DNA of 49,511 nt. Source: Ignavibacteriae bacterium HGW-Ignavibacteriae-2 (GTDB lineage: Bacteria > Bacteroidota > Ignavibacteria > Ignavibacteriales > Melioribacteraceae). The position numbers were made by a program, and so were the translations under genes. Position 1 is the stretch's first letter. Every line of letters begins with the position of its first letter. Shown in pieces: positions 1 through 49,511 of the stretch. The notes under the pieces are model-generated. The model was not told the DNA's origin and searched no databases. It was given only the letters and a program-made list of their open reading frames with translations. The stretch covers positions 1 through 49,511 of the forward strand of contig PGYT01000023.1 in the NCBI GenBank assembly GCA_002839805.1, given 5' to 3'.

Positions 1-188
1 ACTCTAGGGTCTGCGCTTTTTGTTTAATTCATTCCAACAACTACGTTTCTAATTTATAACGTAGTTAAAGTTTGTTTCTTCTATTTACACTATTAACGGG
101 TCTTGATAATTTTATAACACAAAACGAATAAATAGGAAAAACTTGTGTATAAATATCAGAAATCCATCAACTTACTTAGAGGGGAAAA
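1..188. other. Non-coding leader at window edge
   Basis: AT-rich stretch before the first gene with no supportable coding sequence and no tRNA-like fold that I can see. It ends in a purine-rich AGAGGGG at about 178-184, directly ahead of the band-7 gene, which probably serves as its ribosome binding site. Any promoter for that gene must lie here, but I cannot place it with confidence. Confidence 0.5.
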
Positions 189-1043
189 ATGACTTGGGTA
201 ATAATTATCACAATATTGCTAATTATCTTTTTTTCAGGAATTAGGATAATCCGTCCTACACACAGGGGTTTAGTAGAACGACTTGGCAAATATAATCATT
301 TTTGTCAGCCGGGTTTTAATTGGATTATACCAATAATTGACAGAATGCTTTATGTTAACATCACAGAACAAATGGTTGATGCTCAGCCGCAGGAAATTAT
401 TACAAACGATAATTTGAACGCGCGGGTTGATGCTCAGGTTTATTTCAAAGTTAAGGATAATGAAGAAAGCATTAAATCATCTCAATACCATGTTCAAAAC
501 TACAAATACCAGATTGTAAATTTAGCGCGCACAACACTCAGAAATATTATCGGTACGCTTACTCTTAAATCGGCAAACAGCGAACGCGATAAAATAAACG
601 GCGAGCTTCTTCAAACGCTTAGCAAAGAAACCGCCAACTGGGGAATGGATATTGTTAGAACCGAATTAAAAGAAATTGATCCGCCGCAGGATGTTCAGGA
701 AACCATGAACAAAGTGGTGAAAGCAGAAAATGAAAAAATAGCGGCTATTGATTATGCAACCGCTCGCGAAACAGTTGCTGACGGCGAGAAACGAGCGGAA
801 ATTAAAAAAGCCGAAGGTGTTAGACAGGGAAAAATTCTTCAAGCCGAAGGCGAGGCAGAAGCTATTAAATTAGTAAACGAAGCCGCTGAAAAGTACTTTG
901 TTGGCAACGCTCAGATACTAAGAAAACTTGAAGCTCTTGAAAACGCTCTTAAAGACAACTCAAAAATAGTAGTTCCTTCGAATACGGAATTAATTAATGT
1001 AATTGGAGAAATGTCCGGTGTTTTGCCGATAAAAAAACAATAA
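189..1043 (+). CDS. SPFH/band 7 membrane protein (stomatin/QmcA-like)
   Basis: Predicted membrane-anchored scaffold of the SPFH (stomatin/prohibitin/flotillin) superfamily. Residues about 3-21 form one hydrophobic N-terminal anchor, followed by 'RIIRPTHRGLVERLGKY', a classic band-7 entry motif. The SPFH domain runs to about residue 190. After it comes a charged alpha-helical stretch with 'KAEGVRQGKILQAEGEAEA', the usual oligomerising coiled coil. At 284 aa it is full length for the stomatin-like class. Such proteins often pair with an NfeD-like protein, but none is adjacent here: upstream is non-coding and downstream is a terminator followed by an opposite-strand gene. Family members organise membrane microdomains or regulate membrane proteases. 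The specific role here is unknown. Confidence 0.9.
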   Translation: MTWVIIITILLIIFFSGIRIIRPTHRGLVERLGKYNHFCQPGFNWIIPIIDRMLYVNITEQMVDAQPQEIITNDNLNARVDAQVYFKVKDNEESIKSSQYHVQNYKYQIVNLARTTLRNIIGTLTLKSANSERDKINGELLQTLSKETANWGMDIVRTELKEIDPPQDVQETMNKVVKAENEKIAAIDYATARETVADGEKRAEIKKAEGVRQGKILQAEGEAEAIKLVNEAAEKYFVGNAQILRKLEALENALKDNSKIVVPSNTELINVIGEMSGVLPIKKQ

Positions 1044-1078
1044 TGTGAGTGACCCTTCAAAATTTTCTATTTAGAGTA

Positions 1079-1110
1079 ATGCCGGAGATCTTTTCCGGCA
1101 TCTTTTATCT
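1079..1110 (+). terminator. Rho-independent terminator after the SPFH gene
   Basis: Perfect 8-bp GC-rich stem ATGCCGGA (1079-1086) / TCCGGCAT (1094-1101) with a 7-nt loop, followed by CTTTTATCTT. It lies 36 bp past the stop codon of the band-7 gene and before the convergent ada gene. Confidence 0.8.
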
Positions 1111-1198
1111 TCCCCTCAATTACTTCTTTCAATCGCTGGCAATCATTTGTATATAAGCGAGAAATAACTTTTACAGCCAGATTAAATAAGCAACTTAA

Positions 1199-2257
1199 TT
1201 AAACCTGATTTATTACATTTTCATGTTCAATCAGCCACTTCTTGCGCCACAGTCCGCCTCCATAACCGTGAAGCTTGCCGTCTTTGCCTATTACTCTATG
1301 ACAAGGAATAATTATTGCTAAACGGTTATCTCCATTTGCGGTGGCAACAGCTCTAATTGCTTTTGGACTATTAATTTTTTTTGCAATCCCTTCGTACGAG
1401 GTAGTTGCGCCATATGGAATGTTTTTTAATTCCGACCAGACACGCCTTTGAAAATCTGACCCGGGAATTACTATAGGAACAGTAAATCTTTTAATTTTTC
1501 CGGCAAAATAACTGTTTATTTCTTCGGATACTTTTTCAATAAATTTATTGTCGCCTACAATTATGGATCCGTCAAATAATTTAATTAGTCGTTTAAATTG
1601 AGTTTCTAACATCCGTCTGTCCGCAAATTCGAGCAAACATAATCCTTCTTCAGTCGCGCCGGCAATCATTGGACCCAGAGGCGTTAAAATTCTATTTACA
1701 GTTATTATTGTTTTGAGTTTGCTTTTTGCCGCCGGCTCACCAATTAATTGTTTAATCGCCTCTCTGAATCCGCTAACGGATTCGAATCCATGGCTGTAGG
1801 CCGCCCTAGTAATATCATCGCCATGTTTAATATTACCTAGTGCATTACTAAGTCTTAACGAACGGAGATAAGCGTGGAATGTCATATTATGATTCTTCTT
1901 GAACCAGCGACGTACACGTGAAGGATCAATTCCCGCTTTTTTTAGTTCGAAATCTTTCCATCTTTTATTTGAATCTTGTTTTACAAGAGTTATTAAATCG
2001 TTCAGCCATTCGGGTGTCTTTCCATTAAGTTCCAGAGGCCGGCATCTTTTGCAGGCTCTATAGCCTGCAAATAAAGCGTCTTTAGTGCTGGCGAAATAAT
2101 CCACATTTTCAAACTTTGGTTTTCGCGCCGTGCAGGTCGGCCGGCAGAATATTCCTGTTGATTTAATTCCTGCAAAAAAAAGTCCCTCGAACGATGCGTC
2201 TTTATTTATAAGCGCTTCGTACATAATTTGTTTTGGCGGTAATAAAGTTTTTTTCAT
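1199..2257 (-). CDS. ada: Ada: methylphosphotriester/O6-methylguanine-DNA methyltransferase and transcriptional activator
   Basis: Adaptive-response protein that removes methyl groups from alkylated DNA by suicide transfer to its own cysteines and then activates transcription. The N-terminal zinc domain has Cys38, Cys42, Cys69 and Cys72 ('FCRPTC' and 'CKRC'), the same numbering as E. coli Ada. An AraC-type helix-turn-helix region spans about residues 85-180. The C-terminal methyltransferase domain carries 'IIPCHRVIG' with the acceptor Cys319 and a C-terminal 'GYGGGLWRKKWLIEHE'. At 352 aa it matches full-length E. coli Ada (354 aa), so both repair activities and the regulatory function should be intact. 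It lies 54 bp downstream of the DUF4175 gene on the same strand. No obvious Ada box was recognised in that gap. Confidence 0.95.
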   Translation of the reverse strand: MKKTLLPPKQIMYEALINKDASFEGLFFAGIKSTGIFCRPTCTARKPKFENVDYFASTKDALFAGYRACKRCRPLELNGKTPEWLNDLITLVKQDSNKRWKDFELKKAGIDPSRVRRWFKKNHNMTFHAYLRSLRLSNALGNIKHGDDITRAAYSHGFESVSGFREAIKQLIGEPAAKSKLKTIITVNRILTPLGPMIAGATEEGLCLLEFADRRMLETQFKRLIKLFDGSIIVGDNKFIEKVSEEINSYFAGKIKRFTVPIVIPGSDFQRRVWSELKNIPYGATTSYEGIAKKINSPKAIRAVATANGDNRLAIIIPCHRVIGKDGKLHGYGGGLWRKKWLIEHENVINQV

Positions 2258-2311
2258 GGGTTAAAGATGTAAAACGGAAGTGAGTGATTCCACCGAAAAA
2301 TTGACAGGAAA

Positions 2312-5300
2312 TTATTTTTTAATTTCCTTTTTCTGCAATGCCTCGTAATATTTTCTGATAATGTCTTCGTAATCTTTAGAATAACCTTCGCGAATAGCTT
2401 TCATCAATTCGTCCCGCAATTTATCTTTGCTTTCTTCTGAGGAAAGAATTAGTTCAGGCGGTGATTGCCTGGTTAAATTTTTGCCGGAGTTCGATTCGCG
2501 CTCCTTTTCAAAATCACGCTCATTTACAGAACGTTGAGCGTCAAGCAGTTTCGAAAGGATTCTTTCCTGGGCTTGAATTAAATCGTCATCAAGTTTTTCT
2601 GTTCGCATTCCGGAGACAACTTCCTGCATTTCATTCAGAATTTTTTCTAAATTCGTGCCTAATCTTTTCGACATTCCGGATTCTCTTGCTTCCTTATTCA
2701 TCTGTTCAAGTGATTTGCGTATCATTTCCTGTTCCTGGGCCAAACGCTGCATTTGGGACATTTGCTGCTGAGAGAGCCCTCCCTCTTTAAGCTGCTGAGT
2801 AAGTTGATTTAACGACATTTGTTGCTGCGACATCTGCTGCATTTGCTGCATCATAGACATCATTCCACTCCCTTGTCCGCTGCCGTTCATCATTTGTTCC
2901 ATTCCGCCTTTTAATAGGGAGGCTGCTTCGTTTAAATGCTGCATTGCCGCGCCCTGCTTTTGCATAGCCGAGGAATTTGTTTGCTCCTGCATCGACGAAA
3001 TAGCTTCCGACATCTCTCTGCGTGCCTGTCCTAAAGCTTTACCCATCTCTGGTGTTATAGCAAATGTTTTTTGCGAAAGGTTGGACATTTGTTGAACAAC
3101 TTTATCAAGATTACGCTGTAAATCATTTTGTTTTCTGGCGTTCTCTTTAAACTGATCGGAGGAATGTGAAGTTTTAGAAGTGTTCGATTTTAAAGATTCC
3201 TGTTCTTTTGATAATTGCAATAAATTATTAACGGCTTTCATCATTTCGTAAAAAGATTGCATTTGAGTTTGCATTTGTAAATTATTCTGCATCTGCATCA
3301 TTTGCTGTTTCATGTCCTGCATATTTTGTGATAGCTGCTGCTGGTTTTTCATCGCCTGCATTTGCTGCTGCTGCTGCAGCTGTTGTTTTGTTTTTTCCGA
3401 CAACTCCTTATTCTTTTGCTGTTTCATTTGTTCGAGCATCTTTTCCAAATCCTGCACTGGCATATCTTGGAATTCGTTCATTTTCTCTTTTAATTGATCC
3501 ATTTCTTCATTAAGCTTTTGAAGATCTTTTGAAACTTGATTTTGTTTTTCACTTAATTCATTGTTCTTTTTTTCATCGGACAACTGTGCTTTATTTGTTT
3601 CGGTCTTAAGGTCATCAAGTTTGTTTGTTATTTCTTCTGTTCGTTTTACAAGTTCATCCACCTTCTGTTCTATTTGTATACGTTTAAGCAGATTGAGAGT
3701 CCGCTCCAAACTTTTCTGAAACAGTTCTTCGTTGAACTTCATTTCTTCAAACGCCTGCTGAGTTTGATTTCTATTCATATTTTTCAACATCTCCTGCAGT
3801 TTCTCCATAGCACTTTTCAGATCCTTGTTATTCAAATCGTCCATAAGTGACTGCAGTTCAAGATATTTTTCAAGAGTTTTTTCTGATAATAGTTTATTTT
3901 CTTGTAAATCTTTTTGCATTTCGTTCAGCTTCTTTTGAACGTCCTGAACCTTATTAGAAACCTCCTCAAAATTCTGCATTGCTTTTTCAATCTTGTTCTT
4001 TTCTTCCCAGGTAAGTTCGCGGTTGTCTTGTTTCATTTCGTTAGAAATTCTTTCAAGATCTTTTGACAATTCTTTAGTCTCTTCCAATAATTCTGTTAAA
4101 TCTTTTTTCGCTTTTTCCTGAGTGTTTTCGGCTACATTAAATATTTCATCAATTGATGGAACACGAATATTAAACAATGCTGTTTTGTTAGATTTTGGAC
4201 CATTAATATTATCATTGTCATATACTTCAAGGTAATAAGATAAAACGTCATCAACCGCCAACACCATGGATTTAAGATCCCACACAAAATAAACTTCCTG
4301 CTCTTTTGTGTTTTTTATGGAAAGATTCATTTGTTTATATTCTTTCCATGGCTGTTCAAACTGAGAAGCGGAAATTCTATAATTTAGAACAAGTTTATCG
4401 AACCCAAAATCGTCTGAAATGCCGGCCGTCAAAGGAATTTGGTTGTTTTGTCCAAGTTTAATATCTGCATTGGGAGAGATCATTTCGATGGAAGGGTATT
4501 CGTCTAAAATAGCGGTTATGTTAAAACTTATCGGGTTTACATTAAAATTTCCGTCTGTATCTTTTAAGATAATTTGATAAGACGTGCTTTTCCCGATATT
4601 AAATCCGCCCGAGGCTCCGTTGTTTTTAACTTCCAAAATAACTTTTGAACTATCGGCAAAAAGGCAATATGCTTCAGAAATACTTTTGTTGGTTTTAATA
4701 CTAATTTTTACTCTGCTGCCGGTTAAAGCTGTCAAGTTTCCGTTATCTTTAATAATGGTTAAGGGAAGTTTAGAATACTTTGGGGGAATAATTGTCGCTT
4801 CAAATACATTTATAAAAGGGCTATTAACAACCTGTACATTGTAAACTTCGCTAGAAATATTTTCCGCTGACGCAAAATAATTGAAAGAATTATTTACATT
4901 ATTTATTCTATAGGTAAATAGACCTAATGAATCCTTAGTGATTTCTTTCTCTTCGTATGCCGATTGTTCTATACTTTGCGTTGATAAAAAGATTGTTTCG
5001 GGTGAATGCCCTATGGCGCTAACCGAAATTAGAATCTTATCACCTTTGGCAACTTTAACATTACCAGGTTCTATATGCAAACTAAATTTTGCCGGTATTA
5101 TAAATTCTGTGTTATAATTTAAAATTTTAAATGAGGATAACCGTAGTTCCGGTATAAAAGCAAAAACAATAGTTGATATGATAATGGACAATAAAGATAA
5201 TCTGAAATAACGTTTGGTGATGGAGTATTCCAGAATTTTTTCAAATTTTAAATCTCGTGTTTTTTCATAAACATTTTTTACAGCGGCTTCAACTAAAGCT

Positions 5301-5686
5301 CCGCTGTAATTATTTGATTCCGCATCTTCGGCTAATTGAATTGAATTAACAAGATTGTCTTTTATTTCCGGAAATTGATTACCGACTTTTTGAGCTAAGA
5401 ATAGGTAATCCGGCTTATTAAAAATAAATGCGGATTTTAAAACAGGAATGAAAACAAAAAAGAAAACTGAAAAGAAAAACACCGCTAATAGAATTAAAAA
5501 TAATATTGTTCTTTCCTGAACGCTATGAGCGCCAAACAATTCAGCAAAACTTACAGTTAGATTTATAACTAAAATTATAATAACTGTAAGAAAAAAACCT
5601 TCTAATGCTTTTTTATAGTAAGTTTTTTTAGCAACTGCTTTTAAGCGGTTTTTTAATTCTTCTATATAGTTTAATTGTGTTTTCAT
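2312..5686 (-). CDS. DUF4175-like large membrane protein with Gln/Met-rich coiled coil
   Basis: A 1124-aa envelope protein resembling the DUF4175 family. Two hydrophobic helices lie near residues 28-48 and 60-85, and a third near 160-180. An extracytoplasmic beta-rich region follows to about residue 510. The C-terminal half is charged coiled coil, grading into a tract dominated by Gln and Met (about 770-1000), then a charged tail. The start overlaps nothing and lies 2 bp after the stop of the DUF4159 gene, so the two are almost certainly translated from one transcript. DUF4159/DUF4175 proteins are often found with MoxR ATPases, DUF58 and von Willebrand-type proteins. None of these is next to this copy. 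Function is not established. Confidence 0.8.
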   Translation of the reverse strand: MKTQLNYIEELKNRLKAVAKKTYYKKALEGFFLTVIIILVINLTVSFAELFGAHSVQERTILFLILLAVFFFSVFFFVFIPVLKSAFIFNKPDYLFLAQKVGNQFPEIKDNLVNSIQLAEDAESNNYSGALVEAAVKNVYEKTRDLKFEKILEYSITKRYFRLSLLSIIISTIVFAFIPELRLSSFKILNYNTEFIIPAKFSLHIEPGNVKVAKGDKILISVSAIGHSPETIFLSTQSIEQSAYEEKEITKDSLGLFTYRINNVNNSFNYFASAENISSEVYNVQVVNSPFINVFEATIIPPKYSKLPLTIIKDNGNLTALTGSRVKISIKTNKSISEAYCLFADSSKVILEVKNNGASGGFNIGKSTSYQIILKDTDGNFNVNPISFNITAILDEYPSIEMISPNADIKLGQNNQIPLTAGISDDFGFDKLVLNYRISASQFEQPWKEYKQMNLSIKNTKEQEVYFVWDLKSMVLAVDDVLSYYLEVYDNDNINGPKSNKTALFNIRVPSIDEIFNVAENTQEKAKKDLTELLEETKELSKDLERISNEMKQDNRELTWEEKNKIEKAMQNFEEVSNKVQDVQKKLNEMQKDLQENKLLSEKTLEKYLELQSLMDDLNNKDLKSAMEKLQEMLKNMNRNQTQQAFEEMKFNEELFQKSLERTLNLLKRIQIEQKVDELVKRTEEITNKLDDLKTETNKAQLSDEKKNNELSEKQNQVSKDLQKLNEEMDQLKEKMNEFQDMPVQDLEKMLEQMKQQKNKELSEKTKQQLQQQQQMQAMKNQQQLSQNMQDMKQQMMQMQNNLQMQTQMQSFYEMMKAVNNLLQLSKEQESLKSNTSKTSHSSDQFKENARKQNDLQRNLDKVVQQMSNLSQKTFAITPEMGKALGQARREMSEAISSMQEQTNSSAMQKQGAAMQHLNEAASLLKGGMEQMMNGSGQGSGMMSMMQQMQQMSQQQMSLNQLTQQLKEGGLSQQQMSQMQRLAQEQEMIRKSLEQMNKEARESGMSKRLGTNLEKILNEMQEVVSGMRTEKLDDDLIQAQERILSKLLDAQRSVNERDFEKERESNSGKNLTRQSPPELILSSEESKDKLRDELMKAIREGYSKDYEDIIRKYYEALQKKEIKK

Positions 5687-5688
5687 AA

Positions 5689-6342
5689 TTAGTGTGTTAA
5701 AGCATATACGATTATATTCGCGCCAAACTTGAGCGCTTCTTCTCTTTTATCTGTGGAATCGTTATGTACTTTCTGATCTGTCCAGCCATCGCTTGGATTA
5801 CTTTCGTATGTATAATAAAGAACCATCCGCCCGTCTAAAAAAACAGAAAATCCCTGCGGAGGTTTGTTGTCGTGCTCATGCGTTTTTGGAGGTCCTTGTG
5901 GAAATTTATAAACCAAATTGTATATCGGGTGATTGAAGGGAAGTTCAACCAAATCTTTTTCGGGAAATATTTTTTTTATTACTTTCCTTGCCGAATTATC
6001 CATACCATAATCGTCATCGATATAAATAAATCCTCCCCTTTCACAGTATACTCTTAGTTTTTGAGCCTCTGTATCGGATAAAACAAAATTTCCGTGTCCG
6101 GTTATAAATAAAAACGGATATGAATACAAATCATTTGATGCTATATCTACAAAAGTATACTCCGGGTAAACCTCAATGTTTGTATTCTCATTAATATAAT
6201 TTAACAAATTAACTTCCGCGGATGGATCGTTATACCAATCGCCCCCTCCATTATATTTTAATCTGGCTATCTGAAAACCGGATTTTTCCTGTGCGGAAAC
6301 AATGAAGCCCAAAAACATTAATATGATAACTATTTTTTTCAT
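5689..6342 (-). CDS. DUF4159 domain exported protein
   Basis: Exported protein of about 217 aa. I chose the ATG at 6342, which gives the clean signal peptide 'MKKIVIILMFLGFIVSAQ', over a GTG six codons upstream (6360). The mature protein begins 'FQIARLKYNGGGDWYNDPS', typical of DUF4159. It contains 'LFITGHGNFVLSDTEAQKL' and 'RGGFIYIDDDYGMDN', features of a glutamine-amidotransferase-like fold seen in this family. It lies directly upstream of the DUF4175 gene (2-bp gap) and is the probable first gene of that pair. The protein likely acts in the periplasm with the DUF4175 partner. The biochemical role is unknown. Confidence 0.82.
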   Translation of the reverse strand: MKKIVIILMFLGFIVSAQEKSGFQIARLKYNGGGDWYNDPSAEVNLLNYINENTNIEVYPEYTFVDIASNDLYSYPFLFITGHGNFVLSDTEAQKLRVYCERGGFIYIDDDYGMDNSARKVIKKIFPEKDLVELPFNHPIYNLVYKFPQGPPKTHEHDNKPPQGFSVFLDGRMVLYYTYESNPSDGWTDQKVHNDSTDKREEALKFGANIIVYALTH

Positions 6343-6427
6343 TCTGATTTTATACAACACTATACCGCTTAAGTTCTGTCTTCATTGGTTAAAAAAATTA
6401 CTTCTAATTAAGATTGAGGAAAGCGTT

Positions 6428-7567
6428 CTAATTTTCCAGTTGTAATCTGAGGATTGACAGCGATTCTTTTAATTGGCTGAGTCCGCTGAAATTATTTATT
6501 CTATAATTATTCAATTCTCTTCTGAATCTGTAATCTTTGCGCAAAAAATCAAATTGTTTTCCAACATCTTCCTGTTTTGCGTTTGTTATTTTTCTCATTG
6601 CGGAATCATCTTCCTCAATTTTGTAAGCTTGTGTAAATATGGTGTGCATTGTTTTTTCAAGTGTACGATTGCCTGAAATTTTTATTAAGTGATTATTTAC
6701 AGGCGGGTAAGTTGGACTCCACACAGGATTAATTCCACAATAATTGCAAAGTGCTTCGTATACAAATACAGTTCCATTAACTTTTCCTTCAAGCGAATAT
6801 CCGGCAACATGGGGTGAGCCATATTCTATTAACTTCAGAAGTTCGGTGTCAAAATCCGGTTCTTTTTCCCAAACATCCAAAACAACATATAAATCTTTTT
6901 TTAAATTCATTCTTTTTTTTAATGCTTCGTTGTCAACAACGGGACCTCGGGAAGAATTAATTAAAATGGCGCCCGGTTTTATCAATTCTATATTTGATTC
7001 GTTAAGAAGGTGTACAGTTTTATCAATTCCTTCTTTATTAAGAGGAACATGAAATGTTACAATGTCACACGAAAGAGCTTCTTGTAATGAACAATATCCG
7101 GCGGAAGGATTTAATCTTTCCAGCGGAGGATCATTCTTAAATACTTTTAAACCAAGGGATTCTGCAATTGCAGTGTTTTTTGACCCGATATTGCCGACCC
7201 CAATAATACCAATAGATTTGTCTTTAAGAGAAAGATTATATTTTACACAAATGCTAAAAATTGCGTTAAAAACATATTCTTTTACAGCATGCGAATTACA
7301 ACCAGCTGCGCTGGTAAAAGTTATATTGTTTTTTTTAAGATATTCCAAATCTATATGATCGGTGCCGATAGTTGCGGTGCCTACAAATTTAATGTTGGTT
7401 CCTTTTAAAAGCGATTCGTTTACCTCAGTGATAGAACGAACCACAAGGGCGTCGGTGTTTTTAAGGGCTTCATTAGATATGCCGCGACCTGGCATAAGAG
7501 TTACGCTCCCAATTGTGGAGAATGCCTCAAAGCCAAATGAAATATTTTCATCAACAATTATTTTCAT
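6428..7567 (-). CDS. pdxB: Erythronate-4-phosphate dehydrogenase (PdxB)
   Basis: NAD-dependent oxidation of 4-phospho-D-erythronate, the second step of DXP-dependent pyridoxal 5'-phosphate synthesis. The N-terminal 'MKIIVDENI' and 'TATIGTDHID' are PdxB hallmarks. The Rossmann motif GVGNIG is at residues 123-128. The likely catalytic residues are Arg207 ('NSSRGPVVD'), Asp231 and Glu236 ('LDVWEKEP') and His253 ('HVAGYSLEGK'), within one residue of the E. coli positions. The length of 379 aa equals the family norm and includes the C-terminal dimerisation region. It is on the same strand as, and upstream of, the DUF4159 gene with a 67-85 bp gap, so co-transcription is possible. No other pdx gene is in the window. 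Confidence 0.93.
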   Translation of the reverse strand: MKIIVDENISFGFEAFSTIGSVTLMPGRGISNEALKNTDALVVRSITEVNESLLKGTNIKFVGTATIGTDHIDLEYLKKNNITFTSAAGCNSHAVKEYVFNAIFSICVKYNLSLKDKSIGIIGVGNIGSKNTAIAESLGLKVFKNDPPLERLNPSAGYCSLQEALSCDIVTFHVPLNKEGIDKTVHLLNESNIELIKPGAILINSSRGPVVDNEALKKRMNLKKDLYVVLDVWEKEPDFDTELLKLIEYGSPHVAGYSLEGKVNGTVFVYEALCNYCGINPVWSPTYPPVNNHLIKISGNRTLEKTMHTIFTQAYKIEEDDSAMRKITNAKQEDVGKQFDFLRKDYRFRRELNNYRINNFSGLSQLKESLSILRLQLEN

Positions 7568-7662
7568 ACAGCGAAGATATTAAAAATTTCTATGTCTACG
7601 AATCCATTTTTAGGATTTCAAGCAAACATATGTTTTTTTGTAGAACAAATTTTCTATTATTA

Positions 7663-8313
7663 TTAATCGAAAGGGTAGCCTTTTTTATATGATACCTCTA
7701 GATCTCGCGGATCGTAATCGTCATCATCTTCATCCTCCCAATCATATTTTTCAAAAGGATCCTTTTTTCTAAAAACTATTGCAAATACCAGCCCTGTTAT
7801 TCCTCCAAAAAGATGCCCTTCCCACGATACACCGCTGTCTACGGGTAAAATTCCCCAAACCAGACCTCCGTAAAAAAAAGACACAAGCAGGGCTAATACA
7901 ATTGCTCTTTTATCTCGACGAATGATGCCGCTGAAAAATAAAAAAGAGACCATTCCGTAAATCATTCCGCTTGCCCCAATATGAAAGGATGCCCGCCCGA
8001 ACAACCAAAGCAATATTCCCGGCACAAAATATAAACCAAGCAATACTTTATTTGATGAAGTTGTATAGAAATAACAAATTCCCATAGAGAGCAAAAATAA
8101 CGGCAGTGTGTTGGAAAAAAGATGATCCCAACTTCCATGCAGAAGCGGAAATGTAAAAATTCCAAATAATCCTTCTATTCTGCGCGGAAATAATCCATAC
8201 CCAACCAAACTTATTTTAAATAGGGATTCAATTATTTTAATACCCCAAAGAATCAAAACAAGAGCGGATGGGATTTTAATGCTGTCAATAAATTTTTGTT
8301 TATCGTCTGTCAT
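7663..8313 (-). CDS. Rhomboid family intramembrane serine protease
   Basis: Six-helix integral membrane protease. The helix-4 nucleophile motif is 'GASGMIYG' with Ser115, and the helix-6 general base is His167 in 'EGHLFGG'. 'HGSWDHLFSN' supplies His64 and Asn68 of the oxyanion site. All catalytic elements are present, so it should be an active rhomboid. The C-terminus (residues about 185-216) is a cytosolic tail with a long acidic run (Asp/Glu from about 191-205), which is unusual for this short family. It lies 9 bp downstream of the AHSA1-like gene on the same strand and is likely co-transcribed with it. The substrate is unknown. Confidence 0.92.
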   Translation of the reverse strand: MTDDKQKFIDSIKIPSALVLILWGIKIIESLFKISLVGYGLFPRRIEGLFGIFTFPLLHGSWDHLFSNTLPLFLLSMGICYFYTTSSNKVLLGLYFVPGILLWLFGRASFHIGASGMIYGMVSFLFFSGIIRRDKRAIVLALLVSFFYGGLVWGILPVDSGVSWEGHLFGGITGLVFAIVFRKKDPFEKYDWEDEDDDDYDPRDLEVSYKKGYPFD

Positions 8314-8322
8314 TTCAAAATT

Positions 8323-8715
8323 CTATCTTTTCTCAAAATACTTTTTCATTGGAGTTATGTAATGTTCTTTCCAACCATCTTCATATTTTTTACCCTCACC
8401 ATCGGGAATATTGGAATGATTTAATATAAATAATGTAGCGCCGTTTTTTGATTCAAATATAATCTCTAAAAAAGAATCCGCGTCGGTTTCTTCGAATTCC
8501 TCAGTCCGCCAGCTCATCAAAACTCTTTTGTTTGGCTCCAATTCCAAAATTGTTCCGGAAATATAATTATCCCAGGCGGAATATTTACTTCCGACTATTG
8601 GATAAATTTCCGCTTCTCCACCTGTGAAACCCGAATGTTCCTCACTGTTCAACCAGGACGTATATAGTTTTCCCGGCAAAACGGAAAATGTTTCAATTAT
8701 TTTTATTGAGTCCAT
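8323..8715 (-). CDS. SRPBCC/AHSA1-like domain protein
   Basis: A 130-aa single-domain START-like protein of the Activator-of-Hsp90-ATPase-homology-1 type. It opens with 'IKIIETFSVLPGKLYTSWL', has the central 'GTILELEPNKRVLMSWR' strand pair, and ends 'GWKEHYITPMKKYFEKR'. All are usual landmarks of AHSA1-like proteins, which fold around a hydrophobic ligand pocket. There is no signal peptide, so it is cytosolic. It precedes the rhomboid gene by 9 bp. The ligand and function cannot be read from the sequence. Confidence 0.85.
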   Translation of the reverse strand: MDSIKIIETFSVLPGKLYTSWLNSEEHSGFTGGEAEIYPIVGSKYSAWDNYISGTILELEPNKRVLMSWRTEEFEETDADSFLEIIFESKNGATLFILNHSNIPDGEGKKYEDGWKEHYITPMKKYFEKR

Positions 8716-8889
8716 TTTTTACCTTAAATAAGAAATACTTTAATGGGTATCAAATATTAACAAAATTAATCGATTATAACTTTAATAATAGATTTATTTC
8801 TAAGAAGATAGTTTGTTCTTCCGGGCATTTAACTTTTACACTTAACCAAAAAATTTACTTTTATTAAATAAATAGAATTCGAATTTCAT

Positions 8890-10320
8890 ATGACAAAAAA
8901 AATCATATTCATTTATTCTCTTGTGGTTTTTCTTACAAGCGTAAGCACAGATGCCCAAGTGTTTAGAACTTATTTTTCTTCCATTTCAATCGACAATAAA
9001 AAGATTGCAGATACTGGTATAACGGAAGTTAAAATAAATTCAGCCGCGTCTTTAACTTTCAACTTCACCAATGATTTCGATGATTCAACGGACAAAACAA
9101 TCTATTATGTGATTCATTTAAATGATAGAGTAATTTCAAAAAATTATAAATCGGAATCTTATACTTTTAACAGTCTGGCGGAGGGAGATTATATATTTAG
9201 CGTTCAGGCATTTAATGGTAATAAACAGGAATCTGTTCCTGTTGTTAAATTGTTTTCAGTTACAAAACCATTAACTCCTAAGCAGAATTCAAAAGATTTA
9301 ATTATTCAATTAAGTTTCCTCGAAATAATTCTGACGATATTCTCCATTCTCATTTTGCTCACTATTTTTATTATTTCGAGAAAAAATAAATCAAAAAAAA
9401 CTAAAAAAGCTAAGCCGTCATTAGCTGATGATGTCTTCGACGAAATTTCAGAATTGCGTGAATCAAATAAGAATCTTAAAAGTAGTTATAAGTTGTTTGA
9501 AGAAGAGAATAAAAAATTAAATAAAATAATTTCAGGACTAAATAAGTCCATAGTTCTATTGGAGGACGCAAATGTAAATCTTATTGAACAAAAGGAAGCT
9601 TTGTTCGAAAAGAAAATTAAATTGGAAGAATTACAAAAACAAAAAGATGAACTTATAGCTATAAAATTTCACGATATAAAAAATCCTGCAAGCGCTATAA
9701 AGGGACTGATTGAGCTTTTAGAGTCTTATGATTTAACAGCTACGGAACAACAGGAAATTATGGAATCACTTGTAGCCTCCTCTTCAAGCATAATTGATCT
9801 TGTTCAGGAAATGTCAGTTTCATTCGCTAAAAAATCCTACGATGAAGAATATATAATGAAACTCTCTTTTTTACAGGAAGTTGTAAAGTCAGTAATGTCA
9901 ATAAATTCGGCATATGCGAAGAAAAAACAAATCCGTTTGTTAAACAATACCTCGGTATCAATACCACAATTTTATTTCGATCCGCCCAAGTTAAAGGAAG
10001 CTATAGACAACCTTGTAAACAACGCCATAAAATATTCTTTACCGAATACAGACGTTACAATCAGATCTTTTTTAACCGAAACAAAAGTGGTTGTTGAAGT
10101 TAAAGACAATGGTGTAGGTATTCCTCAAGATGAAATAAGCATGCTGTTTAAGAAAGGGGCAATGTTGTCGCCCAAACCTACCGGTGGAGAACAGAGCAGT
10201 GGATTAGGTTTATGGATAGTTAAAAAAATTATTGAAGGACATGGCGGAACCATTAAAGTAGAAAGCCGCCAGGGAGTTGGAAGTAAATTTACTTTTGAAT
10301 TACCATTTAAAAAAGATTAA
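8890..10320 (+). CDS. Membrane sensor histidine kinase
   Basis: Two-component sensor of 476 aa. Residues 1-22 form a signal peptide, and 23-138 are an extracytoplasmic beta-rich sensor region resembling the Y_Y_Y/Ig-like domain of hybrid sensors. One transmembrane helix spans about 142-163. A long coiled coil (about 185-255) leads into the dimerisation domain with phospho-acceptor His261 in 'FHDIKNPASAI'. The ATPase domain has the N box 'NLVNNAIKYS' (374-383), G1 'DNGVGIP' (406-412) and G2 'GLGLWIVKK' (438-446). All catalytic boxes are intact. No response regulator is adjacent, so it is an orphan kinase. A strong terminator follows. Confidence 0.9.
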   Translation: MTKKIIFIYSLVVFLTSVSTDAQVFRTYFSSISIDNKKIADTGITEVKINSAASLTFNFTNDFDDSTDKTIYYVIHLNDRVISKNYKSESYTFNSLAEGDYIFSVQAFNGNKQESVPVVKLFSVTKPLTPKQNSKDLIIQLSFLEIILTIFSILILLTIFIISRKNKSKKTKKAKPSLADDVFDEISELRESNKNLKSSYKLFEEENKKLNKIISGLNKSIVLLEDANVNLIEQKEALFEKKIKLEELQKQKDELIAIKFHDIKNPASAIKGLIELLESYDLTATEQQEIMESLVASSSSIIDLVQEMSVSFAKKSYDEEYIMKLSFLQEVVKSVMSINSAYAKKKQIRLLNNTSVSIPQFYFDPPKLKEAIDNLVNNAIKYSLPNTDVTIRSFLTETKVVVEVKDNGVGIPQDEISMLFKKGAMLSPKPTGGEQSSGLGLWIVKKIIEGHGGTIKVESRQGVGSKFTFELPFKKD

Positions 10321-10333
10321 ACTTATTTCTGTT

Positions 10334-10363
10334 AATCCGGTTCGATAGTGAACCGGATTTCTG
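10334..10363 (+). terminator. Rho-independent terminator after the histidine kinase
   Basis: Perfect 10-bp stem AATCCGGTTC (10334-10343) / GAACCGGATT (10350-10359) with loop GATAGT, followed by a short T-rich TTCTGT. It lies 14 bp past the kinase stop codon. Confidence 0.78.
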
Positions 10364-10458
10364 TATAAATAAGTTCAAAACAATTACCGCGCATTTGTAG
10401 AAACTTATCTGTATTCATTAACAACTTCAATTATGATCGGCAATAATGTTAAGTTGAA

Positions 10459-11697
10459 TTAATTATCCTCTAAAACTGATTCGTAAAAATTAAATACCGT
10501 TTCATCTACCCAATCATAAAAATTTTTCGCTTCTTGTTTCGGAATATGTCCTAATAATCTCCACTCTTTCATTCTTTTTTGTGATTCACGAATTATGCTG
10601 TTTTCCATTGGATTTAGTTTTTTTAATATTCCGGTTCCTTCTTCATTTACTACAAAAGGCAGATTCAAATATTTGTTCCCGGAGCCGCGTTTAATTGGAA
10701 AACATTTGTTTTTAAGCCGCAGAGAATAGTCACACAAGGGTGCTATTCCACTCTCGTTTTCAGTTAAACAGGCGGGTAAGTTTTTGCCCGTTTCTACCCA
10801 AGTTGGAATTGCTACGGAACATAATTGAAATCCAAGTATAGTCCAAACTGTTGAAAGCTTTGGTGATTCCCCTTTTTTTACACCTTGAACTAAAATCGTT
10901 GAAACAGAAGAATTTCGCACAATAAAATCTTCAAATGGATAAAATTTTGTCTCTTTTTCGCTTACTTTTTGTTCACTTAAATTGATTCCTGTAAGAGAGT
11001 TTTTTAAACATCTGCTAACGTCCTGAAGGATAAATTTATACGATAAATTATTTTCAGCTTCGGCGTTATAAAATAGTTGTTCAGCTGTAAGATATCGTAT
11101 ATATCCATACCCTTCATCCGGGGCGCCTGAAAACGAAAAATTTGTTCTAATCAGATATCCGAATGGTGCGGTAATAGGATCATTTGCGTCGAACTTTTTA
11201 TAGGAGAAATTATCACACTCAAAATATGCGCAACCTCCGGCCGCATCAATAACACCGAAATTTGCTTCGACCCCCAAAGGTTTGGGCAGTTCCATTAACA
11301 ATTGTTCAAATTCATCAATATTAGCACATTTCTGTAAAGCCAGCTTCATTAAAAAACCTTCTTTATCCATCTCCTTCGTGGTATCGTTTTCAGGTTTAAG
11401 ATTATAAGAAGCCGAATTCATAATTGCGAAACCCGCTTCGTTGCAGCCACCCCATACTTCATCACCATTTTTATCAACACTATTAACTAATCCTATATAT
11501 GGATATTTTCCATCTTCAAAATACATAAGTTTATTCTGCTCAAAAGAAGCGTCGCGGTGTTTTACAAGAATTGGCCTTCCATCATTTGTAAATTTTCCCG
11601 AGATAATTGCCGTTGTGCATGAAAATATATTTACTGTCTGAAAAAAAAATGCGGTTGCTAAAAGATACGATATTATCTTAATATTCATTTTTTCCAA
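10459..11697 (-). CDS. Exported Ntn-hydrolase-like protein (peptidase C45/C59-type)
   Basis: Predicted N-terminal-nucleophile hydrolase acting outside the cytoplasm. A hydrophobic leader ends at 'NIFS', followed directly by Cys27 in 'CTTAIISGKFTNDGRPILVKH', then 'RDASF'. This is the arrangement expected when signal cleavage exposes a catalytic Cys, as in C45 (acyl-CoA:6-APA acyltransferase-like), C59 or C69 hydrolases. 'GGCNEAGFAIMNSAS' and 'NFGVIDAAGGCAYFE' are further Ntn-fold landmarks. Either Met1 or Met4 could be the start. Substrates in these families are amide bonds of small peptides, penicillins or acyl-amines. The exact one here is unknown. It is transcribed away from the putative origin. 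Confidence 0.75.
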   Translation of the reverse strand: MEKMNIKIISYLLATAFFFQTVNIFSCTTAIISGKFTNDGRPILVKHRDASFEQNKLMYFEDGKYPYIGLVNSVDKNGDEVWGGCNEAGFAIMNSASYNLKPENDTTKEMDKEGFLMKLALQKCANIDEFEQLLMELPKPLGVEANFGVIDAAGGCAYFECDNFSYKKFDANDPITAPFGYLIRTNFSFSGAPDEGYGYIRYLTAEQLFYNAEAENNLSYKFILQDVSRCLKNSLTGINLSEQKVSEKETKFYPFEDFIVRNSSVSTILVQGVKKGESPKLSTVWTILGFQLCSVAIPTWVETGKNLPACLTENESGIAPLCDYSLRLKNKCFPIKRGSGNKYLNLPFVVNEEGTGILKKLNPMENSIIRESQKRMKEWRLLGHIPKQEAKNFYDWVDETVFNFYESVLEDN

Positions 11698-11799
11698 TTA
11701 TTTTTGTTGTATTTGTTTTAAAATTACAAAAACAATACTATCAGACAAAAGAAATCCGAAAAAAACAGTCTAAAAACAAATTATTTTTAATAAAAATAG

Positions 11800-11970
11800 T
11801 GTTAATAACCTTCATTTTTATGTTGATAACTATTGTTTATTGTGTGGATAAAACCAGAGTTACCAACCCACTGTTAATAAAAACATGTTGTTCAAATGTT
11901 ATACACATGCTTTAAGTAGTAATTATTCCTTTAAGTTAAGTTGATAAAACAACTTAAAAAGTTATCAACA
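11800..11970. promoter_or_regulatory. DnaA-box cluster
   Basis: 9-mers matching or close to TTATNCACA are: a perfect TTATCCACA on the minus strand at 11843-11851; TTATACACA on plus at 11899-11907; TTATCAACA on minus at 11821-11829 and on plus at 11962-11970; TTATCAACT on minus at 11939-11947. Two weaker TTATTAACA sites lie on minus at 11800-11808 and 11872-11880. The pair at 11939-11947 and 11962-11970 faces inward with 14 bp between. Several boxes within 170 bp is far above casual occurrence even in AT-rich DNA. Confidence 0.78.
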
Positions 11971-11984
11971 AATTAACACTGTTA

Positions 11985-12062
11985 TTAATACTATTAAGTT
12001 TTAAAAAGAATATAAAATATTATTATTAATAATGGTGTGTGTTTACATCCATAAGCTATTAT
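11985..12062. other. AT-rich candidate DNA unwinding element
   Basis: The tract from about 11985 to 12031 is nearly free of G and C, including ATATAAAATATTATTATTAA. It lies directly after the last DnaA box and before dnaN, the position expected of a duplex unwinding element. The assignment rests on composition and position only. Confidence 0.5.
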
Positions 12063-12133
12063 AAATTATGGAAATACAGTCCAATTTTTGATATATTACT
12101 TTGTTAAAAAAAAATAATTTTTCGGAGTAATTC

Positions 12134-13264
12134 ATGGAATTTAAAGTTAATAGTAAAGAGCTCGAAAAACTGCTCACTAAAATTATTCCGGCAGTTCCTA
12201 CAAGAACTCCAATGCCTATTCTCGAAAACTTTTTATTCGAAATTAAAGATGGTTTGTTAACTATTTATGCTACCGATCTGGAAATTTCTTTAAAATCTTC
12301 AATAAATATTGTTACTGAAGACAACATTAGCATTGTAATTCCGGCTAAACTTCTTTATGACGTATTAAGATCTTTAGGAGATACTACTGTTCATTTTGAC
12401 ATCGCCGGTAACGGTAAATTAAATTTAACAACAGACAATGGTCAATATTCTCTAAGCTATTTGGGAGCGGATGAATTTCCCGAAATACCTTCTTTTCCGG
12501 AAGAAAACGAAAGCGATGATTTAGCTGAAATCTCTATCAACGGAATGGATCTTAAAGAAGCTCTTGATAAAACTTCTTTCGCTATGAGCAAAGAAGAAAT
12601 GAGACCCGCAATGATGGGAACTTTATTGGAATTCAGGGAAGAAGGCTTAAGATTTGTTGCGACGGACGGACATCGGTTGGTTAATTTATTAAATAAAAAA
12701 ATTGTTACTGGTTTAGATAACCAGTATATAGTTCCCGAAAAAGCTATATCTGTACTTCAAAAAGTACTTGACGAAAAAGATGTAAAATTATATATGACTA
12801 AAACTCATATCTCTTTTAGACTTAGTGATATCGAATTGATTACACGTTTGATTGGTCAAAAATATCCTGATTACAAAAGTGTAATTCCTTTGGAAAATGA
12901 GTTCGATCTTAAATTAGAGACAAAAGAACTGCATAACGCTATTAAACGAATGATGTTGTTTTCAACTTCAAATACAAGAAGAGTTAAATTTTCAATCAAA
13001 GAAAATAATCTTGAAATTTCAGCTGAAGACCTTGATATAGGAGCTTCAGGTCGCGAAAATATTATGTGTAAATATTCGGGGGATGCAATTGATATTGGTT
13101 TTAACTCCGCATATGTGCATGATATTCTAGCTCATTTGAATGAAGAAAAAGAGATAATATTTAAGTTACATTCTTCGACAAAAGCTGTAGTAATAGTCCC
13201 TAGTGTAAGTAAAGAAAATGAAGAACTGATGATGCTTATAATGCCGGTTCGATTGAATAATTAG
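12134..13264 (+). CDS. dnaN: DNA polymerase III beta subunit (sliding clamp)
   Basis: Ring-shaped processivity clamp that tethers the replicative polymerase to DNA. The 376 aa divide into three clamp domains of about 120 residues each. The start has 'MEFKVNSKELEKLLTKIIPAVP' with 'RTPMPILENFLFEI', the middle has 'ATDGHRLVNL', and the end has 'MLIMPVRLNN', the typical C-terminal MPVR-type clamp ending. An SD-like GGAG at 12124-12127 sits 6 nt before the ATG region. recF begins 1 bp after its stop, so the two are one transcript. Placement next to the origin is standard. Confidence 0.97.
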   Translation: MEFKVNSKELEKLLTKIIPAVPTRTPMPILENFLFEIKDGLLTIYATDLEISLKSSINIVTEDNISIVIPAKLLYDVLRSLGDTTVHFDIAGNGKLNLTTDNGQYSLSYLGADEFPEIPSFPEENESDDLAEISINGMDLKEALDKTSFAMSKEEMRPAMMGTLLEFREEGLRFVATDGHRLVNLLNKKIVTGLDNQYIVPEKAISVLQKVLDEKDVKLYMTKTHISFRLSDIELITRLIGQKYPDYKSVIPLENEFDLKLETKELHNAIKRMMLFSTSNTRRVKFSIKENNLEISAEDLDIGASGRENIMCKYSGDAIDIGFNSAYVHDILAHLNEEKEIIFKLHSSTKAVVIVPSVSKENEELMMLIMPVRLNN

Positions 13265-13265
13265 T

Positions 13266-14384
13266 ATGATTTTAAGATCCCTAGGTTTACGAAATTTTAG
13301 ATTACACAAACAAACTAATCTAGAGTTTTCGGAAAATCTGAACTATATAATTGGAGGAAACGGGCAGGGGAAAACCACAATATTAGAGGCTATTTATTAT
13401 TTGTGTACTACCAAAAGTCTTAATCAATGCCTGGATGCCGAAGTTGTAAATTTTAATGAGACGTTTTTTGAAGTGACAGGCCAGTTTAGAGATTTAGCGG
13501 ATAATAGAACGGGTATCTATTACAATACAGATAATAATAAAAAATCTATTTTTATTGATGATAAACAAATTTACCGAGCGTCTGCAGTTATAGGTAAATT
13601 TCCTGTTGTTACTCTTATCCAATCTGATCATGCTATTACCCAGGGAGCTCCGGCGGAAAGACGAAAATTTGTTGATTCAATTATTTCACAAGCCAGCGAA
13701 ACTTATCTTAATTTCCTGTTAGATTATAATAAAATATTAAGACAAAGGTCGGCGCTTTTAAGTAAGATAAAAGAAACTAATGATAAATCACTTTATGGAC
13801 AATTGGAAGCTTGGACTATAACACTTGTCAAAACCGGATCGGAGTTGGTGAGACACAGGATGAAGTTTGTTAAAAGTTTTAATGAATATGTAGCCGAGGC
13901 GTATCAGAAAATAATGGAAGATTTTGAGGTACCCTTTATAAATTATTCTTTCCTCGGGGAAATGGATGAAAATTTGATAGAAGATAGATTTAATGAAGAA
14001 TTGATGAATTTACAGTCAGATGAACTTTTAAGATCAAAAAATTTGGTTGGACCACACAGAGATGATTTTTGTTTCTCTGTTAACGGATACGAGTTACGTA
14101 AATATGGATCGCAAGGCCAGCATAAAACATTTCAAATAGCTCTAAGATTCGGTCAATTTTTTTACATGAAAGACACATTAGGAAGAACCCCTATATTCCT
14201 TATGGATGATGTTTTTGGAGAACTTGATACTTACCGAGCTAATAAAATTAGTTTATATCTTAAAGAAATTGGACAAGCGTTTATAACGATGACAGATTTT
14301 TCAAAATTGGAAAACATTAACGTCAGTAGAAATGATTTTGTGCTGACTGTAAAAAACGGTGGAGTTATTAGTGCCGAAAAGTAA
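13266..14384 (+). CDS. recF: DNA replication/repair protein RecF
   Basis: SMC-like ATPase that helps load RecA at single-strand gaps with RecO and RecR. Walker A 'GGNGQGKTT' is at residues 30-38, the ABC-type signature region 'GSQGQHKTFQIALR' at about 281-294, and Walker B 'PIFLMDDVFGELD' at about 312-324. The length of 372 aa is normal. It follows dnaN with a 1-bp gap, and its 3' end overlaps the start of the DUF721 gene, which shows tight translational coupling in a dnaN-recF-DUF721 operon. Confidence 0.96.
   Translation: MILRSLGLRNFRLHKQTNLEFSENLNYIIGGNGQGKTTILEAIYYLCTTKSLNQCLDAEVVNFNETFFEVTGQFRDLADNRTGIYYNTDNNKKSIFIDDKQIYRASAVIGKFPVVTLIQSDHAITQGAPAERRKFVDSIISQASETYLNFLLDYNKILRQRSALLSKIKETNDKSLYGQLEAWTITLVKTGSELVRHRMKFVKSFNEYVAEAYQKIMEDFEVPFINYSFLGEMDENLIEDRFNEELMNLQSDELLRSKNLVGPHRDDFCFSVNGYELRKYGSQGQHKTFQIALRFGQFFYMKDTLGRTPIFLMDDVFGELDTYRANKISLYLKEIGQAFITMTDFSKLENINVSRNDFVLTVKNGGVISAEK
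14361..14364 (+). promoter_or_regulatory. Shine-Dalgarno that selects the DUF721 start
   Basis: GGAG inside the end of recF, 6 nt before a GTG at 14371. An earlier in-frame GTG at 14359 would overlap this site and has no comparable upstream purine motif, so 14371 is the better start for the DUF721 gene. Confidence 0.5.
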
Positions 14385-14658
14385 TTTTAAAAAAGTTAGC
14401 GATATTATTGAAACTGACAAAGCATTCGATAAAATAAGAAAGAAAGCTAAAGAATTTGATATAGTAGAAAAATTCAAAGAAATTTTTCCTGATTTAGGAA
14501 AAATTGCAGAAGCAAAAAAAATTGAGAAAGAAATTTTATTTCTACGCGTAGAAAACTCGGTTTGGAGAAGCGAATTAAATTTTAAACAAGCTATAATAGT
14601 TGAAAAAATAAATTTACATTTTAAAGAAAAAGTAGTTAAAGCGATAAAATTTTTATAA
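14371..14658 (+). CDS. DUF721 (DciA-like) protein
   Basis: Small protein of 95 aa (99 aa if the GTG at 14359 is used) beginning 'MPKSNFKKVSDII'. The core has 'KEIFPDLGKIAEAKKIEKEILFLR' split across two helices/strands, and 'VENSVWRSELNFKQAII' matches the DUF721 family landmark 'V.n..W..EL...'. Family members include DciA, which assists loading of the replicative helicase in bacteria lacking DnaC/DnaI. Position between recF and gyrB, overlapping recF by 14 bp, fits a replication role. The DciA function is inferred from the family and context, since this short form consists mainly of the KH-like domain. Confidence 0.82.
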   Translation: MPKSNFKKVSDIIETDKAFDKIRKKAKEFDIVEKFKEIFPDLGKIAEAKKIEKEILFLRVENSVWRSELNFKQAIIVEKINLHFKEKVVKAIKFL

Positions 14659-16641
<1,983 letters not shown>

Positions 16642-16693
16642 AAAGTTACACTTATTTATTTAATAAAGTTTTGAACTAAAAAACAGAGTAAAA

Positions 16694-19144
16694 ATGGCAA
16701 CAATTTTTGAAAAAATATTACCGGTATCATTAGAAGATGAGATGAAATCCTCCTATATCGATTACGCTATGTCAGTTATTGTAGCACGTGCACTTCCTGA
16801 TGTAAGAGATGGATTAAAACCGGTACACAGACGAGTATTATATGGAATGCATGAACTGGGACTTGGACATAATAAAACTTATAAAAAATCCGCGAGAATA
16901 GTTGGTGAAGTTTTAGGTAAATATCATCCTCATGGTGACACTGCAGTATATGATTCTATGGTAAGAATGGTTCAGGAATTTTCCTTAAGATACCCGCTAG
17001 TGGAAGGGCAGGGTAATTTCGGCTCGGTTGATGGTGACGGCGCTGCGGCTATGCGTTATACAGAAGCTAAAATGGCGCGTATAACCGAAGAAATGCTTCG
17101 GGATCTTGATAAAAACACAGTCAATTTTACATCTAACTTCGATGATAGTTTACAAGAACCAACAGTTATGCCTGCTTATCTACCGAACTTATTGATAAAC
17201 GGTTCGAGCGGTATTGCCGTTGGCATGGCAACTAACATTCCGCCGCATAACATCAATGAGGTAATTGATGGAATTCAAGCTCTGATTGATACCCCGACAC
17301 TTACTTCCGAGGATTTAATTAAATATGTAAAAGCACCCGACTTTCCCACCGCCGGTATTATTTATGGTTACGAAGGCGTAAGAGAAGCTTATACAACGGG
17401 CAGAGGCCGCATTATAGTTAGAGCCAAAGCTAATATTGAAATGCACAAAAACGATAGAGAAACTATTGTTATAACAGAACTTCCATATCAGGTAAATAAA
17501 GCAAACTTGATTGAAAAAATAGCCGATCTTGTTCGTGAAGGTAAATTGGAAGGCATAACAAACATAAGAGACGAATCAGACCGTGATGGAATGCGAGTTG
17601 TTATTGAAATGAAACGCGACGCTCAACCAGCGGTAATTTTAAATCAGTTGTTCAAACACACCCAGATGCAAACTACGTTCGGCGTAATAATGCTCGCTTT
17701 GGTAAACGGCATCCCCAAAGTGCTTACTCTTAAAGAAGTTATGCAGCATTTTATAAATCACCGAATGGAAGTTCTTATAAGAAGAACTAAATACGAACTT
17801 GAAGCGGCCGAAAGAAGAGCCCATATATTAGAAGGTTATATTATTGCTCTCGACAATATCGATCAGGTAATTGAAACGATTAAAAAATCGCCTGACGTTG
17901 AAACCGCGAAACAAAATTTAATGAAGAAGTTTAAGCTTTCGGAAATTCAAGCCAAAGCAATTCTGGATATGCGTCTTCAAAGACTAACAGGACTTGAAAG
18001 AAAGAAAATCGAAGATGAATATAAAGAAGTAATTAAATTGATTCAAAAACTCCAGGGTATTCTGGATAATGAAAGCAGAAGATATAGAATAATTAAAGAA
18101 GAACTATTGATTATAAAAGAGAAATACGGCGACGAAAGAAGAACGGAAATTATTTACGATTATAAAGAATTTTCTTTAGAGGATATAATAGCTGAAGAAG
18201 ATGTTGTCGTTACAATTTCACACGGTGGCTTCATAAAAAGATTTCCCGTAAGCGGCTATAGACGTCAGGCACGTGGCGGAAAAGGAGTAACTGGTGCAGG
18301 AACAAAAGAGGAAGATTTTATTGAACACATGTTTATAGCTTCCACACACCATTACATTTTAATATTTACCGATCAGGGTAAATGTTACTGGCTTAAAGTA
18401 CATGAATTACCCGAAGGAGGCCGAGCTACCAGAGGACGCTCTATTCTTAACCTTATAGAGAAAGAAAAGAATGAGTCTATAACGGCCTTTGTTACTGTAA
18501 AAGAATTCAGCGACGATAAATCTCTTTTGATGGTAACTAAAAACGGAACAGCCAAAAAAACACTTCTTTCGGCCTATTCTAACGTAAGACGCGGTGGAAT
18601 TAATGCTATAAATCTTGTGGAAGGTGATACTTTAGTCGCTGTAAAAATGACTGAAGGCAATAATGATATTATTATTGGAACACGCAAAGGTATGGCAATC
18701 CGCTTCAACGAAAAAGATGTTCGTGATATGGGAAGAACGTCAACAGGAGTGCGCGGCATAAACCTTTCCAAAGGGGATGTGGTAATAGGATTTATAGTTG
18801 TAAGATCCGGTACAACATTACTTGTAGTTACAGACAAAGGATTCGGGAAAAGAAGTGAAATAGATGATTACAGAATTACTAAACGTGGCGGCAAAGGGAT
18901 TATAACAATTAAAACAGGTGATAAAATAGGTAATCTAATAGCACTTATGGAAGTAAACGATAATGATGAGCTTGTTATTATTACTGAGCAGGCAATGGTA
19001 ATAAGACAGGCAGTAAAAAATCTTCGAGTGATGGGAAGAAACACTCAGGGGGTTCGACTGCTTAAGCTAAACGATGATGACTCGATTGCTGATATTGCAA
19101 GAGTAATTCCAGAAGATCAGGATATAGACGAAAACGATCTTTAA
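16694..19144 (+). CDS. gyrA: DNA gyrase subunit A
   Basis: DNA breakage-reunion subunit of gyrase, 816 aa. The N-terminal '[16 protein letters not shown]' is diagnostic. The active-site tyrosine is Tyr122 in '[10 protein letters not shown]', the same number as in E. coli. The quinolone-determining region reads '[12 protein letters not shown]', with Thr83 and Asp87. Thr at 83 is the wild-type residue in several lineages, so it is not evidence of acquired resistance. The C-terminal beta-pinwheel has the GyrA box 'QARGGKG', which separates it from topoisomerase IV ParC, and an acidic tail. It is last in the dnaN-gyrA run and is followed by a terminator. Confidence 0.97.
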
Positions 19145-19149
19145 CATAA

Positions 19150-19182
19150 AAGCCCAACAATACAAGTTGGGCTTTTTCTTTT
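19150..19182 (+). terminator. Rho-independent terminator after gyrA
   Basis: Perfect 9-bp stem AAGCCCAAC (19150-19158) / GTTGGGCTT (19166-19174) with loop AATACAA, followed by TTTCTTTT. It starts 6 bp after the gyrA stop and separates the replication genes from the PLP enzyme. Confidence 0.88.
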
Positions 19183-19219
19183 ATAAAAATAATATTCGGA
19201 ATAAAATCGGGGTTAAATA

Positions 19220-20407
19220 ATGACGAAAGAAAAAAATTATCATTTCGATTCAAAATGCGTTCATGCCGGAATTGGAGATTACGAGTTTGGGCCTGTTGTG
19301 CCCCCCATTTATCAAACATCAACTTTTAAATTCGAGAACGCCAAACATGGTGCGGATCTATTCAAAGGTGAAAGAGAAGGATATATTTATACAAGAATGC
19401 TTAACCCAACCGTTCAGGCGATGGAAAATGCTATCGCTGAACTTGAAGGAGGTTATAAGGGATTAGGTTGTGCAAGTGGAATGGCAGCGATAAGTACGAC
19501 TTTTTTTGCGTTGTTAAAATCCGGAGATCACCTAGTTTGTTCAAAAGCGGTTTATGGACCGACTAATACCTTAATCAATACTATAATATCTCAACTTGGA
19601 ATAACTGCAACATTTGTAGAAGCATCCCAAACAGAAGAAGTAAAATCCGCAATTAAAAAGAACACAAAAGTTATTTATATTGAAACTCCTGGCAATCCTA
19701 CATTATCAATAGCTGATCTTACAGCTATTTCAGAAATAGCTCATGAAAATAATGCCAAATTAGTTGTAGATAATACATTTATGAGTCCGGCCCTGCAACA
19801 ACCGATTCAATTCGGAACAGATGTTGTACTGCATAGTATGACGAAATTTTTAAACGGCCACGCGGACGTTGTTGCTGGAATAATTGTAGTTAAAGACGAA
19901 GAGACATACAAACATTTTCGCAAAACGCTAAACCAACTCGGTGGTGTTATCGACCCTTTTAACGCGTTCCTGGTTCACAGAGGAATTAAAACTCTTTCCT
20001 TAAGAATGCAGCGACATTGTGAAAACGCTTTGGTAATAGCCGAATGGCTTGAACAGCATCCTAAAATAGAGTGGGTACGATATCCGGGACTTAAAAACGA
20101 TCCTGATTATATGATTGGACAAAAACAACATACGGGTCCCGGAGGTATGATAACATTTGAATTAAAAGGCGGATTTGAAGCCGGCGAAAAAGTTATGAAT
20201 TCTGTAAAGTTCTGTCAGCTCGCTGTAAGTCTTGGAGGAGTGGAATCGTTAATTCAACATCCCGCTAGTATGACACACTTAACCATGGGTAAGGAAGCAC
20301 GCTCAATAGCCGGTATTACAGAAGGGCTGGTGAGACTTTCAGTAGGAATTGAAAAAGTTGATGATATTATTGCAGATCTAAAGCAAGCTTTTGACCAAAT
20401 AGACTAA
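19220..20407 (+). CDS. Cys/Met-metabolism PLP-dependent enzyme (methionine gamma-lyase/cystathionine gamma-synthase family)
   Basis: Fold-type I PLP enzyme of 395 aa acting on sulfur amino acids. The PLP lysine is Lys209 in 'HSMTKFLNGHADVVAG'. Asp184 in 'VVDNTF' binds the pyridine nitrogen, and 'YTRMLNPT' gives the phosphate-binding Tyr57/Arg59 of the neighbouring subunit. The C-terminal 'SLGGVESLIQHPASMTH' is common to gamma-lyases and gamma-synthases. Overall similarity looks closest to methionine gamma-lyase. However, the cysteine usual in that enzyme's active site (Cys116 in Pseudomonas) is Pro114 here ('YGPTNT'). Cystathionine gamma-synthase, gamma-lyase or O-acylhomoserine sulfhydrylase are therefore open alternatives. 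It lies between two terminators, so it is a single-gene unit. Confidence 0.88.
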   Translation: MTKEKNYHFDSKCVHAGIGDYEFGPVVPPIYQTSTFKFENAKHGADLFKGEREGYIYTRMLNPTVQAMENAIAELEGGYKGLGCASGMAAISTTFFALLKSGDHLVCSKAVYGPTNTLINTIISQLGITATFVEASQTEEVKSAIKKNTKVIYIETPGNPTLSIADLTAISEIAHENNAKLVVDNTFMSPALQQPIQFGTDVVLHSMTKFLNGHADVVAGIIVVKDEETYKHFRKTLNQLGGVIDPFNAFLVHRGIKTLSLRMQRHCENALVIAEWLEQHPKIEWVRYPGLKNDPDYMIGQKQHTGPGGMITFELKGGFEAGEKVMNSVKFCQLAVSLGGVESLIQHPASMTHLTMGKEARSIAGITEGLVRLSVGIEKVDDIIADLKQAFDQID

Positions 20408-20439
20408 CGCTAACAGATAGAAACTTTATTAAAATTAAT

Positions 20440-20463
20440 CCCGGTATTTTTACCGGGTTTTTT
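20440..20463 (+). terminator. Rho-independent terminator after the PLP enzyme
   Basis: Stem CCCGGTA (20440-20446) / TACCGGG (20451-20457) with a TTTT loop and a run of six T. It is in the gap between this gene and the convergent TPR gene. Confidence 0.88.
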
Positions 20464-20552
20464 ATATTAATAAAAATTGTTAGCAAATAATTTAATAAAA
20501 AAATTAAATGGCGAATTTGCCCGAAATTAAATTAGCTGAGCAACATTGATTT

Positions 20553-21992
20553 TTACAAACGGTATTTTTTTTCTAAATCCTGGCTTCTATATATCAAACG
20601 ATCGTTGTCAAAATCTTCAAGCATATCTATTAAATTTTTTACTTTTGATTTCGCCACATTTATATTCATATAAATATCTATCAATCCTTTGAATGCTGAG
20701 TAACGAACTGAACTATCTTCATTTTTTAAACAATTATAAAATGCCTCTTCCGCTTTATTTAAAAAATTGGTTTTCATATAGTATGAACCCAATAAAGAAA
20801 AAAACTGCGATTCCAATTCTACATTTGATTTGAAAGCGGGCCTGGTTTTTATAAATTTTTCAATATCTAAAACAGATTTTCCAAGTGAGATTTCTATTGT
20901 AAATCGATGAAGCCATTTGGCTTCATTCTCATTTTTAATTACTGTGGAAAAAATTTCTTTATATTTATCACTCAATAAAATTTCCAGCTGCTTTGCTTTA
21001 GCTTTATTTCCAAGCAACCAATTGTTAAAAACAATTATATATTGTGAATATTCAGCTACTCCGCGCCAAAGATTATGTTTATCAGCAAGAGCGTTTTCAG
21101 CAAACTTTATTGCCAGATCGGATTGCGCTCTTGTATGATAAAATCTGGCTTTTGTATAATCTTTTATCAAATTGTTAGAGTCGTTATTAATAATATTTTC
21201 TACACTTGTAAAATCTAAGAGGTTCATTAGCTCGTGACAATAAGCGTTATAAATTCTTTTATTTTTAGGAAATCTTTCTAAAAATTTCCTGTAATATTTT
21301 ATAGAGGCTATTTCATTATCTTCAAGATGAGCATATACTTCAATAAGGGTTAATGCGGTTTGTCCAAATGTAAGTGAACCTTTATTGTATGCTAATTCAA
21401 GATAGCGCAAACCTTTTTCCCGGTCACCCGAAAACCCCAGTACGCTAGCGACCAAGCTGGTTATACCGCTAAGTCTATCAGAATAATACTCCAGCATACC
21501 TAGCAATAGATAAGCATCATAAAAATCCGGGTCTTCGGTAATAATCTCCTGCATTATACTTTTTGCTTTTTTCCCTGCTGTAAAAGCGCCCCACCAGGAA
21601 CCATCCAATCCATTAGCTCTTGCCAGATAGCCATAAATTGCACCGTAGTAAAATTTCTCTTCAGTCTGGAATTTTGAGTCGCCGAATTTATCTAGAACCT
21701 TTTGACAGTAATCGACAAGTTCTTTGTTAATTTTTTTTCTGCCTTCATCACGGTTTTCAGAATTTAACTCGCGGACTTTCTGGCTGTATTCGAGCATTGT
21801 AGTATTTATATAATAATAATAGTACTTAGGGCTATTGGGATATTCATATATTTGTTCCCGCGAAAGTTTTTTAGCTTCATCAAATTCTTCGTTAAAACTA
21901 TAGTCTATAATTTTCTGGTCAATAGTATTTAGAGAAATAGGAAAGGAATAAATAATGCTGGAAAACAGCAAAATAATTGCAAAAAGTTTCAT
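20553..21992 (-). CDS. Exported TPR-repeat protein
   Basis: A 479-aa protein with the signal peptide 'MKLFAIILLFSSIIYSFP' and an almost entirely helical remainder with TPR-like repeats. Examples are 'DFYDAYLLLGMLEYYSDRL', 'KGLRYLELAYNKGSLTFGQ' and 'AEEAFYNCLKNEDSSVRYS'. A glycine-rich hydrophobic patch, 'SGITSLVASVLGFSGDREKG', interrupts the repeats and is typical of a family of Bacteroidota periplasmic TPR proteins. Such proteins act as protein-protein scaffolds. No enzyme motif is visible, and the partner is unknown. It is divergent from the hydrolase gene, with 55-58 bp between the starts. Confidence 0.78.
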   Translation of the reverse strand: MKLFAIILLFSSIIYSFPISLNTIDQKIIDYSFNEEFDEAKKLSREQIYEYPNSPKYYYYYINTTMLEYSQKVRELNSENRDEGRKKINKELVDYCQKVLDKFGDSKFQTEEKFYYGAIYGYLARANGLDGSWWGAFTAGKKAKSIMQEIITEDPDFYDAYLLLGMLEYYSDRLSGITSLVASVLGFSGDREKGLRYLELAYNKGSLTFGQTALTLIEVYAHLEDNEIASIKYYRKFLERFPKNKRIYNAYCHELMNLLDFTSVENIINNDSNNLIKDYTKARFYHTRAQSDLAIKFAENALADKHNLWRGVAEYSQYIIVFNNWLLGNKAKAKQLEILLSDKYKEIFSTVIKNENEAKWLHRFTIEISLGKSVLDIEKFIKTRPAFKSNVELESQFFSLLGSYYMKTNFLNKAEEAFYNCLKNEDSSVRYSAFKGLIDIYMNINVAKSKVKNLIDMLEDFDNDRLIYRSQDLEKKYRL

Positions 21993-22050
21993 ATAATTTC
22001 CAATAGATAAAGAATTGTAATAAGTTTACTAAAAAAATTATTTAAAAGTG

Positions 22051-22707
22051 ATGCCAATAGCTGAACAAAAAATAACAACTATAAAAACCGGCAGGTTTTT
22101 TTGTATTGGAGAACCCAATTTTAATATAAAAACCATCTGGTTTGTTTGTCATGGTTACGCGCAGCTTGCCAGAGACTTCCTGAAACATTTTGAAAAATTT
22201 GCGTGTACAGACAAATTATTTATTGCACCTGAAGCGTTAAACCGGTTTTATAAACGAGGATTTTACGGAGAAGTTGGCGCCTCCTGGATGACTAAAGAAG
22301 GACGCGATGAAGAGATAAAAGATTATATAACATTTATAAATAATATTTATCAAAAAATAACTGCGGGATTGAACACACCAAAATTAAGTGTGAACTTATT
22401 AGGTTTTTCGCAGGGGGCCGCTACGGCAATTCGTGTTTTTGAAGCGAATAAGTTTAATGTTGATCGGTTAGTGCTTTGGGCCGGAGAACCGCCACCTGAT
22501 TTGGATTACAGGAAAATCGCTATTCTTTCGGTGTCAGCAAAATTTATTCTCTTAATTGGAAATGATGATAAGTTGGTTAAGACGGAAACAATGAAGGAAA
22601 CAATTTCTCTTTTGAATGAAAACAAAGTTAGATATGAGTTAATTAAATACGATGGGGGGCATGAATTAACCGAAGACTTGATTAGAAAACATCTGATTCT
22701 CAAATAA
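22051..22707 (+). CDS. Alpha/beta hydrolase (phospholipase/carboxylesterase-like)
   Basis: Cytosolic serine esterase of about 218 aa in the phospholipase/carboxylesterase (abhydrolase 2) group. 'TIWFVCHGYAQLARDF' is the oxyanion-loop region. The nucleophile elbow is 'LLGFSQGAATA', the acid is probably in 'LLIGNDDKLV', and the His is in 'YDGGHELTEDL'. All triad elements are present. A GTG immediately before the ATG (22048) is an alternative start. The 3' end overlaps the convergent nucleotidyltransferase gene by 8 bp. Substrate specificity is not visible. Confidence 0.85.
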   Translation: MPIAEQKITTIKTGRFFCIGEPNFNIKTIWFVCHGYAQLARDFLKHFEKFACTDKLFIAPEALNRFYKRGFYGEVGASWMTKEGRDEEIKDYITFINNIYQKITAGLNTPKLSVNLLGFSQGAATAIRVFEANKFNVDRLVLWAGEPPPDLDYRKIAILSVSAKFILLIGNDDKLVKTETMKETISLLNENKVRYELIKYDGGHELTEDLIRKHLILK

Positions 22708-23377
22708 AATTGATTATTTCAGTCAATAAATTATCGAATTTAGTTCCAGAAAATTTCTTATAATCTTCCTCAGTATCAATATCTTCCAAAACGTTAATAT
22801 GTTCTGTTGACCATATTTTTTTTTGTTCTACAGGAAGTTCAATTTCTTTAAGAGATGTTTTTTGGCTGCTAACTATCAAATTTGTAAAATGCCTATCAAA
22901 TATAATTGGGTGCCCTTTTTTTCCATCATAACTAGGCTGAATCCAATTATAGGACGCGTCAATTTGATTGACGAATGATTTATAAAACAAACAAGGCAAA
23001 TTAGGCTGGTCTACAAAATGATACAAAAACCAATCGGTGGACTCTGCTGCGGAGATGGCCTTTTGCAAAGATGAAAACATCCCTTTGGAAAAATTTTCAT
23101 TGTAAACTATTTGTGTTTTTTTTTCGGCATCTATAATAAATTCTTTTAGTTTAGGTCTTATAATAGAGGAACTAAGGCTGTTTATAAGCCCTATCTCGTT
23201 ACGTATTATCTCATATTCATAACCCAGAACAACAACTATTTTATTACAAACAAGCGACATTTTAAGAATGATGCCGTTAATAAAAGACATTCCAGCGAAA
23301 GGGAGCAGTGCTTTTAATTTACCCATCCGGCCCGAATAGCCCGAAGCAATCAATATTCCTGTAATATTATAATTCAT
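22700..23377 (-). CDS. MocA/MobA-like nucleotidyltransferase
   Basis: A 225-aa NTP transferase that resembles molybdenum-cofactor cytidylyltransferase MocA and related proteins. The nucleotide-binding start is 'ILIASGYSGRMGKLKALLPF' (GxSxRMG...K). The metal-binding aspartate is in 'HFVDQPNLP', and 'SYDGKKGHPIIF' is the GHP substrate motif typical of MocA/MobA-type enzymes. It overlaps the P-loop NTPase gene by 11 bp and is translated after it. MocA activates molybdopterin for molybdenum hydroxylases such as xanthine dehydrogenase. No such enzyme is in the window, so the acceptor is inferred only from family. Confidence 0.8.
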   Translation of the reverse strand: MNYNITGILIASGYSGRMGKLKALLPFAGMSFINGIILKMSLVCNKIVVVLGYEYEIIRNEIGLINSLSSSIIRPKLKEFIIDAEKKTQIVYNENFSKGMFSSLQKAISAAESTDWFLYHFVDQPNLPCLFYKSFVNQIDASYNWIQPSYDGKKGHPIIFDRHFTNLIVSSQKTSLKEIELPVEQKKIWSTEHINVLEDIDTEEDYKKFSGTKFDNLLTEIINFI

Positions 23378-23861
23378 CCGGTCCGCTGATTATCTTATAA
23401 TTTAATTCGGTTAGATTATATTTATTTATAAAACTGCGAAGCAAAGAATCTCTCACTATAAAAAGTAAGTTGTATTTTTTATTTATAATACAGTCATCTA
23501 TTAAAAAAGTAATTACCGGTTCAAGTCCCTTATTTTCAAGTTCCAGCTTGCCAACCTCGTCTACTATTATCCAATCAGATTTACGTTTAGCCGAATACAA
23601 AAGACAAATTTTTGCCCATTCGAATGCTTTTTTGGAAAACCGATATTTACCAACTTGAACGAAATTTTTCTCCGCCAGACCAACTTCAAGGATTCTTTTT
23701 TCATTCGAAGCTAAATCAAGGAGATATCTTTTCTTACCTAAAATCGGTTGTGCTATACCTGAAACATTTGTTTTGGCAGAGGACCAATTAATTATAGAAG
23801 TTGTTTTTCCAGTTTTAATCGGCCCGGTTAATATATAAATGTTGATTGATTCAGTCATCAT
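23367..23861 (-). CDS. P-loop NTPase (THEP1/NTPase_1-like)
   Basis: A 164-aa single-domain P-loop protein. Walker A is 'TGPIKTGKTTS' (about 12-22). Walker B is 'SDWIIVDEVGKLELE', whose DE-(V/I)-G-K/P-(L/M)-E pattern is the signature of nucleoside-triphosphatase THEP1-like proteins (NTPase_1/DUF2478). It precedes and overlaps the MocA-like gene by 11 bp, so the pair is translationally coupled. Similar small NTPases occur near molybdenum-enzyme maturation genes. The role here is inferred from that context only. Met1 or Met2 may start translation. Confidence 0.78.
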   Translation of the reverse strand: MMTESINIYILTGPIKTGKTTSIINWSSAKTNVSGIAQPILGKKRYLLDLASNEKRILEVGLAEKNFVQVGKYRFSKKAFEWAKICLLYSAKRKSDWIIVDEVGKLELENKGLEPVITFLIDDCIINKKYNLLFIVRDSLLRSFINKYNLTELNYKIISGPDEL

Positions 23862-24000
23862 GTATAATTATGCAAATATTAAAATTCAATTAGGAAAACT
23901 TTGTTTTGCCAAAGAGAAGTTATAAAATATTATTGTATTTTTGCCAACTGATGAGAGCGACCTTAAAATTATTTTTCAAAAACAAACTTATTGGGTTATT

Positions 24001-25371
24001 ATGAACGAACCAAGAAAAATTATACTTGAAGAAAATGAGATACCTAGAAGCTGGTATAACATTCAGGCTGATATGCCCAACAAACCGTTGCCTGCGCTTC
24101 ACCCTGGAACGAAACAACCAATTGGGCCGGAGGATCTTTCAGTTCTTTTTCCGATGGAATTAATTAAACAGGAGGTCTCTCAGGAACCATGGATTGAAAT
24201 TCCGGAGGAAGTACGCGAAGTTTACAAAATATGGCGCCCCACACCATTATTCCGCGCGCTTAATCTTGAAAAAGCTTTAGATACACCGGCAAAAATTTAT
24301 TACAAATACGAAGGTGTAAGTCCGGCGGGCTCTCACAAACCAAATACGGCAGTTCCCCAGGCATATTACAACATGAAAGAAGGAGTGAAAAAGATAGCAA
24401 CCGAAACGGGAGCCGGTCAATGGGGAAGCGCTTTAGCATTTGCGTGCGAAAAGTTCGGTATAGAATTGGAAGTTTATATGGTTAAAGTAAGTTATGAACA
24501 AAAACCATTTAGAAAATTGCTCATGAATACTTGGGGTGCGGAAGTGTTCTCCTCGCCTTCGGATAGAACAGAATCGGGAAGGAATATTTTAGCAGAAAAC
24601 CCAAACTCTCCGGGAAGCCTCGGCATTGCTATCTCTGAAGCGGTAGAGCGCGCCGCAATAAGCGGTGGAACAAAAAAGTACTCCTTAGGCAGCGTCCTTA
24701 ATCATGTGCTTATGCATCAAACTGTAATTGGTCTGGAAGCCATTAAACAGATGGAAAAAGCAGGCGCATTTCCCGATATAGTGATAGCACCATTAGGAGG
24801 CGGGTCTAATTTTGCAGGGCTCTCATTTCCATTTTTACAACAGAAGATTAAAAACGGCAAAAAAATTAGGTGTATTGCTGTCGAACCGGCTTCCTGCCCA
24901 AAATTGACCAAAGGCGAATTCCGCTACGACTTCGGTGATACCGCGGGTTTAACGCCGCTTTTGCCAATGTATACCCTCGGGCATTCATTTGTTCCGGAAT
25001 CAATACATGCGGGGGGTTTAAGATATCATGGCGCGAGCGTGCTTGTAAGTCAATTGCTTAAGGATGGTTTGGTTGAAGCAAGTGCAATACATCAATTGGA
25101 ATGTTTTAAAGCTGGAGTCCTGTTCACAAATACAGAAGGGATATTACCAGCACCTGAAGCAACACATGGAATTGCTCAAGTAATTCGCGAAGCAAACAAA
25201 GCCAAAGAAGAAGGCAAAGAAAAAACAATTCTATTTAATTTATGCGGACATGGATATTTGGATATGTCAGCATATCAAGATTATTATGATGGCAAGTTGG
25301 TTGATCACGAATTGACTCATGAAGAATTACATTCTGGATTGAAAGTTCTTGAAACACCCACTATCGATTGA
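24001..25371 (+). CDS. trpB: Tryptophan synthase beta chain, TrpB2 type
   Basis: PLP enzyme of about 456 aa. I chose the ATG at 24001, because the ORF can only be extended upstream with a TTG start at 23941. The N-terminal '[14 protein letters not shown]' and the overall length mark the TrpB2 clade rather than canonical TrpB1 (about 400 aa). The PLP lysine is Lys113 in 'GSHKPN', 'ETGAGQWG' is the catalytic loop, and 'PLGGGSNF' binds the phosphate. '[11 protein letters not shown]' is the conserved C-terminal TrpB2 stretch. The enzyme condenses indole with serine. TrpB2 proteins often work without TrpA, and no trpA or other trp gene is nearby. Confidence 0.93.
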
Positions 25372-25385
25372 TTACAACTTTATAA

Positions 25386-25416
25386 AAGATGACATCTTTA
25401 TTAAAGATGTCATCTT
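25386..25416. terminator. Hairpin between convergent trpB2 and sucC
   Basis: Perfect 14-bp stem AAGATGACATCTTT (25386-25399) / AAAGATGTCATCTT (25403-25416) with a 3-nt loop. A short T run (TTTTAT) follows only when read on the minus strand, so it probably ends sucC transcripts best. It may also stabilise or stop trpB2 transcripts. Confidence 0.7.
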
Positions 25417-25426
25417 GAATTAAAAC

Positions 25427-26641
25427 CTACATTTTTAAAACAGATGTAACTTTTTCGGCCGCTTCTTTAAGGTTCATTGCCACCTCAAATGCTAATCCGG
25501 ATTTGTTTAATAACACGCCGGCTTCTTCGGCATTTGTGCCTTCTAATCTAACCACAACAGGAACCGTAACATCAATTTCTTTTACTGCGTCTATAACGCC
25601 TTGTGCAACCCTATCGCAACGGACAATTCCGCCAAAGATATTTATAAGAATTGCTTTTACGTTTTTATCGGAAAGAATTATTTGAAATCCGCTTTTAACA
25701 GTTTCTTTATTTGCGCCGCCGCCAACGTCTAAAAAGTTAGCTGGCTCACCGCCGGCAAGTTTTATTATATCCATTGTCGCCATTGCCAAACCGGCGCCAT
25801 TTACCATGCAGCCAACATTTCCGTCTAGTTTAATATAATTCAGATTATATTTGGAGGCTTCAACTTCCAACGAATCTTCTTCCGATAAATCCCTGAAAGC
25901 AGATATAACTGGCTGTCTATACAAAGCGTTATCATCAATGTTTATTTTAGCGTCGAGAGCTATAACCTCGTCCTGATTTGTAATAACTAGAGGATTGATT
26001 TCAAGTAAGGAAGAGTCGGTTTCTTCGTAGGCTTTGTATAGTTTTTGAATAAACTTTACAAAACTTTTAAATGCCGTGCCTTCAAGCCCCAATCCAAAAG
26101 CTAAATTTCTCGCCTGAAAAGTCTGAAGCCCAACTGCTGGATCAACCCATTCCTTAATAATTTTATCTGGTGTTTCTTCCGCTACTTTTTCAATTTCAAC
26201 ACCGCCTTCAGTTGAGGCCATAATTACGTTTTTGGACACGCTTCTATCGAGAAGTATTCCGAGATACAATTCTTTTTTATAGTCCAATCCTTCGGCAATA
26301 AAAAGTGTTTTAACAATTCTACCTTCAGGACCGGTTTGATGTGTAACAAGCAAATTGCCAAGCATCTTTTCAGCAAAAGTTTTTGCTTTTTCTAATGAGG
26401 TCGTAAATTTTACTCCGCCTTCAAGTATTAATTCTTCCCTGTTTTTAGGATTATATAATTTTCCCTTTCCGCGACCACCAGCGTGAATTTGTGATTTAAC
26501 CACATACTGATTTACACCACGACTTTGTAATTTTTTTATAGCCGCATCAAATTGCGATATTTTTTTTATAGCGATACCGTCTTGAATTGCCACATCATAA
26601 TTCTTCAAAATTTCCTTAGCTTGATATTCGTGTATTTTCAT
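25427..26641 (-). CDS. sucC: Succinyl-CoA synthetase (ADP-forming) subunit beta
   Basis: TCA-cycle enzyme subunit that makes succinate from succinyl-CoA with substrate-level phosphorylation. The start is ATG at 26641, giving the canonical 'MKIHEYQAKEIL'. A GAAGG SD (complement of 26647-26651) lies just upstream of it. An upstream TTG (26653) is less likely. ATP-grasp features include 'KSQIHAGGRGKGK' and 'LLEINPLVI'. The C-terminal ligase/CoA domain has 'GCMVNGAGLAMATMD', 'NFLDVGGGA' and 'INIFGGIVRCD'. About 404 aa is slightly longer than the E. coli protein (388 aa). The partner sucD is not adjacent, which is unusual compared with proteobacteria. Confidence 0.95.
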   Translation of the reverse strand: MKIHEYQAKEILKNYDVAIQDGIAIKKISQFDAAIKKLQSRGVNQYVVKSQIHAGGRGKGKLYNPKNREELILEGGVKFTTSLEKAKTFAEKMLGNLLVTHQTGPEGRIVKTLFIAEGLDYKKELYLGILLDRSVSKNVIMASTEGGVEIEKVAEETPDKIIKEWVDPAVGLQTFQARNLAFGLGLEGTAFKSFVKFIQKLYKAYEETDSSLLEINPLVITNQDEVIALDAKINIDDNALYRQPVISAFRDLSEEDSLEVEASKYNLNYIKLDGNVGCMVNGAGLAMATMDIIKLAGGEPANFLDVGGGANKETVKSGFQIILSDKNVKAILINIFGGIVRCDRVAQGVIDAVKEIDVTVPVVVRLEGTNAEEAGVLLNKSGLAFEVAMNLKEAAEKVTSVLKM

Positions 26642-26966
26642 TTTTGCCTTCAAGTTTTCTTAATAGAATAAACAAATTTATTAACAATTTATTTTTAATA
26701 GAAATGGAATTTAGAATAATTTGAAATCAATTGATCTATTGCGTTGGAATATTCCCTTTTTTGTAGAGAGATTACCAATATTTTTTAGAATAACCATTAA
26801 GTTATAATTCTCCTAAGGAATATTCTATAATAAGATCAGTTTAAGATAAGATTGTTTTTAACAAAACAAAGTGGAATTAACTTTTTAATTGCAATGAAAT
26901 TTAAAATAAATTACTTTTAATTAGCTTTTCCTATCGCAAAAAAACAATCAAAAAAAGGAGTGCTTC
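26642..26966. other. Divergent promoter region between sucC and the DUF1579 gene
   Basis: A 325-bp AT-rich non-coding gap that must carry promoters for both divergent genes. It contains the palindrome GGAATATTCC at 26746-26755 and a second copy, GGAATATTC, at 26817-26825. These are possible regulator sites. No RNA gene or coding sequence is visible. Confidence 0.4.
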
Positions 26967-27548
26967 ATGAGAACAATAAATTTGCTTTTTCTGGTATTAT
27001 GTTTTGCTGTAGTTACACTAGTTGCTCAAGATCAACCCAATCAGGATGAGTCACAAAAAGCCTGGATGGAATATATGGCTCCGGGATGGGCGCATGAGCA
27101 CCTTGCAAAAGGAGTCGGCGAGTGGACATACGAACAAAAATTTTGGTCGGCTCCAGAAACAGATCCACAGATAACTTCAGGTACCGCAGTTGGTGAAATG
27201 ATAATGGGAGGAAGATATTTAAAATCAAAACACACTGGAACTGCATGGGGTATGCCATTTGAAGGCATGAGTATAGAAGGATACGATAATGCCACGCAAG
27301 AATTTATGATGATCTGGATAGACAACCTCGGTACAGGATTTGCAAACGCAAAAGGATCTTTCGATAAAGAGAATAATCAAATAATATATATGGGAACAAT
27401 GATTGATCCAATTAAGAAAATAGAAATAGATTTTAAACAGGTTGCAAAAGTAGTTGATAACAACACTTCAATGTTCGAAATGTTTATGAATGACCCAAGT
27501 GGAAATGAATTTAAAGTTATGGAAGCAGTTATGAAGAAAAAACCGTAA
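26967..27548 (+). CDS. DUF1579 exported protein
   Basis: A 193-aa protein with signal peptide 'MRTINLLFLVLCFAVVTLVAQ' and a strong SD (AAGGAG at 26955-26960). The mature part fits DUF1579: 'LAKGVGEWTYEQKFW', 'GTAVGEMIMGGRYLKSKH', 'GMSIEGYDNATQEFMMIWID' and 'GSFDKENNQIIYMG'. These form a lipocalin-like beta barrel of unknown ligand. It is monocistronic and divergent from sucC, and a bidirectional terminator follows. Function is unknown in the family. Confidence 0.85.
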   Translation: MRTINLLFLVLCFAVVTLVAQDQPNQDESQKAWMEYMAPGWAHEHLAKGVGEWTYEQKFWSAPETDPQITSGTAVGEMIMGGRYLKSKHTGTAWGMPFEGMSIEGYDNATQEFMMIWIDNLGTGFANAKGSFDKENNQIIYMGTMIDPIKKIEIDFKQVAKVVDNNTSMFEMFMNDPSGNEFKVMEAVMKKKP

Positions 27549-27587
27549 AAATTAATACGACTATTAATATTAAGCTAATTATAAAAT

Positions 27588-27624
27588 AAAAAACCCGGTG
27601 ACTTTAAAGCACCGGGTTTTTTTA
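27588..27624. terminator. Bidirectional terminator
   Basis: Stem AAACCCGGTG (27591-27600) / CACCGGGTTT (27610-27619) with loop ACTTTAAAG. It is flanked by A's on the left and T's on the right, so it can end both the DUF1579 transcript and the convergent pruA transcript. Confidence 0.9.
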
Positions 27625-27639
27625 ATTAAAACCTAACAA

Positions 27640-29271
27640 TTATTCTTCACCCATAAAAGGATATCGCCAATCTTTGGGCGGAACAAATGTTTCTTTGATA
27701 GTTCGCGCAGTCATCCAACGCATAATATTCATCGCACTGCCGGCTTTATCGTTTGTACCCGAGGCACGACCTCCGCCAAATGGCTGCTGTCCCACTACTG
27801 CGGCCGTTGGTTTATCGTTTATATAAAAATTACCTGCGGTATTTTTTAACTTGTCCGACATTTTTACAAGCACAGCTCTGTCCTGAGCCCAAATAGCGCC
27901 TGTTAAAGCGTATGGGGATGTAGTGTCACACAGGTCTAATGCTTCGTCAAATTTTTCATCATCATAAACATATATAGTTAAAACCGGTCCGAAAATTTCC
28001 TCTTCCATAGTTTTAAATTTCGGATTGGATGTAACAATAGTTGTGGGCTCAATAAAATAACCTTTGGAATCATCGTAATTACCGCCGGTAATAAATTCAG
28101 CGTCAGCCGCCTCTTTTGCAAAATCAATATATTCTGTAATAGATTTGAACGCGGCTTCGTCAATAACGGCAGACATAAAATTTGTAAAATCCTGAACATC
28201 GCCCATTTTTATTTTATTAACTTCTGCAACGTATTTCTCCTTAAATTCTGGCCAGATAGATTTAGGCACATACATTCGAGAAGCAGCAGAACATTTTTGT
28301 CCCTGATACTCGAATGCTCCTCGCAGGGCTGCCACGGCAAGCGCATCCACATCAGCTGAATTGTGAGCGAAGATAAAATCTTTTCCGCCGGTCTCACCCA
28401 CAATTCTAGGATAATACTTCATATGTTTCAAATTATCCGCGATAGTTTTCCACATATTTTGAAAAACAGAAGTGCTTCCTGTAAAATGAATTCCGGCAAG
28501 ATGTTCGCTTGCCATTACGGGGTTTCCAACCTGACCGCCGGAGCCGGGGATGTAATTAATAACCCCTTTGGGCAATCCGGCTTCTTCAAATAATTTCATT
28601 AAAAAATATCCGGAATAAACCGAGCTTGAGGCCGGTTTCCAAAGAGAAACGTTGCCTACAATTGCAGGCGCCGTTGGTAAATTGCCAGCGATAGATGTAA
28701 AATTGAAAGGAGTTACTGCGAATACAAATCCTTCAAGTGGTCTGTATTCAACACGGTTCCACATTCCTGCGGGCGAGTATGGCTGATCAGACATCAATTG
28801 AGTCATATAGTAAGCATTAAATCTCCAGAAATCTATAAGTTCGCAAGCGCTGTCTATTTCCGCCTGATATGCTGTTTTAGATTGCCCGAGCATTGTAGCG
28901 GCGTTTAACGTTGATCGCCATGGTCCGGCTAACAAATCTGCCATTTTTAAAAATATTGCGACTCTATGTTCCCAAGGCATTTCCGACCATTCTTTTCTGG
29001 CTTCAATGGCGGCTTCAATAGCCATATCAACTTCTTTTTTACCAGCTTTATGATAAACGCCCAAAACGTGTTTTTTATCATGTGGAATTACAATTTCTGC
29101 AGTATTACCGGTTTTAATTTCTTCTCCACCAATAATTAACGGTATTTCTATTTTCTGGGATTTTAACTCGGCAATTTTCTTCTTAAGTTCTTCTTTTTCC
29201 GAACTTCCAGGAGCATACGATTTTATCGGTTCGTTAATAGGCAGCGGAACCTTAAAATGAGCATTAGACAT
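27640..29271 (-). CDS. pruA: L-glutamate gamma-semialdehyde dehydrogenase (1-pyrroline-5-carboxylate dehydrogenase)
   Basis: Second step of proline catabolism: NAD-dependent oxidation of glutamate gamma-semialdehyde to glutamate. At 543 aa it is the monofunctional long form, similar to eukaryotic ALDH4A1 and other Bacteroidota enzymes, and is not fused to proline dehydrogenase. The catalytic Cys is in 'EYQGQKCSAASRMY' and the general base Glu in 'VGETGGKDF'. 'HFTGSTSVF' is the NAD-binding turn. 'EEEIFGPVLTIYVY' and 'QPFGGGRASGTNDKAG' are typical ALDH C-terminal motifs. A strong SD precedes the ATG. No putA/prodH partner is adjacent. Confidence 0.95.
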   Translation of the reverse strand: MSNAHFKVPLPINEPIKSYAPGSSEKEELKKKIAELKSQKIEIPLIIGGEEIKTGNTAEIVIPHDKKHVLGVYHKAGKKEVDMAIEAAIEARKEWSEMPWEHRVAIFLKMADLLAGPWRSTLNAATMLGQSKTAYQAEIDSACELIDFWRFNAYYMTQLMSDQPYSPAGMWNRVEYRPLEGFVFAVTPFNFTSIAGNLPTAPAIVGNVSLWKPASSSVYSGYFLMKLFEEAGLPKGVINYIPGSGGQVGNPVMASEHLAGIHFTGSTSVFQNMWKTIADNLKHMKYYPRIVGETGGKDFIFAHNSADVDALAVAALRGAFEYQGQKCSAASRMYVPKSIWPEFKEKYVAEVNKIKMGDVQDFTNFMSAVIDEAAFKSITEYIDFAKEAADAEFITGGNYDDSKGYFIEPTTIVTSNPKFKTMEEEIFGPVLTIYVYDDEKFDEALDLCDTTSPYALTGAIWAQDRAVLVKMSDKLKNTAGNFYINDKPTAAVVGQQPFGGGRASGTNDKAGSAMNIMRWMTARTIKETFVPPKDWRYPFMGEE

Positions 29272-29277
29272 TCTTAA

Positions 29278-29283
29278 ACCTCC
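29278..29283 (-). promoter_or_regulatory. Strong Shine-Dalgarno of pruA
   Basis: ACCTCC on the plus strand reads GGAGGT on the minus strand, 6 nt upstream of the pruA ATG. It confirms the start at 29271 and is stronger than most initiation sites in this window. Confidence 0.7.
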
Positions 29284-29587
29284 ATTCTCTTATGTTTCTA
29301 CCACAGATGTTATTCAACTATGGTTTAGCACCCCGTTTTGCGGTATGCTTTCAAAGAATTAATAAATTTTTATTAAAAAATTCATAAGTAAAATTACCAC
29401 ATAGAGCCAGTAAAACCAATAAAAATCGGCTTTTATCCAAAAATTGGAATTATAATTCAATAAGGGGAGCTAAATATTAAAATAAGTTTGGGTTTCGGAA
29501 AAAATTATGTTAACATTTTACGAAGCGCAATAAAATAATTTCCAAGATTCAGTGTTCACTTGCGGTATTAAAACTAAATATTTTGTT
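29284..29587. other. Non-coding gap upstream of pruA
   Basis: About 300 bp of AT-rich sequence between the pruA start and the end of the 66-aa gene, both on the minus strand. It must hold the pruA promoter. I see no convincing hairpin, RNA gene or repeat in it. Confidence 0.35.
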
Positions 29588-29788
29588 TTACTTTTGACCG
29601 GACATAATTATACGCAGAAGATTTTTTGCCGGTTCGGTAATAACTTGTATTGTTTCCGCCGGACATGTTCTGGTTTTTAACAGATCATATCCCGCTTTTT
29701 TCAAAAGCTTCTCAATTTCAGAAAGGTTAAATTCCTTTCCTTCAAAAACAAGTTTATTATTTTCTTTGTCGATTAAATATTTTAGCAT
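29588..29788 (-). CDS. Small hypothetical protein (66 aa)
   Basis: Short acidic-to-basic protein, 'MLKYLIDKENNKLVFEGKEF' followed by a helix and 'TRTCPAETIQVITEPAKNLL'. It has no signal peptide or membrane segment, and one cysteine in the motif TCPAE. It is 17 bp downstream of the thioesterase-like gene on the same strand, with sensible amino-acid composition, so it is probably real and co-transcribed. I do not recognise the family. Confidence 0.5.
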   Translation of the reverse strand: MLKYLIDKENNKLVFEGKEFNLSEIEKLLKKAGYDLLKTRTCPAETIQVITEPAKNLLRIIMSGQK

Positions 29789-29805
29789 ATAGAATTATTA
29801 ATGAC

Positions 29806-30546
29806 TTAAATTTTTTCCCACTCAAATTCAATCCTGGCGGTTACAGCCCCATTACATTCAATTTCAGTAGTTGTCAGCTTAAAGTTTTTCACTCGTTCAG
29901 CTTTCGTTTTTACAGTAATCATGTCGTCTACGTTTGTTTCTTTCAAATAATTAACAAAAAACGAGCTTAGGCGATAATTTTTTTGTAAATCCAACGGCAT
30001 TACTTCAAGAGCCCATGAAATGTATTCAGAATTATTGACATGTCCATTAGTATCAATTTCACTTAAACGTACTCGGAATTGTTTTTCGTAATCTGTTCGG
30101 TCTACAGGTTTAATTTCTTTTAATTTTGTAAATGTTTTCATATCAGTGCGGCTGGGATTGTATTTGTCGAACATTTCCTGGGAAATTTTTATAGGGCGCC
30201 GGGTTTGTAGATTAACAAAAATCCAAAGTGTGGTTGCTGTAATTATTTCTTCCCCTTGCGAGTCATGAATAATATACTCCCGGTTGGCGTAAAATCCACT
30301 GAACGCTTTGGGAATGGTGGTTACTTTAATTTCATCGCGAAACTTAGGTAATTTATTTATTCGCACCGACCAGCGGGTTAACATCCATCCGACTTTGTTG
30401 GTATTATAATACTCAATTCCAACGCCCAAATCATCGCTCTGATGAACGGCAATGTCCTCAAATATTCTTATAATACTGTAAACAGAGGCAGTTAGACTTG
30501 TATCACAATTGTAGTAACGAATATTATAATTCTTTGAATACTGCAT
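29806..30546 (-). CDS. Acyl-ACP thioesterase-like hot-dog protein
   Basis: Probable thioesterase of 246 aa with two tandem hot-dog domains, as in FatA/FatB-type acyl-ACP thioesterases. I start it at the ATG at 30546, 'MQYSKNYNIRYYNCDTSLT'. An open frame continues upstream to 30678 but overlaps the neighbouring gene and has no family resemblance. Domain 1 has 'ASVYSIIRIFEDIAVHQSDD' and 'GWMLTRWSVRINKLPKF'. Domain 2 has 'RLSEIDTNGHVNNSEYISW', the conserved Asn/His active-site segment. It should release free fatty acids from acyl-ACP in the cytosol. The neighbouring small proteins give no further clue. Confidence 0.82.
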   Translation of the reverse strand: MQYSKNYNIRYYNCDTSLTASVYSIIRIFEDIAVHQSDDLGVGIEYYNTNKVGWMLTRWSVRINKLPKFRDEIKVTTIPKAFSGFYANREYIIHDSQGEEIITATTLWIFVNLQTRRPIKISQEMFDKYNPSRTDMKTFTKLKEIKPVDRTDYEKQFRVRLSEIDTNGHVNNSEYISWALEVMPLDLQKNYRLSSFFVNYLKETNVDDMITVKTKAERVKNFKLTTTEIECNGAVTARIEFEWEKI

Positions 30547-30607
30547 AGCTATAGTTTGTTTTAAATTGGAAAGTAATATATAAAACTTAGCGGTCAGGAT
30601 GAAAGAA

Positions 30608-31051
30608 TCATAAATCGAGATTCTCCGCGAACAACAATTCATAATTTGTATTATGTACGCTGGAGCACCAAAACTCAAGTGTTGCAGATGTAAATCCGGG
30701 ATAATAGAATTTATATATATCGGAATAATTACAAATACACCTGCAATTAGCTAAAGCATCAAAAAGAAAAATCTGAATTTTCTCGCTGTTAACAGCCACA
30801 CTGTCAATAAAATCGGGGCAGCAGTTGGCGGTAAAATTAATTTTTAGTAAAAGAGTATCATTTTCGTAATTAAAATACTCAAGTGATCCTTTGTCATTAA
30901 TTTTATGCAATCCCTGGCAGCCGGAATGTGATGCCGTTAAAAACTCTGGCTTGGTATCAAGAGTATTTACTAGGCCGTTATCAGTAGAACAGTTCACCAT
31001 AAAAAACGAAAAGGACATAATTGAAAAAATTATTAATACCAGGGGTTTCAT
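30608..31051 (-). CDS. Hypothetical secreted or lipoprotein, cysteine-rich
   Basis: A 147-aa protein with an N-terminal hydrophobic leader 'MKPLVLIIFSIMSFSFFMVN' ending at Cys21, a possible lipidation site, although Asn at -1 is not the usual Gly/Ala/Ser. The mature part is rich in cysteine (GCQG, NCCPD, NCRCIC, WCSS), which suggests disulfides or metal binding outside the cytoplasm. The gene sits between the DinB-like and thioesterase-like genes on the same strand. I do not recognise the family. Confidence 0.65.
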   Translation of the reverse strand: MKPLVLIIFSIMSFSFFMVNCSTDNGLVNTLDTKPEFLTASHSGCQGLHKINDKGSLEYFNYENDTLLLKINFTANCCPDFIDSVAVNSEKIQIFLFDALANCRCICNYSDIYKFYYPGFTSATLEFWCSSVHNTNYELLFAENLDL

Positions 31052-31137
31052 TTTTTGCCAAAAACAGTTTTCGAAAATAAGCCCTAAATTTAATTATTCA
31101 AATTGGAAATTCAGTAAAAACAAATCAAGGTAAAAAT

Positions 31138-31602
31138 TTATGAACCTGAAGTGAGGAACTGTAAATAAGCTGATATTTGTCCTCGGTGATGAATTTCATG
31201 ATCAACATTTCCACACATAATCATAAACCACAAGTTCACTTCTTTTTGGAATCGGTCGTCGTAAATGGTTTTATCGTAATCCCAGTAATTAAGATTTTTA
31301 ACGGCGAGTATTTTGCTCTGCAGAATGTTTTCAAGTTCTTTTAATAGATTGGAAAACTGTTTGCGCGAGGAGATAGTTATTACGTTAGCAGCTCCGTTAA
31401 TAAATTTAATCTCAGGAGATTTAATTTTTTTTATTGTCCATTTGTCAGATTCAATTAAATGATATGCAATATCAGCAATGCTCATTTTGCCTTCCGAAAT
31501 CCGCCAATTCTCTTTCCCTTCGGGGATGGCATAAAATCTTTTAAGCGTAGATAAGCGCACCTCATTAAAAAGGGAAATTATGTTTTCGGCGGATTTATTC
31601 AT
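31138..31602 (-). CDS. DinB-like family protein
   Basis: A 154-aa four-helix-bundle protein of the DinB/YfiT type. The metal-binding histidines are in 'IADIAYHLIESDKW' (helix 2) and 'NVDHEIHHRGQISAYL' (the DHxxHHRGQ motif, helix 4). These give the classic three-histidine site for a divalent metal. Members include thiol-dependent transferases, and the substrate here is unknown. Despite the name it is unrelated to DNA polymerase IV. Confidence 0.85.
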   Translation of the reverse strand: MNKSAENIISLFNEVRLSTLKRFYAIPEGKENWRISEGKMSIADIAYHLIESDKWTIKKIKSPEIKFINGAANVITISSRKQFSNLLKELENILQSKILAVKNLNYWDYDKTIYDDRFQKEVNLWFMIMCGNVDHEIHHRGQISAYLQFLTSGS

Positions 31603-31647
31603 AATATATTTATTTGATACCTGACAAATAGACGAATTCGAAAAACT

Positions 31648-32796
31648 TTACATTTTCTCAACAGGAACAAATGTTATATTTAGAGGAAACGAAACCATTA
31701 AATTTTCCTCAGAGTTTATTTTTATATTTTGAACTTCGAACAGCAATTCAAATTTTTGAATATCGCTTTTTTCGTTGCTTGTGCCCCTTAAAGACAAAAT
31801 TACAGTTTTATTTGCGTACAGAGTTATTTCGTCGTTAAAACTCAGTTCCTCAAATTTGTTTTTACTTACTAACTTATAATCAATATCAGAATCATTTTTA
31901 AACATAATATTAACAGACCGTTTTCCATTAATAACTAAGTCGGTTTTGTTGATTGAAACAGAATTATTGAAAATTTGCCTCACAAATTGTTCTTTTCCAA
32001 AAAGAGAATTAGTGGCATAAGCAGCGGTTCTTCCGGCGAACAGAGCTTCTTTAATTGAAGCTTCAGTTTTTTCTTTGGCAAAAACAAGTGTCACTGGTCT
32101 AAAATCATGGTCGTGTATTTCCCAAAACATTTGAACAGGATCATGAACGTCGGTATTGCAAAGTATAGTAAGGTTTTTATCCAAACACCACTGAAACACC
32201 TCTGGATAATAATCGCGCTCGTTTACGACCTCAATTCCATTTAGCATGTTATTTTTTAGCAGCCAGGTATGCTCTTCGTACCATTTTGATATTCCATCTG
32301 GTTGTTGCGACTTCCAACCCGGGTGATTCCAGAAAATAAATGCATCCTGCTTTTTGGCTTCTTTAAAAGCGTCTCTCCAATCATCCTGAATTAGTTTAGA
32401 TGCGTCGGTTAAAAAAATAGCGTTGCAGTGCCCAGGAGGCATTCCCCGTGTAATTTCACTTCCTTTAATTACAATTATATCAAGTTTGTCGCCTGCAGGT
32501 TTTGCGATCTCATAAGGTCTATTAAAATTAATATTGATATCATCTTTATGCGGCGTATACTCAATATGATCAGTTAACGCTATAGCATCCAGCCCTTGTC
32601 TCCACGCTTCTTCAGGTCTAATTGACGGCCACACCAATCCATCGGAAAAAACAGTGTGCATGTGGAAATCGCATTTTAGAGTTTTATAATCCATAATGTC
32701 TGGAATGTTAATTTCTGTTCGGGCTCTGGTTTGAGCAGAGAGAGAATAGTTAATTAATATCAAAAACAGGGCGAAAGCAATAAAATTTTTATTCAT
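31648..32796 (-). CDS. Exported PHP-domain phosphoesterase
   Basis: A 382-aa protein with signal peptide 'MNKNFIAFALFLILINYSLSAQ'. It has all PHP metal-binding motifs: 'CDFHMHTVFSDG' (HxH), 'LDAIALTDHIEY', 'VIKGSEITRG', 'FIFWNHPGW' and 'ILCNTDVHDP'. The C-terminal third (about 290-382) is a beta-rich domain. The export signal and C-terminal extension resemble the Bacteroidota group related to the Sphingobium haloalkylphosphorus hydrolase (Sb-PDE type). That match is from memory and is not a search result. A periplasmic phosphodiesterase or phosphatase is likely, and the natural substrate is unknown. Confidence 0.85.
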   Translation of the reverse strand: MNKNFIAFALFLILINYSLSAQTRARTEINIPDIMDYKTLKCDFHMHTVFSDGLVWPSIRPEEAWRQGLDAIALTDHIEYTPHKDDININFNRPYEIAKPAGDKLDIIVIKGSEITRGMPPGHCNAIFLTDASKLIQDDWRDAFKEAKKQDAFIFWNHPGWKSQQPDGISKWYEEHTWLLKNNMLNGIEVVNERDYYPEVFQWCLDKNLTILCNTDVHDPVQMFWEIHDHDFRPVTLVFAKEKTEASIKEALFAGRTAAYATNSLFGKEQFVRQIFNNSVSINKTDLVINGKRSVNIMFKNDSDIDYKLVSKNKFEELSFNDEITLYANKTVILSLRGTSNEKSDIQKFELLFEVQNIKINSEENLMVSFPLNITFVPVEKM

Positions 32797-32871
32797 AAAT
32801 CACCATGGAATTAAATGTGAGAAAAAAAGTATGACCTAGGCAGCACAGAAAAAAGTGTTTATTAGATTATG

Positions 32872-33249
32872 TTAAAACAAAGCAGCCCAAATATAAAATG
32901 AGGCTAAAGTTAATTTGATTAAGGGACACATTTTAACTAAAAATTTGGAGTCTTTTGTAATTGAAAACATTGACCAAACAGCTAAAAAGATCAGAACTAC
33001 ACCGGCTAACAAATAAACGACGATTGAACCGGTTTTATTTGTGCCAGTAAAAAGAGTTACTCCCAAAGAAAGCAAACCGATAAAACTTATACCCAAGTTT
33101 TCTGCGGTAACTTCAAAATCCATTAGTAAACGACTTTCATTTGTACGTTCACTATAACTTCTTACAGCAGTATATGAAAAAAACACACGCATTAATCCCC
33201 AAAACAATAGGGATAACGACGCCGCATAAATCAAAAACTCGCTATTCAT
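32872..33249 (-). CDS. Small integral membrane protein
   Basis: A 125-aa protein with about four hydrophobic segments: about 5-27, 50-67 ('NLGISFIGLLSLGVTLF'), 74-95 ('SIVVYLLAGVVLIFLAVW') and 107-124. There are no enzymatic or transport motifs. It lies 75 bp upstream of the PHP gene on the same strand, so they may share a transcript. I do not recognise the family. Confidence 0.68.
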   Translation of the reverse strand: MNSEFLIYAASLSLLFWGLMRVFFSYTAVRSYSERTNESRLLMDFEVTAENLGISFIGLLSLGVTLFTGTNKTGSIVVYLLAGVVLIFLAVWSMFSITKDSKFLVKMCPLIKLTLASFYIWAALF

Positions 33250-33367
33250 AGGCAGAGGACAGATTTAAAAATTATTATATTTGACTCATTCCCAATTTGA
33301 AACAAAAATAAGTGAAAGCAAAACAAAAAACAAGACCTTCGCCTCTTATACTTCTGTTTTTTAATAA

Positions 33368-34309
33368 TTACAGAAGAAAAGCTGAATAAAATTTTAATAT
33401 TCTTAAAGCCCTCAGAGTATTCCATCTGCTTGGTTTTCCAACTGTTTCCATTTCAAAAAAAACTTTTCCGGGATGTTTTTGCTGCAAATTCCAAGTGCCG
33501 TCGGAATTTTGTTTTTTTATAATTATCTGAAGAGCATCTCTCATACCGGTATTAAATGAGGTATTCGATAACGAAAAATAATCCATTGCCCGCAATACAT
33601 CATAATACCAGCGAGGGGGAAACGAAAAACGGGTAAATTGTGATTTTATTACCTTCCCAGTTTTATGTGATTTGAATAACTTATGCTGAAATAAAAATTC
33701 ATGTCCAATTGACCTCGCGGAAGAAATTATCTTTTTATGCTTCGGGTAAGAGACTTCGTATTCGTATAACGCTTCAAGAGCAATAATTGTTGTATGAAAT
33801 GAGGAGTGTGTTGCGCCAAGCGGCAGACGGCAATTCCAGCCGCCGTCATCCATTTGTTTTTCGAGCAGGTGATTTGCAAGTATGTGAACTTTTTCAGTGT
33901 TCAATTTAAAATAACTAAGAATCATAAGAACCATTCCGGTTACGCATGTTTCACTATAGTTTAACGATTTGAAAAAATTGATTCCACCATCGGGATAAAA
34001 TCCCTTGTCAATTAATAATTCGTTTCCTTTTAATGCGGAGGGGTTTCCCGGAATTAGCCCCAAACGTTTAAGAAGTAAAAGAGTGTATGTGGTGGATGTC
34101 CATTTGGGATTATATAATCCATTAGCCCAGGTTCCATTTGTATCCTGCAAATCTAAAAGCGATTTACCCCAGCCAAATTTTGAAATTTTGTTTCTTTCTT
34201 CTTCAACTATATGAGCCGGTTTTTCTAACAAATATTTAAAAACCTGCCACCTGATTGAGGGGTCGCCTTCCAGCAGCCAGTTAACTATTTTATCATTTAA
34301 TGAAAACAA
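33368..34309 (-). CDS. Prenyltransferase/squalene-cyclase-like alpha-toroid protein
   Basis: A 313-aa protein made of repeated helical pairs with the (Q/D)xxDGxW-type repeat found in terpene cyclases and prenyltransferases. Examples are 'QDTNGTWANG', 'YPDGGINFF', 'QMDDGGWNCR' and 'KQNSDGTWNLQ'. It lacks the DxDD catalytic motif of squalene-hopene cyclases and is half their length, so it probably is not a cyclase. It has no signal peptide, so it is probably cytosolic. Related short toroid proteins are widespread but uncharacterised. Confidence 0.75.
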   Translation of the reverse strand: MFSLNDKIVNWLLEGDPSIRWQVFKYLLEKPAHIVEEERNKISKFGWGKSLLDLQDTNGTWANGLYNPKWTSTTYTLLLLKRLGLIPGNPSALKGNELLIDKGFYPDGGINFFKSLNYSETCVTGMVLMILSYFKLNTEKVHILANHLLEKQMDDGGWNCRLPLGATHSSFHTTIIALEALYEYEVSYPKHKKIISSARSIGHEFLFQHKLFKSHKTGKVIKSQFTRFSFPPRWYYDVLRAMDYFSLSNTSFNTGMRDALQIIIKKQNSDGTWNLQQKHPGKVFFEMETVGKPSRWNTLRALRILKFYSAFLL

Positions 34310-34437
34310 AGGGAAATCTAAATTTTAGCATAAGATAAGAGTAAATTTTACATTCTTCCACAAAAATTTGGGTGTGAATAAAAACACAAAATCAAATAAT
34401 AAAATTATTTAAAAGCAGATTAGAATAATTGTCCCTC

Positions 34438-35082
34438 CTATTTTTTTAACAACTTAAATGCATGCGACCACCTGTTTTCAAGGAATCCAGGAATACACCA
34501 TAATATGCATAATGGTTCAATAGCTCTGGCCGATTCGGCCGAACCCAAATCTTCATACTCCCAGCCGAATAATTCCAGTATACCAATAACTTGTTTTTTA
34601 GAACCGATGTCATTGCCACATATAAACATAGTCGGCTTTATTGTTCCGAAATCCGGTTCCACCATAAAAGCGCTACCAACACAATTAAATGCTTTCACAA
34701 AAGAGATATCTGGAAAAGCGGATTGCAATTTTTCCATCAAAGATTCATTCAAATCAGTAAAAAACTTAAGCACACCGTTTGATGGAGGCAAATCGGCAAT
34801 TGGATTTGTAGTATCAATTATTACTTTACCTTTGAGATTTTCGACACCAGCGGATAAAACCACCTGTTTTGCGGCAGATCCTTTTACCGCAAGAACAACA
34901 ATATCGCCAAAGCTGGCAGCGTCTGCAAAACTGCCTGTGCTTGCATTATCGCCCGCTTGTTTTTTCCATTCGTTAAGTTTCTGCAAATTACCGGTTCCTA
35001 TTTTTACATTGTAACCGTGTTTAAGAAATCCATTTGCAAGAGTTGTTCCCACTATGCCAGAACCAAGTATTCCAACTTTCAT
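34438..35082 (-). CDS. NADPH-dependent F420 reductase-like oxidoreductase
   Basis: A 214-aa protein with the Rossmann nucleotide motif 'GILGSGIVGTTLANGF' at residues 4-19, followed by 'GTGNLQKLNEW'. This is the pattern of the F420-dependent NADP oxidoreductase family (NADP_Rdtase_F420). 'VIIDTTNPI' and 'KAFNCVGSAFM' are family landmarks. A GGAGG SD lies just before the ATG. Bacteria of this group are not known for F420, so the real partner may be another substrate. Family members include simple NADPH oxidoreductases. Confidence 0.85.
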   Translation of the reverse strand: MKVGILGSGIVGTTLANGFLKHGYNVKIGTGNLQKLNEWKKQAGDNASTGSFADAASFGDIVVLAVKGSAAKQVVLSAGVENLKGKVIIDTTNPIADLPPSNGVLKFFTDLNESLMEKLQSAFPDISFVKAFNCVGSAFMVEPDFGTIKPTMFICGNDIGSKKQVIGILELFGWEYEDLGSAESARAIEPLCILWCIPGFLENRWSHAFKLLKK

Positions 35083-35571
35083 TTATCCTCCGATTAAATA
35101 GTTTTTATTGGAGATCGTGTCTTTTAAAGATATAAAAGTTGTTTAAAATTCAAAATCGAATAATCAGTCTATTTTTATTTGTTAATTACCAAAAAAGATG
35201 AAATTGATTGTAGGCGGTTACATTAGTATTAATTTAAAAACAACGTAAACTTATAAAACCACATTAATTCGGAAGCGGATTGTTTAGATTAATTGTTTTA
35301 CCAATTAAGAATAATAGAACCTCAGTTTAGATTAAACATATAAATTGGAGTATAATTAAACACTATATTAAAAACGAAACCAAAATAATGGTTCTTACAA
35401 ATAGTAGTGCAAAATTTTATTTCTTTTCGGTTAAATGAAAACTAGTAATTGTATATTTGCACTACTATTTGTATAGAACCGAAAAACAGATTTACAATTT
35501 TTAACCGCAGATGAAAATCAAAGGATCTGCGGAAATATTATTAAATAAATAGTTTTTCGGCAATTGATTCT
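35083..35571. other. Long non-coding gap between the F420-reductase-like and receptor genes
   Basis: 489 bp of AT-rich DNA between two minus-strand genes. It must include the promoter of the oxidoreductase and the 3' end of the receptor transcript. It contains the long inverted repeat at 35390-35480 (separate entry) and an 11-bp direct repeat, GTTTAGATTAA, at 35282-35292 and 35325-35335. No coding sequence is seen. Confidence 0.5.
35390..35480. repeat. Imperfect 24/25-bp inverted repeat with about 42-bp spacer
   Basis: The left arm is 35390-35413, beginning GGTTCTTACAAATAG and continuing TAGTGCAAA. The right arm is 35456-35480, whose reverse complement differs by a single inserted base (GGTTCTATACAAATAG). 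The inner 18 bp, TACAAATAGTAGTGCAAA, pair perfectly. A second possible pairing, TTTTCGGTT (35424-35432) with AACCGAAAA (35477-35485), shares bases with the right arm and would compete with the main stem. No insertion-sequence gene or target duplication is seen. Confidence 0.85.
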
Positions 35572-37986
35572 TTAAAAATCCCCACCCGATTCCATACCAT
35601 CATCCGATCCGTTTCGTTTCTCGGATTTATAATTATTAATATTAAATCTGAGATTTAACATAACAACACGAGATTCGCGGGACATTAAGCTATAATTATA
35701 AAAATCTTCAGACCGGTAAGTTTGCTCACGTTTCGAGGTACCGAACACGTCTCTAATCTGTAAAGTTGCCGAAAGTAATCTGTTGAAAAATTCCTGTTTA
35801 ATGGCCAGATTCGAATTAACTGATCCCTCAACCCTTCCTTGTGAAGAGACAGAAGGACTATTGTAATTCAGATTAAACTGTATCTGAGTTGAGGCGAATA
35901 GTTTTATTGAATTATTAAATCTGACACCCCAATTAAAACTGCTTCTTTCATAAGAGTTGCCGTTTAATTTTCCCTCAATTCTGTAATCATAGAAATCACC
36001 CATCAAATTCACATTCCAATCAGTAAGAGGATCAAAATTAAAGAATAATTCTGTGCCCAAAGAAAAATCTTTACCGATATTCTCTACTGAATGTAAAGTT
36101 GTGGTAGCGTCAAAAACGGAACGGACTCTCTCAATTTTATTTTCAGTTATTCTATAATAGGTTTCAATACTAAAAAGATTTTTACCGAAATAACTTTGAT
36201 ATCCAAGTTCATAGGAGTCAATATATTCGGGCAATAAAGAGGGATTTCCGATTCTAACATTATAAGCGTCCATCCAGGTTTGGAATGGTTCTAATTCCCA
36301 GCCACGAGGACGATTAATGCGTCTGGTATAACTCGTCATAAACTGATGTTTTTCGAAGACTTTGTAAGAAAAATGGGCCGAAGGAAAATAATCCCACCTG
36401 TCTATGTTAAATTGTTGTCCGGATTTTAAAAGCTCAATATTCCTGTAAGTATATTCAGATCGAAAGCCGAATTGATAACCCAATTTATCCATGGTTCCCG
36501 AATACAATGAATATAAAGCATAGATATTTTTGTCATAATTTACGGAGTTACTATAAAGCATATCTTTTATATAAGAACTCGAGATCAAATCATAATTATA
36601 AGCTCCTGTCTCCTCCTCAGAAATTTCAAGTTCTCCCTGATATCCAGCTTCAAATTTATCATCACCTCCAAGAGGCAGAGTATAGTCGAGTTTAGTCCTA
36701 ATTTCTGTTTCAGGGCCTTTCTCTGTTGATTTCTGTCCGGAAGTAATTAAATCATTCTGCAATAACTCATTCATCGTCTCTTCGTCGGAAAAGCTGTAAT
36801 CATAGTTTATTTCTGCTGTTAATTCATGTCCGGGAACGCCGAATTTTCTTGTGTAAGTAGTAAAAACGGAGTAGGAATCGCCCCCTCGTTTTCTTCGTGA
36901 TCTGTTGTCATAATAATTTTTATCCGAGCTTAAGGAAGTCCATTCGCTATAACCCAAATTGGAATTCATGTTTCTGTTTCTGTTGTTAAATCTGCCTCCA
37001 AAAGCAGCTAAATCATTTTGACTTAAATTGAATGATACAGAACCTCTGAACCCGTAAGATTTCCTTCCTGAAGTCGAATTACCATCACTTTCTAAATAAT
37101 TTGTTCCAGATGAAGTATTAGACCAGCTCTCATTTGTATTTGTCATATCATAAGTTCTGTTGTCAAAGTTTAAGCCGAAATTAGATTGGAAAGAATTTTG
37201 TTTATAATCGAAAAGCATTTCAGCGCCGTATTTATCGTTAAATCCGCCGTTTAAATCAAAAATTCCACTAATGCCACTATACTCGCTTTTTTTCATAACA
37301 ATATTTATAATTCCGGCCGTTCCTTCGGGATTAAACTTTGCCGAAGGATTTGTCATAATTTCAATGTTTTCTATAGAACTGGAGGGTATTTGCTGCAGAG
37401 CTTCACTCCCCTGCACGGCGGAGGGACGTCCGTCTACTAACACAGTAAAATTGCCGCTACCCCTTAAACTTACATTTCCTTCAATATCCACTGTAACTGA
37501 AGGGACATTTTCCAACACATCCACAGCTGTTCCTGAAATTGATGTCAGCTGCTGACTCACATTTATAACTTTTTTGTCAATTTGATAAGAGATAGGTGCT
37601 CGTTGACCTTCAATTACTACATCATTTACATTATAAGCCTTAGCGGTTACACGAAAATCACCTAAATCTATTATTGGTCCGCGGTTAACTTCAAATTTAT
37701 CCGTTAGTTTATCCTCGAATCCGATAAAAGATATTTTTAAATAATAAGATCCGCGTTTAACCCCTTCCAGCTTAAACCGACCCTCTGTATCGGCAACTGT
37801 GCCGTTAACCTGAGAGCTATCTGCGGAGTTAAATAAAACTACATTTGTGTATTCAAGAGGAACCGAAGTTTGTGCTTCAATAATTCTTCCGGAAAGAGTA
37901 ATGCCTTGAAAATTTCCTCCGGACTGCGCAATAACCGGACTGCCGACGATTAAAGAAAGAAAAATAAATAAAAGAAATTTTTTCAT
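35572..37986 (-). CDS. TonB-dependent outer-membrane receptor
   Basis: An 804-aa outer-membrane beta-barrel receptor. I start at the ATG at 37986, 'MKKFLLFIFLSLIVGSPVIAQ', which gives a proper signal peptide. The 38001 start would add five residues. A carboxypeptidase-regulatory-like domain (about 30-115) is followed by a plug domain ('ISGTAVDVLENVPSVTVD', 'GSGNFTVLVDGRPSAV', 'IENIEIMTNPSAKFNPEGTA'). A long barrel with an 'OMP_b-brl_3'-type layout extends to the C-terminus. The likely role is energised uptake of a bulky ligand or export-related functions. No SusD partner or TonB box is recognised. It lies 220 bp downstream of the efflux operon and may be transcribed separately. Confidence 0.88.
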   Translation of the reverse strand: MKKFLLFIFLSLIVGSPVIAQSGGNFQGITLSGRIIEAQTSVPLEYTNVVLFNSADSSQVNGTVADTEGRFKLEGVKRGSYYLKISFIGFEDKLTDKFEVNRGPIIDLGDFRVTAKAYNVNDVVIEGQRAPISYQIDKKVINVSQQLTSISGTAVDVLENVPSVTVDIEGNVSLRGSGNFTVLVDGRPSAVQGSEALQQIPSSSIENIEIMTNPSAKFNPEGTAGIINIVMKKSEYSGISGIFDLNGGFNDKYGAEMLFDYKQNSFQSNFGLNFDNRTYDMTNTNESWSNTSSGTNYLESDGNSTSGRKSYGFRGSVSFNLSQNDLAAFGGRFNNRNRNMNSNLGYSEWTSLSSDKNYYDNRSRRKRGGDSYSVFTTYTRKFGVPGHELTAEINYDYSFSDEETMNELLQNDLITSGQKSTEKGPETEIRTKLDYTLPLGGDDKFEAGYQGELEISEEETGAYNYDLISSSYIKDMLYSNSVNYDKNIYALYSLYSGTMDKLGYQFGFRSEYTYRNIELLKSGQQFNIDRWDYFPSAHFSYKVFEKHQFMTSYTRRINRPRGWELEPFQTWMDAYNVRIGNPSLLPEYIDSYELGYQSYFGKNLFSIETYYRITENKIERVRSVFDATTTLHSVENIGKDFSLGTELFFNFDPLTDWNVNLMGDFYDYRIEGKLNGNSYERSSFNWGVRFNNSIKLFASTQIQFNLNYNSPSVSSQGRVEGSVNSNLAIKQEFFNRLLSATLQIRDVFGTSKREQTYRSEDFYNYSLMSRESRVVMLNLRFNINNYKSEKRNGSDDGMESGGDF

Positions 37987-38205
37987 AGTTGTTCTAACCA
38001 AGCCTTTCTATAATAACAGATGATAAACTAATTTTTGGGATAAAAATAAGGTTCAAACATATAGACAAATAAGAATATTAAAAAGTTTAATTTGGCACGT
38101 ATTTTTGTTAAGAAACGGATAAAATAAATGTTTTTAACTGCTTCTTGCTCAATAAAAACGATCAAGTTGTTATAAAAGTTCAATTTTTGTAAATAAAGGA
38201 TTGTA

Positions 38206-39321
38206 CTAAAAATAGGAGGAATCACGAGTTAATACCGCCATTCCCATTGAAAAAAGAGCCAAAAGTTCCAGCCACAATTCACTAAAACCAACTCCTTTAA
38301 GAATAACTCCCCTAATAATAGTCATAAAATATCGCAGAGGAACAACATATGTTAACCATTGAATGAACTGTGGCATGTTTTCTATGGGGAAAGCAAATCC
38401 TGATAGGAAAATCATTGGCATCAGAACAACAAATATGGCGAGCATCATAGCCTGCTGCTGAGTGCGCGATAAAGTTGAGACAAGTATGCCGAATCCTAGA
38501 GTTGAAAGGGTGTATAAAAAAGCGCTGAAGAAAAGAAAAGTAAAGCTCCCGCGAGTATAAATTCCGAATATAAAAGTCATAGCGGTAAGTATAATTCCAA
38601 CTACAACAAAACCTAAAATGGCGAAAGGAATTAGTTTTCCCAATATTAATTGAAGAGGTTTTATTGGTGAAACAATAATCTGTTCCAGAGTGCCAATTTC
38701 TTTTTCCTTTACTATTGCCAAAGAAGTAAGTATTAGTGTAATAACGGATAAAAGAAGTCCAACAATAGCCGGCACCATAAACACACGTGTTTTTAATTCC
38801 GGATTATACCAGGCGCGTACTTCAGCTTCTATCGATCCAACGGGTGAGATTTTCTGACCGGTTTTATTCCTGTAATCCATAAGAATGTTGCGAGCAAATT
38901 TATTTGTTATACTCATTACATATCCCGCGGATATTGACGCTTTATTTCCGTCTGAGCCGTCAAATATAATCTGCAAAGGAGTTGTTCTGTTTCTGCCAAT
39001 GTTTTTTTCGAATTCATTGGGTATAACAATACCAAGGGTCGCGGAACCATTTTCTAAGTGCGATTGAATATCATCATAATTGTCAACATAATCGACAATT
39101 TCAAAATAATTGCTGCTTGAAAATTTATTGATATACTCGCGGCTTGTTTGAGAATGATCCTGATCGAAAACAACTGCCGTTACATGTTCGATATCCATGT
39201 TAACAGCGTATCCTAAAAAGATCAGTTGAATAACGGGAGCCAGCAAAATAATACCAAACATTTTTGGATCGCGTTTGAATTGTTGAAATTCTTTTTTGAT
39301 GATATGTAATATTGTTTTCAT
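38206..39321 (-). CDS. ABC-2 type transporter permease (second of pair)
   Basis: A 371-aa permease of the YbhR/YbhS type. It has one N-terminal membrane helix (about 22-42), a large periplasmic domain (about 45-175), and five more helices at the C-terminal end. Motifs include 'KEFQQFKRDPKMFGIILLAP' and 'VKEKEIGTLEQIIVSPIKP', the loop that contacts the ATPase. The C-terminus ends 'GMAVLTRDSSYF' without the usual basic tail. No other reading frame extends it, so I do not call a frameshift. It is the last gene of the efflux operon, 17 bp after the first permease. Confidence 0.92.
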   Translation of the reverse strand: MKTILHIIKKEFQQFKRDPKMFGIILLAPVIQLIFLGYAVNMDIEHVTAVVFDQDHSQTSREYINKFSSSNYFEIVDYVDNYDDIQSHLENGSATLGIVIPNEFEKNIGRNRTTPLQIIFDGSDGNKASISAGYVMSITNKFARNILMDYRNKTGQKISPVGSIEAEVRAWYNPELKTRVFMVPAIVGLLLSVITLILTSLAIVKEKEIGTLEQIIVSPIKPLQLILGKLIPFAILGFVVVGIILTAMTFIFGIYTRGSFTFLFFSAFLYTLSTLGFGILVSTLSRTQQQAMMLAIFVVLMPMIFLSGFAFPIENMPQFIQWLTYVVPLRYFMTIIRGVILKGVGFSELWLELLALFSMGMAVLTRDSSYF

Positions 39322-39338
39322 TTTTTTATGTTCTGGTT

Positions 39339-40478
39339 CTATCTGTTAAACTCTGTTTTCTTTTTGTTTATAATTGTAGCAAGTCCCAATAAAATGGAGC
39401 TGAATAAAATAAGATAAAGCAATTGAGTCCAAAAGGCTTCAAGTCCTGCGCCCCGTAAAATTATCGCTCGCAAAACAACAATAAAAAATTTGGCGGGAGT
39501 AATATTCGTTAAAATCTGAACCGCTATAGGCATGCTGTCTATAGGGAAAATAAAACCCGAAAGAATAACAGATGGCAGCAAAGAAACAAAGGTAGCAATT
39601 GTAAAAGCGACTTGTTGTGAGTCCGATATAACCGAGGCCAATATTCCCATGCTCGTGCAAGCAAACAAAAAGATTAAAGTACTCATAAATAAAAGCAAAT
39701 AATTCCCTTTTACCACAACGCCAAACATAACATATCCGGCAAGTAAAATTAGCGAGGCGTTTATTAAAGCTACAATTAAATATGGCAGGGATTTACCAAG
39801 CAACAACTCTATTGTAGTAATTGATGAAACATTAATCTGTTCTATGGTGCCTTTCTCTTTCTCTCGGACCAAAGTTAATGCCACTGTAATTACCGCGCTT
39901 ACTATTAAAATTAGAGCGATCAATCCGGGTATTAAAAACTTAGTAGTTTCAAGATCGGGATTAAACCAGAAAATTGGCTGAAGATCAATCGGTATTTGCA
40001 GCGATTTTCCATAACGTGCGACAATTTGTTTTTGATATTTTAGATTAAACGTATAAACGGCGGAATTAACATAATTTTGAATTATGCTGGCGCTGTTTCC
40101 ATCGACACCGTCAATTAGAAATTGAATTATTGCGGGCTCTTTAGCGGAAAAGAAATTATGTGAAAAATCTTTTGGTAGAACAAGCACAACCTGAGCGTCT
40201 TTTTTATCTAGAGTCTGTTTTATATCTTCGTAATTACTTATGGTTTTTGTGACTTTAAAGTAACTGGAACTTGTAAGGGAGTTGATAAATTCACGTGAAA
40301 TATCAGACCTCTCCTGATCATATACACCAAGCTGAATATTTTGAACGTCAAAGTTTACGGCATAACCAAATATCACCAGAAGCAAAACAGGAAAAGAAAA
40401 TATAACAAACAACATTCTTGTGTCGCGAATAAGCTGTTTCAATTCCTTCTTAGCAATAGCACGTAATCTCGAAATCAT
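39339..40478 (-). CDS. ABC-2 type transporter permease (first of pair)
   Basis: A 379-aa permease paralogous to the next gene, with the same layout: helix about 23-43, a large extracytoplasmic domain, then five helices. Landmarks are 'KELKQLIRDTRMLFVIFSFP', 'LTLVREKEKGTIEQINVSSI' and 'LSGFIFPIDSMP'. Its start overlaps the stop of the upstream ATPase by 4 bp (ATGA), so the two are translationally coupled. The two permeases probably form a heterodimer in the exporter. Confidence 0.93.
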   Translation of the reverse strand: MISRLRAIAKKELKQLIRDTRMLFVIFSFPVLLLVIFGYAVNFDVQNIQLGVYDQERSDISREFINSLTSSSYFKVTKTISNYEDIKQTLDKKDAQVVLVLPKDFSHNFFSAKEPAIIQFLIDGVDGNSASIIQNYVNSAVYTFNLKYQKQIVARYGKSLQIPIDLQPIFWFNPDLETTKFLIPGLIALILIVSAVITVALTLVREKEKGTIEQINVSSITTIELLLGKSLPYLIVALINASLILLAGYVMFGVVVKGNYLLLFMSTLIFLFACTSMGILASVISDSQQVAFTIATFVSLLPSVILSGFIFPIDSMPIAVQILTNITPAKFFIVVLRAIILRGAGLEAFWTQLLYLILFSSILLGLATIINKKKTEFNR

Positions 40479-41407
40479 TTTTTATCCCGTTCCAGTAAAT
40501 GAATAAATACATCTTCCAGGGTTGGCACTATTTTGTTAACGCGGCTAATTTTAATATCCTTATTACTTAACAGAACCGATTCAATTTGTTGCGTCGAACT
40601 GAAATTTCTATTTACGCTGATGTGAATGTTGTTACCGAAAATTGATGTTTCTTCAACGAAGTTTTGAACTTCTAAAATTTCCAGCGCATCCACAACGTTA
40701 CTGCACTCAATTTCGTATAAATCATTTTTTAAATAGTTTGTTTTTAATTCTTTCGAAGATCCTTCCGCAATCAGTTTACCTGCATTGATTAATATTATAT
40801 TGTTGCAGAATTCTGCTTCTTCCAAATAGTGGGTTGTAACAAACACGGTTATTCCGTCAGAGGATAAATTGTGAATCAAATCCCAAAAATTCCTTCGCGA
40901 AATCGGGTCGACACCGCTTGTAGGCTCATCAAGGAACACTATTTTGGGCCTGTGTATAACGGCGGTTCCAAGCGCAAGCCGCTGTTTAATTCCGCCCGGC
41001 AACGAAGCAGTAAGTAAATTTTCTTTGCCATTTAAGTTGGCAATTTTAAGCACCCATTGTTTTCTTTCTAAAAGCCTGCTGCCATTCAAGCCATAAATCC
41101 CACCGAAAAAATTTATGTTTTCTTCAACTGTTAAATCATTATAAAGTGAAAATCTCTGAGACATATATCCGATATTCAGTTTAACTTTATTCGGTTCTTT
41201 TTTAATGCTGAATCCAGCCACCAAAGCATCTCCCTCGGTAGGGGAAAGGATGCCGCACAACATTTTAATTGTAGTGGTTTTACCCGCTCCGTTTGCACCC
41301 AGAAATCCGAAAATCTCTCCCTCTTTTACATCAAAGGAGATGCTGTCTACAGAAGTAAAATTTCCAAATCGTTTGGTCAAGTTATTTATTGTTATTGAGT
41401 TCATCAT
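40475..41407 (-). CDS. ABC transporter ATP-binding protein (second ATPase, degenerate signature)
   Basis: A 310-aa ATPase. Walker A is 'GANGAGKTTTIKML' (about 37-50), Walker B is 'IVFLDEPTSGVDP' and the switch His is in 'VTTHYLEEAE'. The ABC signature reads 'LPGGIKQRLAL' in place of LSGGxxQR, with Pro where the conserved Ser contacts ATP. The other ATPase has the canonical LSGGMKQ. This asymmetry resembles the two halves of YbhF-like fused ATPases. It lies between the TolC gene (74 bp) and the permeases (4-bp overlap). Confidence 0.93.
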   Translation of the reverse strand: MMNSITINNLTKRFGNFTSVDSISFDVKEGEIFGFLGANGAGKTTTIKMLCGILSPTEGDALVAGFSIKKEPNKVKLNIGYMSQRFSLYNDLTVEENINFFGGIYGLNGSRLLERKQWVLKIANLNGKENLLTASLPGGIKQRLALGTAVIHRPKIVFLDEPTSGVDPISRRNFWDLIHNLSSDGITVFVTTHYLEEAEFCNNIILINAGKLIAEGSSKELKTNYLKNDLYEIECSNVVDALEILEVQNFVEETSIFGNNIHISVNRNFSSTQQIESVLLSNKDIKISRVNKIVPTLEDVFIHLLERDKK

Positions 41408-41481
41408 CTTCTAAAATGAATATGATTAATTTGCTTAGCATTATATGCGACTATCATAAAATTCCCAGTAATATGTTTCAA

Positions 41482-42795
41482 TTAATAAATTTTTACAGCT
41501 GCAGACTTTTCTAGAGCGATTCTTGCCAATTCATAATCCACCAGAGAAGTTGAAAGATTGGTTTTAGCGTTATAAAGTTCGACTTCGGCGTCAATTAATT
41601 CCGTGCTGGTTGCGAGCTGCTGATTATATTTAACTTTGGTTATTCTGTAATTTTCTTCTGCGGATTCAACACCTAATTTTCCAACAGTTACTTTTTCGAG
41701 ACTGCTTTTCATTTTTAGGTAGTTGCTGTGTACTTCCAGCTGAATGGCTTCTTTAATAAGCTCGGCATTTTTTTCTGTTTGAATCAGCATTTGTTCAGCT
41801 TGAGTTACTTTTGCCGAAGTGCTGCCCCAATCCCACAAATTCCACTGAAGCCCTACCCCGACATCCCAGGTATCGTTAAATATGTCCTCCGCGGGCATTA
41901 TCCTTTGATTTGGACGGCTGTAGTAAAAATCGCCATAAGCAAAAATTTGAGGATACCACCCAGCATTGGAGGCAGTAACATTTTCTTTTCCAGCGTCGAT
42001 TCTGAGATTAAGGGCTTTCAATTCATTTCTTTTAGAAAGGGCTTGGGAGAGAAGTTCTTTATATACCGGCAAACTTTCCATTACGCTAGGCTCGGTTGCT
42101 TTAATTTCCGTTTCAGAGTTTAGCGGTAATCCCAGCTCTTTGTTTAATATGTTTTGCGCAAGCAGAAGAGCGTTATCGGCATCAATTAAACTTAGTTGCA
42201 AATTGGCTATCCGGACTTTCAATTTAAGCAAATCACTTTGTGTCGCCAATCCTGATTTCACAAAATTTTCCGTATCGCGCAGGTGATTTTTTAATGAGTT
42301 CAAAGTTTCTCTGAGATTTCCTTCTCCTTGTTGTGCTTTATAATAGTTCCAAAACGTTTTATATATAGCAAAAGCTTTGTCATTCCTGGATTGATCGAAT
42401 TCCAATTTATTGGCTTCAAAATTTGCCTTCGATGCAGAGCGCAAAGAAGATAGACGAAACCCTGTAAATAAAGGCTGTTTAACGCTTAATTTTAAATTAT
42501 AGGCGTTCAGTATAGTTTCCTGAATCTGAATTGGTATGGGAGAAAAAGGAACAGTTACTCTAAACGGGGGCACATCACTCAACTTTGTATAACCGGCCTC
42601 CAGGGAAAGTCCAGGCAGCATTTGAGCTGTAATTTCACTCACCTGTGAATCGGATATTTTTAATTTAGCTTCTGATATCTCAATTTCTTTGCTGTTCTGC
42701 AGCCCGAGAGCAAGACATTCTTCTAATGTTATAACCCGTTTTTGTCCTAATAAAACCGTACTGATCAACAATACAAAAATGAATATTTTTTTCAT
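41482..42795 (-). CDS. TolC family outer-membrane efflux channel
   Basis: A 437-aa outer-membrane factor with signal peptide 'MKKIFIFVLLISTVLLGQ'. It has duplicated TolC-type helical coiled-coil and strand repeats, for example 'LKLSVKQPLFTGFRLSSL' and 'VGLQWNLWDWGSTSAKVTQA' (the strand entering the second repeat), plus paired long helices. It would form the trimeric exit duct for the exporter encoded around it. It sits between the two ATPase genes, an arrangement in which the duct gene splits the ATPase pair. Confidence 0.92.
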   Translation of the reverse strand: MKKIFIFVLLISTVLLGQKRVITLEECLALGLQNSKEIEISEAKLKISDSQVSEITAQMLPGLSLEAGYTKLSDVPPFRVTVPFSPIPIQIQETILNAYNLKLSVKQPLFTGFRLSSLRSASKANFEANKLEFDQSRNDKAFAIYKTFWNYYKAQQGEGNLRETLNSLKNHLRDTENFVKSGLATQSDLLKLKVRIANLQLSLIDADNALLLAQNILNKELGLPLNSETEIKATEPSVMESLPVYKELLSQALSKRNELKALNLRIDAGKENVTASNAGWYPQIFAYGDFYYSRPNQRIMPAEDIFNDTWDVGVGLQWNLWDWGSTSAKVTQAEQMLIQTEKNAELIKEAIQLEVHSNYLKMKSSLEKVTVGKLGVESAEENYRITKVKYNQQLATSTELIDAEVELYNAKTNLSTSLVDYELARIALEKSAAVKIY

Positions 42796-42842
42796 TTAAT
42801 TTACCCGTACTACTTTGTAATTCAATTTCCGACAGCTTAAAT

Positions 42843-43763
42843 TCAGCTGACTTCTTTTATCTTATAAATAAATACATTTTCCAAAGAAGGAGTAATTATT
42901 CTTGTGTCAGCTATGATAATGTTATTTGATTTAAGGAGGTTCTCAATTTTCGAAAAATTATTTTGATAATCATTCAACATAATATCAATTCTATCGCCGA
43001 ACATCTGAACGTCATACTCGGTTTCGGACTTGATCAAATTATAGGCCGCTTTTACGGGTGAGCATACAATCTCCACCACTTCTTTATTAATACTGTCCTT
43101 AATATTTCTAGGAGTATCTAATGCGATTATTTTTCCTTTATTCATCATCGCTACACGATTACACCGTTCAGCTTCATCAAGATACGGGGTAGTCATTAAA
43201 ATTGTAATACCTTCTTTTAAAAGGTTTGAAAGTATTTTCCAGAAATCCCTTCGGGAAACCGGATCGACTCCTGTTGTTGGTTCATCCAAAAATAAAATTT
43301 TCGGTTTATGAATTAATGCTGCTGACAGGGCAAGTTTCTGCTTCATTCCGCCCGAAAGATTATCGGCTAAACGAGAGCGGAATTCCGTTAAGCGAGTAAA
43401 TTTGAGTAGTTCATTGCGGCGGTCTTTATAATTCCGCACATTATGGATTTCTGCGAAAAACTCAAGATTTTCGTCAACTGTTAAATCACCGTACAAACTG
43501 AATTTTTGTGATAAATATCCGATGGATTTTTGAATTATGTTTCTCTGTTTTATAATATCACAGTCAAGCAGTTGAACATTTCCCGAGTCAAAACCGAGCA
43601 ATCCGCAAAGTATACGAATAGTTGTTGTTTTGCCGGCACCGTCCGGACCGACCAATCCGAACAGTTCCCCCGATTTTAACGTCAGAGAAATTCCATCGAC
43701 TGCTTTGATGGCGCCATACGATTTATGTAGATTTTGAATGTCGATTATAGAATTCATATTCAT
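42843..43763 (-). CDS. ABC transporter ATP-binding protein (first ATPase)
   Basis: A 306-aa ATPase with all canonical motifs: Walker A 'GPDGAGKTTTIRIL', Q-loop 'GYLSQKFSLYGDLTV', signature 'NLSGGMKQKLAL', Walker B 'ILFLDEPTTGVDPVSRR' and switch region 'MTTPYLDEAERC', where Pro replaces the usual His of the H-loop. Each ATPase of this system therefore has one unusual catalytic element. It pairs with the second ATPase to power the ABC-2 permeases. It lies between the HlyD-type adaptor and TolC genes. Confidence 0.93.
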   Translation of the reverse strand: MNMNSIIDIQNLHKSYGAIKAVDGISLTLKSGELFGLVGPDGAGKTTTIRILCGLLGFDSGNVQLLDCDIIKQRNIIQKSIGYLSQKFSLYGDLTVDENLEFFAEIHNVRNYKDRRNELLKFTRLTEFRSRLADNLSGGMKQKLALSAALIHKPKILFLDEPTTGVDPVSRRDFWKILSNLLKEGITILMTTPYLDEAERCNRVAMMNKGKIIALDTPRNIKDSINKEVVEIVCSPVKAAYNLIKSETEYDVQMFGDRIDIMLNDYQNNFSKIENLLKSNNIIIADTRIITPSLENVFIYKIKEVS

Positions 43764-43809
43764 CAGAGAGGCAAAAACAAATAGTTTCCGAGCCTCAGTT
43801 CCTCTTCGT

Positions 43810-44778
43810 TTAATTTTTAATGTCTATTTTGGCGTCGGCGGGCATTCCAGCCTTTAGTTCGAAATTTGGATTTGGAATTTGAATTTTAACGGCAAAAACC
43901 AGCTTGGTTCTTTCATCTTTGGTTTGTATGTTTTTTGGTGTAAACTCAGCTTCCGGTGATATAAAAATCACTTTTCCTTCATATTTTATATCAGGATAAG
44001 AGTCTGTTGCAATTTCAGCTTTTTGGCCCAGTTTAACTTTGCCCAGATTTTTTTCTGAAACATAGACTGTTAATTTTCCCAAACTTAAATCTGTAATTTT
44101 CGCCAGAGAAGTCATTGGCGCGGCAAACGCTCCCATTTCAATAAAAGATTTCACTATCTGCCCATTAATTGGAGCTTTCACAAAACAGTCTCTAATAGTT
44201 TTATTAATTATCTCAACATTGGCCTCTGCCTGGTCTAAATGAGCTTTAGCGGCCTTAATTTCTTCCACGCGAGCAATTCTTTTTATTTTTTTTAGGTTTG
44301 CCGCTGCAGAATTGTATTGAGCCAAAGAAATATTGAAACGCGCGGAGATATCGTCGTATTGTTTTTGTGTTATTGCCTGTTCTTCAAGCAGTTTCCTGAA
44401 CCTGGAGTTATCGGCATCCGCCACATCCAGATTTGCTTTAGCCTGATTTACCATTTCTTCGGCTTGCTTTATATCTTCGCTTCTAGAACCTTTTTCCAAC
44501 AATTGCAGCTGTGCTTCTGAAATATCTTTTAGTGCCAGGGCTTGTTTTAACTGCAATCTATAATATTCGGAATCTATTATTAGGACTGTGTCGCCCGCTG
44601 ATACAAGATCGCCTTCGTCTTTCACAATTTTTAATATTTCACCACCTGTTTTTGCGCTTATAATTACATCTTCCATTTCAATAGTTCCGGACTCCTCAAT
44701 ATAATTATCAGAATCCGAGTCGGAACAACCGACAAATAATAATACAGTAACCAAGAATGTCATTAAAAAATTTTTCAT
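43810..44778 (-). CDS. HlyD-type periplasmic adaptor (membrane fusion protein)
   Basis: A 322-aa adaptor linking an inner-membrane ABC exporter to TolC. The leader 'MKNFLMTFLVTVLLFVGC' ends at Cys18, a probable lipidation site. A split biotinyl-lipoyl domain ('GGEILKIVKDEGDLVSAGD' and 'APINGQIVKSFIEMG') flanks a long helical hairpin (about 75-190), followed by a beta-barrel domain ('LGQKAEIATDSYPDIKYEGK'). It resembles YbhG. The start overlaps the TetR stop by 4 bp. Confidence 0.92.
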   Translation of the reverse strand: MKNFLMTFLVTVLLFVGCSDSDSDNYIEESGTIEMEDVIISAKTGGEILKIVKDEGDLVSAGDTVLIIDSEYYRLQLKQALALKDISEAQLQLLEKGSRSEDIKQAEEMVNQAKANLDVADADNSRFRKLLEEQAITQKQYDDISARFNISLAQYNSAAANLKKIKRIARVEEIKAAKAHLDQAEANVEIINKTIRDCFVKAPINGQIVKSFIEMGAFAAPMTSLAKITDLSLGKLTVYVSEKNLGKVKLGQKAEIATDSYPDIKYEGKVIFISPEAEFTPKNIQTKDERTKLVFAVKIQIPNPNFELKAGMPADAKIDIKN

Positions 44779-45383
44779 GGTTCTAATTCCATTTTTAATT
44801 GTTTATATACTTTTCTGCCTTGTTTAGTTAGTAAGCCTGTGAACAAATGGTCTAGTGTAATTTTAGCGGCTGTTTCAGCGGAGAAGCTGTTGTTCATTAG
44901 AAATTCCGGATTAATCACAGCGCGGATGGATGAAATAAAAATTACTAGAATAATAGGCGTGGGTTTATCTAAAAAATAACCCTCTTGTTTTCCTTGCTCA
45001 ATAATTTTACTAAAATTTTCTCCGATTGCTTTAGTGCGAAATTCATCCACCTGTATCCATAAATTATAGTTATTTATCTTCAAATCATTCAGCCAGTTTT
45101 CAGAAAACTTTTTAGCGAGAGCAAAAAATATTTTACCAATAGCTGATAATTTTTCGATTGAATTTTGTTGTCCATCTGTAACTTCAACGAAAGATTTTTT
45201 AACTGAATCCAGCATTCCGAAAACGGATTCATGAACAAGATCCTGTTTTGCGGGAAAAAACTTATAGATAGTTTTTTTACTTATACGCATTTCTTTGGCT
45301 ATATCGTCCATTGTAACATTAGAAATGCCGTTTGAAAGGAATTTTTCGCGGCTAAAATGAAGAATTTTGTCTTTTAGTATCAT
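44775..45383 (-). CDS. TetR/AcrR family transcriptional regulator
   Basis: A 202-aa repressor-type protein. The N-terminal helix-turn-helix is 'GISNVTMDDIAKEMRISKKT' followed by 'IYKFFPAKQDLV', the standard TetR recognition region (about residues 18-50). The C-terminal two-thirds is the helical ligand and dimer domain. It is the first gene of the efflux operon, with stop and start of the next gene overlapping by 4 bp. The gene probably controls its own transcript through the half-sites just upstream. The gene order (regulator, adaptor, ATPase, permeases) resembles the cecR-ybhGFSR locus of E. coli. The inducer is unknown. Confidence 0.93.
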   Translation of the reverse strand: MILKDKILHFSREKFLSNGISNVTMDDIAKEMRISKKTIYKFFPAKQDLVHESVFGMLDSVKKSFVEVTDGQQNSIEKLSAIGKIFFALAKKFSENWLNDLKINNYNLWIQVDEFRTKAIGENFSKIIEQGKQEGYFLDKPTPIILVIFISSIRAVINPEFLMNNSFSAETAAKITLDHLFTGLLTKQGRKVYKQLKMELEP

Positions 45384-45385
45384 TA

Positions 45386-45453
45386 GAAACCATAAAAGTT
45401 TTTCTGGTTTCCAATATACACCATGGAAACTATAAACACAAGTAAAAGTTTCC
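45386..45453. promoter_or_regulatory. Candidate TetR operator array
   Basis: Four alternating half-sites occur in the 107-bp gap ahead of the TetR gene: GAAACC (45386-45391), GGTTTCC (45406-45412), GGAAAC (45425-45430) and GTTTCC (45448-45453). Neighbouring half-sites are inverted relative to each other, and their centres are about 19-23 bp apart, roughly two helical turns. This fits cooperative binding of TetR dimers at an autoregulated promoter. The exact operator has not been shown. Confidence 0.55.
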
Positions 45454-45490
45454 GGCGTTTATAAAAATTAATGTAAAATTAAAAATTGAA

Positions 45491-46087
45491 CTATTTTTTG
45501 TGCCCTACATAACGAATTACAGAAGATTTTCCCTGATGAATTTTCCCTTCGGAAAGAGTAACAGTTTCTTTTGAGAATTTTATAATTTCGAGATCATTAA
45601 AATCTGTATAAATCTCTTCAAGCGAATACAATAAATCTAAAGTTTTTGGTCCGCCTGAATTATATTTTAACTGGTCTTTGTCATAAGCTTCCAGAATAAT
45701 TCTTCCGTCTTTTTTTAGTGCTGAAATCACCATTGAGTGCAGTTTTTCGCGCAATGGCGCATCGACATGAATATAAATTAAAACTATTAGATCATAAGAT
45801 TCGGGATCTAATTTCATATTCTCAAAATCAACTATGTTGTAATTAATACTCACATTGTTTTCACGTGCCCATTTAAGAGCCTTAATTTTCGCGTTTTCAC
45901 TCCAATCATTCGCTTCAACTTGCCAGCCGATCTTTGCTGCGTATACAGAGTTTCTGCCCTCACCGTCGCCAATAAACAATGCTTTCATAGGAGTAATATT
46001 TTCCAACTCCGCTTTTAAAAATTCATTCGGTTCTTTACCATACATATATTCTTCATTGGCGAAACGTTGTTCCCATAGCTCTTTCAT
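45491..46087 (-). CDS. Class I SAM-dependent methyltransferase
   Basis: A methyltransferase of 198 aa. I start at the ATG at 46087, 'MKELWEQRFANEEYMYGKEP', the typical N-terminus of the TehB/thiopurine-like group. An upstream ATG (46117) adds ten residues. The SAM-binding motif is 'KALFIGDGEGRNSVYAAKIG', and 'YDLIVLIYIHVDAPLREKL' is motif II/III. Related enzymes methylate tellurite, thiols or small metabolites, and the substrate here is unknown. Its 3' end lies just upstream of the TetR regulator's promoter region, on the same strand. Confidence 0.85.
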   Translation of the reverse strand: MKELWEQRFANEEYMYGKEPNEFLKAELENITPMKALFIGDGEGRNSVYAAKIGWQVEANDWSENAKIKALKWARENNVSINYNIVDFENMKLDPESYDLIVLIYIHVDAPLREKLHSMVISALKKDGRIILEAYDKDQLKYNSGGPKTLDLLYSLEEIYTDFNDLEIIKFSKETVTLSEGKIHQGKSSVIRYVGHKK

Positions 46088-46183
46088 AAAGAATTCCAGG
46101 TATTTTTTAAAAATCAATTATTGTTTGTAAAAGTACCAATTATAAGATAATTTTGTCAATAAAACGATAGAAATGAGGATAAA

Positions 46184-46840
46184 ATGAAATTCGCTAAAAT
46201 CAAAAATTCAGATGAAAAAATTCAAATTGGAAAACTTGTCTGCGTTGGGCGCAATTACGCAGCTCACGCAAAAGAACTTGGAAATGAAATACCAACAGAG
46301 CCTATGTTGTTTCTTAAAACAGCAACTTGTGTGATTGATTCCGGAGAAAATGTAATCCATCCCGAGTGGTCTGATAATTTACATCATGAGGTTGAATTGG
46401 TCTTGCTTATAGGAGAAACAATTAAAAACTCTGATAATGAATCTTCTGAACGAGCCATAATTGCCTACGCGGTAGGTCTGGATATGACATTACGGGATTT
46501 GCAAAATAAATTTCGCAGTGAGGGAAATCCATGGACTCTTGCGAAAGTATTTGACACATCAGCAGTTCTTAGCGAATTTGTTTCTAAGAAGGATTATCAA
46601 TTTAAAGGCAGTGAACGCATTTGGATGAATATTGACGGAAAAATACAGCAGGAATCGACTTTAAATAATATGATTTTTTCTCCGGTTGAGCTTGTAAAAT
46701 TTATATCCTCCCGAATGACTTTGGAAAAAGGGGATCTTATATTTACAGGAACTCCGGAAGGGGTTAGCAGAGTAGTAAAGGGAAATGTACTTGAAGGAGG
46801 AATTGACGGGATAGCCGGACTTAAAACGGAAATTAAATAA
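46184..46840 (+). CDS. Fumarylacetoacetate hydrolase (FAH) family protein
   Basis: A 218-aa enzyme that cleaves C-C bonds or decarboxylates 2-oxo acids. Metal ligands lie in 'HHEVELVLLIG' (two Glu) and the downstream Asp in 'AVGLDMTLRDLQ'. 'GRNYAAHAKELGNEIP' and the C-terminal 'GDLIFTGTPEGV' are strong family marks. The length matches acylpyruvase/FAHD1-like hydrolases. A GAGG SD lies at 46175-46178. Its immediate neighbours do not suggest a catabolic pathway, so the exact substrate (acylpyruvate or oxaloacetate) is open. Confidence 0.9.
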   Translation: MKFAKIKNSDEKIQIGKLVCVGRNYAAHAKELGNEIPTEPMLFLKTATCVIDSGENVIHPEWSDNLHHEVELVLLIGETIKNSDNESSERAIIAYAVGLDMTLRDLQNKFRSEGNPWTLAKVFDTSAVLSEFVSKKDYQFKGSERIWMNIDGKIQQESTLNNMIFSPVELVKFISSRMTLEKGDLIFTGTPEGVSRVVKGNVLEGGIDGIAGLKTEIK

Positions 46841-47041
46841 AATCATATGAGGTTGTATTTTGGCAAATTTTTAAGTAAAAACTATTTATTTGTTGTTAGA
46901 TAGACACAAGCATCAAAAATATTTTTTTCGAAAAAACAACAAGTTGTTTAAATAAGACAAAATAGTATTTGAAAATAACGCCCATCCAGGTTATTTTAAC
47001 TTTGTAAAATCATTCCACTCTTACTATTGGGAAATAACCAA

Positions 47042-49511
47042 ATGTCCAGAATAATATTCAGAACAATTGCCACGTTATGTCTGTTAACAGTAATTACATT
47101 CGCTCAAAATTCAAGCAAAAAATTAATTTCTATCGATATATCCGATGAAACAATTTCTGATAAAATTGAGTTGCTAAATCTTACTGTATTGCATCAATTC
47201 GAATCTGTTTTAATATCATCGGCAACGGAAAACGAAATATCGCTGATGAGCAAAAGGGGAATAAAATATAGCATAATAGACGAAACATATTCGGACAACA
47301 AATACTACCTGTTAAAAAAAGACTTGCCATTTACTGCGCATCCACAAATTGTTTATGAAGTTGAAGATTATTTATTAATTAAAAATATTTCGTTGGAGAG
47401 GGCAGTTGAACTGAAAATTAACCCCGTGCCGCTAAAAGAAAAACAACATACCTTTAAAAGGCACGATAATAACATCACTTTATCAATATCAACAGATCTC
47501 GATTCGGTGATAACAAACTTAACAACACAAGTAAATACAGACAGCATAACATACTTTATACAAAGTTTACAGGATTTTAAAACGAGATATTGTTTATCCC
47601 CAAACAGAAAAAAAGTTGCTCTTTGGATAAAAGGGGAATTCGAGCGATTTGGTTTTGAGGATGTTGTGCTCGATTCATTTTATATTATAAATACATGGCA
47701 GTATGATGTTGTAGCAACGTTACATTCCGATTTAGAAACTGACAAAGTTATAGTGATTGGAGGACACCACGATAGTATCACAAGAAGCAATCCTTTAGTA
47801 AGCGCTCCGGGAGCTGATGATAACGCAAGCGGAACAACAGCGGTACTTGAAATAGCCCGTGTTTTAAAATCCGCAAATTATAAACCTAAAGTGAACCTGA
47901 AATTTGTAACATTTGCTGCGGAAGAACTTGGTTTGTACGGTGGATATTATTACGCGGAAAAAGCGAAAAAAGAGGGGATGAATATTCATTTAATGATAAA
48001 CCATGATATGATAAGCTATTCTCCGTTGTCTGTTCCTTCAAGTAGAATTGACGTAAATTATTATTCAGGAAGTGAACATTTTGCAGGTATAGCCCAGAGC
48101 TGCATAACTAAATTTTCAAAGTGTATTCAACAATTAGGTCAAAGAAATAGCGCTGGATCGGATAGTTACGCCTTTTACAGTGAGGGTTTTGATGCGGTAT
48201 ATTTTGAAGAAAGTATTTTTACGCCAAATTATCATACAGATTTGGACTTAATAACAAACGCTAATATGTCCTATTGCACCGAAGTAATTAAAGCCTCATG
48301 CGCCACTATTATTACATCTTCATATTTTCCGGCAAAAATTAAAAATCTTTCTGTTAAAGATTTACCCGGAGGAACATCATTAAACGTGTCCTGGGAAAAA
48401 TCTACGGATCAGCTTATTTCCGGTTATAATATTTATGTGGGAACAAAAAGCGGAACATATTATAAACAACTATTTACTGCCGAAAACTATATTGACGTAA
48501 CAGATCTTCTGAATGGTACTCAATATTTTATTGGAGTAAGTGCAATAAATAAGGATGGATATGAAAGCAGTGTAGTTGAAAAATCGTATATCCCATTTAA
48601 TTTTAAGCTGGATAAAGGGGTTCTTATTGTTGATGAAACCGGTGATGGAAACGGAACAATAATGAATCCGACTGACGATGAGGTTGATAAATTTTACTTC
48701 GAATTATTAAACGGATTTTCAATATCGGAACTGGACGCATCTAAAACCGCTAATTTGAATGTGTCAAATCTTGGAAATTATTCAACAGTTGTTTGGCATG
48801 GGGATGACACCCAAAATTTGACTATGCTGCAGAATATTCAGGAGGATGTTAAACGTTATTTAAATGCGGGCGGTAATCTGATTTATGTTGGATATCAACC
48901 AACAAAGGCTTTCAGTGGAAACACAATTTATCCATCACTGTTTTTCCCCGGAGATTTTTTGTATGATTATTTAAGTATTGAAAAAACAGACCATATCTTC
49001 GGATCCCGATTTAGCGGGGCCATTAAAGAGACTGGCCCGTACAACGATCTTTCAGTCGATTCAACAAAAACAAAATCCAGTACGGAATTTCAACTAAAAA
49101 ATATTGAGAGCATTTCAGCCTCGGCTAACGGAAAAAATATTTATATATATGAAACAAAAGACGACACCACTTCATATCAGGGAAAAATGGCCGGTATGTC
49201 TGTCGGGGTAGAAAATTTAGGGAGTAAATTTAAAACGGTAGTAATCAGCGTCCCATTATATTACATCAACAAAGAAGAAGCTAAAGAATTTATTAAAACT
49301 GTCCTGACTGAAAAGTTAGGCGAAACTTATGTTGTTTCTGTAAAAGAAGATTCTTATCCGGTGAGTTATTCACTTTTCCAAAACTACCCTAATCCGTTTA
49401 ACTCCATCTCAAACATAAAATATCAAATAACAAATACGGAAAATGTAAATTTAACCGTTTATGACGTATTAGGCAGTAAGGTAATTACACTTGTTAACAA
49501 ACAACAATCAC
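47042..49511 (+). CDS. Secreted M28 zinc aminopeptidase with FnIII domain and type IX C-terminal sorting signal (3' end beyond window)
   Basis: Open from ATG 47042 to the window end (823 codons visible, no stop). A signal peptide 'MSRIIFRTIATLCLLTVITF' leads. The M28 zinc-peptidase domain (about 225-415) has 'VIGGHHDS' (His243), 'GADDNASGT' (Asp260), the catalytic 'AAEELG' (Glu294-295), Asp322 in 'INHDMI' and His398 in 'NYHTD', so both zinc sites appear intact. A fibronectin type III domain follows (about 435-520), then a further alpha/beta domain of about 220 residues. At the end 'SLFQNYPNPFNSISNIKY' starts a sorting module typical of type IX secretion cargo. The gene is therefore nearly complete, lacking only the last few dozen residues at most. 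Confidence 0.93.
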   Translation, partial: MSRIIFRTIATLCLLTVITFAQNSSKKLISIDISDETISDKIELLNLTVLHQFESVLISSATENEISLMSKRGIKYSIIDETYSDNKYYLLKKDLPFTAHPQIVYEVEDYLLIKNISLERAVELKINPVPLKEKQHTFKRHDNNITLSISTDLDSVITNLTTQVNTDSITYFIQSLQDFKTRYCLSPNRKKVALWIKGEFERFGFEDVVLDSFYIINTWQYDVVATLHSDLETDKVIVIGGHHDSITRSNPLVSAPGADDNASGTTAVLEIARVLKSANYKPKVNLKFVTFAAEELGLYGGYYYAEKAKKEGMNIHLMINHDMISYSPLSVPSSRIDVNYYSGSEHFAGIAQSCITKFSKCIQQLGQRNSAGSDSYAFYSEGFDAVYFEESIFTPNYHTDLDLITNANMSYCTEVIKASCATIITSSYFPAKIKNLSVKDLPGGTSLNVSWEKSTDQLISGYNIYVGTKSGTYYKQLFTAENYIDVTDLLNGTQYFIGVSAINKDGYESSVVEKSYIPFNFKLDKGVLIVDETGDGNGTIMNPTDDEVDKFYFELLNGFSISELDASKTANLNVSNLGNYSTVVWHGDDTQNLTMLQNIQEDVKRYLNAGGNLIYVGYQPTKAFSGNTIYPSLFFPGDFLYDYLSIEKTDHIFGSRFSGAIKETGPYNDLSVDSTKTKSSTEFQLKNIESISASANGKNIYIYETKDDTTSYQGKMAGMSVGVENLGSKFKTVVISVPLYYINKEEAKEFIKTVLTEKLGETYVVSVKEDSYPVSYSLFQNYPNPFNSISNIKYQITNTENVNLTVYDVLGSKVITLVNKQQS

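Follow-up and report, generated by a model that had tools for sequence, protein, structure and literature searches.

Where does replication begin on a chromosome in which dnaN stands without dnaA beside it? This question is raised by a stretch of 49,511 nucleotides (the window, on contig C141) from the draft assembly of Ignavibacteriae bacterium HGW-Ignavibacteriae-2 (4.16 Mb, 147 contigs, 99.9% complete), in which the interval 11698–12133 lies between a minus-strand AAT-like gene and dnaN. Origins are often annotated by looking beside dnaA or dnaN. This rule fails repeatedly, and in different directions, in the class to which the genome belongs, and gene neighbours therefore mislead unless the core of the origin itself is found. 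On the basis of sequence comparison, we consider it highly probable (approximately 0.88) that the region at 11.8–12.1 kb is the chromosomal oriC and that dnaA was split off from it by a rearrangement in the ancestor of a subclade. In the following, genomes, contigs and loci are designated by G, C and L, respectively.

Gene neighbourhood of the interval

The genes to the right of the interval are all on the plus strand and comprise dnaN, encoding the sliding clamp (12134–13264; TIGR00663 above the cut-off), recF (13266–14384; TIGR00611 above the cut-off), dciA (14359–14658; PF05258, without an NCBIfam match), gyrB (14686–16641; Pfam) and gyrA (16694–19144; Pfam). An earlier sequence-only reading had given the order as dnaN-recF-DUF721-gyrB-gyrA, and the gene calls confirm it, the DUF721 gene being dciA. 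DciA, a helicase-recruiting family, is thus encoded two genes past dnaN, counting from the origin core. The gene after gyrA, for a Cys/Met PLP enzyme (19220–20407, plus strand; PF01053), also follows gyrA in several relatives.

To the left, genes for DUF4175, DUF4159, a 2-hydroxyacid dehydrogenase, a rhomboid and an AHSA1 protein (2312–8715) and the AAT-like gene (10459–11697) lie on the minus strand. The left flank had been described as an Ntn-hydrolase; there is a match to PF03417 (AAT), an Ntn-type family, and it is borderline, with 23.1 bits against a cut-off of 23.2. The reported absence of dnaA from the window was borne out, as the single dnaA match in the assembly lies at C118:33635–34978.

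DnaA boxes, AT-rich tract and core

Six matches to TTATNMACA were found in 11698–12133, two forward and four reverse, in agreement with the boxes in both orientations reported earlier. The reverse boxes (11800–11880) are TTATTAACA at 11800, TTATCAACA at 11821, TTATCCACA at 11843 and TTATTAACA at 11872, and reverse boxes also occur in the dnaN-upstream region of many relatives. The forward boxes are TTATACACA at 11899–11907 and TTATCAACA at 11962–11970, and a seventh, weak site, TTATCAACT (11939–11947, reverse), has one mismatch to TTATCMACA. In 1000 dinucleotide shuffles of the interval, the mean number of TTATNMACA matches was 0.30, the maximum was 3, and none reached 6. A scan with TTWTNMACA showed the cluster to be the densest 300-bp cluster in the window. 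The stricter TTWTNCACA occurs 9 times over the whole window against 7.9 expected, that is, at chance level, and the claim of an origin therefore rests on the local box cluster.

The AT-rich tract noticed earlier corresponds to the 200-bp segment with the highest AT content in the window (11921–12120, 82.5% AT, in steps of 10), which is a candidate DNA unwinding element. The peak 60 bp of the interval, at 11974–12033, has 90% AT, a value attained in 0.01% of 60-bp windows overall. The last DnaA box is followed by the AT maximum of the window.

The putative origin core, at 11960–12021 on the plus strand, is BUS-like and consists of the box TTATCAACA (11962–11970), an overlapping degenerate second box AAATTAACA, a DnaA-trio-like triplet run, CTG TTA TTA ATA CTA TTA, and the AT-rich tract. 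BUS-type origins, which combine DnaA-boxes and DnaA-trios, are described for Bacillus subtilis and many others in PMC8287927, where the rule is given as one or more boxes, a spacer of at most 16 bp and at least three trios. The box at 11962–11970 is followed by a spacer of 8 nt, overlapping the degenerate second box, and by six NTN triplets, in accordance with this rule, which is loose and easily satisfied by AT-rich DNA. Compared with the BUS arrangement given in PMC8287927, the tandem boxes, the short spacer, the triplets centred on T on this strand (A on the other) and the AT-rich tract are alike; however, the second box of the window is degenerate, the run includes ATA and CTG, and the unwinding element is a predicted one.

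Conservation of the core in relatives

In the Melioribacteraceae relatives in which dnaA adjoins dnaN (adjacent relatives), the usual order is c8 and an asparaginase gene on the minus strand, dnaA on the plus strand, the spacer, dnaN, recF, dciA, gyrB and gyrA. The spacer contains a conserved core of TTATCAACA, a second box-like TATTAACA, TTATTATTATTA and then AT-rich DNA, an arrangement of the BUS type. This core is conserved between dnaA and dnaN in 31 adjacent loci and aligns with 11959–12026 of the window. The alignment of dnaN-upstream regions comprised 43 rows, taken from loci in which dnaN had 66% identity or more and 700 bp of upstream sequence was present; L018, L075, L039, L048, L067 and L037, with no or almost no boxes, were dropped, as were L056 and L062, duplicates of L015 and L016. 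A model using sequence only, R1, was trained on all 31 alignment rows with dnaA in the same locus and on no split locus.

R1 was run across 26 genomes, with scoring limited to 150 first-look candidates in each. Among the 150 of 2264 candidates scored in the present genome, the best match was C141:11960–12021, with 17.7 bits and an E-value of 0.015, followed by C122:12944 with 17.3 bits. With the filters off, the core in the window reached 21.9 bits, and the next match in the window, of 12.1 bits, lay in the same interval. The runner-up on C122 again scored 17.3 bits when rescored in this way; it sits inside an open frame of 1032 aa, and no box lies within 500 bp of it. A default-filter run over 47 loci did not list the window site, which indicates that the core match is modest in its own genome. 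Just upstream of dnaN in the loci that have the same junction as the window, R1 gave 38.6 (L057), 34.7 (L033), 28.6 (L066), 25.4 (L032), 25.4 (L035) and 24.2 bits (L042). As judged from alignment and model, the core in the window is homologous to the one that the relatives have between dnaA and dnaN. The box cluster beyond the shuffles, the AT peak and the R1 core all speak for the probable oriC beside dnaN that had been proposed from the window itself.

Several other loci have dnaN without dnaA. No TTATNMACA was found close to dnaN on its upstream side in L018 (G066), L014 (G009), L039, L082, L091 and L107, and L048 has one only at −640; therefore, a position beside dnaN alone proves nothing. 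The dnaN of G009 (2.4 Mb) is diverged, with 48% identity. In that genome, the 700 bp upstream of dnaN contain no TTATNMACA, and the best R1 match, with an E-value of 0.25, is not convincing.

A shared junction between the left flank and oriC-dnaN

The left-flank genes of the window lie directly left of oriC-dnaN in L032, L033, L035, L042, L057 and L066, and the AAT-like left neighbour itself is common to L032, L033, L042, L057, L066 and G058, a genome of the same genus. In G058, contig C39, which carries six left-flank genes of the window, ends within the core, and the dnaN side on contig C33 begins 131 bp before dnaN.

A dnaN tree was built from 86 proteins. Of these, 47 were labelled adjacent, a label that required dnaA within the same locus no more than 10 kb upstream; 8 had the shared flank, 17 were split in other ways and 14 were unknown. 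The shared flank was assigned by reading the loci, and loci with less than 2.4 kb upstream were labelled unknown unless the shared flank was present. The eight shared-flank rows, including the window and G058, form one group with two unknown rows and with no adjacent row inside (UFBoot 94, just below the mark of 95; SH-aLRT 92). This grouping fits an origin of the junction in one event in the ancestor of the shared-flank group, and the AAT-like gene is the derived left neighbour of the origin. Many relatives in the family have the order dnaA-oriC-dnaN, and the new junction is shared by the clade of the window, as expected if dnaA moved or the origin region was rearranged, which was the explanation offered earlier.

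The dnaA locus and its upstream module

The dnaA gene on C118 has four TTATNMACA boxes within 260 bp upstream, and none was found within about 500 bp downstream. The upstream region was surveyed in 54 distinct dnaA loci, with the tblastn-inferred start as the reference for positions. Reverse boxes are present at −31 to −10 in 45 of the 54 loci, at −120 to −75 in 45 and at −270 to −225 in 51, and all three positions are occupied in 35. Between −260 and −190, 53 of the 54 loci carry an inverted repeat that matches GTGAAA-N2/3-TTTCAC with no more than two mismatches (39 exact), the spacer being 2 in 35 loci and 3 in 18; the sole locus without it, L108, is titled Pseudomonadota bacterium. In the control of 31 dnaN-upstream stretches, the best fit to the repeat has 2 to 4 mismatches. 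The repeat is kept, with at most one mismatch, in all eight dnaA loci without dnaN in the stretch examined, including that of the present genome. Upstream of dnaA on C118 (L010, 10031–10545), GTGAAA-CG-TTTCAC lies close to tandem DnaA boxes. The exact 15-mer TGTGAAACGTTTCAC occurs in 9 of the 149 genomes of the class, upstream of dnaA in 8 of these 9 and elsewhere in G007, and a text search of one literature collection for GTGAAACGTTTCAC found no paper.

The module is present in loci with dnaA and dnaN adjacent and in split loci alike, which indicates that these two families inherited it from an ancestor, that it goes where dnaA goes and that it is not a new origin. The module stays with dnaA wherever it is found, and the core persists without dnaA; this suggests that the module belongs to the control of dnaA.

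Two other identities of the inverted repeat were considered. Its half-sites are the same as those of parS, yet they are in everted order. The sequence TGTGAANNNNTTCACA, after the consensus of Rex-type operators, was found with one mismatch 12 times in the present genome against 14 for the reversed control, that is, at chance level, and 22 times against 9 in G106, above the control; a Rex regulon is thus unsupported in the present genome and may exist in G106.

GC skew and parS

The minimum of the cumulative GC skew of the window, at 12.4 kb, follows gene orientation. In G106, a complete genome with dnaA and dnaN adjacent, the skew in 20 sampled stretches changes from positive to negative between 1.70 and 1.87 Mb, an interval that includes 1.80 Mb, the position expected opposite dnaA-dnaN, with 4 of the 20 samples having the wrong sign for their arm. 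The four-fold sites of G106 show little replication asymmetry and no clear replication-strand effect, which indicates that its skew is largely due to gene orientation. The skew of the joined G058 contigs has its cumulative minimum at 86.6 kb, against a core near 47.1 kb. In this family, the skew seems to follow gene orientation.

The parS site is usually near the origin. A search of the window found no parS; two perfect copies lie on contig C31, unlinked to the window, where mnmE ends and mnmG starts (L231, 2936–3061). Several relatives retain these neighbours of parS, and the G032 stretch does not. In G106, about 112 kb separate parS from the core in the dnaA-dnaN spacer; parS is therefore a marker of the region rather than of the exact site.

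Alternative explanations

The active origin could instead be the array of boxes that precedes dnaA on C118, the cluster in the window being a decaying relic, and the four boxes there, in an arrangement conserved over two families, speak for this. A second box cluster next to dnaA had also been named as an observation that would speak against an origin in the window. Such a cluster does exist on C118; however, it does not refute the origin in the window, because the same cluster lies upstream of dnaA where dnaA still adjoins oriC-dnaN, including where the published origin is the dnaA-dnaN spacer, and because R1 with the filters off found nothing above 7.6 bits in the 20 kb around this dnaA, so that the array is without an origin core. 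In the rest of C118, R1 found nothing above 11.8 bits, and the cumulative skew climbs through dnaA with no minimum there. The core in the window is, moreover, kept in the other clade members examined, unlike a relic, and the relic explanation is regarded as improbable.

An origin near parS and mnmE-mnmG, away from both dnaA and dnaN, with the cluster in the window regulating dnaN, is slightly less probable still. In some bacteria, oriC adjoins mnmG (gidA), and the two perfect parS between mnmE and mnmG on C31 would suit such a position; however, R1 with the filters off gave at most 5.8 bits in 20 of the 23.8 kb of C31, the AT peak and the tandem-box core are at the window, and the 112 kb between parS and the spacer core in G106 make parS a poor guide to the site. 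A draft of 147 contigs and the contig break inside the origin core of G058 leave room for an error of assembly or binning, by which the left flank was misplaced and dnaA is really adjacent. Left-flank genes, however, lie by oriC-dnaN also in L032, L033, L035, L042, L057 and L066, which are contigs of other records, and on C39 of G058, and dnaA is interior to contigs of 56.6 kb in the present genome and 163 kb in G058; in both, it has asparaginase on one side and, beyond a single intervening gene, the rnf operon on the other. As the junction is found in 8 of the 10 rows of the dnaN clade of the window, misassembly is unlikely, and we give this explanation hardly any weight.

Separation of dnaA and dnaN across the class

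Among the 149 genomes of the class survey, eight have at most six contigs. The distance between dnaA and dnaN is within 1 kb in two of these (G106 and G113), and the two genes are apart in the other six (G016, G027, G032, G037, G116 and G145). The place of the core after separation varies: it is with dnaN in the clade of the window, probably with dnaA in G032, or alone in G066.

The core of G066, with 22.7 bits, is situated 22 kb downstream from dnaA (G066:C79:105547–105611; L130, about 12548–12612). It is free-standing, without dnaN, and the Cys/Met PLP gene, normally the next gene after gyrA, begins 0.6 kb beyond it. The dnaN-gyrA block, with no boxes upstream, sits on a separate contig. In the complete genome G032 (5.24 Mb), a weak R1 match (E-value of 0.17) lies 230 bp downstream of dnaA, with parS 20 kb away and dnaN 1.96 Mb off. 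In G032, the sampled skew is positive in each of the 8 stretches between 3.77 Mb and, past the zero point, 0.87 Mb, which places dnaN, at 0.29 Mb, inside one arm. The other arm is mixed, with 5 negative and 4 positive of 9 stretches, the two nearest dnaA being positive, and the local change across dnaA is from −0.043 to +0.041. The core of G032 thus probably goes with dnaA, as judged by parS and weakly by skew.

The remaining cases are less distinct. G145 has three TTATNMACA downstream of dnaA and parS 16 kb from dnaA; R1 gives only 8 bits at dnaA, two other places score higher, and the sampled skew is without a clear pattern. In G119, a weak R1 match of 17.3 bits lies by dnaN, and dnaA is 31 kb away on the same contig. 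The core of G099 is beside dnaN (29.9 bits), and dnaA and dnaN are each within about 1 kb of contig ends, so that the two genes may or may not be separated there. In the complete, split genome G037, dnaA (1.32 Mb) and dnaN (1.80 Mb) are neither cleanly at a change of skew sign, the sampled skew being negative at 1.33 and 1.40 Mb, positive at 1.54–1.80 Mb and negative at 1.96 Mb, and the search with R1 found no match there.

Break-ups of dnaA and the origin are already known in other bacteria, and this family presents a clear natural series of them. Judged by titles and abstract openings, no earlier account of a dnaA-oriC separation in this group was found.

Comparison with known origins

The likely origin of Melioribacter roseus is a 303-bp dnaA-dnaN spacer with two clear transitions of the GC skew (PMC3534657). 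M. roseus belongs to the same family as the nearest named relatives of the present genome, and both origins have boxes upstream of dnaN; however, the left neighbour there is dnaA, whereas here it is the AAT-like gene, with dnaA on another contig. The core is likened to that of M. roseus through the aligned spacer cores of the relatives.

Bipartite origins, with oriC1 and oriC2 around dnaA, are described for B. subtilis, H. pylori and C. difficile in PMC7561715. The adjacent relatives likewise have arrays both upstream of dnaA and in the dnaA-dnaN spacer, and their conserved triplet run is in the spacer array. In the present genome, however, the two arrays are on different contigs and do not enclose dnaA, and joining C39 and C33 of G058 at the split core would place dnaA outside the 104 kb around the origin. 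The split genomes are a natural experiment that separates two box arrays studied elsewhere as one bipartite origin.

The oriC of E. coli is separated from dnaA, as stated in PMC8287927. The origin proposed here resembles it in having no neighbouring dnaA; however, dnaN-recF-dciA-gyrB-gyrA stay with the origin here. E. coli keeps dnaN beside dnaA and has oriC near mnmG.

Proposed mechanism and rearrangement

By analogy with work on other bacteria, DnaA would bind the box array, use the box at 11962 together with the weaker one beside it to load onto one strand along the trinucleotide run, and open the AT-rich tract, and DciA, encoded two genes past dnaN, may aid the loading of the helicase. In the ancestor of the family, dnaA was probably directly upstream of oriC. 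A rearrangement in the ancestor of the subclade would then have cut between dnaA and oriC, leaving oriC joined to dnaN-recF-dciA-gyrB-gyrA, and dnaA would have retained its upstream module and its divergent asparaginase neighbour, now close to the rnf operon. DnaA would since work in trans from a gene elsewhere.

It is also conceivable, though rather unlikely, that a formerly bipartite origin was pulled apart and that both halves are under selection at a distance, the dnaA-side module timing initiation from afar by DnaA titration, by long-range looping or through control of dnaA by a repeat binder, and not as a plain promoter. If this is true, the role of the upstream half, as a part of the origin acting in cis or as a regulator of dnaA, can be tested in nature.

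As to the rearrangement proposed for the subclade ancestor, a single inversion with breakpoints at dnaA|oriC and in the gap between rnf and the DUF4159 block yields both new junctions with the right orientations; we put it forward tentatively, at somewhat less than even odds, and the origin call is independent of it. DUF4159 lies right of dnaN by about 33, 72, 94 and 101 kb in G079, G140, G106 (taken as circular) and G039, respectively. DUF4159 and DUF4175 are right of dnaN in 4 of 4 relatives with both on the dnaN contig, and DUF4159 is on another contig in the other relatives compared in which dnaN was located. On contig C115 of G099, rnf and DUF4159 are on the same strand, 23 kb apart, as the inversion model predicts, but no homologue of the AAT-like, rhomboid or 2-hydroxyacid dehydrogenase genes was found on this contig. 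In G106, rseC is about 800 kb away, which counts against the model.

A further block of minus-strand genes lies at 38206–46117 of the window, 26 kb right of dnaN. In G099, and in part also in G079 and G039, this block is on the upstream side of dnaA; in L077, it borders oriC-dnaN on the left. These differing places of the block among relatives indicate that the origin region was rearranged more than once.
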